In this document: piece after piece, positions 1-64,000 of the stretch
Layout: each line of letters starts with the position of its first letter
Numbering within the stretch: the stretch's first letter is position 1
Assembly: GCA_002734085.1 (NCBI GenBank)
Contig: NVXV01000016.1
Span: 7,756 to 71,755 of the forward strand
From: Fluviicola sp.
GTDB lineage: Bacteria; Bacteroidota; Bacteroidia; Flavobacteriales_D; Crocinitomicaceae
Direction: 5' to 3'
Length of the DNA stretch: 64,000 bases
Notes under the pieces: generated by a model
What the model was told of the DNA's origin: nothing
The model's database searches: none
The model's input: only the letters and a program-made list of their open reading frames with translations
Program-made: the position numbers and the translations under genes

Positions 1-663
1 GTAGGAGGTAAGACAGGAATTAATTTAGGTCATCATAAAAATCAGTTAGGCGTCTTTTCATTTCCCGAATTAACGATTTGTGATCCGATATTTTTAAAGA
101 CCTTACCTCAAAATCAATTTGTTTCAGGTACCGCTGAAATGTTAAAACATGCAATTATAAGTTCTGAAAAACACTGGAATGATTTGAAGTCAATCGATAC
201 TGATACTATATCGACTGAACTTATTTTTAATTCAATTCAAATTAAAGCAGAGGTTGTAGACAATGATCCCACAGAAAAAGGTCTTCGAAAAGTTTTAAAT
301 TTAGGTCATACAGTTGGTCATGCTATCGAAGGACTCTTCATGGAAGAGAACCGTTATTCGCATGGTGAATGTGTAGCCTGGGGAATTCTTGTGGAATCTG
401 CAATTTCAGCTCAACTCGGTTTTTTACAAACAGCAGATTTTGAGGAGATTTCTGATGTTATCAGAAAAAGATTTCCAATTATAGCAGTTGAATCAGATGA
501 TTTTGATGAATTAATAGCATTAATGAAACACGATAAGAAGAACAATTCATCAAAAATAAACTTTTCATTACCAACAAAGATTGGAGCGGTAATAATTGAT
601 CAACAAATAGAAGAGAAAACGATAAAGGAAGCCTTGGAATTGATTTTTGTGGATAATAAATAG
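1..663 (+). CDS. aroB: 3-dehydroquinate synthase, 5'-truncated by the window edge
   Basis: This enzyme converts DAHP to 3-dehydroquinate, the second step of the shikimate pathway, in the cytoplasm with NAD and a divalent metal. The frame is open from base 1, so the gene starts before the window and the ATG at 139 is internal. Visible family motifs are the nucleotide-binding GGKTGIN near the left edge, SGTAEMLKH (metal-ligand Glu), LGHTVGHAIE and YSHGECVAWG (metal-ligand His residues). About 220 residues of a usual ~350 are present. The next gene starts 3 bases after the stop and is probably co-transcribed. The family call is secure; nothing can be said about the missing N-terminus. Confidence 0.95.
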   Translation, partial: VGGKTGINLGHHKNQLGVFSFPELTICDPIFLKTLPQNQFVSGTAEMLKHAIISSEKHWNDLKSIDTDTISTELIFNSIQIKAEVVDNDPTEKGLRKVLNLGHTVGHAIEGLFMEENRYSHGECVAWGILVESAISAQLGFLQTADFEEISDVIRKRFPIIAVESDDFDELIALMKHDKKNNSSKINFSLPTKIGAVIIDQQIEEKTIKEALELIFVDNK

Positions 664-666
664 ACT

Positions 667-1653
667 ATGGAAGAATTTTTCGAAATCGAAGAGTACAAAC
701 AAAGTTATTTAACGCAAAAAAGATTGGATTTTTTGTATGATGAAAATTGGTTTAAAATGTTTGTCCCAAAAGATTATGGTGGACTTGAGTTAAGTCTAAC
801 TGAAGGAGTAAAAATACTTACAAAAGCTGCTACAATTCAAGGTGGTCTTGGCTGGACTTTAAATTTGGGAGCCGGTGCAAATTGGTTTTCTGGCTTTTTC
901 AATGATTCGACGGCAAAATTACTTTTTTCATCCCCCAAAGCAGTAATAGCTGGTAGTGGTTTTGTAAGCGGCACCTATGAGGTGAATGATTCAAAAGTCA
1001 TGTTGAATGGAAAATGGTCTCGATGTACAGGCGCCGCTCATGCAAGTTTGTTTAGTTTAAATGCAAAAAGTGAGTCAGGTAAAATCACATCATTTGTTGT
1101 TCCTAAAGAAAAAGTTAAGCTTTCAGAAGATAAATGGCCTATTTTTGGCTTAAAAAACACTTCTTCACATACAATTGCACTCAATAAGGTCGAAATCCTA
1201 AGAGAGTATGGATTTAAGATAAATGACATTAAAAATCATGAAGAATATGCGATGTTTCACATTCCCTTTGAATCATTTGCACGTGTGTGTATGACCTCTT
1301 CTTTTATCGGTATCGTTAAATGTTTAGTGCGTCTAATAGAGAGGGATTTGCTTTCTAAAAAACCTGAATTAGCTGCGGATATTCAGAAAATATTAAAACT
1401 TATTCTAAAATCTGAAGCAAAACGTAATGAACTGAGTGAAGAACTCTCTTACTTATCATTTTCTAAAGAACTTAGTGTAAACTTTGAAACTCAACTAAAA
1501 GCCCAACTCGGAGAAAATAATGAGTTATTATATGAATTGGTTCAACAACTATTCTTCAAAGGAGGACTTCCATTTGTGGAAGAAGACCAACTTATTCACT
1601 GGGCATATCGCGATGTTTTAACAGGAGTACAGCATTATATGGTGAAACCGTAA
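667..1653 (+). CDS. Acyl-CoA dehydrogenase-like flavoprotein
   Basis: The 328-residue product looks like an acyl-CoA dehydrogenase fold. It has an N-terminal helical part with VPKDYGGLELSL, a middle beta domain with a GTYEVNDSKVMLNGKWSRC-type stretch and FGLKNTSSHTIAL, and a C-terminal helical bundle. It is shorter than the usual ~380 residues, and I cannot place a catalytic glutamate. It may therefore be a divergent dehydrogenase or a flavin-dependent oxygenase/thioesterase-like relative rather than a beta-oxidation enzyme. It follows aroB by 3 bases, so the two probably share a transcript, but no functional link to shikimate synthesis is evident. The substrate is unknown. Confidence 0.7.
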   Translation: MEEFFEIEEYKQSYLTQKRLDFLYDENWFKMFVPKDYGGLELSLTEGVKILTKAATIQGGLGWTLNLGAGANWFSGFFNDSTAKLLFSSPKAVIAGSGFVSGTYEVNDSKVMLNGKWSRCTGAAHASLFSLNAKSESGKITSFVVPKEKVKLSEDKWPIFGLKNTSSHTIALNKVEILREYGFKINDIKNHEEYAMFHIPFESFARVCMTSSFIGIVKCLVRLIERDLLSKKPELAADIQKILKLILKSEAKRNELSEELSYLSFSKELSVNFETQLKAQLGENNELLYELVQQLFFKGGLPFVEEDQLIHWAYRDVLTGVQHYMVKP

Positions 1654-1740
1654 GGAAGTCAGAATATTGAATATGGAACCGCAGAAGTCAGAAATTGGAT
1701 TTCGATTATTTCAAACCAAAAAAACTCTAAACATTCTCCC

Positions 1741-1748
1741 TACTTTTG
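1741..1748 (+). promoter_or_regulatory. Putative -7 promoter box (TACTTTTG) for the MATE gene
   Basis: An exact match to the Bacteroidota -7 consensus TAnnTTTG lies 33 bases before the TTG start of the MATE gene. No convincing -33 TTTG was found. The 127-base gap also carries two copies of GAAGTCAGAA. Confidence 0.4.
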
Positions 1749-1780
1749 TGTTTTGACCAGATAAAAAGTGTTATAGAGGT

Positions 1781-3151
1781 TTGAAGCAAAAGCAAAAATT
1801 AACAGAAGGTAGTATACTGAAATCACTTGTCAGGTTGGCCTTGCCAATTATTATGGCAAATGTTTTACATACGACTTATCAATTAATTGACACTTTCTGG
1901 CTTGGTAGATTAAGCGCAAATGCTGTTGCTTCAGTCAGTATAAGTTTTCCTATCTTATTTTTGATTCTCTCACTTGGGGGCGGATTAACACTAGGTGGTT
2001 CTGTGATTGTAGCGCAACATTTTGGTGCTGAGAATAAGAAGAAAGTAGACTATAGTTCTTCGCAAACTGTTTTTGTGATTTTCATCATCTCCATATTCTT
2101 AGCAATGACTGCCTGTTTTTTGGCTGAGCCCATGATGATACTGATTGGTGCAGAAGCACCTATATTACAGGATGCTGTTGACTATTTTGAAGTTTCATCT
2201 TTTGGTTTTATATTTTTATTTATGTTTTTCGTTTTCCAATCTTTAATGCGCGGAATTGGTGATGTGATGCTGCCACTATATGTTGTTTTAATCACGGTCT
2301 TATTAAATCTAGTTCTCGATCCTTTATTTATTTTTGGATATGGTTCTATTCCAGGGTTCGGCGTAAAAGGAGCCGCATATGCAAGCATTGGTACTCAGGC
2401 TATTTCAGCAATTATTGGGATGATCATATTATTCCGTGGTAAAAGAGGGTTAAAGATTAGTTTTTCTCAGATGAAATTTGATTGGAAATGGACGAAAAGA
2501 TTATTTAGAATTGGTATTCCAACGAGTTTAGATCAATCCACCAGAGCAGCTGCTATGACAGTAATTATTGTTCTGGTTACAAGTTTTGGAAGTGAAGTTG
2601 TAGCCGCTTATGGAATAGGTGTTCGCATACTCAGTTTAATTGTTATCCCGGCACTGGGTTTTGCAATGGCTACAACTACTTTGGTAGGGCAGAATATAGG
2701 CGCAAGACAAATTAAACGTGCAGAAAAAGTTGGTGAATTGAGTGCTAAAATAGCCATGTATGGTTTAACCAGTATAGGTTTATTGCTTTTTGTTTTTGCA
2801 GAACCTGTAACGGCATTCTTTGTTCCAAATGATCCACAAGTTATCCAAGATGGAGCCTTGTTTATAAAAATTATGGCACCTAGTTTCGGAATATTGGGAG
2901 TTCAACAAGTGTTAAATGGCGTTTTTAATGGAGCTGGATTTACTCAAGCTTCTCTACTGATATCCGTTTTTAATCTATGGATTATACGTTTCCCACTAGC
3001 ATTCCTGCTTTCACAAAATACAGGAATGGCTGAGGTTGGACTATGGTGGTCTTTTCCTATCTCTAATTTATTGGGTGGGTTAGCAGCGTTCGTTTATTTT
3101 AAATTAGGTTATTGGAAGATTAGAACAATTCGTAAGAGACATACGATTTAG
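1781..3151 (+). CDS. MATE family multidrug/toxin efflux transporter
   Basis: This 456-residue inner-membrane protein has about 12 hydrophobic segments in two homologous halves, as in MATE exporters that move cationic drugs or metabolites against Na+ or H+ gradients. Family features include LVRLALPIIMANVLHTTYQ at the start of helix 1, the long LGGGLTLGGSVIVAQHFGA segment, and VNLVLDPLFIFG-like and GMATTTLVGQNIGA-like motifs in each half. The start is a TTG; the first internal ATG would remove helix 1. Length is normal. The substrate cannot be predicted. Confidence 0.92.
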   Translation: MKQKQKLTEGSILKSLVRLALPIIMANVLHTTYQLIDTFWLGRLSANAVASVSISFPILFLILSLGGGLTLGGSVIVAQHFGAENKKKVDYSSSQTVFVIFIISIFLAMTACFLAEPMMILIGAEAPILQDAVDYFEVSSFGFIFLFMFFVFQSLMRGIGDVMLPLYVVLITVLLNLVLDPLFIFGYGSIPGFGVKGAAYASIGTQAISAIIGMIILFRGKRGLKISFSQMKFDWKWTKRLFRIGIPTSLDQSTRAAAMTVIIVLVTSFGSEVVAAYGIGVRILSLIVIPALGFAMATTTLVGQNIGARQIKRAEKVGELSAKIAMYGLTSIGLLLFVFAEPVTAFFVPNDPQVIQDGALFIKIMAPSFGILGVQQVLNGVFNGAGFTQASLLISVFNLWIIRFPLAFLLSQNTGMAEVGLWWSFPISNLLGGLAAFVYFKLGYWKIRTIRKRHTI

Positions 3152-3247
3152 TCTTTCTATATGATTTGTAGCAATAATTTATATGACGTTCTATCTTCTT
3201 TTATTTTGATTTATGTTTTTACTAACTTAGCGAGCAAATTATATATC

Positions 3248-3847
3248 ATGAAAAGTAAATTAGTTTTACTGGTAGTTACTATATTTTTATCAGCTCAATT
3301 TTCGTATGGTCAAATGTACGGTAAAGAGATTGGTATTGAGGTAACAGGCGCAAGCGGTTCTAATCTTGGAGGAGTATTAGGGGGAGTTTTAAAGTTTTCT
3401 TTCGTTTCGGAAACTGTAGGTGAGAATTTTTTAGCGTTTGGCCCTTCTGTGCGTTACCAATATTTTTGGAGTAATAATTCCTACACTGGAATTCAAGCAA
3501 ATGGTTCGATACTAGGATTTGGCGGCTATCTTCATTATAGATTTTTTAATTGGTTTTATGTAGGAACAGAAGCTGAGTATATTCAAAATCCTTTTAACCA
3601 ATTTTCGAATTGGACACCTGTTGGTTTTGTTGGAGGTGGAATTCATAAGGATTTTGGATTTGTTCATCTAAATGCGGGATTGATGTATGATGTAATTGAT
3701 GGATTAAGAGACCCATTTTCGCAAGTTTCCTCTCCTTTGGCTAACAATTACTTCATACGTAAACAAAACCCTTCAAATCAAACACAAGTGGGTGGTTATA
3801 TTCCTGTAATAGCAAGAATTACTTTCTTTTTCCCACTAGCTAGGTAG
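3248..3847 (+). CDS. Secreted or outer-membrane protein with porin-like beta-barrel character
   Basis: The 199-residue product starts at the ATG at 3248, because an N-terminal signal peptide (MKSKLVLLVVTIFLSAQFSYGQ) begins there. An upstream in-frame ATG at 3161 would add 29 residues ahead of the signal. The mature part alternates glycine and aromatic residues (ending RITFFFPLAR), consistent with a small beta-barrel of the outer-membrane-protein superfamily. No named domain is recognised. A 55-residue DUF5522 gene begins 11 bases downstream. Function unknown. Confidence 0.6.
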   Translation: MKSKLVLLVVTIFLSAQFSYGQMYGKEIGIEVTGASGSNLGGVLGGVLKFSFVSETVGENFLAFGPSVRYQYFWSNNSYTGIQANGSILGFGGYLHYRFFNWFYVGTEAEYIQNPFNQFSNWTPVGFVGGGIHKDFGFVHLNAGLMYDVIDGLRDPFSQVSSPLANNYFIRKQNPSNQTQVGGYIPVIARITFFFPLAR

Positions 3848-3858
3848 AGAATAAAAAA

Positions 3859-4026
3859 ATGTTAGGTAATAAACCCAAGTTAGAACCTGAAGATTTTTAC
3901 AAAAGTCCAGAAGGATATATTATTTTTACTGAAAAGTATCATTTAAAGCGCGGATACTGCTGTAAAAGTGGGTGTAAACATTGTCCCTATGGGTATGATA
4001 AAAAGACGGATACTTTTAAAAAGTAA
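3859..4026 (+). CDS. Small DUF5522-type cysteine-motif protein (55 aa)
   Basis: This short gene starts at ATG 3859 and stops at TAA 4024-4026. The protein has an EDFYKSPEGYIIFTEKYH segment followed by RGYCCKSGCKHCPYGYD. The four cysteines in CC-x3-C-x2-C-PYGY are characteristic of DUF5522, a small family common in Bacteroidota. The cluster could bind a metal, but that is inference. It lies 11 bases after the beta-barrel gene and is convergent with the membrane protein at 4032. Confidence 0.85.
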   Translation: MLGNKPKLEPEDFYKSPEGYIIFTEKYHLKRGYCCKSGCKHCPYGYDKKTDTFKK

Positions 4027-4031
4027 TTTTT

Positions 4032-4541
4032 TTACTCCATGTGTTTTAGATTTAACCCATATAAAATGCAGAAAATCGCAGAAAGTATTACAGAAGCTAT
4101 AATCGATACACCAATTATCAGATTCATGGGTATAAGAGCATAGATTATAATTATCGGCAATAAGCTATAGGCTACATATAAGTGGAAACCGACCTTCTTT
4201 AGTTTCATCATTAGGAATACTCCCATAAAACCAATAATCAGTGAAAGTAAATTAATTATATTAAATGAGTAGAAAACTTCGTTATTAATATATTTTGCCT
4301 GATTTGATGATGTTTCAATTATTGTAACGAAGTCATCCATTCCAGCATCATTCAGAACGTTAATACTTTCGTAAAGTTGGGCTTCTTGCTGTTCCAATTG
4401 TTCCTGAGAAATAGGACCGCTAATCAGTGAAAATAATACACCCAATGTTCCAATACCTATCGAAATGTAGCTTAAAACGGCTAGAACAACTAAAAAGGTT
4501 GGTCGTTTCGGCTTTTCGTTTTCAAGTTCTTGATTTTCCAT
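4032..4541 (-). CDS. Predicted four-helix membrane protein, unknown function
   Basis: The 169-residue product has a short charged N-terminus (MENQELENEKPKRP), a hydrophobic segment at about residues 14-40, a ~50-residue soluble loop, and three further hydrophobic segments (about 94-112, 120-140, 143-165). It looks like an integral inner-membrane protein with no catalytic motif. It lies 17 bases downstream of hutH and is probably read with the hisS-hutH transcript, but nothing suggests a role in histidine metabolism. Confidence 0.6.
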   Translation of the reverse strand: MENQELENEKPKRPTFLVVLAVLSYISIGIGTLGVLFSLISGPISQEQLEQQEAQLYESINVLNDAGMDDFVTIIETSSNQAKYINNEVFYSFNIINLLSLIIGFMGVFLMMKLKKVGFHLYVAYSLLPIIIIYALIPMNLIIGVSIIASVILSAIFCILYGLNLKHME

Positions 4542-4558
4542 GATTAAATTATTTTTCG

Positions 4559-6043
4559 TTAAATATTATTTGTTACAAACTCTTTGCTTTTTCTCATTAG
4601 ATCTGACATATAAATATCTTCTGAAATATACGGAACGAAACCCCTATATTCTTTGTGTAAAGCAATGATATTTGAACTTGATTTATCGAGATCTCTAAAC
4701 TCTAACCCCTGGGCTGCAGTCATTAACTCAATACCTAAAATTTGTTGAACATTTTCTAAAACTCTGTATAACTTAGTGGCTGCGTTGGCCCCCATACTGA
4801 CATGGTCTTCTTGCCCTTTAGATGAATCAATAGTGTCCACAGATGCGGGAGTACATAACTGTTTATTTTGACTTACAATAGAAGCAGCAGTGTATTGAGC
4901 AATCATAAAGCCCGAATTTAATCCAGAATTTGCAACTAGAAAAGGGGGTAAATTACGTTGTCCATCTAAAAGTTTATATGTCCTTCTCTCCGAAATACTT
5001 CCCAGCTCAGCTAGAGCAATGGCCATAAAATCCATTGTGATCGCCAAAGGTTGACCGTGAAAATTCCCGGCTGAAATTACTGTATCATCGTCAGGAAATA
5101 CCGTCGGGTTATCTGTAACTGCGTTTATTTCACGAGTAACAATCTCTTCTGCATAGTTTAATGCATCTAAGCTAGCTCCATGTACTTGGGGAACACATCG
5201 AATACAGTAAGGATCTTGAACGTGTTCCTTTTTTTGCTCAATCAATTTACTTCCTTCAAGAATTCTTACAATATCAGCAGCAATAGCAATTTGTCCTTTT
5301 TGATTTCGCACGTTATTTACAGCGACTGTAAATGGTTCAATTCTTCCATCATAAGCCTCCAAAGACATAGCAGCAATTTGATTTGAATTTCTCAATAGTT
5401 TTTTACCTCGAAAAACGGAAGTGGCCATATAGGCACTCATAAATTGTGTTCCATTGAGTAGAGCCAATCCTTCTTTTGACTTTAGCTGAATTGGGTCTAA
5501 TTGAAACTCTTTTAAGACTTGTCCTGTTTTTATCGTTTTACCCTTATAATGAACTTCTCCTTCACCAATTAAACTTAACGCAATATGAGCAAGTGGAGCT
5601 AAGTCGCCAGATGCTCCTAAACTTCCTTGTTGATATACCACTGGAGTAATATCATTGTTAAAGTAGAACAATAATCTATTTACGGTCTCTAATTGCGCAC
5701 CAGAGTGACCGTACGACAAACCAATTGCTTTCAAAAGCAACATTAGTTTAACAATATCTTTAGGCACTAACTCACCTGTTCCACATGCGTGAGACCGTAC
5801 TAAGTTAGTTTGCAATTGTGCTAAATCAGATTTGGATACTGCGGTATTGTAGAGTGCTCCAAAACCTGTATTGATACCATAAATAAGTTCATCTGAATTA
5901 TCAACTTTATTGTCGAGATAATCCCTACATTTTTGAATTGCCTTTTCTGCTTCTTTACCAAGAATAACATCGCTTTTTGAATTTAATAATTCAAAAATTG
6001 TTTCAATCGTTAGCTCTTGATGATTTAAAATATATTGTGCCAT
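4559..6043 (-). CDS. hutH: Histidine ammonia-lyase
   Basis: HutH deaminates L-histidine to trans-urocanate and ammonia, the first step of histidine degradation. The 494-residue length fits the family. The Ala-Ser-Gly triad that self-cyclises to the MIO cofactor is at residues 144-146 in GSLGASGDLAPLAH. NLVRSHACGTGE carries the Ser-His pair that favours histidine over tyrosine or phenylalanine as substrate. The downstream NFHGQPLA-type motif is present. The start lies one base after the hisS stop, so translation is probably coupled. No other hut gene is in the window. Confidence 0.95.
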   Translation of the reverse strand: MAQYILNHQELTIETIFELLNSKSDVILGKEAEKAIQKCRDYLDNKVDNSDELIYGINTGFGALYNTAVSKSDLAQLQTNLVRSHACGTGELVPKDIVKLMLLLKAIGLSYGHSGAQLETVNRLLFYFNNDITPVVYQQGSLGASGDLAPLAHIALSLIGEGEVHYKGKTIKTGQVLKEFQLDPIQLKSKEGLALLNGTQFMSAYMATSVFRGKKLLRNSNQIAAMSLEAYDGRIEPFTVAVNNVRNQKGQIAIAADIVRILEGSKLIEQKKEHVQDPYCIRCVPQVHGASLDALNYAEEIVTREINAVTDNPTVFPDDDTVISAGNFHGQPLAITMDFMAIALAELGSISERRTYKLLDGQRNLPPFLVANSGLNSGFMIAQYTAASIVSQNKQLCTPASVDTIDSSKGQEDHVSMGANAATKLYRVLENVQQILGIELMTAAQGLEFRDLDKSSSNIIALHKEYRGFVPYISEDIYMSDLMRKSKEFVTNNI

Positions 6044-6044
6044 T

Positions 6045-7415
6045 CTACTTTGTTAAACTTTTAATTATTTCATCTACCTTAACGGATGTTTGCTCACCTG
6101 TTGCCATATTTTTGAGCGTAACCTGATTTTTTGCTATTTCAGATTCTCCAAAAATAGCAGTGTATTTAACGTTTCTATCATCCGCATATTTAAACTGTTT
6201 TTTAAGCTTTGTAGCGTCTGGATAAAGTTCTACGGATATACCGTTGTCTCTTAATTTTTTAACAATAGGAAGACAGAATTGTGTTTCTTTCTCACCAAAA
6301 TTAACAAAGAGAACATCCAAGTTTTGACTGATATCCTCTGGGAATAGTTCCAGTTCTGTTAAAACATCATAGATTCTATCCGCTCCAAATGAAATTCCAA
6401 CTCCGGATAAACCATTCATTCCAAATAGTCCAGTAAGATCATCATATCGACCGCCGCCACATATAGATCCCATTTGAACTCCGTTGGCTTTTACTTCAAA
6501 AATTGCCCCAGTATAATAGTTTAACCCTCGAGCAAGAGTAACATCAAATTCCAACTTTGCACGTTGAAGCCCGAATAAATTAGTCTTTTCAAAAACGTAC
6601 TCTAATTCTTCTATACCTTTCGAACCAATTAGACTATCGGATAAGAAGTCTTTCATGAAAGATATCATCCTTTTATTATCACCCGTAAGGGAGAATAGGG
6701 GAGATATCATTTTAATAGCTTGGTCACTGATTCCTTTTTCCTTCAATTCCTTAACAACACCTTCTTCCCCTATTTTATCGAGTTTGTCAATAGCAACAGT
6801 GATCGGTATGATTTTATCCTCCTCGCCCGTTATTTCAGCTATACCCGACAAAACTTTACGATTATTTATTTTTATTGAAAAATCTGGAATATTTAATTTA
6901 GTTAATACTTCATCAAATATTTGAATAAAATCAATTTCAAATAAAAGAGAATCACTCCCAACAACATCTGCATCACATTGATAAAATTCTTGATATCTAC
7001 CTTTTTGTGGTCTATCAGCGCGCCATACAGGCTGTATTTGATATCTCTTAAAAGGAAAGGTGAGTTCATTTTGATGCTGAACTACGAACCGTGCAAATGG
7101 CACAGTTAAATCATACCTCAATGCTTTTTCTGAAATAGAGTTTGCAAATCGAGGAAGATTTCCTTCTTCAAGTGATTTCAAGTCTGCCTTTTTTACTTTT
7201 TCCCCAGAGTTTAGAATTCTAAATATTAAACGATCTCCCTCCTCACCATATTTCCCCATTAATGTGGAAGAAAGCTCAAATGATGGTGTTTCTATTGGTG
7301 CAAACCCAAACTTTTTGAATACACCTTTAATTGTATTATAAATATAATCTCTTCGATTTACTTGAAACGGTAAGAAGTCTCTCGTTCCTTTTGGTATGGA
7401 GGGTTTTTGTGCCAT
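6045..7415 (-). CDS. hisS: Histidyl-tRNA synthetase
   Basis: A class II aminoacyl-tRNA synthetase that charges tRNA-His. The 456-residue product opens with [10 protein letters not shown], carries the motif-2 region (YQCDADVVG), the histidine-specific [12 protein letters not shown] motif and the motif-3 GISFGADRI, and ends in an anticodon-binding domain (LFVNFGEKE...). It has its own candidate promoter about 20 bases upstream and leads a two-gene operon with hutH, so the enzyme that consumes histidine for translation and the one that degrades it are co-transcribed. Confidence 0.97.
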
Positions 7416-7433
7416 TGAATTATTTTATAGGTA

Positions 7434-7441
7434 CAAAATTA
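7434..7441 (-). promoter_or_regulatory. Putative -7 promoter box (TAATTTTG) for hisS-hutH
   Basis: On the minus strand TAATTTTG matches TAnnTTTG exactly, 18 bases before the hisS ATG. It abuts the terminator of the upstream operon, so hisS-hutH appears to be a separate transcription unit. Confidence 0.5.
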
Positions 7442-7471
7442 AAAAAACCGCTCCATTAGTGAAGCGGTTTT
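7439..7471 (-). terminator. Rho-independent terminator of the T9SS operon
   Basis: Read on the minus strand, AAACCGCT pairs perfectly with AGCGGTTT (7463-7470 with 7445-7452) around a 10-base loop and is followed by a run of T. It lies about 25 bases after the stop of the DUF4870 gene. Confidence 0.85.
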
Positions 7472-7495
7472 CAATATATTCAAAAAAGTAAATTA

Positions 7496-7903
7496 TTATT
7501 CAAATGTATTACCTAAGAATTTTGTAGAATATGGGCCTATTAGAGGTACCTCTTTATAAGATCCATTAGCAGCATTTACAATACCAATAATTAATAATGC
7601 CAATATTCCTAGCCAAACTAAATTCATTAAAAGACCAAGTACAACTCCTAGATAAGTACTAGCAATCGCCAAAATTACAGTTACGATTGTTAGCGCTATA
7701 AATACTCCAACTGAAAATATGATAAGTCCTAATGCTTGTCGTAAATGAAATGCACCAAATTTCTTTTCTTCTCCAGTTTTACTTGAATTAAGAACAATAG
7801 AAATAATAAATCCTATTAAAGTAATATAAGCTACAATTCCTACAGTTTTATCTAGTTCTGGAGAAAGTTGTTTTTCTGAACTTATGTTGTCTAAATTTTC
7901 CAT
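7496..7903 (-). CDS. DUF4870 family membrane protein
   Basis: The 135-residue protein has a charged N-terminus, then LDKTVGIVAYITLIGFIIS, a KFGAFHLRQALGL loop and two more hydrophobic segments, the pattern of DUF4870 (Tic20-like) small membrane proteins. Their function is not established. It starts 27 bases after the PorE-like gene and is the last gene before the terminator at 7439-7471, so it belongs to the T9SS operon by position. Whether it acts in secretion is unknown. Confidence 0.8.
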   Translation of the reverse strand: MENLDNISSEKQLSPELDKTVGIVAYITLIGFIISIVLNSSKTGEEKKFGAFHLRQALGLIIFSVGVFIALTIVTVILAIASTYLGVVLGLLMNLVWLGILALLIIGIVNAANGSYKEVPLIGPYSTKFLGNTFE

Positions 7904-7930
7904 TTTATTGAAACTATTATCTATTAAAAT

Positions 7931-10030
7931 TTATTCGGCTAAAACTTTGAATGCTGTTCTTCTGTTTCTCTGATGATATTTTTCTTGTAATTCTTCGTCT
8001 TCTAATGAGTTGATATATTCTGGTGACAGCGTTAGTTCTTCACCAGATTCAGTTTGAATAACTGCCGGCTCAGTTTCACCAAGACCTTTCGGTTGTAATC
8101 TGCTTCTGTCAATACCATGATCAACAAGGTAGTCGACTACACTTTGTGCTCTCCTTTCAGAAAGTTTAAGGTTGTATTCATCACGACCTCTTTCATCTGT
8201 GTGAGAACGAATCTCAACTTTTAGATTTGCATTTAAGTTTAAGAATTCCACTAATTTATCAAGATTCTTTTTAGATTCTTCACGAAGTGTTGCTGCATCA
8301 AAATCGTATTCAATACCTTTTATCTCAATCTCACCTGTTGGTATTTTAGTAAGATAAAAATCTTGTGTGATGTTTGTTGATTCAACTATTCCTAAGGTGT
8401 TCTTTACAGCAGCATCAGCAAAGAACTTTTTCTTACTTGCTTTTAGGAAATACTCTTCATTCACTTTTAGAGTTCTTTCATAGTATCCAGACTCATCAGC
8501 CTTTAGTGTAATTGTTTCAAGCTCACCTCGAACATCTTTAAAAGAAATGGACGCGTTTGGTATTGCTTCGTCTGTATCAAAATCAAATACATAACCGCTA
8601 ATTGTAATTTCAATAAGTGGTCTTTCAACTGCATAAATACTGTTACAATGTGCATTCAATGTATTTAATGAATCACAATCACCACAATTGTCTCTATCCG
8701 ATGTAAAGAAACCTGATTGCATATCTCTACCCCAAATGAAGTATGCATCGTCTCTTGGAGAATTTATGGGTTGACCTACGTTTTGCGGCGTATCCCACCA
8801 TTCAGTAATTGGGTTTATTGTTGATTTAAAAACATCTAAACCTCCAAAACCAATGTGACCTTCTGATGAAAAGTAAAGCGTCTTAGAAGGTGAGTGATAG
8901 AATGGAGTAATTTCATCTTCATTGGTATTGACAAACTCTCCTAAGTTTTTTGGTTCAGTTGTTTCACCATCTTCATTAATTGTAGTTACCCAGATGTCCA
9001 TTCCTCCTTGTCCGCCAGGACGATCTGATGAATAATACAATGTTTCACCGTCTTCTGAAATACTTGGCGTCATAGATTTAAAGCCATCTTTATTTATATC
9101 CTGACCAAGTCTGAAAGGCTCAGTCCACCTACCATTAAAGTATCTTGTTACATAAATTCCAGTTTCACTGTGATTTTCAGGATTAACTCTTGTAAAATAC
9201 ATAGCTTTTCCATCAGGTGACAAAGTTGCTCCACCTTCAATTGAGGCAGAATTAACATTGCCTTCAAACCACTGAGGGGTAGTGAAAGTTCCATTTTTTC
9301 TTTCTGTTAAATAAACATCACTGTTATATTCGTTAGTGTGTTCGTATTCTTCAGGAGAAGTTGTATCAATTCGTGCTGACGAAAAAAGTAAGCCCTCTCG
9401 ATGAAACATCATTCCAAATGAAGTTGTCCCATTATTGATAGTGCTGTCTAAAAGTTCAATGGTAGCATTTGTGTATGTTCCTTCATCCTCTAATGCAAAA
9501 TCACAATCTCCTAGTTTTTCAAAGGATAATTCGTGATACAAATTCTCCTCATCTAAGCTTTCTATCATTTTCTCAAAATACGGTTTAGCTTCTTCGTACT
9601 TTCCGTTTTTCATTAAAGAGTAACCATAAAAATAGTCTGCATAAGGATGCTCTTCGTGAGGATTTTCGACGGCAATTGCATACCATTTTTCAGCGTTTTC
9701 ATAATCTTTAGCCAGACGGTATGCGTCAGCTAATTTATGAAGTACTTCTAATTCGTCATCTGTTTTAGGATTTACAGGTGGCTCGAATGTCTTTGGTCCT
9801 CCTTTAGGGTTTGCTTTATAGAAAGCTGACACACTATAAGGATGGTACAAAAGGTTTTCGTTACCTCCAGCTAGTCTATTTATCACTTGCGAATAGAAAT
9901 AAACAGCAGAAGAATAGTTTTCCATCTCCATTTCTCTATCTCCTGATCGAATCAAGCTTTTGTTTGTTTGACTGTATCCAAAACTAATCGATACAATCAT
10001 CATGATGCATATAATATATAGTTTTTTCAT
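7931..10030 (-). CDS. PorE-like T9SS envelope protein: TPR, beta-propeller, CarboxypepD-like and OmpA domains
   Basis: Order of parts in this ~699-residue protein: signal peptide (MKKLYIICIMMIVSISFGYSQ), TPR-like helices over about residues 20-165, PD40/WD40-like propeller blades (for example GGATLSPDGKAMYF, TPSISEDGETLYYSSDRPGG, YFSSEGHIGFGG) to about 470, a carboxypeptidase-regulatory-like beta domain (about 480-560), and a C-terminal OmpA domain (IEIRSHTDERG, LSERRAQSVVDYL) that binds peptidoglycan. This is the architecture known for PorE, which anchors the T9SS to the cell wall. The ATG at 10028-10030 overlaps the TGA of the PorP/SprF gene as ATGA, so I prefer it to an in-frame ATG at 10042. 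Confidence 0.88.
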   Translation of the reverse strand: MKKLYIICIMMIVSISFGYSQTNKSLIRSGDREMEMENYSSAVYFYSQVINRLAGGNENLLYHPYSVSAFYKANPKGGPKTFEPPVNPKTDDELEVLHKLADAYRLAKDYENAEKWYAIAVENPHEEHPYADYFYGYSLMKNGKYEEAKPYFEKMIESLDEENLYHELSFEKLGDCDFALEDEGTYTNATIELLDSTINNGTTSFGMMFHREGLLFSSARIDTTSPEEYEHTNEYNSDVYLTERKNGTFTTPQWFEGNVNSASIEGGATLSPDGKAMYFTRVNPENHSETGIYVTRYFNGRWTEPFRLGQDINKDGFKSMTPSISEDGETLYYSSDRPGGQGGMDIWVTTINEDGETTEPKNLGEFVNTNEDEITPFYHSPSKTLYFSSEGHIGFGGLDVFKSTINPITEWWDTPQNVGQPINSPRDDAYFIWGRDMQSGFFTSDRDNCGDCDSLNTLNAHCNSIYAVERPLIEITISGYVFDFDTDEAIPNASISFKDVRGELETITLKADESGYYERTLKVNEEYFLKASKKKFFADAAVKNTLGIVESTNITQDFYLTKIPTGEIEIKGIEYDFDAATLREESKKNLDKLVEFLNLNANLKVEIRSHTDERGRDEYNLKLSERRAQSVVDYLVDHGIDRSRLQPKGLGETEPAVIQTESGEELTLSPEYINSLEDEELQEKYHQRNRRTAFKVLAE

Positions 10031-11031
10031 AGTCTCGGGCATGTTGGTATTGGATTCGTTTCTGTTTTAAATAGTATGTAAGTGATACTTATCTCTGTAG
10101 CACCTCGACCATTCGAAGCAACTTTTAATGTAGACACGTTAAAATCATAAGATAATCTTGCTTGCCAAGACGCCCATTTACCACCAATTTCAACAATGGC
10201 AGCATCTTGATTTCTATAAGTAAAACCACCTATTAAAAATGCGTCAGGACCTTTTAAATAATAGTGTGCCATCGCAGCAAAAGTCAATTCTATCGCTTCT
10301 TCTTGATGTTGGTAATATACTTTTGGTATTACAGAAAATCTTTCGCTAATACCTATTCGAGCACCAGCGTGACCTAAGAAACGCATGGGAAGACGATTTC
10401 CAGTCCCTAAGAATGATTCTTCAGGTTGACTTAAATGAAATGCACTTCCTCCAATAAACGGATTGACTCTTGCTCCAGGAGCAGAAAAGAAATATAAAAA
10501 TCCAGCATTGAAATCTGGTCTAATCACGCTTGAGTTTTGAAATGTTTCACCTGAACTCATTCCGGTATTGAAATGCCCACCTTGAGCAGTAGCTTCATAT
10601 TGAGCTCCCCAGGTTAAAGCATTCTGGTCAAATGTCTTGTGAAATGCACCAGCAGCAACGCCTAACGTTAACCTGTGAAATTTATTTTTAGACAAAGGAA
10701 TGCTATAAGACAGTGACGGTAAAATCTGTGCTGCATTATATGCACCAGCACCAGCACGGTAATTTACTGCCTGAATACCAAAACTCCATTTGTTATTGAT
10801 TCGATTATCATAAGACAATAAACCAGTAGTAAATGGTTTTGAGGCCACCGCTGACCACTGTGTTCTATAATGAAGGCTTATACGATGTTTACCTTCAAAC
10901 ATTCCCGTTAAAGCGGGATTTGTGTTTAATGCTGCGGCATCATATTGAGACAAGTGAAAATCTTGACTGATAGATGTATGTGCAGCAGAAATACCAACAC
11001 AAAGTAAAAATATCTTCTTAATTTGGTTCAT
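10027..11031 (-). CDS. PorP/SprF family outer-membrane protein (T9SS)
   Basis: A 334-residue predicted outer-membrane beta-barrel. It has a signal peptide, then QDFHLSQYDAAALNTNPALTGMFEGK, the family's opening with an asparagine-proline-alanine motif, followed by repeated glycine/aromatic strands and a C-terminal strand region. PorP/SprF proteins assist surface attachment or translocation of T9SS cargo, often the adhesin encoded next door. It starts 10 bases after the PKD adhesin stop and overlaps the PorE-like gene by 4 bases. A second paralogue is at 26322. Confidence 0.93.
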   Translation of the reverse strand: MNQIKKIFLLCVGISAAHTSISQDFHLSQYDAAALNTNPALTGMFEGKHRISLHYRTQWSAVASKPFTTGLLSYDNRINNKWSFGIQAVNYRAGAGAYNAAQILPSLSYSIPLSKNKFHRLTLGVAAGAFHKTFDQNALTWGAQYEATAQGGHFNTGMSSGETFQNSSVIRPDFNAGFLYFFSAPGARVNPFIGGSAFHLSQPEESFLGTGNRLPMRFLGHAGARIGISERFSVIPKVYYQHQEEAIELTFAAMAHYYLKGPDAFLIGGFTYRNQDAAIVEIGGKWASWQARLSYDFNVSTLKVASNGRGATEISITYILFKTETNPIPTCPRL

Positions 11032-11041
11032 AAATATTTGC

Positions 11042-14000
11042 TTATCTGATTAGTGATGTATCTCCAGAGAGTTCGTGTTCTGCACCATCTGAAGTTGTGG
11101 CTCTAACTGTCCAAACATAAACTCCAATTGGTTGATCTTTTCCTTTGAAAGTTCCATCCCAACCGATTGATGCATCGGCAGTCTGAAAAATAACTTCTCC
11201 CCAATTGTTATAAATCTTAAACTCTAAAGTCTCATATGGACCACCGAAAACGAATAAGAAATCATTATTACCATCTCCATTTGGTGAGAACCCAGATGGG
11301 ACTAATGGAGGCAAATAGATGTTCACTGTATTTTGAGTAGTATCTATACATCCATTTTCATCTTCTACAATTAAAATAACATCATAATCTCCTCCTTCTG
11401 CGTAATTATGACTTGGGTTTTGATCTTCAGAGAAATTACCATCGTTGAAATTCCAGTCCCAACTAGTTAATGGAAAATCACTTTGAGTTAAATCTGTGAA
11501 ATCGATGTTCTCAAAAACATGTGCATTCGGAGGGTTTGCTGAGAATGCAGCATTCGGTCCAGGGAATATTGTAACAGTATTAGTAATAGAATCAATACAC
11601 CCTTCATTCGAAGTTACTATCAATTGAACTTCATAATCTCCAGCACCACTGTATTGATGTATAGGGTCTTGATCATTGCTAGAATTCCCATCTCCAAAAT
11701 TCCATTCCCATCCTGTAGCTGTTCCGCCATTTACTGAGGACTCATCGAAGTACTGCGTACCGCCATTTAAACATGGAGCAGGAGTATTGAATGAAACGTC
11801 TGGTAAATAAAAAGTAAATACAGGCTTAGTAATTGTGTCAGAACATCCATTCTGAGAATAAGCTATGAATATGATATTGTTCGTATCAACATCAGGAATA
11901 ATAAAGTCTGGATTTTCATCTGTAGAAAACTCCGAACCACCATACGACCAAGAATAATCTATAACTGGATCTGTTGAAGTTACGTTACTTGTAAAAGAGG
12001 TTGGGATACCATAACATTCTTCACTAAAAGTGAAATCTACATCAGGAGACGGAAGAACAGTTATAGTAATCGTATCTCTCTGAATTTGACATCCACCATT
12101 GTTAGTAGATTCAAAGTAGATTTCAACCTCCCCAAAAGCGAGATCTCCAGGGCCGTGTACATACGATGTAACATTTGATGTATCTGGGTTGAAAGTTCCA
12201 TCTCCAGAAGTTGACCAAATACCGTCGCCTGTTGTTGAGTTAGCATCTAAACCTACAGGATTATCAGCACAAATTGTATCAGGATATGCTAGAGATATAG
12301 TTGGGGGATCGAAAAAGAATATCCACATTGAGTCTACATCACCAAAACAGTTACCATTAATAGTGGTTTGAACGAATAATTGAACGGAATCATTAGCTAC
12401 ATCTCCTGCACTTGGGAAGTACTCAGTATTTGCAGAAGTAGAACTAGCGAAAGAACCAGTTCCGTCATTTGTATACCACTCAACTCCACCCGAATATTGG
12501 AATGTAGCACTTAGGGGTACTGAGCTTGTATCGGCACAGACTTCTTGGTCAGGGCCTGCATCTACAGTAGGACCATCTATAAAGTCTATTCTTAATGTAT
12601 CTTGATTTGATGGACAGAATCCATTACCAGTTGTTGAGAGTATAATTTCAGTAAACCCATTACTAATCTCACCTGGGGAAGGATCGTAATTGGCATTCAT
12701 ATCTGTTGTGTTTGGATTAAATGTTCCGCCATTTCCAACCCAAACGCCACCTCCCGCATTTGTTATTATACCGTTTAGATTTATATTTGGATTATTGAAA
12801 CAAGCCGTGGTGTCTGGTCCAACATCAGCATCTGGCAAACCTTGAACAAAAATATCTTCAGTAATTGTATCATAACAACCAGCATCCGTTCCGACAATTA
12901 ATTCTACAATTAAATCTCCAGAACTATTGAAGTTGTGTGATGGATTTGGAATAGTACTTATCGGGGATCCATCTCCAAAGTCCCACTGCCAGGAATCGAC
13001 CACCATATTACCAACAGTTGTAGAGCTTTCTGAAAAGTTTACACTTGAGTTAATACAAGTAGAGTCCAACGGATCCATCACTGCGGTTACACCACCCATT
13101 ACTAACTGGTAATACGCTGTATCTGCACAAATTGTGTTGTATTGTGCAATTAACATAATTGTGTAATCACCAATCGATGCATAAGTATGAGAAGGCTCAT
13201 ATGCTTGAACACCTGGAGAACCATCTCCAAAGTCCCAATAGAAATCAGTTGCACCTGCACTTGAGGCATTTATCATGTCTACCGTAGTTCCAGCACAACC
13301 TGTAACGGGTCCAATTGCTGCATCATCAGCAGGAGGACAATCAATTACGTTAAATTGAAAATCCCTTACTATTACACCGATTTTTTCACCGTTCCTATAT
13401 TCTTCACATTTAATACCTACAACAAACTGTCCTATGTCTTCAGGAATTCCTGATAAAAGTCCTGTTTGAGGATCAATTATTAAAGGTGTTCCAGAGACAT
13501 TCAAAGGATTGTTTTCAGTAAAACCTGGATCGTAAGTTACAAGTGGAAATTGTATATTATCAGGAGGATTTGGAGTGGCATTTATAGTTGGTAAAAATGT
13601 GTTGTAATCCGCATCTATACCAAATCTTCTACCATTGTAAGGTCTATATAGAGAGTATACAAGTGAATCACCGTCTGCATCAGTAGCAGAATGATCAAAA
13701 TCTACATCTTCACCTTGACAAACAAATACGGGTGGGAAGTTTACCCATGATGGTGAAGAATTTGTTAACCATTGAAAATTACTTGGGATATATGTATTAA
13801 ATCCTTCACCTGTTCCACCAGGGTTGTTAAGGTTTACGATACTATTGTTTCGGGCAAATTGTTGATTGAATATATGATACCCTTCAGCGTTAGGGGGTAA
13901 GTTAACTATTTTTGAAAACACAGCTTCTTCCACACATATCCCTGGATCAACAGCACAGCTATCGATTGGAGGATCTAACTGAATGATACCAAGTCGAGGC

Positions 14001-14227
14001 ATATAAAAACTTAAGCCAGGATCAGATCCATAACCAGTTCTTACCTCAATATATACATCAGTTGGGTATGCAGCATTTCCAGCCCCACAATCTCTGTAAA
14101 GTTTAAGTTTTACATTATATGATGAACCACCTAAATGTTCGTAGGTCAGACCTCCACCAACGATATGTGTAGCAAAAGATCCGTAAGAAAATAATAACAT
14201 TGTTGCAATCAGCAGTAGATATCTCAT
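11042..14227 (-). CDS. Large PKD-domain surface protein with type B T9SS sorting domain
   Basis: The 1061-residue protein has a signal peptide (MRYLLLIATMLLFSYGSFA) and a ~280-residue N-terminal region that opens THIVGGGLTYEHLGG, as in many Bacteroidota adhesins. PKD domains carry WDFGDGSP, WQWDFGDGSPIS, WEWNFGDGNSS and WDWNFNDGN signatures, separated by Ig-like 'DAGPDQEVC'-type modules. The C-terminal ~85 residues begin LVPSGFSPNGDGNND and end with a gliding-motility-associated type B sorting domain. It is probably exported by the T9SS and displayed on the cell surface together with the PorP/SprF encoded immediately downstream. Ligand unknown. Confidence 0.92.
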   Translation of the reverse strand: MRYLLLIATMLLFSYGSFATHIVGGGLTYEHLGGSSYNVKLKLYRDCGAGNAAYPTDVYIEVRTGYGSDPGLSFYMPRLGIIQLDPPIDSCAVDPGICVEEAVFSKIVNLPPNAEGYHIFNQQFARNNSIVNLNNPGGTGEGFNTYIPSNFQWLTNSSPSWVNFPPVFVCQGEDVDFDHSATDADGDSLVYSLYRPYNGRRFGIDADYNTFLPTINATPNPPDNIQFPLVTYDPGFTENNPLNVSGTPLIIDPQTGLLSGIPEDIGQFVVGIKCEEYRNGEKIGVIVRDFQFNVIDCPPADDAAIGPVTGCAGTTVDMINASSAGATDFYWDFGDGSPGVQAYEPSHTYASIGDYTIMLIAQYNTICADTAYYQLVMGGVTAVMDPLDSTCINSSVNFSESSTTVGNMVVDSWQWDFGDGSPISTIPNPSHNFNSSGDLIVELIVGTDAGCYDTITEDIFVQGLPDADVGPDTTACFNNPNINLNGIITNAGGGVWVGNGGTFNPNTTDMNANYDPSPGEISNGFTEIILSTTGNGFCPSNQDTLRIDFIDGPTVDAGPDQEVCADTSSVPLSATFQYSGGVEWYTNDGTGSFASSTSANTEYFPSAGDVANDSVQLFVQTTINGNCFGDVDSMWIFFFDPPTISLAYPDTICADNPVGLDANSTTGDGIWSTSGDGTFNPDTSNVTSYVHGPGDLAFGEVEIYFESTNNGGCQIQRDTITITVLPSPDVDFTFSEECYGIPTSFTSNVTSTDPVIDYSWSYGGSEFSTDENPDFIIPDVDTNNIIFIAYSQNGCSDTITKPVFTFYLPDVSFNTPAPCLNGGTQYFDESSVNGGTATGWEWNFGDGNSSNDQDPIHQYSGAGDYEVQLIVTSNEGCIDSITNTVTIFPGPNAAFSANPPNAHVFENIDFTDLTQSDFPLTSWDWNFNDGNFSEDQNPSHNYAEGGDYDVILIVEDENGCIDTTQNTVNIYLPPLVPSGFSPNGDGNNDFLFVFGGPYETLEFKIYNNWGEVIFQTADASIGWDGTFKGKDQPIGVYVWTVRATTSDGAEHELSGDTSLIR

Positions 14228-14253
14228 ATTACAAGTAGCATTTAATTATTTAG

Positions 14254-14286
14254 CAAAATTAATGTTTTTTTTGATTAACCACCAAA
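14254..14286 (-). promoter_or_regulatory. Bacteroidota-type promoter of the T9SS operon
   Basis: On the minus strand a TTTG (14283-14286) and an exact TAATTTTG (14254-14261) are separated by 21 bases, matching the -33/-7 arrangement described for this phylum. The ATG of the PKD adhesin lies 26 bases beyond the -7 box. Confidence 0.6.
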
Positions 14287-14344
14287 TTTATGAGATAAAA
14301 CAATGAAATTTTAAGATTAAAAAGTTAGATGTAAAAAATTTACT

Positions 14345-14352
14345 TAATTTTG
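14345..14352 (+). promoter_or_regulatory. Putative -7 promoter box (TAATTTTG)
   Basis: Exact TAnnTTTG match 52 bases before the preferred ATG (14405) of the beta-propeller protein, in the divergent intergenic region with the T9SS operon. Confidence 0.45.
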
Positions 14353-14404
14353 TGTCAACGTTATTTGATTAATTAACGTCATGTATATACAAATCTTATT
14401 TTAT

Positions 14405-16906
14405 ATGAAACGAATACTACTAACTTCTGCATTTACCATTATGTTTTTCTCATTCAGTTTCTCTCAAGTAAATATACTGTGGGAGACCAGGTTTGATAAT
14501 AATAGTTTTGATGATTATTCTAAGGATATTGAAATAGACGCAGCTGGAAACTCGTATATTGTTGGATCTACCTATAATGGTTCACAGTTTAATGTAATAG
14601 CGATTAAATATGACCCTTCAGGCGCTGAAGTATGGAATGTTACTCATGATGGGCCACAAAGTGGCTTAGATGATGCTGTTGGTTTGGTTGTAGATAATAA
14701 TGGAGATGTTATTATTGCTGGACATCATCAGGTATCGGCGACTGATTTTGATATTTTTGCTAAAAAATTAAATGGAACTACTGGTGCTACCGTATGGACG
14801 TATTCTCATGCAGGGTCTTCCAACTTTGATCAATTAAGATCTATTGCAATTGATGGAAACGATAATGTTATTCTAGCTGGAGGATTAGAACTTGGAGGTG
14901 CAAATACTGATTTTATTACAATTTCAATTTCTCCTTCAGGTGCATTAAACTGGAATCAAACTTATTCGAATTCTGGAGATAGAGATTTTGCATCTGCTGT
15001 CACAACAGATGCTGCAAATGCAGTTTACGTTACAGGGGAAAGTAACAGCGCTAATGGGCTAGATTATTATACCATTAAATATAATTCTGCAGGAGTACAG
15101 CAATGGGCCAGAAGATTTGATGGTGTTGGACAAGCGGATAGGCCTTTTGATATAACTGTTGCTGATGATGGAAATGTTTATGTAGTTGGAGCAAGTTACA
15201 GAGGATTAAATGATGATGATGATATTTTATTGCTTAAGATGAATAATGCTGGTGCTGTTGTTTGGGATGTAGTAGTTGGAGGTTCAGAAGGGGCGGACGA
15301 TAAAGCTAGAAGTGTTATTACTGACCCACTTAATAATATATATATAACAGGAAGTGTTAAAAATACTGGAAATGGTGAGGATTATTTTGTCTCTCGCTAT
15401 AAACCGAACGGAAATTTTCATTGGGATTATATTTACCAAAGTCCGACTAATGGGTTTGATGAAGCAAAAGGGTTGAGAATTAATTCAAATTACGAGTTGT
15501 ATGTTTCCGGTTATTCGAATGTTACTGGGTCTTCAGATGATTATTTTACGGTGAGACTTGATACAGTAGGAACTGAAATATGGACTAAGAGATTTGATGG
15601 ACCAGCATCTGCCAGTGATCAAATGTCAGCTTTTAAAATTGATGATTTTGGTAATATTTATGTTACTGGTTCTTCAACAGGTTCAGGAACATTACGTGAC
15701 TACAGTACAATTAAATATTGTCAGTTAGAAACAATTGCTTCTGCAGACGATACAATTTGTATTGGAGAATCTGCTCAATTAGGAGCTAGTGGTGGAATGA
15801 ATTTCCAATGGACAGTTTATAGTGGTGACCCAATAACGGGCAGTAACTTTAGTTGTACTAATTGTGATGATCCAATTGCTTCCCCAAGTGAAACTACAAC
15901 CTACCTTGTGAGTAGTGAAAATGGAACGGGGTGTATAGATTACGATACGGTTGTAGTAGTCGTTAATCCATTACCAGGACCAAATATTACTCCTGATGGA
16001 CCAACTTCGTTCTGTGAAGGAGGTTCAGTTGATCTAACTGCAGATGCAGCTGCTCAGTATAACTGGAATACGGGAGAAAATATTCAAACTATTACTGCAG
16101 ATACAGCTGGTACTTATTCTTTAGTGGTAACTGATGCTATGGGTTGTCAGAACTCAACTGATATAGAAGTTGAAGTGTTTGATAATCCAATTGTTGATGC
16201 TGGAGCTGATAGATTTAGATGTCCTGGAGTTGAGTTGTCATTTAATGGTACTGGAGCTGATAGTTTAGCATGGTTCCCAATACCAAGTTATAATGATACA
16301 ATTGCAAATGGAGAACAGTTCGTTCCAAGTGCATCTGGTGAATATGTTTTGGTTGGGATAACTCCTGACGGATGTGAAGATCGGGATACGGTTCTAGTAA
16401 CTATATTTCCAAACCCTACTCAAATTGAGTTGACTGTTGGAATGAGTGGAAATTTATTTGTTAATGTTTCTACTGGAACGACAGACTGGTATCAAGATGG
16501 GGTCTCTTTAAATCACTCTGGCACTTCGTTTTATTATGACTCCGTTCCTTTCTGCGAAGGAGAATACAGCGTAGAATATACAGATGAAAATGGATGTATG
16601 ACTTTTGATACAATTACTGTAGATAGTTCTATGACATCTGGTACTTGTAACGTTGGGTTGTCTGATTACACAATTGAAGAGGTGAGTATTTATCCTAACC
16701 CTACATTAGATAAGGTGTATATTGATTTTGATGTAGCGAAGAAAAGAACGGTTCAAGTTTATTCATCCACGGGACAATTAGTTCAGGAAATCACAATTAA
16801 TGATCAGTCTACTTCATTAGATTTATCACAAAATGAAAAAGGGACTTATATTATTACAATACTATCTGAGAATTCAATCTCAAGAGCTAGAGTAATTAAG
16901 CAATAA
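14405..16906 (+). CDS. Secreted SBBP beta-propeller protein with type A T9SS sorting domain
   Basis: The preferred start is ATG 14405, which opens a clean signal peptide (MKRILLTSAFTIMFFSFSFSQ); an in-frame ATG at 14381 adds only 8 residues. Residues ~25-450 contain seven or eight ~50-residue blades with the SBBP pattern (DAAGNSYIVGSTYNG, DGNDNVILAGG, DDFGNIYVTGSSTGSG), predicted to form a propeller. Ig-like modules follow (about 455-760), then a type A sorting domain (VSIYPNPTLDKVYIDF to the C-terminal RVIKQ). The protein is probably processed and released or anchored on the surface by the T9SS. Its binding partner is unknown. A strong terminator follows. Confidence 0.9.
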   Translation: MKRILLTSAFTIMFFSFSFSQVNILWETRFDNNSFDDYSKDIEIDAAGNSYIVGSTYNGSQFNVIAIKYDPSGAEVWNVTHDGPQSGLDDAVGLVVDNNGDVIIAGHHQVSATDFDIFAKKLNGTTGATVWTYSHAGSSNFDQLRSIAIDGNDNVILAGGLELGGANTDFITISISPSGALNWNQTYSNSGDRDFASAVTTDAANAVYVTGESNSANGLDYYTIKYNSAGVQQWARRFDGVGQADRPFDITVADDGNVYVVGASYRGLNDDDDILLLKMNNAGAVVWDVVVGGSEGADDKARSVITDPLNNIYITGSVKNTGNGEDYFVSRYKPNGNFHWDYIYQSPTNGFDEAKGLRINSNYELYVSGYSNVTGSSDDYFTVRLDTVGTEIWTKRFDGPASASDQMSAFKIDDFGNIYVTGSSTGSGTLRDYSTIKYCQLETIASADDTICIGESAQLGASGGMNFQWTVYSGDPITGSNFSCTNCDDPIASPSETTTYLVSSENGTGCIDYDTVVVVVNPLPGPNITPDGPTSFCEGGSVDLTADAAAQYNWNTGENIQTITADTAGTYSLVVTDAMGCQNSTDIEVEVFDNPIVDAGADRFRCPGVELSFNGTGADSLAWFPIPSYNDTIANGEQFVPSASGEYVLVGITPDGCEDRDTVLVTIFPNPTQIELTVGMSGNLFVNVSTGTTDWYQDGVSLNHSGTSFYYDSVPFCEGEYSVEYTDENGCMTFDTITVDSSMTSGTCNVGLSDYTIEEVSIYPNPTLDKVYIDFDVAKKRTVQVYSSTGQLVQEITINDQSTSLDLSQNEKGTYIITILSENSISRARVIKQ

Positions 16907-16925
16907 GATTATCTACAAATAATTT

Positions 16926-16959
16926 TAAACCGTTGGTGTTCGCATCAACGGTTTTTTTT
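16926..16959 (+). terminator. Rho-independent terminator with TTCG loop
   Basis: AAACCGTTGGTG pairs with CATCAACGGTTT (12 bp, one G-T pair) around a TTCG tetraloop, followed by eight T. It ends the propeller gene. Confidence 0.92.
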
Positions 16960-17019
16960 ATTGACAGGATTTTTTTTAAAACTTAATTTAAAATGATTCT
17001 AATTAAGGGTTATAAATTG

Positions 17020-17027
17020 TATATTTG
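17020..17027 (+). promoter_or_regulatory. Putative -7 box (TATATTTG), 4 bases before the GTG start
   Basis: Exact TAnnTTTG match. Because only four bases separate it from the start codon, transcription would begin at or next to the GTG, which implies a leaderless or nearly leaderless mRNA. Confidence 0.5.
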
Positions 17028-17031
17028 AAAT

Positions 17032-17706
17032 GTGAAATTAATAATTGCAGATAGTAATGATATTGTTCGGGTAGGTTTAAGAACTATACTCTCTTCTGAC
17101 AAATTCACTCAAATAATTGGAGAGGCCACTAACAATGATGACCTCGTAGAACAAATTAAGAACTTCGAAACCGATATTGTTTTGATTGACTACACATCTG
17201 CTGGTTTTACCATTGATGTTATTCCAAAAGTATTAAATAGCAACAAGAATGTAAAATTCATAGCGATTACTCCAGAACAAAGTGCAAACGTGGTTGTAGA
17301 TGCACTTAGGTCGGGAGTTATGAGCTATATTAAAAAGGACTGCGATATTCCTGAAATCTTAAGCTCAGTGAAGGAAACTGGGTCAGGGAACAAGTTTTTT
17401 TGTGGTCAAATTTTAGAATCCATTCAAAGGGCAGAAGTAAATGTGGAGGATCTCGATTTTGATTCATTTACTTGCGAACCAGTATTACTTTCCGAACGAG
17501 AAGTTGAAATTATTACACTAATAGCTGAAGGATACACGAATACTCAAATTGCAGAACTTCTTCATTTAAGCCCTCATACGATTAATACACATAGAAAAAA
17601 TATTATGGGTAAGCTGGGTACAAAGAACACAGCAGGAATTGTAATGTATGCGGTTAAAACCAACTTAGTTAGTCCCAATAAATTTTTATTTGCTGGCGAA
17701 AGCTAG
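17032..17706 (+). CDS. NarL/LuxR-type response regulator with altered acidic pocket
   Basis: A 224-residue transcription regulator. The receiver domain (about 1-120) has the likely phospho-acceptor Asp53 (IVLIDY), the Thr of AIT and the Lys of SYIKKD. The C-terminal LuxR helix-turn-helix is canonical (LSEREVEIITLIAEGYTNTQIAELL, LSPHTINTHRKNI). At the first strand the usual Asp-Asp pair reads ADSND, so one acidic pocket residue is Ser8; Mg2+ binding and phosphorylation may be weakened. The GTG start is set by alignment of IIADSN with the family. No histidine kinase is adjacent. The stop directly abuts the stop of the convergent M28 gene. Confidence 0.9.
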   Translation: MKLIIADSNDIVRVGLRTILSSDKFTQIIGEATNNDDLVEQIKNFETDIVLIDYTSAGFTIDVIPKVLNSNKNVKFIAITPEQSANVVVDALRSGVMSYIKKDCDIPEILSSVKETGSGNKFFCGQILESIQRAEVNVEDLDFDSFTCEPVLLSEREVEIITLIAEGYTNTQIAELLHLSPHTINTHRKNIMGKLGTKNTAGIVMYAVKTNLVSPNKFLFAGES

Positions 17707-19281
17707 TTATTGAATAATTATACTTTTAGATGTTTTAAACTCATCTGTAGTAAATATTGCGATATAACTTCCTTTTTTTAGTTTGCTTAAATCAACTTCT
17801 TCATTGAGAATATTATCTTTATTTACAGAATAGATACTTTTAGAAACCACTTTACCTTCCAAATCAAATATTTCCAATCTGTATTTTTCTGTTTTAGTAG
17901 CCTCTATATTAATGGTAAACTTGCCATTTGAAGGATTAGGGTAGATGTTTATATTCGTTGTAACAGGGTGAGAATGGTTGTGTGTTGAAAGCAAAGCTAA
18001 GTCATAATGATCTGTATTCCCACTAATTGGAATAGCTAGCTCTGCGAGTGTTGCTAGAGTAGCTTTAACATTTTTAGTCATGAAATCGAAGTTTAATGTA
18101 CCAATTGTGTCTGCGATAGTATGGTAATTGAAGTTTCTTGTGTCAGCACCGTCTGTTAACATCAGTGCTTTTCTACCAGACTCCCAAAAGGGTGTATGAT
18201 CACTTCTTCTTAAGTCTGGAGCTATTTCACCGTTTCCTGGGACTTCTAATGAAATTACACGTAAGTCAGGGACATACATAGCCGCATAATTTTCGAAATC
18301 TGTAATAAGTGAGTTAGAATTTTCATTTCCAACCACCACTAAAAAGTTTCCTTTGTAATCTTCGTCCTCAATATCTTGAACTTCCTGTGGGAATAGTATC
18401 TCAAAGCCATTTGGGAGAGTTTGTGAATTAATTTCTTCAGAGTAGTAACCGATCATTTCAAAATTTAGCACTCCTTGTATATCTTCGTAGTTTTTTATTG
18501 CGTTTTGGACATATCGTTGACTTCCAATCAATCCTGATTCTTCAAAATCAAAACCAATGAAGCGAATACTATGTTCGAAATCATATTGAGAGATAACTCT
18601 AAGTATTTCTAACATTCCTGAAACGGCTGATCCATTATCATCAGCAGCTGGAGAATTAGAAACTCCATCATAGTGCTCATCAACAATAAAAGTAATGGCT
18701 TCATCTTTTAAGCCTGGTTTTCTTCCTAGAATATTATATCCTTGATTGCCGTTATATGTAAATTCATGTCTTTCCGTAACTAATCCATAATAGTTAAAGA
18801 TGTTATCTATAGAATCTCTAATGTCATTAAGGTGCGTTGGATTAGCATTGTAATGTCTTATCCCTTCAATGTATTCTAAATTACTAATTAGTTCATTACT
18901 GTCAACCTGATCAACAAATGTTTGAATATCATATTCATAACCATCAGAAGCGACTAGCTTGAGCTGTAAGTTGAAAATGGAACCAGTTAAACTAGAATAG
19001 TCCCATTCAATTGACTTTGAAACACCTGGGCTAATGCTTCCACCAATATCACCAGTTATATCTAAATTGTCTATAGTTTCATAAAATTCTCCTCCATCAG
19101 ATGAAGATTTTAACCAAACAGAACATAAGTCATTTTCAGTATCTATTAAGTTATAAGTTATTGAAACAGTTTCACCGATTTGATCAATAACTACATTTTG
19201 AAATGATATTTCTGGTTTAGTATTTTGACAAATTCCGATTGAAATTGTTGAAACAGTTAACAAAAAGAGAGCAAGTTTCAT
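17707..19281 (-). CDS. Secreted M28-family metallopeptidase with type A T9SS sorting domain
   Basis: The 524-residue product has a signal peptide (MKLALFLLTVSTISIGIC), an N-terminal Ig-like beta region (about 25-120), and an M28 zinc aminopeptidase domain (about 130-420). The zinc-ligand and catalytic landmarks are visible: DEHYDG (His), PAADDNGSA (bridging Asp), DFEESGLIGS (catalytic and ligand Glu), FEMIGYY and FNYHTIADT (His). The C-terminus is a type A sorting domain (INIYPNPSNGKFTINI). It probably degrades peptides outside the cell after T9SS export. Convergent with the LuxR gene with no intergenic bases. Confidence 0.92.
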   Translation of the reverse strand: MKLALFLLTVSTISIGICQNTKPEISFQNVVIDQIGETVSITYNLIDTENDLCSVWLKSSSDGGEFYETIDNLDITGDIGGSISPGVSKSIEWDYSSLTGSIFNLQLKLVASDGYEYDIQTFVDQVDSNELISNLEYIEGIRHYNANPTHLNDIRDSIDNIFNYYGLVTERHEFTYNGNQGYNILGRKPGLKDEAITFIVDEHYDGVSNSPAADDNGSAVSGMLEILRVISQYDFEHSIRFIGFDFEESGLIGSQRYVQNAIKNYEDIQGVLNFEMIGYYSEEINSQTLPNGFEILFPQEVQDIEDEDYKGNFLVVVGNENSNSLITDFENYAAMYVPDLRVISLEVPGNGEIAPDLRRSDHTPFWESGRKALMLTDGADTRNFNYHTIADTIGTLNFDFMTKNVKATLATLAELAIPISGNTDHYDLALLSTHNHSHPVTTNINIYPNPSNGKFTINIEATKTEKYRLEIFDLEGKVVSKSIYSVNKDNILNEEVDLSKLKKGSYIAIFTTDEFKTSKSIIIQ

Positions 19282-19321
19282 AAGGTTCTAATTTTATGCA
19301 ATTTAATAATTATATCTGAAA

Positions 19322-19329
19322 CAAATTTA
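19322..19329 (-). promoter_or_regulatory. Putative -7 promoter box (TAAATTTG) for the M28 gene
   Basis: Exact minus-strand match to TAnnTTTG, 40 bases before the ATG and just downstream of the S8 gene terminator. Confidence 0.45.
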
Positions 19330-19336
19330 ATCGAAT

Positions 19337-19369
19337 AAAAAAAGGTCGTAACTGAAAAGTTACGACCTT
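19337..19369 (-). terminator. Rho-independent terminator of the S8 peptidase gene
   Basis: A perfect 12-bp stem (AAGGTCGTAACT with AGTTACGACCTT) around a 4-base loop, followed on the minus strand by seven T. It lies 23 bases after the stop of the S8 gene. Confidence 0.93.
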
Positions 19370-19392
19370 AGAAGTATTATAAATTTAAGAGA

Positions 19393-22300
19393 CTATTTAA
19401 TCACATTTATTTTATTGACATGTAATACATTTCCATTGATATCCTTCACTTGATAAATGTATAAGCCAGTTCTGAACTTGTGAAGATTTACTATCGTAGT
19501 TTTTCCTTCCACCTTGTCAGTGCTTACTACTTTTCCAGTAGGGTCGTAAATAACTATCTCACTAGCCTCGATAGATTCAATTTCGAACTGAATCATATCG
19601 CTGGCTGGATTAGGGTAAACTGCAATACCTAAAATATTTTCATTTTCATCAATACTAGCATCATCTTCATTAACGGTTACATCCTGACAAACTGTTGACT
19701 CGTTACAGTCAGAATAAGCTGTCAAACAAACAGTATACGTTCCATTGTTGGCATAAGTATGAGTAGGATTAAAGTCTGTTGATGTATTTCCATCTCCAAA
19801 GTCCCATTCATATGAGTTTGCATTATTTGACGTATTAAAGAAATCAACACTTAAGAAGCTTGGATTAGCATTAAAACCGGCAACTGGTGTAACCTCATTG
19901 GCAGCTAAAGTATATGAGTCGGAAATCTCACATCCATCTTCATCTGTTGCTGTTACTGTATATGTTCCATTTCCAATACCGCTCCATGTGTCTCCAGCTG
20001 GACCGCCAGTCCATTGGTATGTAATGTTATTACCTCCACTACCAACTACAGTGATTGATCCATCTTGAGTATTGTTACATGTCGGATTATTAGTAGTTTC
20101 ATTTAACGTCAAATTAGAAGTGTAGTCTAATGTATAACCCTCTGTTATCGAGCAACCATTTGAAGCTGTTGCTGTAACCTCAAAGTTACCAGCACCTAAA
20201 TTGTCGTAAAGTGCAGTTGCTGGTCCACCAGTCCATTGGTAAGTGATTCCTGTTCCACCAGATGCTGAAGCCGTTATGGATCCATCATCATTTGCTGCGC
20301 AACTAGGATGGTTCACAGTACTATTCATTGAGAGGTTTGTTGTGTAAGACAAGCTATAACTAATAGTTGTATCACATCCAGAACCATCAGTGACGGTTAA
20401 AATATAATTGCCAGCATTTAAACCAGAATTTATGGTTGTATTACCAGCACCATTATTCCAGCTATATGAGTATCCTGGAGTCCCTCCAGAAACAGCAACT
20501 TCAATTTCACCATCTTGAACTTGAGAACAAGCAGGATCTGTTACCGTACTTACAACATCCATGTTACAAATAGTGCTTGAAACAAGCTCGACACAGTAGT
20601 CTTCAACCTCACCTGAAGTAAAGTCCCCACAGACAGCAGGTAATGAATTTGAACCATAACCTTGATAAGCCATTTGGACTCTCATTCTAGTGCTACCAGT
20701 CAGTGCTCCTCCAGGAATTAATACGTTGTCGTTTAAAACACCTGTACTTGTTGTTCCTTGGTCGTATACGATTTCACCTGCATCAAAAGTTCCACTCTGA
20801 TCTAAATCCAACCAAATTCTAGTGTATTCTTCTAAAGGTTGACCATCAAACCCTGGCGTCATAGCGAATGGGTATGCCTGACCAATATTTAAAGAAATTG
20901 GTGCTAAATCTGGAGCTCTATAACCGTTATCATCACCTGAAGTAACTAGGTTGCCATCTAATTCAAAAGATTCTATCCACTCATGTTGCTGCCCTAAGAA
21001 TCCAGTGGCTGAACCACCTCCCTGCAAATGAGCAAGTAAATCTGCTCCATCTGCTTGAGAAACCATTATTACTGGAATGTTGACTTGGGGGCCTTCACCA
21101 CCATCTCCTAGTTCTGCGGGAGAAGTTCCTTGGTTATTAATAATTATTAAGCCAGTAGCTCCTGCATCTTGCGCATTTAAAGCTTTTAATGAGAAGTTAC
21201 ATGTTCCTCGAGTTGCAACAGCGATATTTCCGTTTACAGTTCCTCCATTTACTAATGCATTACATCCTTCTTCACTGTTTGCTGTTCCATCATCAACTAA
21301 AACCAAGTCTCCATAAGCATAACCAGCGGATAAATCAGCACCCCAGCCAGTCGTTAGAGTATAACCTGTATATTCTGTTTCAACATTTCCAGGTGAGTGA
21401 ACTCCAGCAAAAATACCTGGGTCAGCAGTTGTTCCTGTAGCACAATAAGCTAAATCAATACAGTTACCACATCCACTTGTGTTGAATGTAAATGTAGTTG
21501 ACGGAACACTCGTTTCTGAACCACAATCAGACTCTATGTAATACTCGTAAGTTGTACATGAATTTAAACCTGTAAAATTATAAGTTAGGTTTGTAGTTGT
21601 AAAAGAACTCCAATTTCCAGTACCTGCTTCCTGAATATAAACTATATAGTTGTTAGCATCAGGTACATTGTCATAGGTTATAGTTGCATCATTATCGTTG
21701 ATAGTTGTAGTCACGATGTTGCCTGGTGGTGTACATGAACTACAAACTTGAGTCATTAATAAATCAATAGAATTTTTAGAGTTAATACGTCCTCCTGAAA
21801 TTGTTCTAGCTTGCAAGTGTGCACTTTGATCAACACCATCATATAAAGCTTCACGTACCATGTCAGCCATTCCTTGTGGATCAGATTGAACCATAGCCAT
21901 AAAATTTGGACAAGGAATACTGTACATTAAACCAATTACGCCAGCTGTTAATGGGCTTGCAAAAGAGGTTCCCTGAGTAGAACCATAACCACCACCTTGA
22001 GATGTTGTATAAATTCCATCACCAGGAGCAGCGACATTAATTGTTTGATCACCATAACCAGCAAATGTAATTTGATCATTAATATCCGTTGCAGTTACAC
22101 CAACCATGTAATCACTTGCGCAAGCTGTTGGAACATCTCCAAACGTATCAACATCTTCACTTTGATTCGTAGTAGCCCCACAGTTTAATATGCCAACTTG
22201 ACCTAGATCGTCATAAAAAGAACACCAAATAGGATAATCATTTGGGTCTCCACCATCAACACCCCAAGAAGCATTGGTTGAAACCACAAAAGAACCGTCA

Positions 22301-23121
22301 GCGCCGTTTGTTTGATTCCATAAAATTCGTGCTTCCATCGGATAGGTATAAGCTTCAACAATATTCGCTTGTGTAAAAGGATTACCGTAACCAGCTACAA
22401 CCATGATTTTGACATTCCAATTAGCCCCAGCTACGCCTAAATTATTATTTCCTTGGGCGCCAATCATACCAGCGACTTGCGTTCCGTGACTCCCTGTGCC
22501 TATATTGTCATCATTGGAAGCAACATTCCATCCATCATAATCATCAATATAGCCATTACCGTCATCATCAACTCCGTTATTTGGAATTTCTGCTGTATTA
22601 ATCCAGCGATTATTTTGTAAATCGGGGTGTCCTATAACATCAACGCTTTCGATTACACAAACTACAACATCATCGCCCGTAGCTGTTGTCCCTCCTGTTG
22701 TAATGTCCCACGCAGCTTCAGAATCTATATTGTCATGTTGCCACTGATTACCATATAGAGGATCGTTGGGTACAGCTCTTAATTCAACTTTTGTATTTGG
22801 TTGAACCAACCATACATTATCAATTCTACTTATTTGATTCATTACTTCTTTTACAGATGTAATATTATCATCAAATTCGAAAAGCCAGATATCAGATCTT
22901 TTTGATAAAACACGATTGATTTTTAAATTATATTCTTCGGGTAATTCATTTAGGATTTGCCTTGGATCCATTCCATCATACATTCTTACAATCACCTCAT
23001 TAGGAATTGTAATATTTTCCTGAATTTGTTCAGGGGATTGCACTTGTTGACTAAAAGCACTATTGATAAATAGAGCAGAAAGAAAAATTGCAAAAATAAA
23101 AGAGTAGACTTGTTTTTTCAT
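19393..23121 (-). CDS. Giant secreted S8 (subtilisin-like) peptidase with PA, GEVED, SprB, PKD and T9SS sorting domains
   Basis: 1242 residues in order: signal peptide, propeptide-like region to ~115, S8 domain (~125-400), fibronectin-type module (~460-550), PA domain (~555-705), GEVED-type domain (ending near SGEVEDYCVELV), three SprB-like repeats, a PKD domain (YEWDFGDGNTS) and a type A sorting domain (IAVYPNPASDMIQF). Catalytic His212 (GSHGTQVAGM) and Ser386 (GTSFASPLTAGV) are present. The position of the catalytic Asp reads VIESVD, i.e. Glu158. The oxyanion region reads GATTN rather than the usual AAGN. The protein is probably exported and acts on extracellular proteins; activity is uncertain because of Glu158. 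Confidence 0.9.
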   Translation of the reverse strand: MKKQVYSFIFAIFLSALFINSAFSQQVQSPEQIQENITIPNEVIVRMYDGMDPRQILNELPEEYNLKINRVLSKRSDIWLFEFDDNITSVKEVMNQISRIDNVWLVQPNTKVELRAVPNDPLYGNQWQHDNIDSEAAWDITTGGTTATGDDVVVCVIESVDVIGHPDLQNNRWINTAEIPNNGVDDDGNGYIDDYDGWNVASNDDNIGTGSHGTQVAGMIGAQGNNNLGVAGANWNVKIMVVAGYGNPFTQANIVEAYTYPMEARILWNQTNGADGSFVVSTNASWGVDGGDPNDYPIWCSFYDDLGQVGILNCGATTNQSEDVDTFGDVPTACASDYMVGVTATDINDQITFAGYGDQTINVAAPGDGIYTTSQGGGYGSTQGTSFASPLTAGVIGLMYSIPCPNFMAMVQSDPQGMADMVREALYDGVDQSAHLQARTISGGRINSKNSIDLLMTQVCSSCTPPGNIVTTTINDNDATITYDNVPDANNYIVYIQEAGTGNWSSFTTTNLTYNFTGLNSCTTYEYYIESDCGSETSVPSTTFTFNTSGCGNCIDLAYCATGTTADPGIFAGVHSPGNVETEYTGYTLTTGWGADLSAGYAYGDLVLVDDGTANSEEGCNALVNGGTVNGNIAVATRGTCNFSLKALNAQDAGATGLIIINNQGTSPAELGDGGEGPQVNIPVIMVSQADGADLLAHLQGGGSATGFLGQQHEWIESFELDGNLVTSGDDNGYRAPDLAPISLNIGQAYPFAMTPGFDGQPLEEYTRIWLDLDQSGTFDAGEIVYDQGTTSTGVLNDNVLIPGGALTGSTRMRVQMAYQGYGSNSLPAVCGDFTSGEVEDYCVELVSSTICNMDVVSTVTDPACSQVQDGEIEVAVSGGTPGYSYSWNNGAGNTTINSGLNAGNYILTVTDGSGCDTTISYSLSYTTNLSMNSTVNHPSCAANDDGSITASASGGTGITYQWTGGPATALYDNLGAGNFEVTATASNGCSITEGYTLDYTSNLTLNETTNNPTCNNTQDGSITVVGSGGNNITYQWTGGPAGDTWSGIGNGTYTVTATDEDGCEISDSYTLAANEVTPVAGFNANPSFLSVDFFNTSNNANSYEWDFGDGNTSTDFNPTHTYANNGTYTVCLTAYSDCNESTVCQDVTVNEDDASIDENENILGIAVYPNPASDMIQFEIESIEASEIVIYDPTGKVVSTDKVEGKTTIVNLHKFRTGLYIYQVKDINGNVLHVNKINVIK

Positions 23122-23277
23122 AAGTTTATAATTTTAAAATGTTTAGCGCTACCAATTTAATACAAATAAATGATACTATAAAATATATTTTTATAGATGG
23201 TCGCTTTTTGACTATGGAAGGACATTTTTTTTCACGGATTAATTTATTTGAAATCATAATAAAGAAGGAGAAAATGA

Positions 23278-23285
23278 TAACTTTG
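23278..23285 (+). promoter_or_regulatory. Putative -7 promoter box (TAACTTTG)
   Basis: Exact TAnnTTTG match 24 bases before the ATG of the DUF2911 gene. Confidence 0.5.
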
Positions 23286-23309
23286 CGCCTTAACAAAAAT
23301 ATATAAATC

Positions 23310-24152
23310 ATGAATAAAATACTTCTATTATCAGTAACGTTTTTAGCGAGTTACATTTGCTTTGGACAAGTGAAAACTCCTCAACTGAGTCCACGTGCTA
23401 CCGTTCAGCAGACGGTTGGGTTAACAAATTTTGAACTAGACTATTCAAGACCATCTGTAAGGGAAAGAAAAATTTTTGGTGAATTATTGTCTTATGGAGA
23501 AATGTGGAGAACAGGAGCCAATAAAAATACTACTTTGTCATTTGATACCGATATTACATTCGGAGGAAAAGAGGTTAAGGCAGGTACTTATGCTGTTTTT
23601 ACGAAAATCAATAAAGATTCTTGGGATATTTATTTGTATTCAGATACTGAGAACTGGGGAACGCCTGAGAAATGGGAAGAAGAAAAAGTTGTTTCTTCTA
23701 TTTCAGTACCAGTGGAAAAAGCGGCTTCTAAAGTGGAAACATTTACGATTTCATTTAATGATATAGGAACTGAGACCTTTAACCTTGTATTTGCTTGGTC
23801 AAATATTCAGTTGACAATAGCTGTCGATTTACCAACGAAAGAGTTAACAGAGGCATCAATTTTAAAAACGATGAATGGACCATCTGATAGAGATTATTAC
23901 GGTGCTGCTAACTATTATTTAGCAAGTGGTGAAAATTTGGAAGAGGCTTTGGATTATATTAAGAAGGCTGTTGAAATGAGAGGAGAAGAAGCATTTTGGT
24001 ATTTAAGAAAACAAGCTTTAATTGAGTTTCAGTTAGGTCAAAAGAAAGCTGCCATTGAAACAGCCAAACGATCTCTATCTTCTGCTGAAAAAGCTGGAAA
24101 CAAGGATTATGTTAATATGAATAAGAAATCTATTGAAGAATGGTCTAAATAG
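23310..24152 (+). CDS. Secreted DUF2911 protein with C-terminal TPR-like helices
   Basis: The 280-residue product has a signal peptide (MNKILLLSVTFLASYICFGQ) and a DUF2911 domain: LSPRATVQQTVGLTNFELDYSRPSVRERKIFG, GEMWRTGANKNTT and AGTYAVFTKI are typical of this Bacteroidota family. Residues ~195-275 form helical, TPR-like repeats (EEALDYIKKAVEMRGEEA, KKAAIETAKRSL). The protein is probably periplasmic or exported. The biochemical role of DUF2911 is not known. It has its own promoter box and terminator, so it is monocistronic. Confidence 0.88.
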   Translation: MNKILLLSVTFLASYICFGQVKTPQLSPRATVQQTVGLTNFELDYSRPSVRERKIFGELLSYGEMWRTGANKNTTLSFDTDITFGGKEVKAGTYAVFTKINKDSWDIYLYSDTENWGTPEKWEEEKVVSSISVPVEKAASKVETFTISFNDIGTETFNLVFAWSNIQLTIAVDLPTKELTEASILKTMNGPSDRDYYGAANYYLASGENLEEALDYIKKAVEMRGEEAFWYLRKQALIEFQLGQKKAAIETAKRSLSSAEKAGNKDYVNMNKKSIEEWSK

Positions 24153-24175
24153 TGACCGTTGTAAGTGATAAACTA

Positions 24176-24205
24176 AAAGGTGGCAATATTTGTCACCTTT
24201 TTTTT
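24176..24205 (+). terminator. Rho-independent terminator of the DUF2911 gene
   Basis: AAAGGTGGCAA pairs with TTGTCACCTTT (one G-T pair) around a TAT loop and is followed by a T-run that reaches the stop of the convergent mltF gene. Confidence 0.85.
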
Positions 24206-25655
24206 ATGCGGGAAAAGCTGTTTTGTACTCTTTATACCTGATAAAGATTGAGCGAACATAATTGAATGTTTCCGAACCTCTTAAATATCCGTAGTAACAA
24301 ACTTCGTCATGATAGTATTTGGGGTTTGACAGATTTTTTATCATTAGCTCTACATTTTCATCCCATATTAATGGATCTTTTCCATATTTGACAGCTAACC
24401 TTTGCGCGTCTAAAATATGACCGAGTCCTGCATTGTATGTGCCTAATGTAAATTTTACTCTTTGTATACTATCAGGTATAGATTCCCATTGGTTGTAGTT
24501 CTTGGTTATCTTTTCCATACCACCTTCAATTTGCACAGATGGTGGCGATGAAGGGTAAACACCGTAAGTAGGACCAGTTCCTGGCATAAACTGCATTAAA
24601 CCGTATGCTCCAGCCCAAGATTCAGAATTTGTTTTGAATTTTGATTCTTGATAAATCAAGGCTGCTAAAAGTCGCCAGTCCCAACCGTACTTTTCAGACA
24701 CTCTTTTAATGTCATCATCAAATCTTGAAATTTCACCTCCACTTATAGACGAGTACTCTTGTTTTGCCTTATTTGAGAAAGAAGACATATTCAGATATTT
24801 GTGCTTGATGTAACTATATGTTGAAGTTTTCATAAAATCATCTAACCAGGCATTTAGTCTTTTTCTCAATAATGGGCTCGTCTTCCTAACTCCAAATGCA
24901 ATTTTTTGCTTTACACTCAACTCAAGGCTTGCGTCTATGTTAGGGTAGAATCGTTGATTGATCAGTGCTACGTTCTTATCGGTCACTGTATAGTCGATGA
25001 ATCCTTTTGAAACCATTTCTATGACATCTTCTGGGATTACATCACCATCTAAACCTTCTAGGTAGATTGTATCCCCTAATTCATCTTGAAGATTTAACAT
25101 TCTTTCGTAGTAACTTGAGTTCTTCCAAACGTGAATTTTTTTACGTGAAAGTTGATCCGGCTCTGTGATTAAATCTTTTTTCCAATCTCTCTTCCTTCTA
25201 CTTCTCCAATCTTCTGGTTTTCTTTGAATAAGAACTTGCGAAGTACGCATAAAAGGTGAAGAGAAATCAATTAACCTTCTCCGTTCTTTTGTTACGGTAT
25301 AATTACAAGAGATGAGGTCGCCTTCTCCATCATTAAGTTTATCGATAATTTCATCGAGATCTTTTACAACTTGAATCTCAAGTTTAACACCTATATCCTC
25401 TGCAAATTCTTTGAGGATTTCATATTCCAGACCCATCTTTTGTCCTTTATAAATAAAATAACTTGTAGCACTATTTTCTGCTAATACCACAAGTTTATTA
25501 TTAGCAAGAATTTCTTTTAGGTCATTGTGCTTTTCCATTTCTGCAGTTCCAACAACTACATTTTCTTTTGGTGTTCTATTTTGACAAGACAGTAGCACAC
25601 TAACAAGTAGTAGTGTAATTAAGGGAATGATATTTTTATATGGAATAAATTTCAA
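24204..25655 (-). CDS. mltF: Membrane-bound lytic murein transglycosylase F
   Basis: MltF cleaves peptidoglycan glycan strands from the periplasmic face of a membrane. The 483-residue protein carries a lipoprotein signal with Cys24 in LLSC, an extracellular solute-binding domain (SBP_bac_3, about 45-290: LEYEILKEFAEDIGV, DLISCNYTVTKERR) and an SLT domain from ~310. The likely catalytic Glu is E337 in ALIYQESKFK, followed by GAYGLMQFMPGT and LGTYNAGLGH. Length and domain order fit the family. It starts 43 bases after the ACP phosphodiesterase gene and is the last gene of this group. Confidence 0.93.
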   Translation of the reverse strand: MKFIPYKNIIPLITLLLVSVLLSCQNRTPKENVVVGTAEMEKHNDLKEILANNKLVVLAENSATSYFIYKGQKMGLEYEILKEFAEDIGVKLEIQVVKDLDEIIDKLNDGEGDLISCNYTVTKERRRLIDFSSPFMRTSQVLIQRKPEDWRSRRKRDWKKDLITEPDQLSRKKIHVWKNSSYYERMLNLQDELGDTIYLEGLDGDVIPEDVIEMVSKGFIDYTVTDKNVALINQRFYPNIDASLELSVKQKIAFGVRKTSPLLRKRLNAWLDDFMKTSTYSYIKHKYLNMSSFSNKAKQEYSSISGGEISRFDDDIKRVSEKYGWDWRLLAALIYQESKFKTNSESWAGAYGLMQFMPGTGPTYGVYPSSPPSVQIEGGMEKITKNYNQWESIPDSIQRVKFTLGTYNAGLGHILDAQRLAVKYGKDPLIWDENVELMIKNLSNPKYYHDEVCYYGYLRGSETFNYVRSIFIRYKEYKTAFPA

Positions 25656-25698
25656 AATTCAAGTATATCTCTAAATATACAATAAATATTTTACTTCA

Positions 25699-26301
25699 TC
25701 AACTTAAAAACTTAATTCGAGCGTCTTTCATGAATTTAAAAAAGACGTTTTCAATATGGTGTTCGCGTTTTTGAAAAATCGAAACAGCCTCATTTAAGTT
25801 GTTGTCAAACGAAATTCTTTTTGATAATCCTGTAGAAGCCATTTTTAATCCATCTAACTTTTTATACTGAGATATCCATGACTTCCTACTCATAATCTCA
25901 ATTAAACCAATAAATTCTGTCGGGTAAGAATAGACCTTATTATCGTAAATAAACCTTTGGTTGGATGCACTTAACGCAAACTGGAAGAATTTTTTTTCAT
26001 AAGATTCAAGATCTATCGGATGATATTTACTCCAGTTTTTAGCTAATAAATGATCCATGTATAGGTCAATCGCAATACTTGCTACCTTCGGTAAATCTTT
26101 GTAAAGAAAAGAGTTTAAAATTTCTAAAATTAATGGATGGTTGTCTATAAAATCGTCAATTTCTCTATGTAGGGTGACGCCTGTTTGTACAATTCGTGGT
26201 AAATATGAATAGTCTCTTCCCTTAACAAAATCACCAAACAGATTAGCTAACATTAAGTCATTTTGGTCGCCAGAAAGATAAAGATGTCCAAGGTAATTCA
26301 T
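25699..26301 (-). CDS. acpH: Acyl carrier protein phosphodiesterase (AcpH family)
   Basis: AcpH-type enzymes remove the 4'-phosphopantetheine group from holo-ACP. The 200-residue product shows the family opening MNYLGHLYLSGDQNDLMLANLFGDFVKG, then LHREIDDFIDNHP and YMDHLLAKNW, whose histidines and aspartates are expected to bind the metal. Length is typical. It lies 20 bases after the PorP/SprF gene and is probably read with the adhesin module, although no functional link is apparent. Confidence 0.88.
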   Translation of the reverse strand: MNYLGHLYLSGDQNDLMLANLFGDFVKGRDYSYLPRIVQTGVTLHREIDDFIDNHPLILEILNSFLYKDLPKVASIAIDLYMDHLLAKNWSKYHPIDLESYEKKFFQFALSASNQRFIYDNKVYSYPTEFIGLIEIMSRKSWISQYKKLDGLKMASTGLSKRISFDNNLNEAVSIFQKREHHIENVFFKFMKDARIKFLS

Positions 26302-26321
26302 CTATTGTTTGATCACCTCTT

Positions 26322-27326
26322 TTAATGAATGAATTTACCTTTTCTATTAAGAATAATGTCATATTTCAATGCAACTTCAAAACCACCAACACTTCCAGAA
26401 GCCGGTAGCATTCTATTGATGTTAGAGTCATATGATGCTGCTATTGTTAGCCCTTGAAAACGGTAGGAGAAATTAGCGATTATTGCATCTCCATATCTAT
26501 GATACAAACCAAATGAAAATACAGTTGGTCTAAAGAAATCAGTTCTAAAAGAAGGTTCTTGAAGATAAAAATCAAAGTTTGAACCATATACTATATTTTG
26601 ATTAGGTCCTTGCATCATTACCAAGACCTGAGGAGAAATACCGAACTTACTTAAGTCAAATTTATAAGTACCTCCAAGTTGAATATTAAACCGTCTATAT
26701 AAACCATCTTCTATATTAAAGTCGAGTTCAGGTTGAGTTATGTGTTGAACTGAAAATCCACCGTAAATTTTTCGAGTAAAGTTTTCTTTATAAGTATAGA
26801 AAAGACCAGCGTTTACGTCAAAATTAGAGGAAGAAGCATTAGCAAGACCTTCACCTTGGATAGCACTATTAAATTCGTATCCTGTCCATTGATTGTCCCA
26901 AGTCAAATTCCCTGGAGATATAGAACGTTGATATAACCCAGGTTGTACTCCTAAGGAAACGAAGTTATTTTCATTTATAAATAGATGATAAGCAATTGGT
27001 ATATTGACTTGTGTTACAGAGTATCTACCATCACCACTCATGTCATTCATAAAAGAACCGCCGATTCCAAAGTATCCATTTCTCCTGTTTGATCGGAACA
27101 ACTTTCCTTCTACTGAACCTGAAATGGTTTGAAAAGGTTTGTCTGTAACAGTAAAATATTGGTATCTAAAATTTGTGAACAACTGCATATCGTTATCATT
27201 TGTACCCACCGCAGCTGGGTTGAATTGCATAGGGTTTTGAAACCACATACTAAAATTTCTTCCCTGCTGAGCATTTACTGATAAGTTAATACAAAGCACT
27301 AGTACAACACAAAAGGTTAATTTCAT
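26322..27326 (-). CDS. PorP/SprF family outer-membrane protein (second copy)
   Basis: A 334-residue beta-barrel protein with a signal peptide (MKLTFCVVLVLCINLSVNA) and the family opening RNFSMWFQNPMQFNPAAVGTNDND, with the NPA motif. The rest shows the glycine/aromatic strand pattern and GGFEVALKYDI near the end. It begins 7 bases after the stop of the PKD adhesin at 27334, so it is probably its dedicated T9SS partner. It is clearly diverged from the copy at 10027. Confidence 0.92.
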   Translation of the reverse strand: MKLTFCVVLVLCINLSVNAQQGRNFSMWFQNPMQFNPAAVGTNDNDMQLFTNFRYQYFTVTDKPFQTISGSVEGKLFRSNRRNGYFGIGGSFMNDMSGDGRYSVTQVNIPIAYHLFINENNFVSLGVQPGLYQRSISPGNLTWDNQWTGYEFNSAIQGEGLANASSSNFDVNAGLFYTYKENFTRKIYGGFSVQHITQPELDFNIEDGLYRRFNIQLGGTYKFDLSKFGISPQVLVMMQGPNQNIVYGSNFDFYLQEPSFRTDFFRPTVFSFGLYHRYGDAIIANFSYRFQGLTIAASYDSNINRMLPASGSVGGFEVALKYDIILNRKGKFIH

Positions 27327-27333
27327 AATTCTA

Positions 27334-29538
27334 TTATTTTACTAATGTTACGTTCCCACTTTTCTCACCACTCTGTCCATTGATTAGGTCATACTTTAAG
27401 GTGTAGACAAATACTCCTTGATTTAATTCCTCTCCATTTAGAGTACCGTCCCAGCCTTCATCTATGTCGTCACTACTATATACCAATTGTCCATAACGGT
27501 TGAAAATATTGAACTCAATTCTTACAATTCCAATTCCTTTCACGTATAATTTATCGTTAAGTCCATCACCATTTGGTGAAAAGGCAGATGGAACATCTAT
27601 AATTTCCTCAAAATTAACTATAACAAGAACAGTGTCTCGACCGATACATCCGTTCGGGCCAACTAACGTTGGGTAATAGGTCGTTGTAAGGTAGGGCGTT
27701 GCAATAACATCTAAGCAAACGTCGCAGTCAATGTTGTCAGCGGGATCCCAATAAAAATCACCAAAACCACTATACGATGCGCTCAATTCAGCAGATCCAC
27801 CAATATCTATAATTGTATCTCCAAATCCTTGAACTTCTGGTAAATCTAAAACAGTAATACTCGTTGTTGACTGGTCTGTACCATTAGCATTAGATACTGT
27901 TAAGGTTACGTCAAACGTTCCAACGGAATCAAAGCAGACCTGAGAAGGATTTTGCTCCGTCGAAGAACTCGGGCTTCCTTCTTCAAATGTCCAGTTCCAA
28001 CTTGTAGGGTTACCTGTAGAAAGATCTGTAAATGAAATACAATCTCCTTTACATACAATACTTGTATCAACACTAAAGTCTGCAATAGGAGGATTTGAAG
28101 TACAACTAGTTACTGTGATTGACTGAGTAATATCATCTGTACCATTATCATCTGTAACAGTTAGTGTAATGTCGTATGTGCCTGCGGTACTATAGCAGAT
28201 ATTTGTAGGATTCTGATCGCTACTTGATGCTGGTGTACCTCCATTAAAAGACCAATCCCAATCAGAAATATTTGTACCCACTGAGTTATCAGATAAATCA
28301 ATACAATCTCCTTCGCAAATATTTGTTGAACTAGCTGTGAAATTAGCTGTTGGTCCTGAACCACAATTGGCCACGTTGATTTGTTGAGTTATGTCATCCG
28401 TGCCGTTGTCATCTGTAACTGTTAATGTCACATCATATGTTCCTGCAGCAGCAAAACAAACATTTGTTGGATCCTGACTATTACTGGAATTAGGAGTTCC
28501 TCCATTGAATGTCCAACTCCATGCGGATACATTTGTTCCAGTTGAATTGTCGGTGAAATCGATACAATCTCCCTCACAAATATCATAAGAAGATGCAGTA
28601 AAATCAGCCGTCGGTCCCGAACCACAAGTTGTCACATTAATTTGTTGAGTGACATCATCCGTACCGTTGTCATCAGTAACTGTTAGCGTGACATCATATG
28701 TCCCAGCAGCAGCAAAACAAACATTTGTTGGATCCTGACTATTACTTGAATTTGGAGTTCCTCCGTTAAACGTCCAGCTCCAAGCTGAGACGTTTGTCCC
28801 AGTTGAGTTATCAGTAAAGTCGATACAATCTCCTTCACATATATCATAAGAAGACGCAGTGAAATCGGCTGTAGGTCCTGATGGGGTTCCAGCAGCGAAT
28901 AGTCTCAAGTTATTTACTGCAAAAGAAGGATCTGTCCCAGCTCCATCATTATCGTTTACCCAATGAAATGCGAAACGTAAATCTGCTTGATTTTCTGCTG
29001 CAACAGGAAGATTAGCAGTAACTTCAGCCCATTCTCCTTGTCCACCTCCGCATGTAGCACCAGGTGTTTGCGTCCAAATTACATTCCACGAAGTGCCCCC
29101 GTCAATACTGTATTCTATTTCAGCAAAATCTTGACCTGCTTGCCCCACACCTATCCAGTCAAAGACTAACTCTAAATTGGTTTCGCCAATTGTAGAAATA
29201 GGTACCGTATAGGCAGCTCTAATGTCAGTTGCACCTGGGAAGCCTAAGCCACCACCATCACCAGCAAAGTAAATTGCACCTGTGCCAGCACATACTGGAC
29301 CTTGACATGTTACATGGAGAGTGTTGTTTCCATTGCCAGCTACACCACAACCTGGTGGTGCTACACCGCCTTCTTCATCACTGATTTTCCAGATATTTGC
29401 ATTTGCATCATTTGGACCAGGTTGTAACGTTAAATCCCAATCACCAGCAGTTCCATTGAAATCATCATTCCAAATCTGCACTTGACTGAAACTATATGAG
29501 ATTATTAGAACAAAAGGAATTAATAAAATACGTTTCAT
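27334..29538 (-). CDS. PKD-repeat surface adhesin with type B T9SS sorting domain
   Basis: 734 residues: signal peptide (MKRILLIPFVLIISYSFSQ), a MAM/jelly-roll-like N-terminal domain (~20-215, VWNDDF...DFAEIEYSIDGGTSW), four consecutive ~87-residue PKD-type repeats (~220-565, each with ICEGDCI or a variant, WSWTFNGGTP, and GTYDVTLTVTDDNGTD), a short linker domain, and a C-terminal type B sorting domain from DVPSAFSPNGDGLND. Repeats 1 and 2 are identical in protein over about 75 residues but differ at many silent sites. The protein is probably displayed on the surface with the help of the PorP/SprF encoded 7 bases downstream. Confidence 0.92.
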   Translation of the reverse strand: MKRILLIPFVLIISYSFSQVQIWNDDFNGTAGDWDLTLQPGPNDANANIWKISDEEGGVAPPGCGVAGNGNNTLHVTCQGPVCAGTGAIYFAGDGGGLGFPGATDIRAAYTVPISTIGETNLELVFDWIGVGQAGQDFAEIEYSIDGGTSWNVIWTQTPGATCGGGQGEWAEVTANLPVAAENQADLRFAFHWVNDNDGAGTDPSFAVNNLRLFAAGTPSGPTADFTASSYDICEGDCIDFTDNSTGTNVSAWSWTFNGGTPNSSNSQDPTNVCFAAAGTYDVTLTVTDDNGTDDVTQQINVTTCGSGPTADFTASSYDICEGDCIDFTDNSTGTNVSAWSWTFNGGTPNSSNSQDPTNVCFAAAGTYDVTLTVTDDNGTDDITQQINVANCGSGPTANFTASSTNICEGDCIDLSDNSVGTNISDWDWSFNGGTPASSSDQNPTNICYSTAGTYDITLTVTDDNGTDDITQSITVTSCTSNPPIADFSVDTSIVCKGDCISFTDLSTGNPTSWNWTFEEGSPSSSTEQNPSQVCFDSVGTFDVTLTVSNANGTDQSTTSITVLDLPEVQGFGDTIIDIGGSAELSASYSGFGDFYWDPADNIDCDVCLDVIATPYLTTTYYPTLVGPNGCIGRDTVLVIVNFEEIIDVPSAFSPNGDGLNDKLYVKGIGIVRIEFNIFNRYGQLVYSSDDIDEGWDGTLNGEELNQGVFVYTLKYDLINGQSGEKSGNVTLVK
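28392..28880 (-). repeat. Two tandem PKD-repeat units with identical protein but diverged DNA
   Basis: The units at about 28653-28880 and 28392-28619 are offset by 261 bases. They encode the same residues from GPTADF to NGTDD, yet I count roughly 25 silent base differences. Confidence 0.85.
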
Positions 29539-29581
29539 AATAAATAGTGTTGTCGTAAGTTAAACATTAACCATCGATTAC

Positions 29582-29589
29582 CAAAATTA
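29582..29589 (-). promoter_or_regulatory. Putative -7 promoter box (TAATTTTG) of the second adhesin module
   Basis: Exact minus-strand TAnnTTTG match 43 bases before the ATG of the PKD adhesin. It probably drives the adhesin, PorP/SprF, acpH and mltF. Confidence 0.45.
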
Positions 29590-29692
29590 GTTAAAATTTT
29601 AGTCATAGTAAAATTATGTGCAAAAAGATATTTTTTAAAAGAAGATGCTTTTTAAGACTACTGTTTAGGGAATTAAAGAAGAAAAAAATAGC

Positions 29693-29700
29693 TAGATTTG
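29693..29700 (+). promoter_or_regulatory. Putative -7 promoter box (TAGATTTG) that overlaps a false TTG start of miaE
   Basis: The last three bases of this exact TAnnTTTG match are the TTG at 29698 that opens the longest frame. If the box is real, that TTG is not transcribed and the ATG at 29716, 15 bases on, is the start. Confidence 0.5.
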
Positions 29701-29715
29701 AAGAAAAAATCAAAT

Positions 29716-30297
29716 ATGTTAGGTTTGAAGCTACCAACAGATCCAAGATGGATTAATATAGTTGAAAAAAACATTGAGGAAATTTTAACTGATCATGCTT
29801 ATTGTGAGCAAAAGGCCGCATCTAATGCTATAACGATTATTGTGAAGTTCCCTCAATACTCAGATGTGGTTCAAGCCATGAGTGAATTGGTTAAAGAAGA
29901 AATTGAACATTTTCAGATGGTTCACCAAGAAATATTGAAAAGAGGGTTGAAATTAGGGAGAGAACGAAAAGACGAATATATTCATGACCTTTTAAGTTTC
30001 ATACGTAAAGGAGGTGATAATGAGCAGCAATTTGTTGAACGAATGTTGTTTGGAGCAATTATTGAAGCTCGAAGCTGTGAACGTTTTCGTATTTTATCGG
30101 AAGAGTTAAGTGATCCAAATCTAAGAGTGTTTTATAGAGAATTAATGGAGAGTGAAGCTAGACATTATACAACCTTCTTAAACTTTGCTAAGAAATACTC
30201 CATGAAAATTGATGTTGACCAAAGGTGGAGAGAGTTTTTAGAGTTTGAGTCTACATTAATGATCAAGTATGGTAAACGAGAAACCATTCATGGATAG
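29716..30297 (+). CDS. miaE: tRNA-(ms2io6A37) hydroxylase-like diiron protein
   Basis: MiaE hydroxylates the isopentenyl group of ms2i6A at position 37 of tRNAs using a diiron centre and O2. The product from ATG 29716 (193 residues) opens MLGLKLPTDPRWINIVEKN, the usual start of the family. Ferritin-like helices with iron-ligand candidates are visible: DHAYCEQKAAS, LVKEEIEHFQMVH, GAIIEARSCERF and LMESEARHYTTF. A TTG-initiated extension of 6 residues is possible but overlaps the promoter box. Monocistronic by spacing. Confidence 0.9.
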   Translation: MLGLKLPTDPRWINIVEKNIEEILTDHAYCEQKAASNAITIIVKFPQYSDVVQAMSELVKEEIEHFQMVHQEILKRGLKLGRERKDEYIHDLLSFIRKGGDNEQQFVERMLFGAIIEARSCERFRILSEELSDPNLRVFYRELMESEARHYTTFLNFAKKYSMKIDVDQRWREFLEFESTLMIKYGKRETIHG

Positions 30298-30364
30298 AAG
30301 CCTTAAGCAAATGAATAAGATTGCTATCTTTTTCAACATTTTATTATCTTCATCCCCGAATAAT

Positions 30365-30372
30365 TAAATTTG
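30365..30372 (+). promoter_or_regulatory. Putative -7 box (TAAATTTG), 4 bases before the YfhO ATG
   Basis: Exact TAnnTTTG match. The distance implies transcription starting at or near the A of the ATG, i.e. a leaderless message. Confidence 0.55.
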
Positions 30373-30376
30373 CATC

Positions 30377-33370
30377 ATGCGAAACATCGATTTTTCTAAA
30401 ATTTTTAAAAATAACTGGATCCATATACTGGCAGTTGGATTATTTTTAATCACTACGTATATTTATTTTCAACCTCAATTTAAAGGTCACCGTTTAGATC
30501 AGCATGATATCGAGCAGTTTCGTGGGATGTCTAATGAAGTTGTGCATTACCGAGATGTTGAGGGAGGTGAGCCATTATGGACCAATTCGATGTTTGGAGG
30601 AATGCCTACATACCAGATTTCAACTCTTTATGAAGGTAACTTACTAAAAAAAGTCACACGATTCTTGAGTTTTGGAATGAGTTCTCCAGCTGGTATATTT
30701 ATTCTTTATCTACTAGGTTTCTACATTATGTTATTGTGTATGCGAGTCAATCCGCGAGTAGCAATTTTTGGTGCGCTTATATTTGCCTTTTCGTCCTATT
30801 TTATAATAATTCTACAGGCTGGGCATAATTCAAAGGCCGCCGCTATTGGACTTATGGGGCCAGTGATTGGCGCATTTTATATGGCTTATCGCTATAATCT
30901 GAGATGGGGTATACTGCTTTCTGCTCTTTTTATGGGAATGCAGTTAACATCAAATCATTTTCAGATCACCTATTACTTGGGTATAATATTAGTAGGCTTT
31001 GGAATTGCCGAATTCGTAAGAGCTTTTAAACACTCTCAATGGAAACGCTTTTTAACGGCGACAATAGGGATTCTTGTCGCGTATTTCTTTGCCTTAGGAA
31101 TAAATTACGGCAATATTTCATTAACGGCAGATTATGCTAAACATACAATTCGAGGAGGAAACGATATAACCATTAATCCTGATGGTACACCGAACGAAGG
31201 GGAGAGCACTTCCGGATTGGATAAGGACTATATTACGCAATGGAGTTACGGAGTAGGTGAGTCCATGACTCTTTTATCACCAAATATTAAAGGAGGATCA
31301 AGTTCAGCTATTCAGAATAGTCAATTTGCTGAAAAGTTGAGAGATCCAGATATGCGTAGAAACGCGAATTTGATAGCAAAGAATAATATTTATTGGGGAG
31401 CTCAGCCATTTGTTTCGGGTCCAGTTTATTTAGGCATAATTGTATTTTTTCTCGCATTATTGGGGATGGTCTACTTAAAAGGTCCTTTAAAATGGACACT
31501 GGCTGGAGTTACGATTCTTGCATTAATGTTGTCATGGGGTAAAAATTTCATGGGGTTAACTGATTTCTTTTTAGATTACCTCCCAGGGTATAATAAATTT
31601 CGTGCAGTTACTATAATACTGTCCGTTGTAGAATTGACCATACCATTATTGGGTGTCCTTTTCTTAAATAAGCTTTTCAAGAAACGTGAAGAAATTAAGA
31701 ATAATATAAAACCATTATTTTATACTTCTGGTGGTCTTTTGGGAATTCTAGTTTTACTTTCTTTTACTGGTTTAGGAGATGGATATCTTTCTCCAGAAGA
31801 AAAAGATATGGCCTATAGTCCGAAAGAATATATTGAGTCACGAAAAGCGGATATTAGAAAACAAATTAAAGAGGATCCGCGAATTCTTCAGCAAAATGGT
31901 ATAAGTATTAATGATAAGGCACAAATTGAAAAACTAGTAGATCAAAATGTTCCAACAGTGGCTCAAATCGATCAGCAATTTGATGCATTGGTTGATTTTA
32001 GGAAATCCATCTTTCAAACGAGTATGTGGAGGTCTATTTTATTCTTGATTTTAGGTATTGGTCTCATACTTATTTATGTCTATACAACTATAATGAAAGA
32101 AATAATTCTCATAGGTCTGGCACTAGTCACCTTAGGGGATTTGATTAGCGTTGATTTAAATTATTTAAATAATAAAAAACAAAAGAATAAAAGGGATTAC
32201 ATTCATTGGATAGAAGATGCCGATTTTGATTATCCACTTGTGCCAACTCAAGCAGATAAACAAATTTTGGAAGCTGAAGTATCTCAAGATCCCGAGTTGA
32301 AAAAGAAAGTTGAAAACGCCCGAGTAAAAAGTGATGGACGTAAAACGAGAGTAAACCCAAGAGCACTTTGGTCAAAGAAGTTTCAGACATTGAATATGAA
32401 TACAAATTACCGTGTTTATGAACAAAGAGCTGGATTTTCAAGTTCTAGACCTTCTTATTTCCATAAGGCATTAAATGGGTATCATGGTGCAAAACTAAGA
32501 CGAATTCAGAATGTGAAAGACTTTCATATTGATCGTGGCAATATGGAGGTGTTTAATATGTTGAATGTCAAATACTTTATCAGCCAAGGTAGAGCTCAGA
32601 AAAACCCAGGAGCTTTAGGAAATGGTTGGTTTGTTAAAACATTGAATGTTCAATCTAATCCAAACAAAGAACTTCTGGCTCTTGGTAGTTTGTTTACCAT
32701 TAATAACTTGGAGAATACATTTCAATTGCATATTAACGATGAAAAAGTTGAGAAAGATACCATTACTGGATTCGAGAATATCCATTTAATCAAAAATACG
32801 GACACATTGTTCTCTGGAGTGAGTCAAATTACTAGATCTAACTTGAATGCTGTTTTTGTGAAAGACGTAAATGGAGAAATGAGTTGGATTCCTTCAAAGG
32901 AACTTCAAAAAGATACGTTGAATAGTTTTACAAAAATAGTTGAGATTAAGCAAGTATATGAATTTAATCCGAAAGAAGAAGCAATTATTAGTGAAGAGGT
33001 TGCAGAAAAAGTGTCTTCTCTTCAGTATTCAGGGAATGGACAAATAGACTTCGTTTCTTATTTGCCGAATGAAATGAAGTGCAGGTTAAGTACAAATGAA
33101 AAACAATTTTTAGTCCTTTCTGAAGTGTATTATCCAAGTGGATGGAAAGCTTATTTAGACGAAAAGGAAGTTGAAATTCATCGTGTGAACTATTTGTTGA
33201 GAGGATTAGAAGTTCCCGCGGGAGATCATGAGTTGGTGATGAAATTCGAAGTACCTAAATTCCACACATCGAATAATATGGCACTTATTGGATCGATTAT
33301 TCTCTTTTTACTAATTGCTGGGGCATTTGTTAAGGACTTTCTAATGAAGAAACAGAAGAATGAAGAATAG
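30377..33370 (+). CDS. YfhO family multi-pass membrane protein
   Basis: The 997-residue protein has about a dozen hydrophobic segments in its N-terminal 600 residues and one at the C-terminus (MALIGSIILFLLIAGAFVKDF), with large extracytoplasmic loops, as in YfhO proteins. Typical elements are the N-terminal DQHDIEQFRGM and LWTNSMFGGMPTYQI segments, and VLSEVYYPSGWKAYLDEKEVEIHRVNYLLRGLEVPAGDH near the end. Gram-positive YfhO glycosylates teichoic acids; in Bacteroidota the substrate is not known, but a GT-C-type role in envelope glycosylation is likely. It leads the polysaccharide-like group: the next gene overlaps by 11 bases. Confidence 0.88.
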   Translation: MRNIDFSKIFKNNWIHILAVGLFLITTYIYFQPQFKGHRLDQHDIEQFRGMSNEVVHYRDVEGGEPLWTNSMFGGMPTYQISTLYEGNLLKKVTRFLSFGMSSPAGIFILYLLGFYIMLLCMRVNPRVAIFGALIFAFSSYFIIILQAGHNSKAAAIGLMGPVIGAFYMAYRYNLRWGILLSALFMGMQLTSNHFQITYYLGIILVGFGIAEFVRAFKHSQWKRFLTATIGILVAYFFALGINYGNISLTADYAKHTIRGGNDITINPDGTPNEGESTSGLDKDYITQWSYGVGESMTLLSPNIKGGSSSAIQNSQFAEKLRDPDMRRNANLIAKNNIYWGAQPFVSGPVYLGIIVFFLALLGMVYLKGPLKWTLAGVTILALMLSWGKNFMGLTDFFLDYLPGYNKFRAVTIILSVVELTIPLLGVLFLNKLFKKREEIKNNIKPLFYTSGGLLGILVLLSFTGLGDGYLSPEEKDMAYSPKEYIESRKADIRKQIKEDPRILQQNGISINDKAQIEKLVDQNVPTVAQIDQQFDALVDFRKSIFQTSMWRSILFLILGIGLILIYVYTTIMKEIILIGLALVTLGDLISVDLNYLNNKKQKNKRDYIHWIEDADFDYPLVPTQADKQILEAEVSQDPELKKKVENARVKSDGRKTRVNPRALWSKKFQTLNMNTNYRVYEQRAGFSSSRPSYFHKALNGYHGAKLRRIQNVKDFHIDRGNMEVFNMLNVKYFISQGRAQKNPGALGNGWFVKTLNVQSNPNKELLALGSLFTINNLENTFQLHINDEKVEKDTITGFENIHLIKNTDTLFSGVSQITRSNLNAVFVKDVNGEMSWIPSKELQKDTLNSFTKIVEIKQVYEFNPKEEAIISEEVAEKVSSLQYSGNGQIDFVSYLPNEMKCRLSTNEKQFLVLSEVYYPSGWKAYLDEKEVEIHRVNYLLRGLEVPAGDHELVMKFEVPKFHTSNNMALIGSIILFLLIAGAFVKDFLMKKQKNEE

Positions 33371-34088
33371 TTCTAAAGAAATTATAGAAAGCTTAAAGTA
33401 TTTCCAGAAAAAAAGTGGATTTTCAGAAACGAATTACTTAAGGAGTAAAGATTGGGGGTCTTTTGAGTATTGGAGGTATCGCGTTTTTAGACCAATAATA
33501 AAGGTGCGATACAAATATTTTCGAAAGAAAAACAATCCAACTCCATGGTTGTCCCCAGCAGCAACACTTTTCTTTGATGATTGGTTAAATAAAGATAAAG
33601 TGGGAGCGGAGTTCGGCAGCGGTATAAGCACCGTTTTTTTTGCGAAACGTTCAAAAGAGATAGTAAGTATTGAGCATTTTGAGCCATGGTACAATAAAGT
33701 AGTTGACCTTTTTAAGAAAGAAGGATTGACAAATGTAGAATACCGTTTTATCAAAGAAGTCAAAGTAGAAGGAATAAAGCCTTTACCCGAAAAACTCAAG
33801 AAGTATTTGAACAAAGACGATTCATTTGAAGTTAAATGGGAATACGAGAATTACTTCCAAAGTTTAGAAGATTTTGAAAATAATCACTTCGATTTCATTT
33901 TAGTCGATGGAAGAGCTAGACCAGAATGTGTGTTTTACGGTATAGACAAATTAAAGTCCAGAGGACTTATGGTTCTTGATAATTCGGAGAGAGCTCGTTA
34001 TTCAGTTGTTTTTGATGCTTTGTCAGAGTGGGATAATTATACAACAAGTAATGGCTTAACAAATACAACATTTTGGGTGAAACCATAA
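33360..34088 (+). CDS. SAM-dependent methyltransferase-like protein
   Basis: The 242-residue product has a Rossmann-type core: KVGAEFGSGISTVFFAKR is a recognisable SAM-binding motif I, IVSIEHFEPWY the following acidic strand, and HFDFILVDGRARPECV and GLMVLDNSERARY later strands of class I methyltransferases. About 70 basic/aromatic residues precede the core. It overlaps the 3' end of the YfhO gene by 11 bases and is followed by a flippase, so it probably modifies a surface glycan or lipid precursor. The substrate is unknown. Confidence 0.72.
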   Translation: MKNSSKEIIESLKYFQKKSGFSETNYLRSKDWGSFEYWRYRVFRPIIKVRYKYFRKKNNPTPWLSPAATLFFDDWLNKDKVGAEFGSGISTVFFAKRSKEIVSIEHFEPWYNKVVDLFKKEGLTNVEYRFIKEVKVEGIKPLPEKLKKYLNKDDSFEVKWEYENYFQSLEDFENNHFDFILVDGRARPECVFYGIDKLKSRGLMVLDNSERARYSVVFDALSEWDNYTTSNGLTNTTFWVKP

Positions 34089-34092
34089 TTTT

Positions 34093-35616
34093 ATGGGCGT
34101 AATCAGAAGACAGTCAGCGATTTCAGCGATATTCTCCTACTTTGGAGTGGTTGTTGGCTTTGTAACTTCTGCGCTGATAATGCCAAAAATATTGGACACT
34201 GATCAAATTGGTTTGATCAAACTAATCGTTGCCGTGACGGGTGTGTTTTCAGGTGTTTTTTCATTCGGAGTGGGTCAGTTGTTATTTAGATCATTTCCTA
34301 AGTTTGAATCAGAAAGTGGGAAGCGATCGAAGTTATATGGAGTTGCGATTAAGATAGCGCTAGTAGGTACAATTATTTCCATTCCCTTTTTTATCTTTAG
34401 TGTAGATGATCTATTTAATTTAGATAGTGAAACTTCGGGAATAAGCAAAGGAACATTTTTTCTAGTGCTTGTATTCTTAACCATAGTATCTCGATTATTT
34501 TACAATGCGATATTTAGTTATTATCGCATGCAAAATGAAATAGTTATTGATGCTTTTATTCAGAATGTGTTTCATAAACTAGGTATTCTCATTCTTTTAG
34601 TAGGACTCATTTTTGACTTTTTAAATTTTTCAGCTTTCGTCTATTCTTACCTTGGCTTATATTTGTTTTTTCCTTTCATCATGGTTTTCTATTTTTTTAG
34701 AAAAAGAAATGTGAGCAGCGAAATTCATCAAATTGACCTTTTTGGACGAAAGAATAAGTCACGTTTTTCGAGGAGTGAAAAAAAGGAATTCCTGAACTTA
34801 TTGCTTTTTGGAACCCTAACAACCATTGGAGGTTCTTTATTTCTTTATGTTGACACACTAATGGTGAATTATTATTTAAGTGAGTCTCAGGTTGGAATCT
34901 ACGGAACTATGTTTCTATTTGGAATGATTGTTATTATTCCAGCAAGGAGTCTGAAAAGTATTTCTGTTTCAGTGCTTTCCAAATCTTTCAAGGATAATGA
35001 TATAAATGAAATAACTCAGATTTATAAGAAGAGTAGTATTACATTATTAGTAATTGGTGGATTTATATTTGTTGGGGTATGGTGCAATATGTACTCGGTC
35101 TACGGATATTTACCTGAATCATTTCAACTTGGAAAATATGTCGTTTTGTTTATTGGAATTGGTCAACTTTTCGACATGGTTACTGGTGTTAACAATGAAA
35201 TAATAGCTGTTTCACCTAAGTATAAAATGAACACTTATTTTATTTTGTTATCGATTGTAGTTGGTATTTCTATTAACTTGTGGTTAATACCTTTATATGG
35301 TATTTCTGGTGCAGCATTAGCAACAATGAGTACTATACTGTTTATCAATTTACTTCGTTTAATAACAGTTTATAAAAACTTCGGAATTCATCCGTTTTCA
35401 ATAGATACACTTAAAATCATATTTTTAATTACAGGTTTAACTTTTTTAATGCAGGTAATTCCGAATGTTGAAAATTATATTCTAAACCTCTTCATCAAAG
35501 GAAGTTTGATTACTATAATTTATATACCTATTGTTTATTTTTCCAAGGTTTCTGAGGATATAAATTTTATGATAGAAAAGGTAATTAGAATTTTACTAAG
35601 AAGAAAATCTAATTAG
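34093..35616 (+). CDS. Wzx-type oligosaccharide flippase
   Basis: A 507-residue integral membrane protein with 12-14 hydrophobic segments, opening with RRQSAISAIFSYFGVVVGFVTSALIMPKIL, the typical first helix pair of polysaccharide biosynthesis (MOP superfamily) proteins. Later markers include TLTTIGGSLFLYVDTLMVNYYLSESQVGIYG and the C-terminal GISGAALATMSTILFINLLRL. It would flip lipid-linked oligosaccharides across the inner membrane. It starts 4 bases after the methyltransferase-like gene and its 3' end overlaps the convergent glycosyltransferase gene by 8 bases. Confidence 0.9.
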   Translation: MGVIRRQSAISAIFSYFGVVVGFVTSALIMPKILDTDQIGLIKLIVAVTGVFSGVFSFGVGQLLFRSFPKFESESGKRSKLYGVAIKIALVGTIISIPFFIFSVDDLFNLDSETSGISKGTFFLVLVFLTIVSRLFYNAIFSYYRMQNEIVIDAFIQNVFHKLGILILLVGLIFDFLNFSAFVYSYLGLYLFFPFIMVFYFFRKRNVSSEIHQIDLFGRKNKSRFSRSEKKEFLNLLLFGTLTTIGGSLFLYVDTLMVNYYLSESQVGIYGTMFLFGMIVIIPARSLKSISVSVLSKSFKDNDINEITQIYKKSSITLLVIGGFIFVGVWCNMYSVYGYLPESFQLGKYVVLFIGIGQLFDMVTGVNNEIIAVSPKYKMNTYFILLSIVVGISINLWLIPLYGISGAALATMSTILFINLLRLITVYKNFGIHPFSIDTLKIIFLITGLTFLMQVIPNVENYILNLFIKGSLITIIYIPIVYFSKVSEDINFMIEKVIRILLRRKSN

Positions 35617-36802
35617 ATTTTTTATATATCGACTTAAGTTCTTTTGAAGTTTGCTCCCAGTTATATTTCTCTCGGATTCCCCTTACTGAATTTGCAGACA
35701 TCTTATTATAGAGTTCTTGGTTGTTATAGATTTTTTTTATTGCTTCAGCAATACTTTTTGGGTCTTTTTCTTTGTGAACCAATCCATTTTTTAGTTCTTC
35801 AACAATTTCTTTTTGCGCTGTGGAATCACTAACTATTATAGGGAGGGCTAATGAGGAATACTGAAAGATTTTATTAGCATAAGTCGTATCATGATGAATG
35901 TTTTTATGTAAGGGGCTACACCCTATTTTAGATGACGAAATATATGATTGAAAAAGTTTAAAGGGTTGCCAACCAGTAAGATCTACATATTGTTGAATGT
36001 TTAGTTTTTTTGTTTCCTTTTTTAAGATAAAATCATCCTTACTCTTACCTACTATGACTAGTTTGATATTCGGGATATGATTAATTAATAATGGTATAGA
36101 CCTTATCAAGTCTAAAGTTCCTCTGCGCAATCCAGTCTCACCAAGATAAAGAATTACAAAGTCATTTTTATATCTTTCTTCGATTCTCTGTGAGATACTA
36201 TATTCGGTATAAAATACTTTTCTAATTGTATTTGGAACGACTTTAATTTTATTTTCACTTATACCAACCTCTTTTTGATAATATTTTTTCGCAGAATTTG
36301 TAACTACGATAACATAATCCGCCATCCGTATGTACTTGTATTCATATTTTTTCCAGAGCTTTGGATGAATTAGAATTCTTCCCATTAAACTTTTAACGTG
36401 ACTATAATATTTCATTATTTCAGGTCTGTTTTCATGGAGGTCTAATACTATTCTGAGTTTTTTGTCTCTATTTAACCAAAAAACAGATCTTGCAACTTTC
36501 ATATCATGGATATGAATAATCTGAATATTATTCTTTTCTAAAAAGTCTTTAATTTTAGCTTTTAACAGTAGGTGATATATAGGAAGTGTATAAGCTAGTG
36601 CTGAAAGTTTATAGACAAATTTACCACACTTGTACCTTCTGATGTTAATACCTGAATGGAGATCTTCCTTTGGTAGCTTTGTACCGTCGAGGTCCAAGCA
36701 AAATAAAAAAATTTCGTGCCCTTCTTTTATTAGTGATACAGCTTCATTAACTACCCGAGGATCAGGAGGAAATTGATCATCCAAAATCATTCCTATTTTC
36801 AT
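35609..36802 (-). CDS. GT4-family glycosyltransferase
   Basis: 397 residues with the GT-B fold pattern of family 4 retaining transferases: the N-terminal MKIGMILDDQFPPDPRV loop and VNEAVSLIKEGHEI, the interdomain VIVVTNSAKKYYQKEVGI followed by KIKVVPNTI, then FVILYLGETGLRRG (donor domain start) and the nucleotide-sugar region with YSSLALPIIVSDSTAQKEIV. It probably transfers a sugar during surface polysaccharide assembly, in keeping with the convergent flippase. Donor and acceptor are not predictable. Confidence 0.9.
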   Translation of the reverse strand: MKIGMILDDQFPPDPRVVNEAVSLIKEGHEIFLFCLDLDGTKLPKEDLHSGINIRRYKCGKFVYKLSALAYTLPIYHLLLKAKIKDFLEKNNIQIIHIHDMKVARSVFWLNRDKKLRIVLDLHENRPEIMKYYSHVKSLMGRILIHPKLWKKYEYKYIRMADYVIVVTNSAKKYYQKEVGISENKIKVVPNTIRKVFYTEYSISQRIEERYKNDFVILYLGETGLRRGTLDLIRSIPLLINHIPNIKLVIVGKSKDDFILKKETKKLNIQQYVDLTGWQPFKLFQSYISSSKIGCSPLHKNIHHDTTYANKIFQYSSLALPIIVSDSTAQKEIVEELKNGLVHKEKDPKSIAEAIKKIYNNQELYNKMSANSVRGIREKYNWEQTSKELKSIYKKSN

Positions 36803-36944
36803 CGTCCCTCAATTTTAGAATAAATTCAAGCAAAAATAACAATAATCTCTAAAGTCATTTAAAGTATGATAATATATAAACTTTATATTCACTTATTTTG
36901 ACTTTACAATGATATGATTTATGTTTACAATAAGATTAACAAAT

Positions 36945-37691
36945 ATGACCAAATTATTAACTACATTCCTAGCAGTCCTTGCAACCACATTTTTGTATTC
37001 TCAAGATTTAACAACTGATTTATTAGTTCATTACCCTTTTGATGGTAACGCTCAAGATATCAGTGGTAATGAATTCCATGGAATTCCAAATGCTACATTG
37101 ACTCAAGATAGATTTGGAAATGCAGATAGTGCTTATTATTTTGATGGTATTGATGATTTCATTGATTTGCCAATCAGTCCTGTTTTAAAACCTCAATTAC
37201 CAATTACTTTTTCTTGTTGGGTTAAGTTTGATGTAATTGATGGATATAAGTCAGTAATTGCAACCAATGATTTTGCAACAGATAGCCATTCAGGCGCTTG
37301 GATTAACGTAGGTACTAGTGGTACTTTTTCAGTATCTATTGGAAATAATACTGGAAATACATCAACTCCTAATAGAAGAGGTAAATCTGGAACATCTAAT
37401 TTGTTACCTAATGTTTGGTATCATTTAGTTGCTGTAATTAATGGTCCACAAGATATGGTTCTCTACATAGATTGTCGTGACGATTCTGGAACTTATAATG
37501 GCACTGCTAGTTATATGGCCTATTCAAGTGCCCCTGGTAGTATAGGTAGAAAAGATGCTTATTATGGAGGTCCAGCATCGTATTTTCAGGGTTCACTTGA
37601 TGATTTTAGATATTGGAATAGAGCTTTGACACAAGATGAAGTTGAATATTTATGTCAATTTGATTTAGATCTTGAAGAAAACGAACTGTAA
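36945..37691 (+). pseudogene. LamG-domain secreted protein, 3'-truncated by the IS element
   Basis: The preferred start ATG 36945 opens a signal peptide (MTKLLTTFLAVLATTFLYSQ). One LamG/concanavalin-like domain follows (~25-235: LLVHYPFDGNAQDISGNEFHG, YYFDGIDDFIDLP, SLDDFRYWNRALTQDEV). The reading frame ends DLEENEL with a TAA whose bases lie in the left terminal inverted repeat of the IS. Related proteins usually continue from such an acidic linker into a YPNP-type T9SS sorting domain, which is missing here, so the product would be left unsorted. The lost 3' part is not on the other side of the element. Confidence 0.82.
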
Positions 37692-37713
37692 GCTCCCCCT
37701 TTTTAGGACAGTG

Positions 37714-38541
37714 CTAAATTAAAGAAATCTCATTACTTACTTTCTTTTTCTTTCTGGGGATACCCCCAGAAAGAAATTTTTCGGCATATAAAACAGGCGG
37801 CAGCCTCTTTAAGCTATCGTGTGGACGATGATTGTTGTAATCATGCACCCATTGTTCTGTTTTGTGCCACATTTGCTCCAGACTTTCAAAGATATGAGCA
37901 TTTAGGACTCCCCTTCTAAATGAACCATTAAAACGTTCAATAAACGCATTTTGTGTTGGTTTACCAGGCTGTATGTATAGAAACTCTATACCCTTGGCTA
38001 AACTCCATTCTTTTGCGATCTGAGCGATAAACTCTGGTCCGTTATCCATTCGTACTCTATTTGGTTTTGCCTTTCGCCTTTTCATTAAATGATTAAGTAC
38101 CCAAATAACTCGTTTACTCTTTAGCGAATAATCGATCTCCACGTGTAGGATCTCTCTGTTAGCATCATCAATAACATTAAAACACCGAACTTTTCGTCCG
38201 TTTTCTAATCGGTCTTGCATAAAATCAATCGACCAGGTGTGGTTGAGCTCTTTAGGTACTTCAAGATTAACTTTTGGTCGTGCTGGAAGTCGTTTTTTAG
38301 CCTTTCGCCTTAGTGGCAGCTTAAGCTTTACATATACACGATGTAAGCGCTTATGGTTCCATTCATAGCCTTCTAGGCGCAAACGCCCATATGCCTTCCA
38401 AAAACCTTCCGTAGGATGATCTTTGGCTTTCTTAAGCAAACACTCTTCAACCTCCCTGTCATCTTTTACAGGTTGATAATAAACCACTGATCGACTCATT
38501 TTTAAAACACGACACGCCCTACTGATGCCGTATTGAGCCAT
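37714..38541 (-). CDS. IS3-family transposase OrfB (rve/DDE integrase domain)
   Basis: From its first ATG the frame gives 275 residues. It has an N-terminal HTH_21 segment ([24 protein letters not shown]) and an rve integrase core with the DDE landmarks: IDFMQD (D), [10 protein letters not shown] (D) and the terminal [13 protein letters not shown] (E). In IS3 elements the active transposase is the OrfAB fusion; here the frame is open upstream of the ATG as far as the slippery A AAA AAG, so the ATG at 38541 is probably not the main start. Confidence 0.93.
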
Positions 38542-38573
38542 ATCTTTTGAAATATCACGCTTTTGGTAGGGCT

Positions 38574-38840
38574 TTAAAGCTTTTTTTCGATGATCTCTTT
38601 GGCCATCTGGTGATCCAATGCAAGTTCGGCATACATACGCTTTAACTTACGGTTTTCCTCCTCCAGGGCTTTTAGCTTTTTGAGATCAGAAGCTTCCATG
38701 CCTCCATACTTCTTTTTCCAGTTATACAAAGTCGCTTGACTTATACCATAACTACGGCTTACCTCTGAAGCCGTCTTTCCTGACTCATACTCATTCAGAA
38801 TCTTAATAATCTGACTCGGTGAAAACTTACTCTTTTTCAT
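38574..38840 (-). CDS. IS3-family transposase OrfA
   Basis: The 88-residue protein has a transposase_8 helix-turn-helix ([42 protein letters not shown]) and a leucine-zipper-like coiled coil ([26 protein letters not shown]), as in IS3 OrfA. OrfA binds the IS ends and regulates transposition. Its last codons run over the slippery site and it ends in KKL-TAA. Confidence 0.93.
38580..38586 (-). promoter_or_regulatory. Programmed -1 frameshift heptamer A AAA AAG (OrfA/OrfB)
   Basis: The OrfA codons here read GAA AAA AAG, so the heptamer is in the correct phase for tandem slippage. After a -1 slip the frame continues [18 protein letters not shown] into OrfB without a stop. Confidence 0.85.
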
Positions 38841-38898
38841 AATTTACAGTTTAAATATACTATATTTTTAAACTGTCCAGTTTTTGGGGAAGCTTACA

Positions 38899-39446
38899 AG
38901 AAAGCAGATCAATTATTTGATTATATAACTAATGCAACATTTCGAATGCGAAAAATGGTGGACGACCTATTGGATTATAGTAGTGTGGGACAAGGGAAAG
39001 AAATGATTGAAGTGGATTGCAATAAAGTAGTGGATGATGTTATAAAAGATTTAGAAGCTGTGATAGAAGAATCCAATACGACAATTGAAGTCGCTGAATT
39101 ACCAAAAATAAAGGGGTTTGAATCGGAGTTGCGAATGCTCTTCCAGAATTTAATTAACAATAGTATTAAGTTTAGTAAATCAGGAGTGGCTCCCGTAATA
39201 AAAATTTCGGCAAAGGAGTCCGATAGTTGGATTTTTGCCATACAAGATAATGGAATTGGAATCGAAGAGGAACATATAGATAAAGTCTTTAATGTTTTTC
39301 AACGCTTGCATACGAGGAGTGAAGTTGAAGGTTCTGGTATTGGTCTTGCGCACTGTAAGAAAATAATTGAATTGCATAAAGGTGATATATGGATAGACTC
39401 TAAACCTGGAGAAGGAAGTACTTTTTACTTTAAAATCCCCAAATAA
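38899..39446 (+). pseudogene. Histidine kinase remnant, N-terminus removed at the IS junction
   Basis: The frame is open from the IS edge: ADQLFDYITNATFRMRKMVDDLLDYSSVG resembles the end of a HisKA dimerisation helix, followed by a complete HATPase_c domain (LFQNLINNSIKFS N-box, DNGIGIEEEHIDKVF G1, GSGIGLAHCKKIIELHKGDIW G2). The phospho-accepting His and all sensor domains are missing. An ATG at 38946 would give a 166-residue ATPase-only fragment. The helix ending and LHTRSEVEGSGIGLA style suggest a phytochrome- or PAS-type kinase, but this is only a resemblance. Confidence 0.85.
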
Positions 39447-39583
39447 TTTATAGTTCGTTCAGTACGAATGTATAACAACGAGTGATGCGCTAATTAATAG
39501 GGGGTACTCTAAACTAAAGTATTTATTTCTCCATACAACTTGAGGAACTAAGAGGTAGTAGTTACCCAAACCATCATTATTTT

Positions 39584-39591
39584 TATATTTG
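39584..39591 (+). promoter_or_regulatory. Putative -7 box (TATATTTG), immediately before the bestrophin start
   Basis: Exact TAnnTTTG match ending 2 bases before GTG 39594 and 5 bases before ATG 39597; a leaderless start is implied. Confidence 0.5.
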
Positions 39592-39593
39592 CA

Positions 39594-40472
39594 GTGATGA
39601 TAAAATACAACTCAAAAACCTGGTTTAGACACATTCTTGAATTTCACAAAACCGATACCCTTTGGGCATTTCGGTATGAAATCTTAATAATAGCTTTGTA
39701 TGCAACTGGACTGAGTTATCTTGAAATCACATACCTGTACGAATATGACTCGTTTTTCGAAGCTGTAAATGATGTATTTTCTTTTATTGGTTTTGCTTTT
39801 TCATTGTTACTCGTTTTCCGAATTAATTCTGCCTACGACAAATGGTGGGAAGGTCGAAAACATTGGGGCGCTTTGGTCAACAACTGTAGAAATTTTGCGA
39901 TCAAAGTGAAAGCGATGGTGAGCGATGAGAAAAGTTCGAAAAAAAACATCCTTTATGATTACATGGCAGCATTTCCGTCATCGTTACGGTATCATTTAAG
40001 AGATCAAATAGAAGTAGAAAAGCTCCCGCTAAGTGATGAGCTTAAAAAAAGACTAACAGGTAAAACTCATATTCCAAATGCGATCGCGAGTGAATTGTAT
40101 CAAGAAATTCAACAATTGAAAAAACAAGGAGAACTATCTGAAGAAGAAATGATTATTCTGGATAAAGAATTGAAGTCGCTAACGGATGTACTCGGTGCAT
40201 GTGAACGGATCAAGAAGACACCTATCCCATACAGCTATAATATTTTTTTAAAAAAATTAATCTTCATTTTTGTGGCGATGACTCCTGTCGCTTTTGTCGC
40301 TCAACTGAATTATTGGTCAATTCCAGTAACTGTGCTTGTTTTTTACGTGTTTGTCGGACTCGAATATATTTCAGAAGAAATAGAAGAACCGTTTGGAACC
40401 GATAAGAATGACTTGCCTACCGATGATATGGCCGATACAATTTATGGGAATATTCAGGAGATAAGGTCGTAG
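39594..40472 (+). CDS. Bestrophin family ion channel protein
   Basis: The ~292-residue protein opens KTWFRHILEFHKTDTLWAFRYEILIIALYA and has the family signature VFRINSAYDKWWEGRKHWGALVNNCRNF, plus a C-terminal FVGLEYISEEIEEPFGTDKNDLPTDDM. Bacterial bestrophins are pentameric cation or anion channels in the inner membrane. The start is ambiguous between GTG 39594 and the adjacent ATG 39597, a one-residue difference. It stands alone, between the kinase remnant and a CPBP-type gene. Confidence 0.92.
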   Translation: MMIKYNSKTWFRHILEFHKTDTLWAFRYEILIIALYATGLSYLEITYLYEYDSFFEAVNDVFSFIGFAFSLLLVFRINSAYDKWWEGRKHWGALVNNCRNFAIKVKAMVSDEKSSKKNILYDYMAAFPSSLRYHLRDQIEVEKLPLSDELKKRLTGKTHIPNAIASELYQEIQQLKKQGELSEEEMIILDKELKSLTDVLGACERIKKTPIPYSYNIFLKKLIFIFVAMTPVAFVAQLNYWSIPVTVLVFYVFVGLEYISEEIEEPFGTDKNDLPTDDMADTIYGNIQEIRS

Positions 40473-40553
40473 TTTTAGAGGTTAACCGTCTGTTCCTCTT
40501 CGAGTATCTTTTGTAACTCAGACAATCAAATCTTAGTATCTAAAGATTAATAA

Positions 40554-40570
40554 TTTAATCGTAAATTTGA
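40554..40570 (+). promoter_or_regulatory. Promoter element TTTAATCGTAAATTTGA of the CPBP-type gene, shared with the CrtA-like gene
   Basis: Contains an exact TAnnTTTG (40562-40569), 51 bases before the TTG start of the CPBP-type gene. The same 17 bases occur at 53009-53025 before the CrtA-like gene. Confidence 0.5.
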
Positions 40571-40620
40571 CTAATTCAAGTATATAAGTTAAATCTACGA
40601 CAACAAATAAATAGTAAAAA

Positions 40621-41322
40621 TTGAAGAATACCTCGTCCCATAGTTCTATCAAAAAATCATTATTTCTAATTATTCTTTGGGGTTTAATTCTTGAGTATCC
40701 CTTTCGATATTTCGTTTCTCCAGATCCGTGGATTCATAGTTCGAGTAATTGGTATTTTGATCAACCTGACCGTGTTTTAGTTGAATTAGGATTTGTCCTT
40801 CTTGCCTTATTGCCTTTTTTCTGGGTGAAAGAACTGAAAAATCTATTAATTATAAAATGGACAAAAAACAACCTGTTATTTCTCTCTTTTGGAGTACTGG
40901 GTTCTATTATAGTTTTTGGACTACAGCAATGGGAGGAGATCGAAATTATTCAGCAAAAGAACTTAGGACAATATGTTCCGCTTTGGCTGCTAACAGGATT
41001 GGTAGTCGGTTTTGCACAAGAGTTAACTTTTAGAGGCTTAATTTATACAGGTATTTTTAAAAAATACGGAATAAAAACAGCGGTAGTAATCTCTACTTTA
41101 TGCTTTGCGTTGGGTTCGATCCATAGCGTTAGGTTGTATGCCTATTTCATCAATGATTACATTTTAGAAGCTTTGCTTCTTCTGGTTATATTTATTCTTG
41201 CAGGTCTATTTTTCGTATGGGTTAGAATCAAAACAAATAATATTATTATCCCAGCCATAATTCATGGTGTTGGTAATGCAGTAACATGGTCTACATTTGT
41301 TGTAGTTAAATTGTATGTTTGA
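40621..41322 (+). CDS. CPBP family membrane protein (putative intramembrane protease) with Gln in place of the first Glu
   Basis: The 233-residue protein has about seven hydrophobic segments. The CPBP/CAAX-like core is present as VGFAQELTFRGLIYTGIFKKYG, ALGSIHSVRL and IPAIIHGVGNA. The usual EExxxR motif reads Q133-E134-x3-R138, so the first, normally catalytic Glu is Gln. Histidine positions are kept. Family members cleave prenylated or other membrane substrates, or serve bacteriocin immunity; with Gln the protein may be non-proteolytic. The start is TTG; no alternative precedes the first helix. Confidence 0.8.
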   Translation: MKNTSSHSSIKKSLFLIILWGLILEYPFRYFVSPDPWIHSSSNWYFDQPDRVLVELGFVLLALLPFFWVKELKNLLIIKWTKNNLLFLSFGVLGSIIVFGLQQWEEIEIIQQKNLGQYVPLWLLTGLVVGFAQELTFRGLIYTGIFKKYGIKTAVVISTLCFALGSIHSVRLYAYFINDYILEALLLLVIFILAGLFFVWVRIKTNNIIIPAIIHGVGNAVTWSTFVVVKLYV

Positions 41323-41490
41323 TTGATCAATATGCCTCAAATATCAAGTAGAACTTGTAAGCAATAAGATTAAGAAGTATCTTTCAATGTAAATTAAAAA
41401 TAGCAGACCACTATAGCAGTGCTTTATCAGATTTGTTTAAACAATAAAGTTTTTCTAAATTAGATGATAACTAATCTAAAATTTGTTCTC

Positions 41491-43338
41491 ATGAAATCAA
41501 TTGTATTTTTATTACTTGTTATTTGGCCTTTTTTGTTTTTTTCTAATACTTCAAACGAAGAAAGTTACTTTAATCAATTATGTCAAATCAACAAACAGTG
41601 GTTGAACCATGAACAGGACAGTCCAAATGCGGAAGTATATTTTAAAACTGATGAAGATGCAATTCAAGCGCATCTTTTCCTTGTTTGTAATAGTTTAACG
41701 AAAAATACACCCTCTGATTTGAGCGATAATCAGTTAGAATCACGGTTGCAGCTAATTCAAATTTTACGTGAATATGCAAGGGAGAAAGTGTTTCCTACGA
41801 ACTTGTATCATGTAGATCGAACGCCTTATTTTGTAGATGATTTTGGTGTTCATTGTGCTGTGGGTTATTTAATGAGTGAGTCGGGAAGCAAAGATTTAGT
41901 TGCAGAAATTAGAGCAAATGAAAATTATAGTTATATCGCTGATATCAAAACACCAGGTGTTTCAGAATGGGCATTTGAACACGGTTTTACAGTTGATGAG
42001 TTGAAGTGGATTCAACCAGGTTATCTACCATCTCCTGATGCGATTGGTCCTATTGGAAGCGGTACTAATGGTCCAGTAAATAAAGTTGTACAAAATAACT
42101 ATAACGGTGAATTGGTATTGGCAGGTAAATTTGATAGCTTGGATCTTGAACCATGTTTGAATATAGGTGTTTATGATAACAATCAACTTTCATGTTTGGG
42201 AGCTGGTATTTCAGGTAAAATTAATGATGTTACTATTAAGGGAGGAAATGTAGTTGCATTTGGTGAGTTAGATTTTCAAGGACAAATATATACAATGGCA
42301 ATTTATGATAATAGTCAATGGAATTACATGAATATCCCTTCTCGTGAAGGTGCTGTTGCTACAGCAGGTTTTTCTGGTGGTATTGGATTTGAAGTAGCCA
42401 TCAATCACCCAACAGTTCAAAATGCTCAGGAGATTTGGATTCAATCAAATTCTGGAAATTGGGAAAAAGAATTGACACTGAATGGAATTGTTAAAAAAAT
42501 TGGTACATCTGTTTTCGGAAGAGTATTTGTGGGAAGTTTTAACGAGGCGAGAACTTATGATGATCAAGGCGCAGTTAATGATACTGTCTTCACCAATAAC
42601 GTGTTTTTTAGAGAACATTATGGAAATAACGACTGGAATGGCATTAGCGGAGTAGATATAAGTGATACAGTAAATACTTTTGTTGGAATTAATAATCAAA
42701 TTTATTTTGGAGGTACCGCTTCAAATGATGGGAGTTCAAGTGGTGTAATACTTACTCGTTATTTGAACAATACGTTACAACCCCTTTTGTTTGCTTACTC
42801 TTTTTCTGGGAATGATCCTGTATCAATAAATGCTTTAGACCTTATTCAAACTGATGGTTCTTTGTTGATTGGAGGTAACTTTCTATACGTACCTATGGTA
42901 GGGACAGGTGGTAAGAATTTGGGGGTTTATAATGTATATAGTCATAGTATGTCTTACATTGCTTATCTAGACAAAAAGGTAAATGGTGCAGTATTTAGGA
43001 ATGGTCAAATATATTTTGGTGGAGATTTTCGAACCAATTTAAGCTCAACGGAACTGAATCATCTAGGGAAATATGACACAACTGCAGAAGTTGATAATAA
43101 TTCACTAAATAATAAATTAAAAGTTTTCCCTAATCCTTTTACAGATGTTATTAAAATTGAAGGTTTAACCTCAAAATATACGTTTCAGATTTTAGATGGA
43201 AGTGGAAGAGTTGTAAGAGAAGGTATTATCAGTAGTAATGATTCATCAATTCAGCTTGGTGATTTGACAAGCGGTTTCTATTTATTTAACTTGAAATCTG
43301 AAAAAGGTATCATTTCTAAACGATTAATCAAGCAATAA
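41491..43338 (+). CDS. Secreted propeller-like protein with type A T9SS sorting domain
   Basis: ATG 41491 opens the signal peptide (MKSIVFLLLVIWPFLFFSN); an in-frame ATG at 41464 adds 9 residues. Residues ~25-180 form an all-helical region with YFVDDFGVHCAVGYLMSESGS, IADIKTPGVSEWAFEHGFT and ELKWIQPGY, a module I recognise from other Bacteroidota secreted proteins but cannot name. A Kelch/delta-60-like beta region follows (NKVVQNNYNGELVLAGKFD ... QIYFGGDF), and then a type A sorting domain (LKVFPNPFTDVIKIEG to RLIKQ). Probably T9SS-exported; function unknown. Confidence 0.85.
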   Translation: MKSIVFLLLVIWPFLFFSNTSNEESYFNQLCQINKQWLNHEQDSPNAEVYFKTDEDAIQAHLFLVCNSLTKNTPSDLSDNQLESRLQLIQILREYAREKVFPTNLYHVDRTPYFVDDFGVHCAVGYLMSESGSKDLVAEIRANENYSYIADIKTPGVSEWAFEHGFTVDELKWIQPGYLPSPDAIGPIGSGTNGPVNKVVQNNYNGELVLAGKFDSLDLEPCLNIGVYDNNQLSCLGAGISGKINDVTIKGGNVVAFGELDFQGQIYTMAIYDNSQWNYMNIPSREGAVATAGFSGGIGFEVAINHPTVQNAQEIWIQSNSGNWEKELTLNGIVKKIGTSVFGRVFVGSFNEARTYDDQGAVNDTVFTNNVFFREHYGNNDWNGISGVDISDTVNTFVGINNQIYFGGTASNDGSSSGVILTRYLNNTLQPLLFAYSFSGNDPVSINALDLIQTDGSLLIGGNFLYVPMVGTGGKNLGVYNVYSHSMSYIAYLDKKVNGAVFRNGQIYFGGDFRTNLSSTELNHLGKYDTTAEVDNNSLNNKLKVFPNPFTDVIKIEGLTSKYTFQILDGSGRVVREGIISSNDSSIQLGDLTSGFYLFNLKSEKGIISKRLIKQ

Positions 43339-43415
43339 TGAAGTGTGTAAAATCCTTTAAGTTCAGTTGACTCTATTCACATTTAGATAAATCGAAAGTA
43401 CCAAACCAAGACAAA

Positions 43416-43478
43416 ATATTAGGTTTAAACAACGACGCATAAAGTGCTCAAATAAAAAAAGAACTCTATAACTGGGAA
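43416..43478 (+). pseudogene. Decayed J-domain gene fragment, copy of the gene at 52586
   Basis: About 63 bases match 52605-52667 of the J-domain-like gene closely; the core around AAACAACGACGCAT and AGTGCTCAAATAAAAAA is almost identical. The fragment carries a stop (TCA changed to TAA) and a one-base length difference, so it is not functional. Confidence 0.85.
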
Positions 43479-43731
43479 TTAATATTTTAAAGTATCCATA
43501 GGAATCCATTAATCGAGGTCTAATTTTTCTTCTTTTTTATAATGTTTAACAGATATTGTATTTGATTAGTTTTTTCATTCCGACGATTTTAACCCTGCGT
43601 TTAGAGACTTCGAATTAAAAATGGGTAGTCGTTTTTAATTGATTGCTAATTAAATTGATTTCAACTTAATGGTATTTTATAATTGAATAGTACCGTTTGC
43701 ATTTCAATTTAGAATTTTTTATTAGTATAAA

Positions 43732-43739
43732 TAACTTTG
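43732..43739 (+). promoter_or_regulatory. Putative -7 promoter box (TAACTTTG) of the giant adhesin gene
   Basis: Exact TAnnTTTG match 129 bases before the ATG, which would leave a long leader unlike the other genes here. Confidence 0.4.
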
Positions 43740-43868
43740 TATACAACGTTGAGTTTGTTTATATTCGGTGGTTCTGTTTGATTAGACGAAAGATTAATGT
43801 ATTAAAGTAAGCATTATCTTATATAAATATAATTTTACTACTAGTTAAAACTTGAAACACGTACTACT

Positions 43869-46800
43869 ATGAAAAAATCATTAAAACTCATTTTGCTATT
43901 CTTTGTAACTTTCTTTTCTGCACCAAGTTTTTTTGCGCAATTAGATACGAAGCATTATATCCCACCAATGTTTGGTAGAGAAGACGAAGGAACACACTAC
44001 ATTGTGTTAAGTACTCCTTCTACGACTCCTTTCAACGTAACTATAACGGACGGTTCGGGAACACTTATTACCACTGAGACCATTTCAAACGTTTCTTCGA
44101 GTTCATATTTATTAGGTTCAGGAACAGCTACGGAGTTTCTTGTGGCTGAAACGGAGCTTAACACCGTAATGGCGAATGAAGGGTTAATCTTAACTGGGAA
44201 CAATCCATTCTATGTGAATATTAGGGTTGTCGCTGGTGCACAAGCAGGATCACTTACATCTAAAGGTGAAAAAGCGTCATTAGGTCAGGATTTTAGAACA
44301 GGACACCTTTTTAATAATGATGGTGACGATTATAGGAAAGCAAATGTTTTTGGAATTATGGCGACTGAGGATAATACAACAGTCAATATCAATGGCATTA
44401 GTACAGGTGTCATTTTTTATAATACTCCACAAACAGGTGGTACATCTGATAATATAACTGTTGTCTTGGACGAGGGTGAATCTTATGTTGTCGCGGCATA
44501 TCTGGATGAACCTGGTGCAACAAATAATACGAATGGAGTTAATGGAACGCACATTACTTCAGATAAAGATATTGTCGTAAACAGTGGTTCATGGCTTGGA
44601 GGAAATGCAATAGTTGGTGGTACACCCGCTGCTGGTCGAGATCTTGGGATTGATCAAATCGTACCGATAGAATTGATTGGTGATGAATATGTTGTTATAA
44701 AGGGTGAAGGTGTTGACAATGAGAAAGTGATTGTCGTGGCTACAGCAAATAATACAGATTTATTTTTAAACGGTTCAGGAACGCCAACAACAACACTAAT
44801 GGCTGGAGAATACTACGCTTACATTGATACTGATTTTACAGGAAATGATAATATGTACATTGAAACTTCTGAACCTGTTTATGTTTATCAGACAGAAAAC
44901 TCTGGAGATGGAACTACAGATGATAATGAAAGACAATGTGGATTGAACTTCCTGCCACCAGTAGGTTGTTCAGGCTCCAAAAACGTACAGCTTCCTGATG
45001 TTGACTTCCTTGGAACCGCCCAAATCAATATTATTGCCAATGCTGGATCTTCTGTTGTTGTAGATGGGGTTCCATTAGGCGCCGGAGATGCGGTGACGGG
45101 AACAGGTGATTATGTTACTTACAAACTTTCAAATGCTTACACTGGCGACATCACTATCACAAGTGATGACTTACTTAGAGTGTCGTTGATTAACTTGAGT
45201 GGGAATGTGGGTGCTGCTGGATACTTTTCTGGATTTACAAAAGATGTAGCTGTACAAACAAATACAATCAATGCAGATAATATTGCATTGGAAGGATGTA
45301 TTCCTGCTAGTTTTACGTTTGCTATAGACGGAGTATCAAATGATCCTACAGTAATCACATATCAGATTGGAGGATCTGCAACGAATGGTGTAGATTATGA
45401 TTTTATTGATACGCTGTTAACTATTCCTGCTGGACAAACTGAAGGAACGGTTTTCATCAACACAATTGCTGATGCGTTGCCAGAAGGTCAGGAAACAGTT
45501 TATATTATTTACCAACCAGACCTATGTTCGCCAGTCGATACAGCAGTGCTATTTATTGATGATGCACAACCGATCGAATTTACGCTTGATGGCACAGACC
45601 TCAGTTGTAATGATAACAATTCAGGAGAAATTCTTGTGAATGCATCAGGTGGTTTTCCTGCATATACATATCACGTAACGGATGACAGTGGAAATGGTAA
45701 TACGGTTCAATACACTTCAAATCCAATTACTAACTTACCAGCAGACACCTACTCAGTTCAAGTTTACGATATATACGGATGTAAGGCGGAAGCTTTGTTA
45801 ATCGGTGGCATCTTTGATGCAGATACGACTTTCCTACCTGATGGTACAGGTGTGTCATACGAAGCTGACCTTAACATATCTGGGTTTCAACCTGGGCAAA
45901 CCTTAGACAATATGTCGCAACTTCAATCCATTTGTGCTACCATGGAACACTCTTACTTAGGCGATTTACAAATAAAGGTAATTGCTCCTTCAGGCGAAGA
46001 AGTTATACTAAAACAATTTAATGGAGGAGGATCTTGTGATTTGGGAGAGCCTTTCGCGTCAGGACCTGTTGATGGTCAGAATTCAAACTTGACTGATCCA
46101 GGAGTTGGATACGAATATTGTTTTAATGACAATCCGAACTACGGGACTATGGTTGCAGAATCAAACAACTATACACATACAATTCCAGCATCAACTGGTG
46201 GAACATATACAGATAATTACTTACCATCGGGAGCTTATGAATCGTTTGAAAACTTAGATGGGTTATTGGGGGCAACTCTGAATGGTACCTGGACCCTTGA
46301 AGTGTCTGATCAATTCGGTTTAGACAATGGATATATTTTTAACTGGAACATTTCGTTACAGTCTGACCTTCCGGACACATTGGTAACTCTCGAAGAACCA
46401 AATGAAATTGACATCAGTGGATTCGTAACACAAGCAAATTGTGGCGGTAGTGATGGAGGAATAGACCTTTCTGTTTCCGGAGACTATTCACCGTTTACGT
46501 TCAACTGGTCCAATGGACCAACAACTGAAGATAATCCAAATATTCCAGCGGGAACATATACGGTTTGGGTTACTGATGCAAACGGATGTGTCGACTCAAT
46601 GGAGTTTATATTGAATAACATTAGTTCTATGAATATTACGTCTAACGTAACACCTGTGACATGTGCAGGAGGAACTGATGGCGCAATAGATATAGTAACT
46701 TCTGGAGGAACACCTCCATATAGTTGGAGTTGGTCAAATGGTGCAACAACGGAAGATATATCATCACTGGTCAGCGGAACGTATACATTGACAATTACGG

Positions 46801-49800
46801 ATGACAACGGTTGTGTTTTCTCAGAGAATATCGAAGTTGAAGCATTACCTGGAATCAATATTTCAGTAAATTCAATTACAGATGATGTTTGTTCTCAGCA
46901 GACAGGAGCAATTGATGTAACAGTTACAGGTGGTACGGGATCTTATGGATATAGCTGGGATAATGGTGCAACATCTGAAGATATATCAGGAATTGGTGTT
47001 GGAACATACTATCTAACAGTAACAGACGGAAATGGATGCACTGCACAGGATGATTTTTCAGTGATTAATGATGTTTCGAATTGTTCAGCTTATTGCTATA
47101 CGAATATCGTTACAGAATCGATCGTAAATGAAGATTGTGGTGATGGAACGGGTTCTATTGATATTACAGTAATGGATGCTACTATGCCTTATAATATTTC
47201 TTGGAGTAACGGACCAACAACAGATGATCAGTCAGGGTTATCAGCTGGAACTTATACTGCAACAGTATTGGATGCAAACCAATGTGAGCTTGTACAGGAA
47301 TTTGTGATTGGTAACGATATGGGTACACTGAGTATCTCGGGTGATGCCGTATCAAATGAAAATTGTGGAAATGGTGATGGCTCGATTGATATAACTGTGA
47401 CTGGTGGAGCTGCACCGTATTCATACGCTTGGTCGCATGGAGAAACAACTGAGGATGTTTCAAACTTGTCTGCTGGCAGCTATGATGTAACGATAACGGA
47501 TAATGCAGGATGTGAATTCACTGAATCTTATACTGTAGGTAACAATACAGGAACACTTACCGAGTCAGCAATAGTTTCTTCAGAAACATGTGGAAACAGC
47601 GGTGGATCAATTAACCTTACCGTTTCTGGAGGATCAGCGCCTTTCAGTTATAACTGGAGTAATGGTGCGACTATCCAAGACCTTACTGGTTTGTCGGCTG
47701 GAACTTATGACGTAGTAATTACGGATGGAGTAGGGTGTACACTTGAATCTAGTGAATATGTAGTGTCAAATGATCCAGGAGACCTTACTATCCTTAGTAC
47801 AAATATCACGAATGAAAACTGTGGCGATGGTGCAGGTGAGATAGATATCAATGTGATCAATGGTTCCGCTCCTTATACGTTCTCATGGAGTAATGGAGAG
47901 ATAACGGAGGATATAACAGGTCTTTCTGCTGGTACATACAGTTGTACGATTACGGACGATGTTGGTTGTTCTATTTCTACGGGAAATCTAAACGTATTTA
48001 ACCAAAGCGGAGGTTTGACTGTATCAACGAATGTTTTAACCGATGAAGTTTGTGGAGATGGTACAGGTGCGATCGATGTCGATGTAACTGGAGGAACAAC
48101 TCCTTACATATTCAGTTGGTCTAATAGTTCAACCAATGAAGATATTTCAGGTCTTTCTGCTGGAACATATTCTCTTACAGTTACAGATGCGGGTGGATGT
48201 TCTGAAACATACAATGAAATTGTGAATAATGCTTCAGGTGGATTTGATCTAGTCGTAACAAACGTCACAGATGAGAACTGTGGTGATGGTTCGGGTGCGA
48301 TTGATATTATGGAGTCTGGTGGTGCCGCTCCAATCACATACTCATGGAGTAATGGTGCTACAACTGAAGATATTAACGGACTGAATGCAGGAGTTTATAT
48401 GGTAACCGCTACTGATAATAATGGATGTGAAGTAAGTGCTTCTGCGACGATTAAAGGAGCTGATATAGAGATCACTTCTTCAGTAATAAGTGATGAGATC
48501 TGTGGAAACGGTTCAGGTGCGATAGATATCACATTTAGCGGTGGACAAAACCCTTATAATTTTGTCTGGGATAATGGCAGTATTTCTGAAGATATCTCTG
48601 GTTTATCTGCAGGTACATATAACGTAACGATCACTGGAACAAATGGATGTTCAATTTCCGAGTCATTCGTGGTTGGAAACAATACAAACGGACTAGAAAT
48701 AACATCAACTAGTGTAACTGATGAAAACTGTGGTGATGGATCTGGTGCGATAAATGTCACAGTAAATGGAGGAGCTAACCCTTTGGATTTTGACTGGGAT
48801 AATGGAGCTTCTATGGAAGATATATCTGGACTATCTGCAGGATCATACAGCCTTATCCTGACGGATGCAAATGGTTGTTCAGTGAACACTTCAGGAACAG
48901 TTATTAATAACTCTGCTGGATATACTGCCTCAATTAACACGGTTATAGATGAGAATTGTGGAGATGGAACTGGTGCAATTGATGTTGATGTAACAGGTGG
49001 TTTAGCACCTTATACTTTCTCTTGGGATACTGGAGCAACAACAGAAGATATCTCTGGTTTGTCAGCTGGAACATATATACTAACAGTTACAGATGATAAT
49101 GGATGTCAGGTGACAGTGAATGGCACGGTCAACAATAATACAGGAACGTTAGCTATTTCAAATGAGGTTATCGGTAATGCTTCTTGTAGTTCACCAAATG
49201 GTTTTATTGACTTATCGGTAACTGGTGGTTCAACTCCGTACACTTTTAACTGGAGCAACGGAGAAACAACTGAAGACATCTCGGGTGTAGCACCTGGAAC
49301 TTATACTTGTGTGATTACAGATAACGCGGGTTGTACAATTAACTATTCTGGAGAAGTGGTTTCTACGAGTGGAGGAATGTCTACTTCCGATGTAGTCGTA
49401 AATGAGTTATGTGGAAATGGAGAAGGGTCTGTCACAGTTACTGTAAATGGTGGAAGTGCTCCTTACTCATTCTCATGGACTGGAGCCACTCCTAACTCAT
49501 GTTGTGATTATACGCTAGACATGCAGGATACTGGTAACAGTTGGAATGGTGCTTCTATTGATGTAGAAGTGAACGGAGTTAACGTAGGTAATTTCACAGT
49601 GCCTGGAGGAGGCTCAAATGTTGAAACATTCAGCGCATGTAGTGGAGATAACATTGAGATTTTCTGGAATAGTGGAACGTTCGATAATGAAGTTTTCTTC
49701 AGTTTGTTCGATCCAGATATGAATTCAGTTTATTCTCATTCTGCTGGTACAGGACCAACACCAGGTTCATTGTTCTCTACGACGGCTAATTGTCCAGGAT

Positions 49801-52463
49801 CAGGACCAAACGTAAGTTCTATTGAGAATCTTTCTGAAGGAATCTATGGTTTAACTATAACTGATAACGCTGGTTGTGAAATCAATGAATCTTTTACTGT
49901 AGTTAATCAATCTTCAAATATTCAGATTGACCTGGGTATGATTATAAATGAAACTTGCGATAACAACAATGGTGAAATCAACTACACAGTGAATGGAGGA
50001 TCTGGAAACTGGTCGGCAACGGCTAATGGATTTAACGATGGAGCTCCTGTAGGGGTGCTTTCTAACTTGTATGCTGATGATTGGGAAATTATAGCAACAG
50101 ATGACGATACCGGATGTACGGACACCACTGTTGTGACGATTTACAACTCACCAACTTTCACAGTAAATGCAAACCTTAGTAATGAGAATTGTGGTAATAA
50201 TTCAGGCGGCATCGATCAGATGATAACTGGAGGAACAGGAAGTTTCTCATTCGATTGGAATACAGGTGATAATACAGAAGACTTAACTGGATTAGAGGAA
50301 GGGACATACACTGTCCAAATCACTGATGATGGAGATGGATGCCAGTTTGACACAACATATACAATTGGAAATGATGTTGACTTGACCTTAAGTGCTGCCA
50401 TTACAGATGATAATTGTGGTGATGGGAATGGCGCTATTGACCTAACGGTTACTGGCTCATCTGATCTGACAATATCCTGGGACAACGGAGCTACAACCGA
50501 AGATCTTTCAGGACTTACAGCTGGAATATATACGGTTTCAGTTCTGAATAACATAACAGGATGTTTAGCGGTTGAGTCTTATGAGGTTACAAATAACACT
50601 TCCGGAATGACAGTTTCCGCAAATATTACAGATGAAAACTGTAGTGATGGAGCTGGAGCTATCGATGTAACAGTTTCAGGAGGTGTTGGACCATTCGACT
50701 ACTCCTGGAGCAACGGCGAAACAACTGAGGATATTTCAGGATTGTCTTATGGTAACTATACACTAACGGTTACGGATCAATCTGACGGTTGTACAGACGA
50801 AATTACTTACACGGTTGAAAGTGCAGGTTCATTTAATCTTGAATTGATCTCTGTAACTAATGAATTATGTGGTGATGGAAGTGGTGCTATAGATATTGAT
50901 GTTTCAGGTCCACAGACTTTCAATGCCAATGTTGTTTGGAGTCATGGTCCAACCACAGAAGATGTAACTGGACTCTCGGTAGGAACTTATACCGTTGATG
51001 TTACAAACGGATTTGGTTGTACGATGTCGATGGATGTTGAAGTAGAGAATGAGTCAGATATCACATTGTTCTCATCAATCACGGATGAAAACTGTCTTTC
51101 AGGAGATGGAGAGATTGACCTGACTGTTTCAGGTGGTTCAGGTCTGACTTACTTATGGAGTAATGGAGCTATAACTGAGGATATTTCGGGACTGTCAAAT
51201 GGCTCTTACGATGTTACGGTAACTTCAACTTCTGGTTGTTCTGAATCAATGTCTTTCAGTATTTCAAATGAAACAACAGGTATGGAGTTTTCAGAAGGTT
51301 CTGTAATTGCTGAACTATGTGATGGAGCAGATGGATGGATTGATATTACAGTTAATGGAGGTGTTGGTCCTTATTCATTCAATTGGAGTTCTGGACAAAC
51401 AACTGAAGATTTATCTGGTTTAACAGATGGTTCATATACTGTAACCGTTACCGATGATAATGACGGATGTATGATGGATACAACGTTCGTTGTTGCAGAT
51501 TCAATTAGTGACCTCGAAATTTCTGATATGCTCGTTGTAAACGAAGAGTGTGATAATGTTGATGGAGAGATCGACGCTACGATTACTGGTGGAACTGGAC
51601 CGTTTACTTATGCTTGGAGCAACGGTGAAACAACTGAGGACATCACAGGGTTAGATAGCGGATGGTATATCCTGACAGTCGAAGATGGTGCTACAGGATG
51701 TACGGTTGTTGATTCTGCAGAAGTAATGGATGTAACGAGTGGTGTTGAGATCACAGCGATTACAGTTACACCTGAAACGTGTACTAACGGTGATGGAGCT
51801 ATCGATATTACTGTTGGAGGTGGAGTAGGACCTTACTCCTACAGTTGGTCAAACGGAGAGACAACTGAAGATATTTCAGGACTTTCTGCTGGACCTTATT
51901 CAGTTACTGTGACAGACGATAATGATGGGTGTCAGATTGTATTGGATACGATTGTTACGTCAACGCAAAACTTTACAGTATCAGGGGTGATTGATAATGC
52001 CTCTTGTACGACTTGTCCGACAGGGTCAATTGACGCGTCTGTAAATGAAACCGTTTCGGATGGACCGTATACATACTTGTGGTCTCCTGGAGGTGAAACG
52101 ACAGAAGATTTAAACGATCTTGTTCCTGGAACATACACCTTATCGGTAACTGGATCTTCAGGTTGTACTTATGATACCACTTTTACAGTTGGAAATGATG
52201 ATGATGCAGGAATCCATTCAGAAGACCTCGATTGGGATCTAAAACTTTATCCAAATCCAACGGATGGAAAGGTTTCAATTATGGTAAATGGTTTCGAAGT
52301 GAATTCGATTACCTTAACGAATGCTCAAGGTAAGCAACTGAAAACGATCAAAGTAAATGAAGACGAGTTTCAAGTTGATCTATCAAGATTCCCAACTGGA
52401 GTGTATTTTATGCATTTTGAAAGTGAAGAGAGAACGATAGTTAAAAAAGTAGTTAGAAAATAA
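43869..52463 (+). CDS. Giant SprB-repeat adhesin (2864 aa) with IgGFc-binding-like, Calx-beta, P and T9SS sorting domains
   Basis: Order of parts: signal peptide (1-24); an IgGFc-binding-protein-like N-terminal region (~30-480, with VFGIMATEDNTTVNING and QCGLNFLPPVGC); a Calx-beta-like domain (~485-590, SATNGVDYDFID); one SprB-like repeat; a proprotein-convertase P domain (~660-835, MEHSYLGDLQIKVIAPSG, LNGTWTLEVSDQFGLDNG); then 24 SprB-type repeats of ~75-80 residues (NCGDGTGAIDV, GGTxPYxFSWSNG, TTEDISGLSAGTY); and a type A sorting domain (~2785-2864, LKLYPNPTDGKVSIMV). SprB-like proteins are T9SS-exported, surface-mobile gliding adhesins. One repeat is interrupted by an inserted domain. By eye the gene is richer in GC than its neighbours. 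It has its own promoter box and terminator. Confidence 0.93.
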   Translation: MKKSLKLILLFFVTFFSAPSFFAQLDTKHYIPPMFGREDEGTHYIVLSTPSTTPFNVTITDGSGTLITTETISNVSSSSYLLGSGTATEFLVAETELNTVMANEGLILTGNNPFYVNIRVVAGAQAGSLTSKGEKASLGQDFRTGHLFNNDGDDYRKANVFGIMATEDNTTVNINGISTGVIFYNTPQTGGTSDNITVVLDEGESYVVAAYLDEPGATNNTNGVNGTHITSDKDIVVNSGSWLGGNAIVGGTPAAGRDLGIDQIVPIELIGDEYVVIKGEGVDNEKVIVVATANNTDLFLNGSGTPTTTLMAGEYYAYIDTDFTGNDNMYIETSEPVYVYQTENSGDGTTDDNERQCGLNFLPPVGCSGSKNVQLPDVDFLGTAQINIIANAGSSVVVDGVPLGAGDAVTGTGDYVTYKLSNAYTGDITITSDDLLRVSLINLSGNVGAAGYFSGFTKDVAVQTNTINADNIALEGCIPASFTFAIDGVSNDPTVITYQIGGSATNGVDYDFIDTLLTIPAGQTEGTVFINTIADALPEGQETVYIIYQPDLCSPVDTAVLFIDDAQPIEFTLDGTDLSCNDNNSGEILVNASGGFPAYTYHVTDDSGNGNTVQYTSNPITNLPADTYSVQVYDIYGCKAEALLIGGIFDADTTFLPDGTGVSYEADLNISGFQPGQTLDNMSQLQSICATMEHSYLGDLQIKVIAPSGEEVILKQFNGGGSCDLGEPFASGPVDGQNSNLTDPGVGYEYCFNDNPNYGTMVAESNNYTHTIPASTGGTYTDNYLPSGAYESFENLDGLLGATLNGTWTLEVSDQFGLDNGYIFNWNISLQSDLPDTLVTLEEPNEIDISGFVTQANCGGSDGGIDLSVSGDYSPFTFNWSNGPTTEDNPNIPAGTYTVWVTDANGCVDSMEFILNNISSMNITSNVTPVTCAGGTDGAIDIVTSGGTPPYSWSWSNGATTEDISSLVSGTYTLTITDDNGCVFSENIEVEALPGINISVNSITDDVCSQQTGAIDVTVTGGTGSYGYSWDNGATSEDISGIGVGTYYLTVTDGNGCTAQDDFSVINDVSNCSAYCYTNIVTESIVNEDCGDGTGSIDITVMDATMPYNISWSNGPTTDDQSGLSAGTYTATVLDANQCELVQEFVIGNDMGTLSISGDAVSNENCGNGDGSIDITVTGGAAPYSYAWSHGETTEDVSNLSAGSYDVTITDNAGCEFTESYTVGNNTGTLTESAIVSSETCGNSGGSINLTVSGGSAPFSYNWSNGATIQDLTGLSAGTYDVVITDGVGCTLESSEYVVSNDPGDLTILSTNITNENCGDGAGEIDINVINGSAPYTFSWSNGEITEDITGLSAGTYSCTITDDVGCSISTGNLNVFNQSGGLTVSTNVLTDEVCGDGTGAIDVDVTGGTTPYIFSWSNSSTNEDISGLSAGTYSLTVTDAGGCSETYNEIVNNASGGFDLVVTNVTDENCGDGSGAIDIMESGGAAPITYSWSNGATTEDINGLNAGVYMVTATDNNGCEVSASATIKGADIEITSSVISDEICGNGSGAIDITFSGGQNPYNFVWDNGSISEDISGLSAGTYNVTITGTNGCSISESFVVGNNTNGLEITSTSVTDENCGDGSGAINVTVNGGANPLDFDWDNGASMEDISGLSAGSYSLILTDANGCSVNTSGTVINNSAGYTASINTVIDENCGDGTGAIDVDVTGGLAPYTFSWDTGATTEDISGLSAGTYILTVTDDNGCQVTVNGTVNNNTGTLAISNEVIGNASCSSPNGFIDLSVTGGSTPYTFNWSNGETTEDISGVAPGTYTCVITDNAGCTINYSGEVVSTSGGMSTSDVVVNELCGNGEGSVTVTVNGGSAPYSFSWTGATPNSCCDYTLDMQDTGNSWNGASIDVEVNGVNVGNFTVPGGGSNVETFSACSGDNIEIFWNSGTFDNEVFFSLFDPDMNSVYSHSAGTGPTPGSLFSTTANCPGSGPNVSSIENLSEGIYGLTITDNAGCEINESFTVVNQSSNIQIDLGMIINETCDNNNGEINYTVNGGSGNWSATANGFNDGAPVGVLSNLYADDWEIIATDDDTGCTDTTVVTIYNSPTFTVNANLSNENCGNNSGGIDQMITGGTGSFSFDWNTGDNTEDLTGLEEGTYTVQITDDGDGCQFDTTYTIGNDVDLTLSAAITDDNCGDGNGAIDLTVTGSSDLTISWDNGATTEDLSGLTAGIYTVSVLNNITGCLAVESYEVTNNTSGMTVSANITDENCSDGAGAIDVTVSGGVGPFDYSWSNGETTEDISGLSYGNYTLTVTDQSDGCTDEITYTVESAGSFNLELISVTNELCGDGSGAIDIDVSGPQTFNANVVWSHGPTTEDVTGLSVGTYTVDVTNGFGCTMSMDVEVENESDITLFSSITDENCLSGDGEIDLTVSGGSGLTYLWSNGAITEDISGLSNGSYDVTVTSTSGCSESMSFSISNETTGMEFSEGSVIAELCDGADGWIDITVNGGVGPYSFNWSSGQTTEDLSGLTDGSYTVTVTDDNDGCMMDTTFVVADSISDLEISDMLVVNEECDNVDGEIDATITGGTGPFTYAWSNGETTEDITGLDSGWYILTVEDGATGCTVVDSAEVMDVTSGVEITAITVTPETCTNGDGAIDITVGGGVGPYSYSWSNGETTEDISGLSAGPYSVTVTDDNDGCQIVLDTIVTSTQNFTVSGVIDNASCTTCPTGSIDASVNETVSDGPYTYLWSPGGETTEDLNDLVPGTYTLSVTGSSGCTYDTTFTVGNDDDAGIHSEDLDWDLKLYPNPTDGKVSIMVNGFEVNSITLTNAQGKQLKTIKVNEDEFQVDLSRFPTGVYFMHFESEERTIVKKVVRK
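46402..52200 (+). repeat. Tandem array of 24 SprB-type repeats in the giant adhesin gene
   Basis: The unit of roughly 225-240 bases is well conserved in protein (Cys-x2-Gly...Ile-Asp...Trp-Ser-Asn-Gly...Gly-Thr-Tyr) but not identical in DNA. The one long irregular unit is at about 49380-49900. Confidence 0.88.
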
Positions 52464-52489
52464 TTGATAGAATTTATCTGATTTAAACT

Positions 52490-52518
52490 AAAGGGAGCAA
52501 GTAATTGCTCCCTTTTTT
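52490..52518 (+). terminator. Rho-independent terminator of the giant adhesin gene
   Basis: AAAGGGAGCAA pairs perfectly with TTGCTCCCTTT (11 bp) around GTAA and is followed by a T-run; 27 bases after the stop. Confidence 0.93.
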
Positions 52519-52535
52519 GTTAGTACTTTCTTTTG

Positions 52536-52556
52536 ATGGGATTGATTATATTTGAT
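52536..52556 (+). promoter_or_regulatory. Promoter element of the J-domain-like gene, duplicated upstream of the TPR gene
   Basis: This 21-base stretch contains TATATTTG (52547-52554), an exact TAnnTTTG match 31 bases before the ATG. The same 21 bases occur at 54856-54876. Confidence 0.55.
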
Positions 52557-52585
52557 TATGTAAATGAAGATTCACGAGAAGTAAC

Positions 52586-52975
52586 ATGAAGAATTACTAT
52601 GAAGTATTAGGTGTAAACAACGACGCATCAAGTGCTCAAATAAAAAAGAGAACCCTTCAACTGGGAAAGCAACTACATCCAAGTACTAAACAACCTGAAG
52701 TGATAGATGATTCAAAAGATTTTGTTGATGTTGTTGAGGCATTTGAGGTACTTTATGATGAAAAGTCCAGAAAAATTTACGATCGATTACTGAATAGCAA
52801 AACTAATTCCCCCATTCACGATAATTTTGAAAATTATATACACATGATTTCTCAGAGAAGTCGTAAGTCTGGTGAAAAATACGCGAAGTCTAAATTTAAA
52901 GTCTTTAAAAACGACTTAAAAGAGTTTCATTGGTGGGATATTACAAGTATTCTTGAAGCAATAATACCTTGGTGA
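52586..52975 (+). CDS. J-domain-like protein lacking the HPD motif
   Basis: The 129-residue product has an N-terminal J-domain fold signature: NYYEVLGVNNDASSAQIKKR (helices I-II), VVEAFEVLYDEKSRKIYDRLL (helices III-IV). The loop that normally carries His-Pro-Asp reads LHPSTKQP, i.e. HPS. Since the Asp is essential for stimulating DnaK ATPase, a standard co-chaperone role is doubtful. The C-terminal ~55 residues are basic, with no recognised domain. A truncated relic of the same gene lies on the other side of the giant adhesin gene. Confidence 0.82.
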   Translation: MKNYYEVLGVNNDASSAQIKKRTLQLGKQLHPSTKQPEVIDDSKDFVDVVEAFEVLYDEKSRKIYDRLLNSKTNSPIHDNFENYIHMISQRSRKSGEKYAKSKFKVFKNDLKEFHWWDITSILEAIIPW

Positions 52976-53008
52976 AAGGAATTGTTTACAGTGATAGTAT
53001 ATTAACTA

Positions 53009-53025
53009 TTTAATCGTAAATTTGA
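53009..53025 (+). promoter_or_regulatory. Promoter element TTTAATCGTAAATTTGA of the CrtA-like gene
   Basis: Contains TAAATTTG (53017-53024), 33 bases before the preferred ATG at 53058. The 17 bases are identical to those before the CPBP-type gene at 40554. Confidence 0.5.
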
Positions 53026-53057
53026 AATACTGAAGGTGTTCAAGCAAATTGTCGACT

Positions 53058-53771
53058 ATGAGTATATTCACGTACCACTTAGTAAAAACCTCTTACATTA
53101 CAGCGATTAGAGCTTACTTTACACCTATTAAACCAAAGAACACTCCTGGATTGATTCATGCAGAATGTATGACTGCTATGACTTTAGGTTCACCAATTTA
53201 TTCTTCAAAGCGTATGTTGGTTAGGCAAATTGCGGTATTTGCTCAATGGGAAAACGAAACTGCCATCGATAACTTTCTAAAGCAAAATCGCATGGGTAAA
53301 ATACTCTTCAGGGGATGGCACACTCGATTAAAGTTTATAAGACAATGGGGGAAGTTCTCGGGTTTTGAGTTTCCAAGTGAAGATCTACCATCTTTCGATT
53401 CCGACTCACCGGTGGTTGCCGTAACAATTGCAAGAATGAAAATACTTCAAGTGCCAAGATTTATAAAATGGGGGAGACCAGTAGAAAAATTAGTACGTGA
53501 TCATCCGGGAACAACTTTATCGTTGGCGTCTATAAGACTTCCAAACACTGTTTCCACCTTTTCAATTTGGAGAACACAAAAGGAAATGACTGATATGGTT
53601 CATGGACATAGTAAGGTACCAAAACCTAAAAGACATATTGATGCAATGAAAGAAAGAGATCGTAAAGACTTTCATTTTGAATTTACAACATTGCGTTTCA
53701 AACCGATTTCCGAATATGGTGAATGGAATGGAAAATCAAATTTTATCCCTAACCTTACTAATGTAAAATGA
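53058..53771 (+). CDS. Spheroidene monooxygenase (CrtA)-like protein
   Basis: The 237-residue product matches the pattern of CrtA-type oxygenases: GLIHAECMTAMTLGSP, MLVRQIAVFAQWENETAIDNFL, GWHTRLKFIRQWGKFSGFEF, PVVAVTIARMKILQVPRF and VSTFSIWRTQKEMTDMVHGH. CrtA hydroxylates or ketolates acyclic carotenoids, but homologues are frequent in organisms without such carotenoids, and no carotenoid gene is present here, so the substrate is open. An in-frame TTG at 53049 adds 3 residues; I prefer the ATG. Its TGA overlaps the next ATG as ATGA, indicating a two-gene operon. Confidence 0.75.
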   Translation: MSIFTYHLVKTSYITAIRAYFTPIKPKNTPGLIHAECMTAMTLGSPIYSSKRMLVRQIAVFAQWENETAIDNFLKQNRMGKILFRGWHTRLKFIRQWGKFSGFEFPSEDLPSFDSDSPVVAVTIARMKILQVPRFIKWGRPVEKLVRDHPGTTLSLASIRLPNTVSTFSIWRTQKEMTDMVHGHSKVPKPKRHIDAMKERDRKDFHFEFTTLRFKPISEYGEWNGKSNFIPNLTNVK

Positions 53772-54628
53772 GCTTAGCTTATCCACTTCAAAGGTTTCAA
53801 GATTGGTTTACACAACAATGGGTGATCCTATGGGGGAGAAAAATTGATCCTAAAAAAGTTCCTTGGTTAGCTGGGCCATTTGGAGATTTAGACGGTATTG
53901 GAGATAGATTTATCAATCAACTCGCTGAAAAAGAAAATTTAGTAATAGAACGAAATTCTCGATTGAATGGCTTACTACCATCAATAAAATTACTCGAACT
54001 CTCTGATATTGAATTAACAACCTTATCTAAAGAAGTCATAAAATTTTATGAAACGACTGCGAATTATAAATTAGACTTTACCGTCAAATGGAACCCTTTT
54101 TTTAAAGTATTTGGTGTTTTGGTCAACATACTGTTTAGTAATCGTATCAATCAACTATACATTCCAACCAAGAGTATCAAAGAAGCTGAATCATTAAAAA
54201 GTGAAATAATCACACTCTACGATCCAAATACAAATGAAGTGAAGTATACCATTTGGTATAGAATGTTTAAATCCACAGGGAAAGTCATTTATTCAGGTGT
54301 GTATAGTACTTGTAAATTACCTTCAGGTGAAACATGTGTCAAAGCTGTTTTTCCTTTGCCTAAAGGGAGTGCAACTGTTATTATGCAACCAAGTGTTCAA
54401 GAAAATGGTACACTCACTTTAAATTCAGCGGGGAAGAAATTTGGTGATGCTGGTTTTTACTTTGTGTTAAAAGATTCGAAAGGAAATTGTTGGTCTCAGT
54501 TCGTACGTTCGTTTCGTGATAAACTTACGATTGGCTTAGAAAATGATTCCCTTTCAGCTCAACAGACTTTAACACTTTGGAAACAACGCGTTCTAAAGAT
54601 GAATTATAAAATTAAAGAGAAAGAGTAA
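53768..54628 (+). CDS. Conserved-looking protein of unknown function, partner of the CrtA-like gene
   Basis: The 286-residue product is not recognised. It has no signal peptide, one possible membrane-associated stretch (FFKVFGVLVNILFSN, ~115-130), and a C-terminal beta-rich part (~160-260: YTIWYRMFKSTGKVIYSGVY, ATVIMQPSVQENGTLTLNSAGKKFG). A 4-base ATGA overlap couples its translation to the CrtA-like oxygenase, so the two probably work in the same process. Confidence 0.6.
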   Translation: MSLAYPLQRFQDWFTQQWVILWGRKIDPKKVPWLAGPFGDLDGIGDRFINQLAEKENLVIERNSRLNGLLPSIKLLELSDIELTTLSKEVIKFYETTANYKLDFTVKWNPFFKVFGVLVNILFSNRINQLYIPTKSIKEAESLKSEIITLYDPNTNEVKYTIWYRMFKSTGKVIYSGVYSTCKLPSGETCVKAVFPLPKGSATVIMQPSVQENGTLTLNSAGKKFGDAGFYFVLKDSKGNCWSQFVRSFRDKLTIGLENDSLSAQQTLTLWKQRVLKMNYKIKEKE

Positions 54629-54631
54629 ACT

Positions 54632-54763
54632 ATGGCTCTACATAAATATCCTAATTGCAAAGAGATCAAATTTACTTGGATCGTGGATGATATTTCGGAC
54701 CTTACGATATGGGATTTTTGGGAGTGCAATTATGGTGTAGCAATTGTGAGAATAAAATCATAA
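54632..54763 (+). CDS. Possible small protein or gene remnant (43 aa)
   Basis: An ATG 3 bases after the preceding stop opens 43 codons (MALHKYPNCKEIKFTWIVDD...). No family is recognised and the coding character is unclear. It could be a real third gene of the operon or decaying sequence. Confidence 0.25.
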   Translation: MALHKYPNCKEIKFTWIVDDISDLTIWDFWECNYGVAIVRIKS

Positions 54764-54855
54764 TTAAATAAGTTAGTAATATATTGATGTTATCCTTTTA
54801 CCTGAACGTAAACGATTATTGTCGGATAAGTTTTGTCACGCTAACTGCCTTTTTA

Positions 54856-54876
54856 ATGGGATTGATTATATTTGAT
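54856..54876 (+). promoter_or_regulatory. Promoter element of the TPR gene, copy of 52536-52556
   Basis: Contains TATATTTG (54867-54874), an exact TAnnTTTG match about 100 bases before the preferred ATG. The 21-base identity with the J-domain gene promoter includes the whole box. Confidence 0.5.
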
Positions 54877-54974
54877 ACTATTAAAGCGGACAAAAGGTGA
54901 GAATAGCCTTAACCTTAATTTGGATCAATGACCTTTCGTCTGCTTATAAACCAGTTAACACTAATTTATATACA

Positions 54975-55910
54975 ATGAGACTATTACTTTTACTAATTTT
55001 TATCGGTTCAGTTAATATAAACTTTGCCCAAACCGCAGATGAACTATACGAGAATGCAAATTCCTCCTTTGAAAACGAAGATTATAAAGGAGCTTTGAAA
55101 ACAATCGAAAAAGCGATCGAACTAGATTCGTTGGATGCCGACTTTTATAATCTAAAAGCACTTTCTCTATTTAAACTTGAAAAATTTCAAGAATCCTATA
55201 ATACATACAATAAAGCGCTTTCAATTTTCCCTGAAAGACCTTATTTATATATTAGTAGAGGAAACCTTTTCTTGACTATACAAAAGTACGACTATGCAAT
55301 CTTAGACTTCACCAAGGCAATGGGTCTTGCCAAAAATGACACAATTAAGTATTCAGCGGTTACAAACAGAGCAGCAGCAAAATTGAGTGTACGAGACTTT
55401 GAAGGTGCATACGAAGATCTGATGACAGCTTATGAATATGACTCGACAGATGTCGCGACCCTCACGAATTTGGGTGCAGTATGTGATGAGGTTGGGAGAA
55501 AGGATGAGACGTTAAAATATTTGTTAAAGGTAATTGAAGTAGACCCTTCATTTTATCCTGCTTATGGGAATATAGGATTCAAGTATCAAGAAATGGGACA
55601 ATATGAAAAAGCTATAGAATATTTTAATAAGGTACTCGAGTTTAATCCTGAAGAACCATTAGGGTATAGTAATAGAAGTTACAATAGACTTAAACTGGGA
55701 GATCTGAAAGGTGCAATGGATGACATTGAAAAATCAATTAAACTATATCCCGAAAATTCATACGCGTATAGAATTAGAGCATTAATTTATTTTGAGAAAG
55801 GGAAGATGAATAAAGCATGTTCAGATCTACAAGAAGCGCTCGACCGAGGATTTACATTGACTTATGGAAAGGAAGTGTTAAATCTACAAAGGGAGCACTG
55901 TGAAAAGTAG
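54975..55910 (+). CDS. Secreted/periplasmic TPR-repeat protein
   Basis: ATG 54975 opens a signal peptide (MRLLLLLIFIGSVNINFAQ); the longer frame from 54897 would place 26 residues before it. The ~311-residue protein consists of about eight TPR units (ADELYENANSSFENEDYKGALKTIEKAIEL, AYGNIGFKYQEMGQYEKAIEYFNKVLEFNPEEP, AYRIRALIYFEKGKMNKACSDLQEAL), a scaffold for protein-protein contacts, probably in the periplasm. No partner is indicated by the neighbourhood. Confidence 0.85.
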   Translation: MRLLLLLIFIGSVNINFAQTADELYENANSSFENEDYKGALKTIEKAIELDSLDADFYNLKALSLFKLEKFQESYNTYNKALSIFPERPYLYISRGNLFLTIQKYDYAILDFTKAMGLAKNDTIKYSAVTNRAAAKLSVRDFEGAYEDLMTAYEYDSTDVATLTNLGAVCDEVGRKDETLKYLLKVIEVDPSFYPAYGNIGFKYQEMGQYEKAIEYFNKVLEFNPEEPLGYSNRSYNRLKLGDLKGAMDDIEKSIKLYPENSYAYRIRALIYFEKGKMNKACSDLQEALDRGFTLTYGKEVLNLQREHCEK

Positions 55911-56104
55911 GAGGTGGTGCTTACAAAAAACATATCATATTAAACCTTCAATGCGCTCATAATGATAATATTGGTTTGTCTAGGTGTTTAATATGTTGTA
56001 AATTAAATATCTAATTTTATTATTGGGTCTACTGATACTTTCATCATATGGTGAGACTAAAAAAAGCTTCATGAGTTGAAACAAATAAATCTTTTTCTAA
56101 TAAA

Positions 56105-56677
56105 TTAAATCAATTCCAATAAATATAGAGCAATAGATCTTACCCAATCTTCACTCAAGTAGCTCCCCGTTAAAAATGCTAATAGAAACATAATAAATAG
56201 TAGCAGAAAGTAATAAAACAATTTTCTCTTTTTAAGAAAAGCACTTAATGTTGCTGGTACAACTATCCAAAGAAATGGAAAAATAAAATCGTATACAAGA
56301 GGATGTCCACTCCAATTGGACACATTAGCGCCATTTTCAATATCAGAGCTTAATTGCGAAAACTGAAATCCTTTCGATATGAATAAATTCGTAATCCAAA
56401 GTACAAATATCAATAGAATATGAAATGTTGTTTTATGCTGGTCTTTTCCAAAATTAACAACCAATACAATTAAGATTATAAATAAAGGGATATAATAAAT
56501 AAACGATACTATCGGACTCCAGTACTCAATTGCGTTTATTAAAGTATTCTCAACGTCATAATTCTCCGCAGCCGATAATAACTGTAAACCATACTGAATT
56601 GACATGATAAGAACTGAAAAAATAAACAGTCCCAATAATATCAGTATCTGGCGTGTAGAAAATAATTTTTTACTCAT
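56105..56677 (-). CDS. Predicted five-helix membrane protein, unknown function
   Basis: The 190-residue protein has hydrophobic segments at about 10-33, 50-72, 85-102, 125-145 and 150-170 and no catalytic motif. It overlaps the M48 peptidase gene by 8 bases and is the last gene of a three-gene minus-strand operon. It could be a partner or substrate of the peptidase; this is inference from position only. Confidence 0.6.
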   Translation of the reverse strand: MSKKLFSTRQILILLGLFIFSVLIMSIQYGLQLLSAAENYDVENTLINAIEYWSPIVSFIYYIPLFIILIVLVVNFGKDQHKTTFHILLIFVLWITNLFISKGFQFSQLSSDIENGANVSNWSGHPLVYDFIFPFLWIVVPATLSAFLKKRKLFYYFLLLFIMFLLAFLTGSYLSEDWVRSIALYLLELI

Positions 56678-57617
56678 TGTGTATTTTATTTATGTGATCT
56701 ATTCTATCCTGAGGCTTAGGATGATTGTAATCTACTTCACCACACATTGACTTGATTCTTTCAAACAGCTTTATTCCAGCCTCACTTGACGTCACTAAGG
56801 AAGCTCCCCAGTCAGCGAGTCGTTCAGAATTATCTCGTATTGATTTGACAATACTAGAAGCAGCTAAAACGCTAACCATAGTCAGTATTTCTGGAATAAA
56901 TAGAAACAATATGTATTCTTCATAGCGTGAAGATACTGGTGAATTTACTCCCACCAACGTAATATATTTAAGAACAATTGACAGAGATTGTAAAATCAAT
57001 ATAAGTGGTACAAGTACTTTTCCATATGCTTCAGAAGCACGAAATAAATAAAGATCCTTTTGGCGTATATGCGCTATTTCATGTGCTAACATAAAGCGAG
57101 CCTCATTAGGTGACTTTTTTAAATAATTCACAAACCCTAATGGGATAACCAGTACGTTCTTACGGTCGTAAGATTCAACGCTTGGGAATATCGACAACTG
57201 TGGCAAGAGCAAAACATAAATGTCTTCATCTATATTCATAGAGGTACAAGTTTCATGAATAACCTTTCCTATAATCCCCTCATCCCTTGAATGTTTAAGT
57301 AATTGTGAATAACGCTGAATAAATTGTTCCCCTGAACTAGCAACATCTTTATATCTAGTCCAAACGAAAAGTCCCATCATCAAATAAAAGAAGAATCCTA
57401 TATATGTACCTACTAATGAAATTTGAAGAATTTTATAAGTTGTAAACTCCTTAAACTCTTTATTTAGTTCTACACCAATGTGCAGTAATACAATCAATGC
57501 GATTAAAAGCAATAATGATAAAAAGTAAAAGCCAAAAATAACCCATAACCAACGTTTTGGTTTATTTCCCTTAGAGATATGCTTATCTAGGTTTTCTATG
57601 TATGTACTTTCTGTCAC
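56670..57617 (-). CDS. M48-family membrane zinc metallopeptidase
   Basis: 315 residues with hydrophobic segments at ~22-48 and ~65-88, a soluble region carrying HEIAH at residues 179-183 (LAHEIAHIRQKDLY), two more hydrophobic segments, and a third-ligand region NSERLADWGASLV typical of M48 (HtpX/Ste24-like) enzymes. The active site faces the cytoplasm in relatives, which clear misfolded membrane proteins or mature peptides. It overlaps the downstream gene by 8 bases and the upstream gene by 4 (ATGA). It is not a standard HtpX, because its neighbours and N-terminus differ. Confidence 0.82.
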   Translation of the reverse strand: MTESTYIENLDKHISKGNKPKRWLWVIFGFYFLSLLLLIALIVLLHIGVELNKEFKEFTTYKILQISLVGTYIGFFFYLMMGLFVWTRYKDVASSGEQFIQRYSQLLKHSRDEGIIGKVIHETCTSMNIDEDIYVLLLPQLSIFPSVESYDRKNVLVIPLGFVNYLKKSPNEARFMLAHEIAHIRQKDLYLFRASEAYGKVLVPLILILQSLSIVLKYITLVGVNSPVSSRYEEYILFLFIPEILTMVSVLAASSIVKSIRDNSERLADWGASLVTSSEAGIKLFERIKSMCGEVDYNHPKPQDRIDHINKIHNE

Positions 57618-58009
57618 CGTTTCAGAAGTAACTCCAGATCTTTACTAAAGGAATTGACAATAGTATTCGCCTTTTCTTCATCTATCCCTTCGGCGAGTAG
57701 TCTGTTCTTCCAAGAATTGCTAAGTAATTCACTTGTAACTTTATCTTTCTTTGCTCTTAGTGTTTTTCTTAATGTCAAAAATGTTCCAATAGACCCTAAT
57801 AAAAGAGCGAATGATTCAATAGACTCTTTGACATCCGCAGCACTAAATTCATTATGACCACTAAAGTTTCTTAACTCCTCTAAATGAGACTCTTCTTCTA
57901 ATTTCTTAGGGATGAATTCCATGAATACTTCCATTGAATCGTTACCTTCCAGTCCCTGATCAATAGCAATTTTCTTACATAAGTCTTTTAATTCTTCCAT
58001 TTTATTCAA
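57614..58009 (-). CDS. Small helical protein, first gene of the M48 operon
   Basis: The 131-residue product is mostly helical: an N-terminal acidic domain (MEELKDLCKKIAIDQGLEGND...), a central weakly hydrophobic helix (ESIESFALLLGSIGTFLTLRKTL, ~65-87) and a basic C-terminus. No family is recognised with confidence. The central helix recalls small adaptor proteins of multi-gene conflict systems, but this is speculative. It overlaps the M48 gene by 4 bases, so the two are translationally coupled. Confidence 0.55.
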   Translation of the reverse strand: MNKMEELKDLCKKIAIDQGLEGNDSMEVFMEFIPKKLEEESHLEELRNFSGHNEFSAADVKESIESFALLLGSIGTFLTLRKTLRAKKDKVTSELLSNSWKNRLLAEGIDEEKANTIVNSFSKDLELLLKR

Positions 58010-58663
58010 TTATGATTAAATCAAACTATTTCTGTACTGCTACATAAATAGTTGCTTTCTATGTTCTTCAACTGTGAATTATAGATGTTTATTAAGTGAT
58101 TAGTTGATTTCAGAAAACATTTCACTCAATGTTCAACACTTATAAATTTACATTCTTTTTTTGACTTTGACAATTGATAGTTAGATATTTATTATTTATA
58201 TATAAATCAAAACTAAACATTTAGATATTAAAATGCAATAACTATAACTGTCTGATGTTTTATAATTTTTTGTAAAAAGAATTTAAAACAAGAAGAAAAG
58301 TAGAGGTATTAATAAAGAGCAAAATGCTATAATTACACTCTTAATCTGGAATATAATATATGAATTGGAATAAATAATTTGTCATATATTTAACAATTAA
58401 ACTAATAGATGTTTATTTATTTTTTAAGATTACAAGTTGATTTTGCATATATGTGAATATAAACGATTATTATCGAATAAAATTTAATCTCATTCTGTTA
58501 AGTAGGACGAAGGTTTTTGGTTGTAACTATTTTTTAGTGAGTACTCTATAGTTTTTAAAATTGGAATTTATATATATATTTATGGAGTGGATGGATATAA
58601 ATATATTTTGCAATATTCACATCCTAAATTTTTTTAAAAATATTTATAATAAACAATAAAAAC
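58010..58663. other. 654-bp very AT-rich intergenic region between divergent operons
   Basis: No gene, RNA or terminator was recognised. It contains one copy of a dispersed repeat (58459-58480). It must hold promoters for both the M48 operon and the cassette starting at 58664, but no exact TAnnTTTG was found near either start. Confidence 0.6.
58459..58480 (+). repeat. Dispersed intergenic repeat TAAACGATTATTATCGAATAA and relatives
   Basis: Related copies: 54808-54829 (GTAAACGATTATTGTCGG...), this copy, and 61511-61529 (GTAAACGGTTATTATCCCC). All are intergenic, in the same orientation, and in the accessory region. Confidence 0.5.
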
Positions 58664-59017
58664 ATGAGAAAAACTTACCGCTACAAAAATCTTACATTTC
58701 CAATATCAGATGATAAAGAAGTAATTTTAGAAGTTGAATTTGTTTCTGACGGAAATACAGGTCAAACCGTAATTAATGTACCTGGACCAAATGACAAAGA
58801 AATAAATAACTCAGGAAGTAAATTAATAGGAAAAGGTTCGGATTTGAGAGGAGATTCAACTATTTGTTTTTCTGATATTGCAAATTTAATTCCTGAAGAA
58901 GATGAAATTCGAATAAGATTTAAAATTAATGATGAATTGATAGTTGAGCATGTGAATCAAAAATCAGAAGAAGAAAGACCAATAATTGTTTTATCTATTA
59001 AATTTCCAACATTATGA
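58664..59017 (+). CDS. Small beta-rich protein, first gene of an unnamed cassette
   Basis: The 117-residue protein has no signal peptide or membrane segment; alternating hydrophobic stretches (YRYKNLTFPI, EVILEVEFVSD, IRIRFKINDELIVEHV, IIVLSIKFP) suggest an all-beta fold. No family is recognised. Its stop overlaps the ATG of the next gene as ATGA, so its synthesis is coupled to that of a predicted exported protein, an unusual pairing for a cytoplasmic product. Confidence 0.55.
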   Translation: MRKTYRYKNLTFPISDDKEVILEVEFVSDGNTGQTVINVPGPNDKEINNSGSKLIGKGSDLRGDSTICFSDIANLIPEEDEIRIRFKINDELIVEHVNQKSEEERPIIVLSIKFPTL

Positions 59018-60345
59018 AATACTCCTACTACACTAAATATATATTAACGCTAACCCTGCTAGTGTTTTGTAGAATATCAAATTCTCAAGAAAGACTAAAT
59101 AAATTGCAAGCCCCAACCTCACCAGCCTCTAGTATTTTAGGATTACAGCCTTCATCAGTTCTTTCCCCTAAATCATATCAGGCATTGGAAGCAGCACTAT
59201 ATTCAAACTTTATTGGTGAGAATGGAAACGCAATAATTCCAAATAATTTCGCATTAGAATTTACTCCATATTGGACTAAAAATCATTCACTGAGTTTGGA
59301 TGAATATCTTTATCCGAAAGGATTTATGGATCAAATTATACGTAATTCTTCATTTTCAATTGCTTCCACTCAAAATTTCCAGTTAGGAGACAGTTCAGCG
59401 ACAAATGGTTTAGCATTTGGATATAGAACTACTTTCTATTTAGGAAATAAAAAAGATCGAGAAGAAATAGAAAATTACAAATCAAGCTTAGCATCAAATC
59501 AATTAATTACATCTTTAATTGGCTCAGAAGCAGAATCATTACTTGTTAACCAAAAGGTAGCGAATATAGCTGAATTCATAGAGAAAATAAAGAGTACTAT
59601 AGAAACTACAATCAATCGAAATTTGTCGGATTTAGAAACTGTACAAAAAAAATCATTAATTGATGAAATTATCATTGAAGTATCAAAGCTTTCTTTGGAT
59701 ATTAATAATTATGATTCATTTCTAAATAGCTTTAATAACATAATTGATAATAAACTAAAATCAAAGCTATTGTTTAATAACTATAAAGAATACATAATGG
59801 ATAGACAAGGATGGTCTGTTGATTTAGCCTATGCAAGTCTTTTGAGTTTTCCTACCAACAATTTTAATTTATCCTATGTTCCTCGTCATTCATTTTGGCT
59901 AACACCAACTTATCGTTTTAAAGATAAATTTAAATTTTTAAAAATCATGGGGGTGATAAGATATGAGTGGTATAATATGGATTACTTTAAAAAATATTTT
60001 GTTGATTCTAAAATTTATGAAAATAACATCGATTATGGTTTTGCTATTTCAACGGAGTTCGATAAATTTTCAATCAAATTTGAATTGGTAGGTAGAAGAA
60101 GTGAAACAGAAATTCCTGTAGGTACGGATTCTGAAGGAAATGAATTATATAAAAGAGAAAATAGTTCTGATTTTCAATATTTAGGCTCATTTAATTACAA
60201 TTTGTCAGATCAAATCATTTTATCTTACAGTCTAGGTAATCGTTTTCAACCAATACTAAACCCTGATAATACTTTGGTTTCTCTTTTGTCATTAAACTTT
60301 GGATTTGGTACTCCTACGGAAAAAACTCTTGATTTAATGAAGTAA
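59014..60345 (+). CDS. Predicted outer-membrane beta-barrel protein with a helical insertion
   Basis: 443 residues with a signal peptide (MKYSYYTKYILTLTLLVFCRISNSQ). Barrel-like strands are seen at ~65-145 (NFALEFTPYWT, TNGLAFGYRTTFYLG) and ~255-443 (GWSVDLAYASLLSF, FAISTEFDKFSIKFELVGRR, SLNFGFGTP), interrupted by a ~110-residue charged helical region (about 148-255), perhaps a plug or periplasmic arm. No named family. It is coupled by ATGA to the small beta-rich gene and is followed 89 bases later by the nuclease-like gene. Confidence 0.6.
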   Translation: MKYSYYTKYILTLTLLVFCRISNSQERLNKLQAPTSPASSILGLQPSSVLSPKSYQALEAALYSNFIGENGNAIIPNNFALEFTPYWTKNHSLSLDEYLYPKGFMDQIIRNSSFSIASTQNFQLGDSSATNGLAFGYRTTFYLGNKKDREEIENYKSSLASNQLITSLIGSEAESLLVNQKVANIAEFIEKIKSTIETTINRNLSDLETVQKKSLIDEIIIEVSKLSLDINNYDSFLNSFNNIIDNKLKSKLLFNNYKEYIMDRQGWSVDLAYASLLSFPTNNFNLSYVPRHSFWLTPTYRFKDKFKFLKIMGVIRYEWYNMDYFKKYFVDSKIYENNIDYGFAISTEFDKFSIKFELVGRRSETEIPVGTDSEGNELYKRENSSDFQYLGSFNYNLSDQIILSYSLGNRFQPILNPDNTLVSLLSLNFGFGTPTEKTLDLMK

Positions 60346-60434
60346 ATGATAAAATGTTGTGAATAGAAATACCTAAATAAGAGTACTTTACTTACATTTT
60401 GCCTTAGTTATAAACGAGTTATGGACATTGTAGT

Positions 60435-61415
60435 ATGTTAGAGATAAAGTTTAAAAATAGTTCTAAACCTTCTCATCGTTGGGGTGAGTTATATAATGGA
60501 GAAGGTACTCTGATTACTGATAGGATTTTTTTAGAAGAAGATACCGACACTTATATCGTTGAATTCTATATTGAAGGGATTCATTATGATTCAATTAGCA
60601 ATGAATCAATTGAGGAACAAGAAAGTAAAATAATGCTTGATTTATGGGAGTTTGATTTAGAATATGAAGTGTTTAAAATCCATAGAGTTCGAAAACATGA
60701 AAAATCGATTTCAGTGAGTTATTTTACAAGTTTCTATGAAATAGAAAAGGAAAACTGGAAAACCAAAGATTTTTTTGAGGTAGCTGAAATTACATTGTCT
60801 AGAATGGATAATATAGAGTTTAAAGTTAATTATGATTCTGAAGATTATGATTCAAGATACATCGATATACAAATTTCTATGCCATGTCAAGGTAAGAAGA
60901 TTAAAGATTATGTAGATGATGCTAGTAAAATTTTAGAATCTATTTATTCTGAAATAAAAAATGAACTTAGGGGATGGGTCTGGAATGAAGAATATGAAAA
61001 AAATGAAGCGTTGTTTACAACCGAATTAATAATACCGTTGTTTCGTAAACTGGACTTTAACGGTGTTCGATACTTTCATGGAGTAAATGAATTTGGTAAA
61101 GACGTTCTATCATATAAAATAAATGAATTTGGAATTAAAGATTTCTATGCTGCACAAGTAAAAGCAGGTAATATAAGTGGAAGCGTCAGGGGATCCGTAA
61201 ATGAAATAATTCATCAAATTGATGATGCTTTTAAAATGCCTTTTGAATTAATTAATGATGGTGAACCCAACTTTGTTTCAAAGGTTATTATTGCTATTAG
61301 CGGAAAATTTACAGATAATGCACAGAAAAAAATAAAAGAGAAAATCAGTAAACACCTTCTAGCGAATATTATATTTCTAGATAAAGAAGATATAATGGAT
61401 TTAATTCAACGATAG
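60435..61415 (+). CDS. Predicted PD-(D/E)XK nuclease-like protein with unknown N-terminal domain
   Basis: 326 residues. The N-terminal ~175 are a beta-rich domain that I do not recognise. The C-terminal part looks like a restriction-endonuclease fold of the Mrr type: Glu197 in a helix (TTELIIPLF), Asp223 in NEFGKDVLSY, and Gln241-Val-Lys243 in YAAQVKAG, i.e. E...D...QxK, followed by helices that end in ISKHLLANIIFLDKEDIMDLIQ. Such proteins cut DNA, often as part of defence. There is no visible methyltransferase partner. It may act alone or with the two genes upstream. Confidence 0.62.
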   Translation: MLEIKFKNSSKPSHRWGELYNGEGTLITDRIFLEEDTDTYIVEFYIEGIHYDSISNESIEEQESKIMLDLWEFDLEYEVFKIHRVRKHEKSISVSYFTSFYEIEKENWKTKDFFEVAEITLSRMDNIEFKVNYDSEDYDSRYIDIQISMPCQGKKIKDYVDDASKILESIYSEIKNELRGWVWNEEYEKNEALFTTELIIPLFRKLDFNGVRYFHGVNEFGKDVLSYKINEFGIKDFYAAQVKAGNISGSVRGSVNEIIHQIDDAFKMPFELINDGEPNFVSKVIIAISGKFTDNAQKKIKEKISKHLLANIIFLDKEDIMDLIQR

Positions 61416-61587
61416 ATATTCATTAAATCATTTGTAAATACAGCGATAAACGCCAAAGGAATGGAAGTAAAAGAAGTGATTGTCGTGGATTATTTCTCAA
61501 CTTCATAAATGTAAACGGTTATTATCCCCAAGCTGCCGAGAGATTGCATCTCTGGACTTGAAACTCCTTGCATAGACCAAAAAACAC

Positions 61588-62943
61588 CTACCCAACCAAC
61601 TCTCCCCCCAAATCCCCATAATCAATCCCATCAAAATTCCCAGAACTCATCATTAACAAAACCTTATCCTTCATATCAAACCCCTTAATAAAATCAAGCA
61701 CCGCTTCTGTAGAAGTCTCCACACGAACATTCCCGCCAAAAGCAGCTTTCACTTCTTCTGCAGTAATTGGAGCTAGTTTTTTATGCTTTACCACTTCGTG
61801 ACTAAAATAAACCAATGCGTGATCTGCTGCGTTCATGGCGCCATCGTATTCGGGTAGGAATTCTTTTTTGAGAGAAGAGAACGTATGTAACTCCATACAA
61901 GCGATTAATTCTCTATCGGGATATTGTTCTTTTACGGCGGCTGTGGTGGCTTTTAGTTTAGAAGGGGAGTGGGCGAAGTCTTTGTACATGACAAATGATT
62001 CTCCTTCGGTTACTTTTTCCAATCGTTTTCCAGCACCAGTAAAATCGCGCATTGCTTTTAGGAAGTCGTCTTTTTTAACGCCAATGGCTGCACATGTTTC
62101 CATAGCCCCCATCAGATTTTGCAAGTTGTGTGCACCAAATATCTTGAGTGAATAACTGTTTCCTTCAAATTCTAAAGTCGTTCCGTTTGGATTAGACGTG
62201 TACGTGGGTGTTTCGTACGCAACTGTATTTAGCTTTTCTGTGTAGTCGCTAGCAATATCATTTACTTGTGCATCTGTTTTATTGTAGACCAATACACCAT
62301 TGGGTTCAATCATTTCGCAAAACCTACTGAACTGTTCCACGTAATTCTCCCACGTCGGAAAAACATTGATATGATCCCAAGCAATACCGCTGATCAAAGC
62401 GACATGTGGCTTATACAAATGAAATTTCGGACGACGATCTAACGGTGAACTCAAGTATTCATCTCCTTCGAGAATAATGACATCGTTTTCTTCGGTAATT
62501 TTTACCATACAGTCGTAACCCTCAAGTTGCGCACCTACCATGTAATCGACAGGTACATCCAAACGCTGCAAAGCATGTAAAATCATGGAAGTAATCGTCG
62601 TTTTACCGTGAGAACCACCAATCACCACACGCTTCTTGTTTTTAGACTGCTCGTAAATGTATTCCGGGTAAGAAAAAATTGGAATATCCAGTTCTTTTGC
62701 TCTCTCCAGTTCAGGATTTCCTTCGCGCGCGTGCATTCCCAAAATCACAGCGTCTAAATCTTTGTGAATGTTTGCTTCATTCCAGCCAATAGAATCGGGG
62801 AGTATCCCTTCCTTTTTAAGTCGTCCTTTCGAAGGCTCGAAGATCTCATCATCAGATCCTGTAACTTCGGCTCCTTTACGTGATAAGGCAATCGCTAAAT
62901 TGTGCATCGCACTTCCTCCAATCGCTATAAAATGAACTTTCAT
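61588..62943 (-). CDS. mpl: UDP-N-acetylmuramate:L-Ala-gamma-D-Glu-meso-DAP ligase (Mpl-type Mur ligase)
   Basis: Mpl recycles murein tripeptide by ligating it to UDP-MurNAc in the cytoplasm. The 451-residue product has the N-terminal Rossmann domain of Mur ligases (VHFIAIGGSAMHNLAIAL), the ATP loop GGSHGKTTITSM, the central-domain EGDEYLSSPLDRRPKF and ISGIAWDHINVFP, and the C-terminal domain (YKDFAHSPSKLKATTAAVKEQYP). GGSAMHNLA and the EGDEY stretch favour Mpl over MurC. It follows the OstA-like gene on the same strand, with a 48-bp palindrome between them. Confidence 0.88.
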   Translation of the reverse strand: MKVHFIAIGGSAMHNLAIALSRKGAEVTGSDDEIFEPSKGRLKKEGILPDSIGWNEANIHKDLDAVILGMHAREGNPELERAKELDIPIFSYPEYIYEQSKNKKRVVIGGSHGKTTITSMILHALQRLDVPVDYMVGAQLEGYDCMVKITEENDVIILEGDEYLSSPLDRRPKFHLYKPHVALISGIAWDHINVFPTWENYVEQFSRFCEMIEPNGVLVYNKTDAQVNDIASDYTEKLNTVAYETPTYTSNPNGTTLEFEGNSYSLKIFGAHNLQNLMGAMETCAAIGVKKDDFLKAMRDFTGAGKRLEKVTEGESFVMYKDFAHSPSKLKATTAAVKEQYPDRELIACMELHTFSSLKKEFLPEYDGAMNAADHALVYFSHEVVKHKKLAPITAEEVKAAFGGNVRVETSTEAVLDFIKGFDMKDKVLLMMSSGNFDGIDYGDLGGELVG

Positions 62944-62989
62944 TTGGTAATTTTTGCGTTTAATTTAATGAAAAATGTTGTTTGGTTGG

Positions 62990-63037
62990 GTTTTATGTTG
63001 TAGGGTCGCACGGCCGTGCGACCCTACAACATAAAAC
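62990..63037. repeat. Perfect 48-bp GC-rich palindrome
   Basis: Two 24-base arms without a loop: GTTTTATGTTGTAGGGTCGC... is mirrored exactly up to ...CATAAAAC, with CACGGCCGTG at the centre. It starts one base after the OstA-like stop. No T-run follows on either strand, so it is more like a REP/MITE-type element than a simple terminator. Confidence 0.9.
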
Positions 63038-63038
63038 A

Positions 63039-64000
63039 CTAATCGTTATCGTCCTTTTCAACTTCTTCCTCCTTCTCATTCTTACTCTGCTTTTCAATCT
63101 CCTCTTCATCCATTATCATCGTCTCCCAAGAAACCGGCCTCCTCGTTTCATCCCATCTAAAATCCTGTACACGCTCCTCTGATTTTTTAATTTTCGTCAT
63201 CGGGTAGAGCACACCTTCGGGATTTGAGCGATACGTGGCAGAGGTAATGTCTCCTTTCTCAAAGTACAAACTGATATCAGAAGAGTATAAGCGATTCATT
63301 CCTTTTCGTTCAACGATAATTACAGTGTCGTTTTCTTCTTCGTCCTCCAGGAAGTAAATCGTTTTGGCATTGGCTTCGATGTCTACACGCCGAATTTCAG
63401 AGCTATCGAAATAAGCGGTAATCGTTGTTCCGTTGACTTGGTTGTAATAACTGGTTGAATCCACGTGTGTTACGACCAAACCTTTTTTACGGATAAAAGC
63501 TTTGTGGATTTCTTTATTCTTTTCGAAAACACTAATCGTATCTCCAGAAAGTTGTGCTTTTTTCGCCCAAAGTACAGGTTCGTAGTACATATCCATTATT
63601 CCTTTTTCACGGTTATAGATCAAGGAATCACAGACGCCTTGCATATCTGCTCGAAATAACTTAACACCGTGGTAAGCCAAGATTAATTTACTTTCACCTA
63701 CAGTGTCGAGTTGATTGAATAGTGTATCAGCATGAATGAACAGTGTGTCTTCGTTATCGAACCGTTTTGCCAATGCGTGACCAGTAATTAACGCGTACTG
63801 TTTTTTCTCCTCACTGATGGCATAATCACCATTGAATTCAATCTTATTGGTCGTGTCGCGAATTACAACATTTCCTTCCCCAACGTACATGCTGTCAAGG
63901 GAAGAATAGTAAAGACTATCTCCACCAATGTACGTGTCTTCCTGATCGATATACGCATTTTGTTGGAGGACACCTTTCTCATTGTTTACATCGTACCATC
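63039..64000 (-). CDS. OstA-like (LptA/LptD N-terminal type) envelope protein, N-terminus outside the window
   Basis: The frame is open to the right edge, so the ATG at 63890 is internal and at least 320 residues are present. The repeating pattern (WYDVNNEKGVLQQNAYID, YYSSLDSMYVGEGNVVIRD, HADTLFNQLDTVGESKLILAYHGVKLFR, DMQGVCDSLIYN) is the OstA-like fold, a stack of beta-jellyroll repeats linked to lipopolysaccharide transport across the periplasm. The C-terminus is acidic and repetitive (EEEIEKQSKNEKEEEVEKDDND). Its role in LPS transport is family-based inference. Confidence 0.85.
   Translation of the reverse strand, partial: WYDVNNEKGVLQQNAYIDQEDTYIGGDSLYYSSLDSMYVGEGNVVIRDTTNKIEFNGDYAISEEKKQYALITGHALAKRFDNEDTLFIHADTLFNQLDTVGESKLILAYHGVKLFRADMQGVCDSLIYNREKGIMDMYYEPVLWAKKAQLSGDTISVFEKNKEIHKAFIRKKGLVVTHVDSTSYYNQVNGTTITAYFDSSEIRRVDIEANAKTIYFLEDEEENDTVIIVERKGMNRLYSSDISLYFEKGDITSATYRSNPEGVLYPMTKIKKSEERVQDFRWDETRRPVSWETMIMDEEEIEKQSKNEKEEEVEKDDND

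Follow-up and report, generated by a model that had tools for sequence, protein, structure and literature searches.

In P. gingivalis genomes assembled with A5-miseq/SPAdes, two thirds of the breaking points were copies of an insertion sequence (IS) or of a MITE, according to one study (PMC5771137). The same study describes translocated or inverted blocks when published P. gingivalis genomes are set against long-read ones, and traces the block differences of one strain to wrongly assembled rRNA operons (PMC5771137). The locus described here lies in a 64,000-nucleotide stretch of DNA that was analysed as a whole, hereafter the window (G000:C33:7756-71755; G000 is the genome from which it was taken and C-numbers are the contigs of that genome), in which a complete IS joins the 5' part of one gene to the 3' part of another. 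Most likely, the IS and both insertions are ordinary and the junction between them is an assembly artefact.

The genome is a draft of 4.03 Mb in 36 contigs, with an estimated completeness of 99.89% and an estimated contamination of 0.23%. Nine congeners (given G-numbers, including G002-G004 and G007-G009) served for comparison, and the gene to the left of the IS was searched for as DNA over 58 relatives.

Results

The reading frame to the left of the IS (36921-37691) contains a Laminin_G_3 (LamG) lectin domain in profile searches and lacks a T9SS tail, while the frame to its right, taken from the first ATG (38946-39446), contains HATPase_c with an overlapping HATPase_c_5 and no HisKA. The initial annotation had read the junction as an IS between halves of two unrelated genes, had seen no target-site duplication and had concluded that a single insertion into a single gene could not be the origin. 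The follow-up bears out each of these points: the four flanking bases at the window junction are GAAC on the left and AGAA on the right, so a duplication is absent there, the two sides belong to a LamG protein and a kinase, and the halves restore two separate genes when completed from elsewhere in the genome. The features are collected in Table 1.

Table 1. Features at the IS junction and at related sites; positions without a contig are those of the window
Feature	Position	Strand	Basis or remark
Gene block, including a YfhO-like protein (30377-33370)	23310..33370		Reaches into C26 genes in 9/9 congeners
LamG (Laminin_G_3) secreted protein gene, 5' part	36921..37686	+	ORF, profile search; 3' end on C26
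Target duplication of IS copy A, left half (GAAC)	37683..37686		Partner GAAC on C26, beside its IS stub
Complete IS3-family insertion sequence, 1212 bp	37687..38898	-	DNA search, ORFs, profile search
IS terminal inverted repeat, one end	37687..37699		12/13 bases agree between the two ends
orfB, transposase with integrase core (rve, rve_3)	37714..38541	-	Profile search
orfA, HTH_Tnp_1 transposase subunit	38574..38840	-	HTH_Tnp_1 E 4.7e-25
A7G run close to the orfA end	38580..38587	-	Sequence inspection
IS terminal inverted repeat, other end	38886..38898		
Target duplication of IS copy B, right half (AGAA)	38899..38902		Partner AGAA at the IS end on C3
Histidine kinase gene, 3' part (HATPase_c)	38899..39446	+	5' half on C3
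Bestrophin-like gene right of the junction	39594..40472	+	
Third IS copy	G000:C2:1-99 + G000:C36:1-98		CTAT duplication; interrupts an HNH_5 endonuclease-like gene
Fourth IS, right end	G000:C23:148999-149096 (L013 end)		Duplication bases CACG
Incomplete rRNA operon	G000:C22:144842-149408 + end of C17		
LamG paralogue, uninterrupted	G000:C30:247261-247931 (L002)		71% DNA identity over the matched part

The element in the window runs from TGTAAGCT to AGCTTACA, and its ends, written in inverted orientation as TGTAAGCTCCCCC and TGTAAGCTTCCCC, agree at 12 of the 13 terminal bases. Its orfB reaches 204.8 bits against the NCBIfam IS3 model NF033516 (cut-off 160) and is in frame -1 relative to orfA; the A7G run is presumably the site of a -1 frameshift, as general knowledge of the IS3 family would have it. 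The type of orfB, the helix-turn-helix domain of orfA and the A-rich slip site that leads into a -1-frame orfB all point to the IS3 family. The inverted repeats agree with that assignment, as does a short target duplication, found at three sites once flanks were paired across contigs. Among 72,556 plasmid records nothing matched over 80% of the element's length (best match 66% over 67%), no DNA match was present in the nine congeners, and a 26-position pattern of the left end had 0 matches in public genome contigs, a collection from which the genome's own or near-own records may be left out. A search of 36000-41000 against Rfam matched nothing.

Searching the locus against its own genome returned five further IS ends, 98-99 bp long and each exactly at the tip of a contig: left ends at tips of C2 and C3, right ends at tips of C26, C36 and C23. 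C33, which holds the window, is the only contig with a full copy. C26 stops 99 bp inside the same IS and the T9SS sorting domain of the LamG protein reads on from there; C3 stops equally far inside it and bears the N-terminal half of the kinase with the start of HisKA. The 3' end of the LamG gene and the 5' end of the kinase gene, which the initial annotation had suggested seeking beside another copy of the IS, therefore do exist elsewhere, each next to a 99-bp stub. Judged by four distinct right flanks, the genome contains at least four copies, and these are identical over the comparable 98-99 bases at each end.

Combining the three left flanks with the four right flanks gives 12 pairings, each of which was tested for a 4-bp duplication. 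Three have one: LamG with C26 (GAAC), C3 with the kinase (AGAA) and C2 with C36 (CTAT). Of the other nine, the pairing of C3 with C26 shares three bases (GAA), two share one base and six share none. The chance of finding partners for all three left flanks is about 4e-6, and none of 200,000 random draws did so. At the window junction the target duplications are thus swapped, GAAC belonging with C26 and AGAA with C3, as a recombinant junction would have them and as a misjoin in the assembly equally predicts.

When the IS and one copy of the duplication were left out and the flanks joined, the LamG gene and C26 gave an uninterrupted frame of 335 aa from its ATG with a Por_Secre_tail (E 2.1e-10), and C3 and the 3' part of the kinase gene gave an uninterrupted frame of 358 aa from its ATG with HisKA (9.5e-14) and HATPase_c (1.4e-26). 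The C2/C36 site without the IS encodes an HNH_5 protein in the profile search. Since the duplications pair and the frames are restored, copies A and B and the one at C2/C36 all resemble simple insertions. For the copy on C23 the left partner with CACG is missing: the genome has three left ends at up to 3 mismatches, and none with CACG was found among the 72 contig tips. That flank may have been lost to a length filter, because the shortest contig is 5,544 bp. The reading frame that the IS end on C23 breaks up has a GPRGTGKT motif which, by eye, is Walker-A-like. A paralogue of the LamG gene on C30 is a single ORF of 346 aa, the C-terminus of which appears by eye to be a sorting tail.

Comparison of both tips of all 36 contigs (72 tips) identified 25 pairs with identical tips, of which 14 share exactly 99 bases, 10 share 97-98 and one shares 40, so that 99 bases is the longest identical stretch between any two. 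In our reading, this ceiling is what a de Bruijn graph with k = 99 produces when it breaks at repeats. Not every contig end follows the pattern: 30 of the 72 tips have no stretch in common with any other, and the comparison also returned eight short dovetail overlaps, 21-57 bases long. The rRNA operon is cut as well: C22 terminates within the 23S rRNA, and the final 99 bases of C17 are found again approximately 0.5 kb ahead of the 16S gene on C22, which makes a second rRNA operon likely, though one 16S gene was found. The IS behaves as a collapsed repeat would, in that it is repeated, its five stubs measure 98-99 bp and 24 of the 25 tip-sharing pairs in the assembly share 97-99 bases.

The minimum of 5,544 bp among the 36 contigs suggests that a length filter was applied. 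Length filters are common for genomes binned from metagenomes, and such an origin would suit a mixed population, in which parental and recombined arrangements coexisted among the sequenced cells and the assembler picked the recombined one. A mixture agrees with all of the results, but the contamination estimate of 0.23% speaks against it and we regard it as very improbable.

On the LamG side, gene order in the relatives leads from the window into C26. In 9/9 congeners a single contig carries both the YfhO-like gene of the window and the CtpA-like gene of C26, in the same orientation and 1,676-9,841 bases apart, and further genes of the window-left and C26 sides surround them. In G000 the corresponding spacing, counted through the LamG gene and C26 with the IS left out, is 8,741 bases and falls inside the congener range. 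The interval also contains flippase- and glycosyltransferase-like genes (29-31% identical) in G008 and G009, and in G008 SpeE- and arginase-like genes too. DNA search found the LamG gene in 0/9 congeners, which is why no exact empty site is visible in them; beyond the genome itself, matches came from just 4 of the 58 relatives, all of them short and none of them in a congener. A relative in which the LamG and kinase parts form one gene, named in advance as the counter-case to look for, was not seen, in keeping with the two genes that the halves restore.

Conservation of the wider block was followed in the best 80 of 138 YfhO relatives, where many of the loci are short, and a CtpA-like or SpeE match was present in 12 of these 80. 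Seven of the 80 loci are congeners already counted and so are not independent; in each of the seven at least the next C26 gene is retained. Five of the 12 loci with a match are from outside the genus (L126, L131, L158, L163 and L171), and in three of them the match has the opposite orientation.

These data bear directly on a deletion next to the IS, which had been proposed initially as one way to fuse the two genes, with loss of the DNA between them and possibly of the rest of the polysaccharide cluster. The junction by itself, with two half genes and no duplication, would fit such an event. However, the DNA beyond the IS is carried by C26 and C3, which hold both missing halves and the genes that neighbour them, and its presence in the genome contradicts an adjacent deletion with loss of the cluster. 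Furthermore, the duplication partner of the right half of the kinase gene sits at another IS copy, and a one-ended deletion would leave no such partner. The conserved interval shows no shortening either, with 8.7 kb here and 1.7-9.8 kb in the congeners. Neither the deletion nor the suggested loss of polysaccharide genes stands, and a deletion is hardly credible as the origin of this junction.

Gene-order support is thinner on the kinase side than on the LamG side. There is no clear orthologue of the kinase in the congeners, the highest-scoring match being 44% identical over residues 129-357 only, so that, as for the LamG gene, the comparison was one of gene order. Bestrophin is present in only 3/9 congeners. 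In G009, Sua5, a gene of C3, lies approximately 10 kb from bestrophin in the expected order and orientation, while in G003 and G004 no C3 gene was found within roughly 20 kb around bestrophin. G007 is the only congener with Lon (on C3) on the same contig as the Mur ligase from the right side of the IS, at a distance of approximately 0.53 Mb. The Mur ligase and YfhO are on separate contigs in 7/9 congeners and 0.21 and 0.68 Mb apart in the other two, a separation that agrees with a non-ancestral linkage in the window, within the limits set by contig breaks. In G007, the least fragmented congener, the C3 and C33 genes are scattered within the 360 kb that were covered. GC skew of the four flanks, used as a test for a flip between replication strands, was noisy. 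Farther right in the window (43869-52463) lies a gene for a secreted protein of 2864 aa, which contains many repeated units and looks adhesin-like by eye.

Discussion

The data show crosswise target duplications, two restored reading frames and a conserved gene order on the LamG side. Because the duplications pair crosswise and the congeners keep the order that leads from the window into C26, the left and right flanks that meet in the window belong to two different IS copies. It is probably a chimera of two loci, in which two ordinary IS insertions were cross-joined during assembly. One IS3-family element would have inserted at least four times in this genome, at three of the sites with the 4-bp duplication of ordinary transposition, copy A entering the gene for a LamG-T9SS protein and copy B that for a histidine kinase. 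With copies identical at the compared ends, the IS would apparently be too long for the assembly to bridge, and the assembler may have retained a single full copy, each of the other flanks ending in a stub of 98-99 bp. In C33 it would then have entered the IS by the left flank of copy A and left it by the right flank of copy B. We infer that the crossing arose during assembly and was not an event in the cell.

Recombination between two IS copies, as put forward in the initial annotation, is correct insofar as the flanks of two different copies are joined, as the crosswise duplications attest; that a physical crossover joined them is less probable. Had copy A really recombined with copy B by homology in the sequenced strain, the expected trace would be exactly the crosswise duplications and the two restorable genes. 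If the copies were inverted on the chromosome, the outcome would be an inversion with the reciprocal junction C3-IS-C26 (kinase 5', IS, LamG 3') and nothing lost, and the unpaired C3 and C26 ends, both of which finish in the IS, could be that reciprocal product. Both copies are oriented alike relative to the genes that they interrupt, and after a reciprocal crossover the duplications and contig ends would be no different from those of a misjoin. Sites in direct orientation, on the other hand, would split the chromosome, yet both segments are present; this weighs little, as the orientation markers in G007 are inconsistent, with YfhO and Lon in the same direction and the Mur ligase marker without a consistent orientation. 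A further objection is that a crossover is an extra event in G000, given that the LamG-side order is intact in 9/9 congeners, while unresolved repeats are common in this assembly. We therefore consider it unlikely, though a good deal less so than a mixture or a deletion, that homologous recombination produced the junction, and there is a similarly small chance that the junction is real, the product of a recent inversion involving two copies of an IS that has no match in the nine congeners. Were the inversion true, a neighbourhood kept in 9/9 congeners would be broken up in this strain, and its chromosome layout would differ from that of the genus at the end of the polysaccharide region.

The misjoin accounts for the junction at least as well as a crossover and needs one event fewer. 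It is the likeliest explanation because repeats fragment this assembly, in which contig ends have at most 99 bases in common, and because the rRNA operon is cut too. The weights given here to misjoin, crossover, mixture and deletion are judgements and were not computed.

A junction of half gene, IS and half gene in a draft genome can resemble a rearrangement, and pairing the target duplications across the IS-bearing contig ends offers a quick test. The two sides of 37687-38898 should be treated as unlinked until confirmed by reads or PCR; for example, the link between the polysaccharide genes and the genes for bestrophin and the giant adhesin is unreliable.

In the P. gingivalis study, misassembly rests on long reads and PCR (PMC5771137), whereas at this locus it is deduced from duplications and gene order. 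In having target duplications swapped between two copies, the locus resembles IS-IS recombination by inversion or excision, which gene order in relatives and the behaviour of the assembly make the second choice for the window. The element differs from known IS3 elements in having no near-identical copy among the plasmid records or congeners searched. It is like the IS3 family in its HTH_Tnp_1 orfA and its rve orfB scoring over the IS3 cut-off, in its TG...CA ends, short inverted repeats and A-run at the orfA/orfB border, and, with flanks paired across contigs, in the 4-bp target duplications of its copies.
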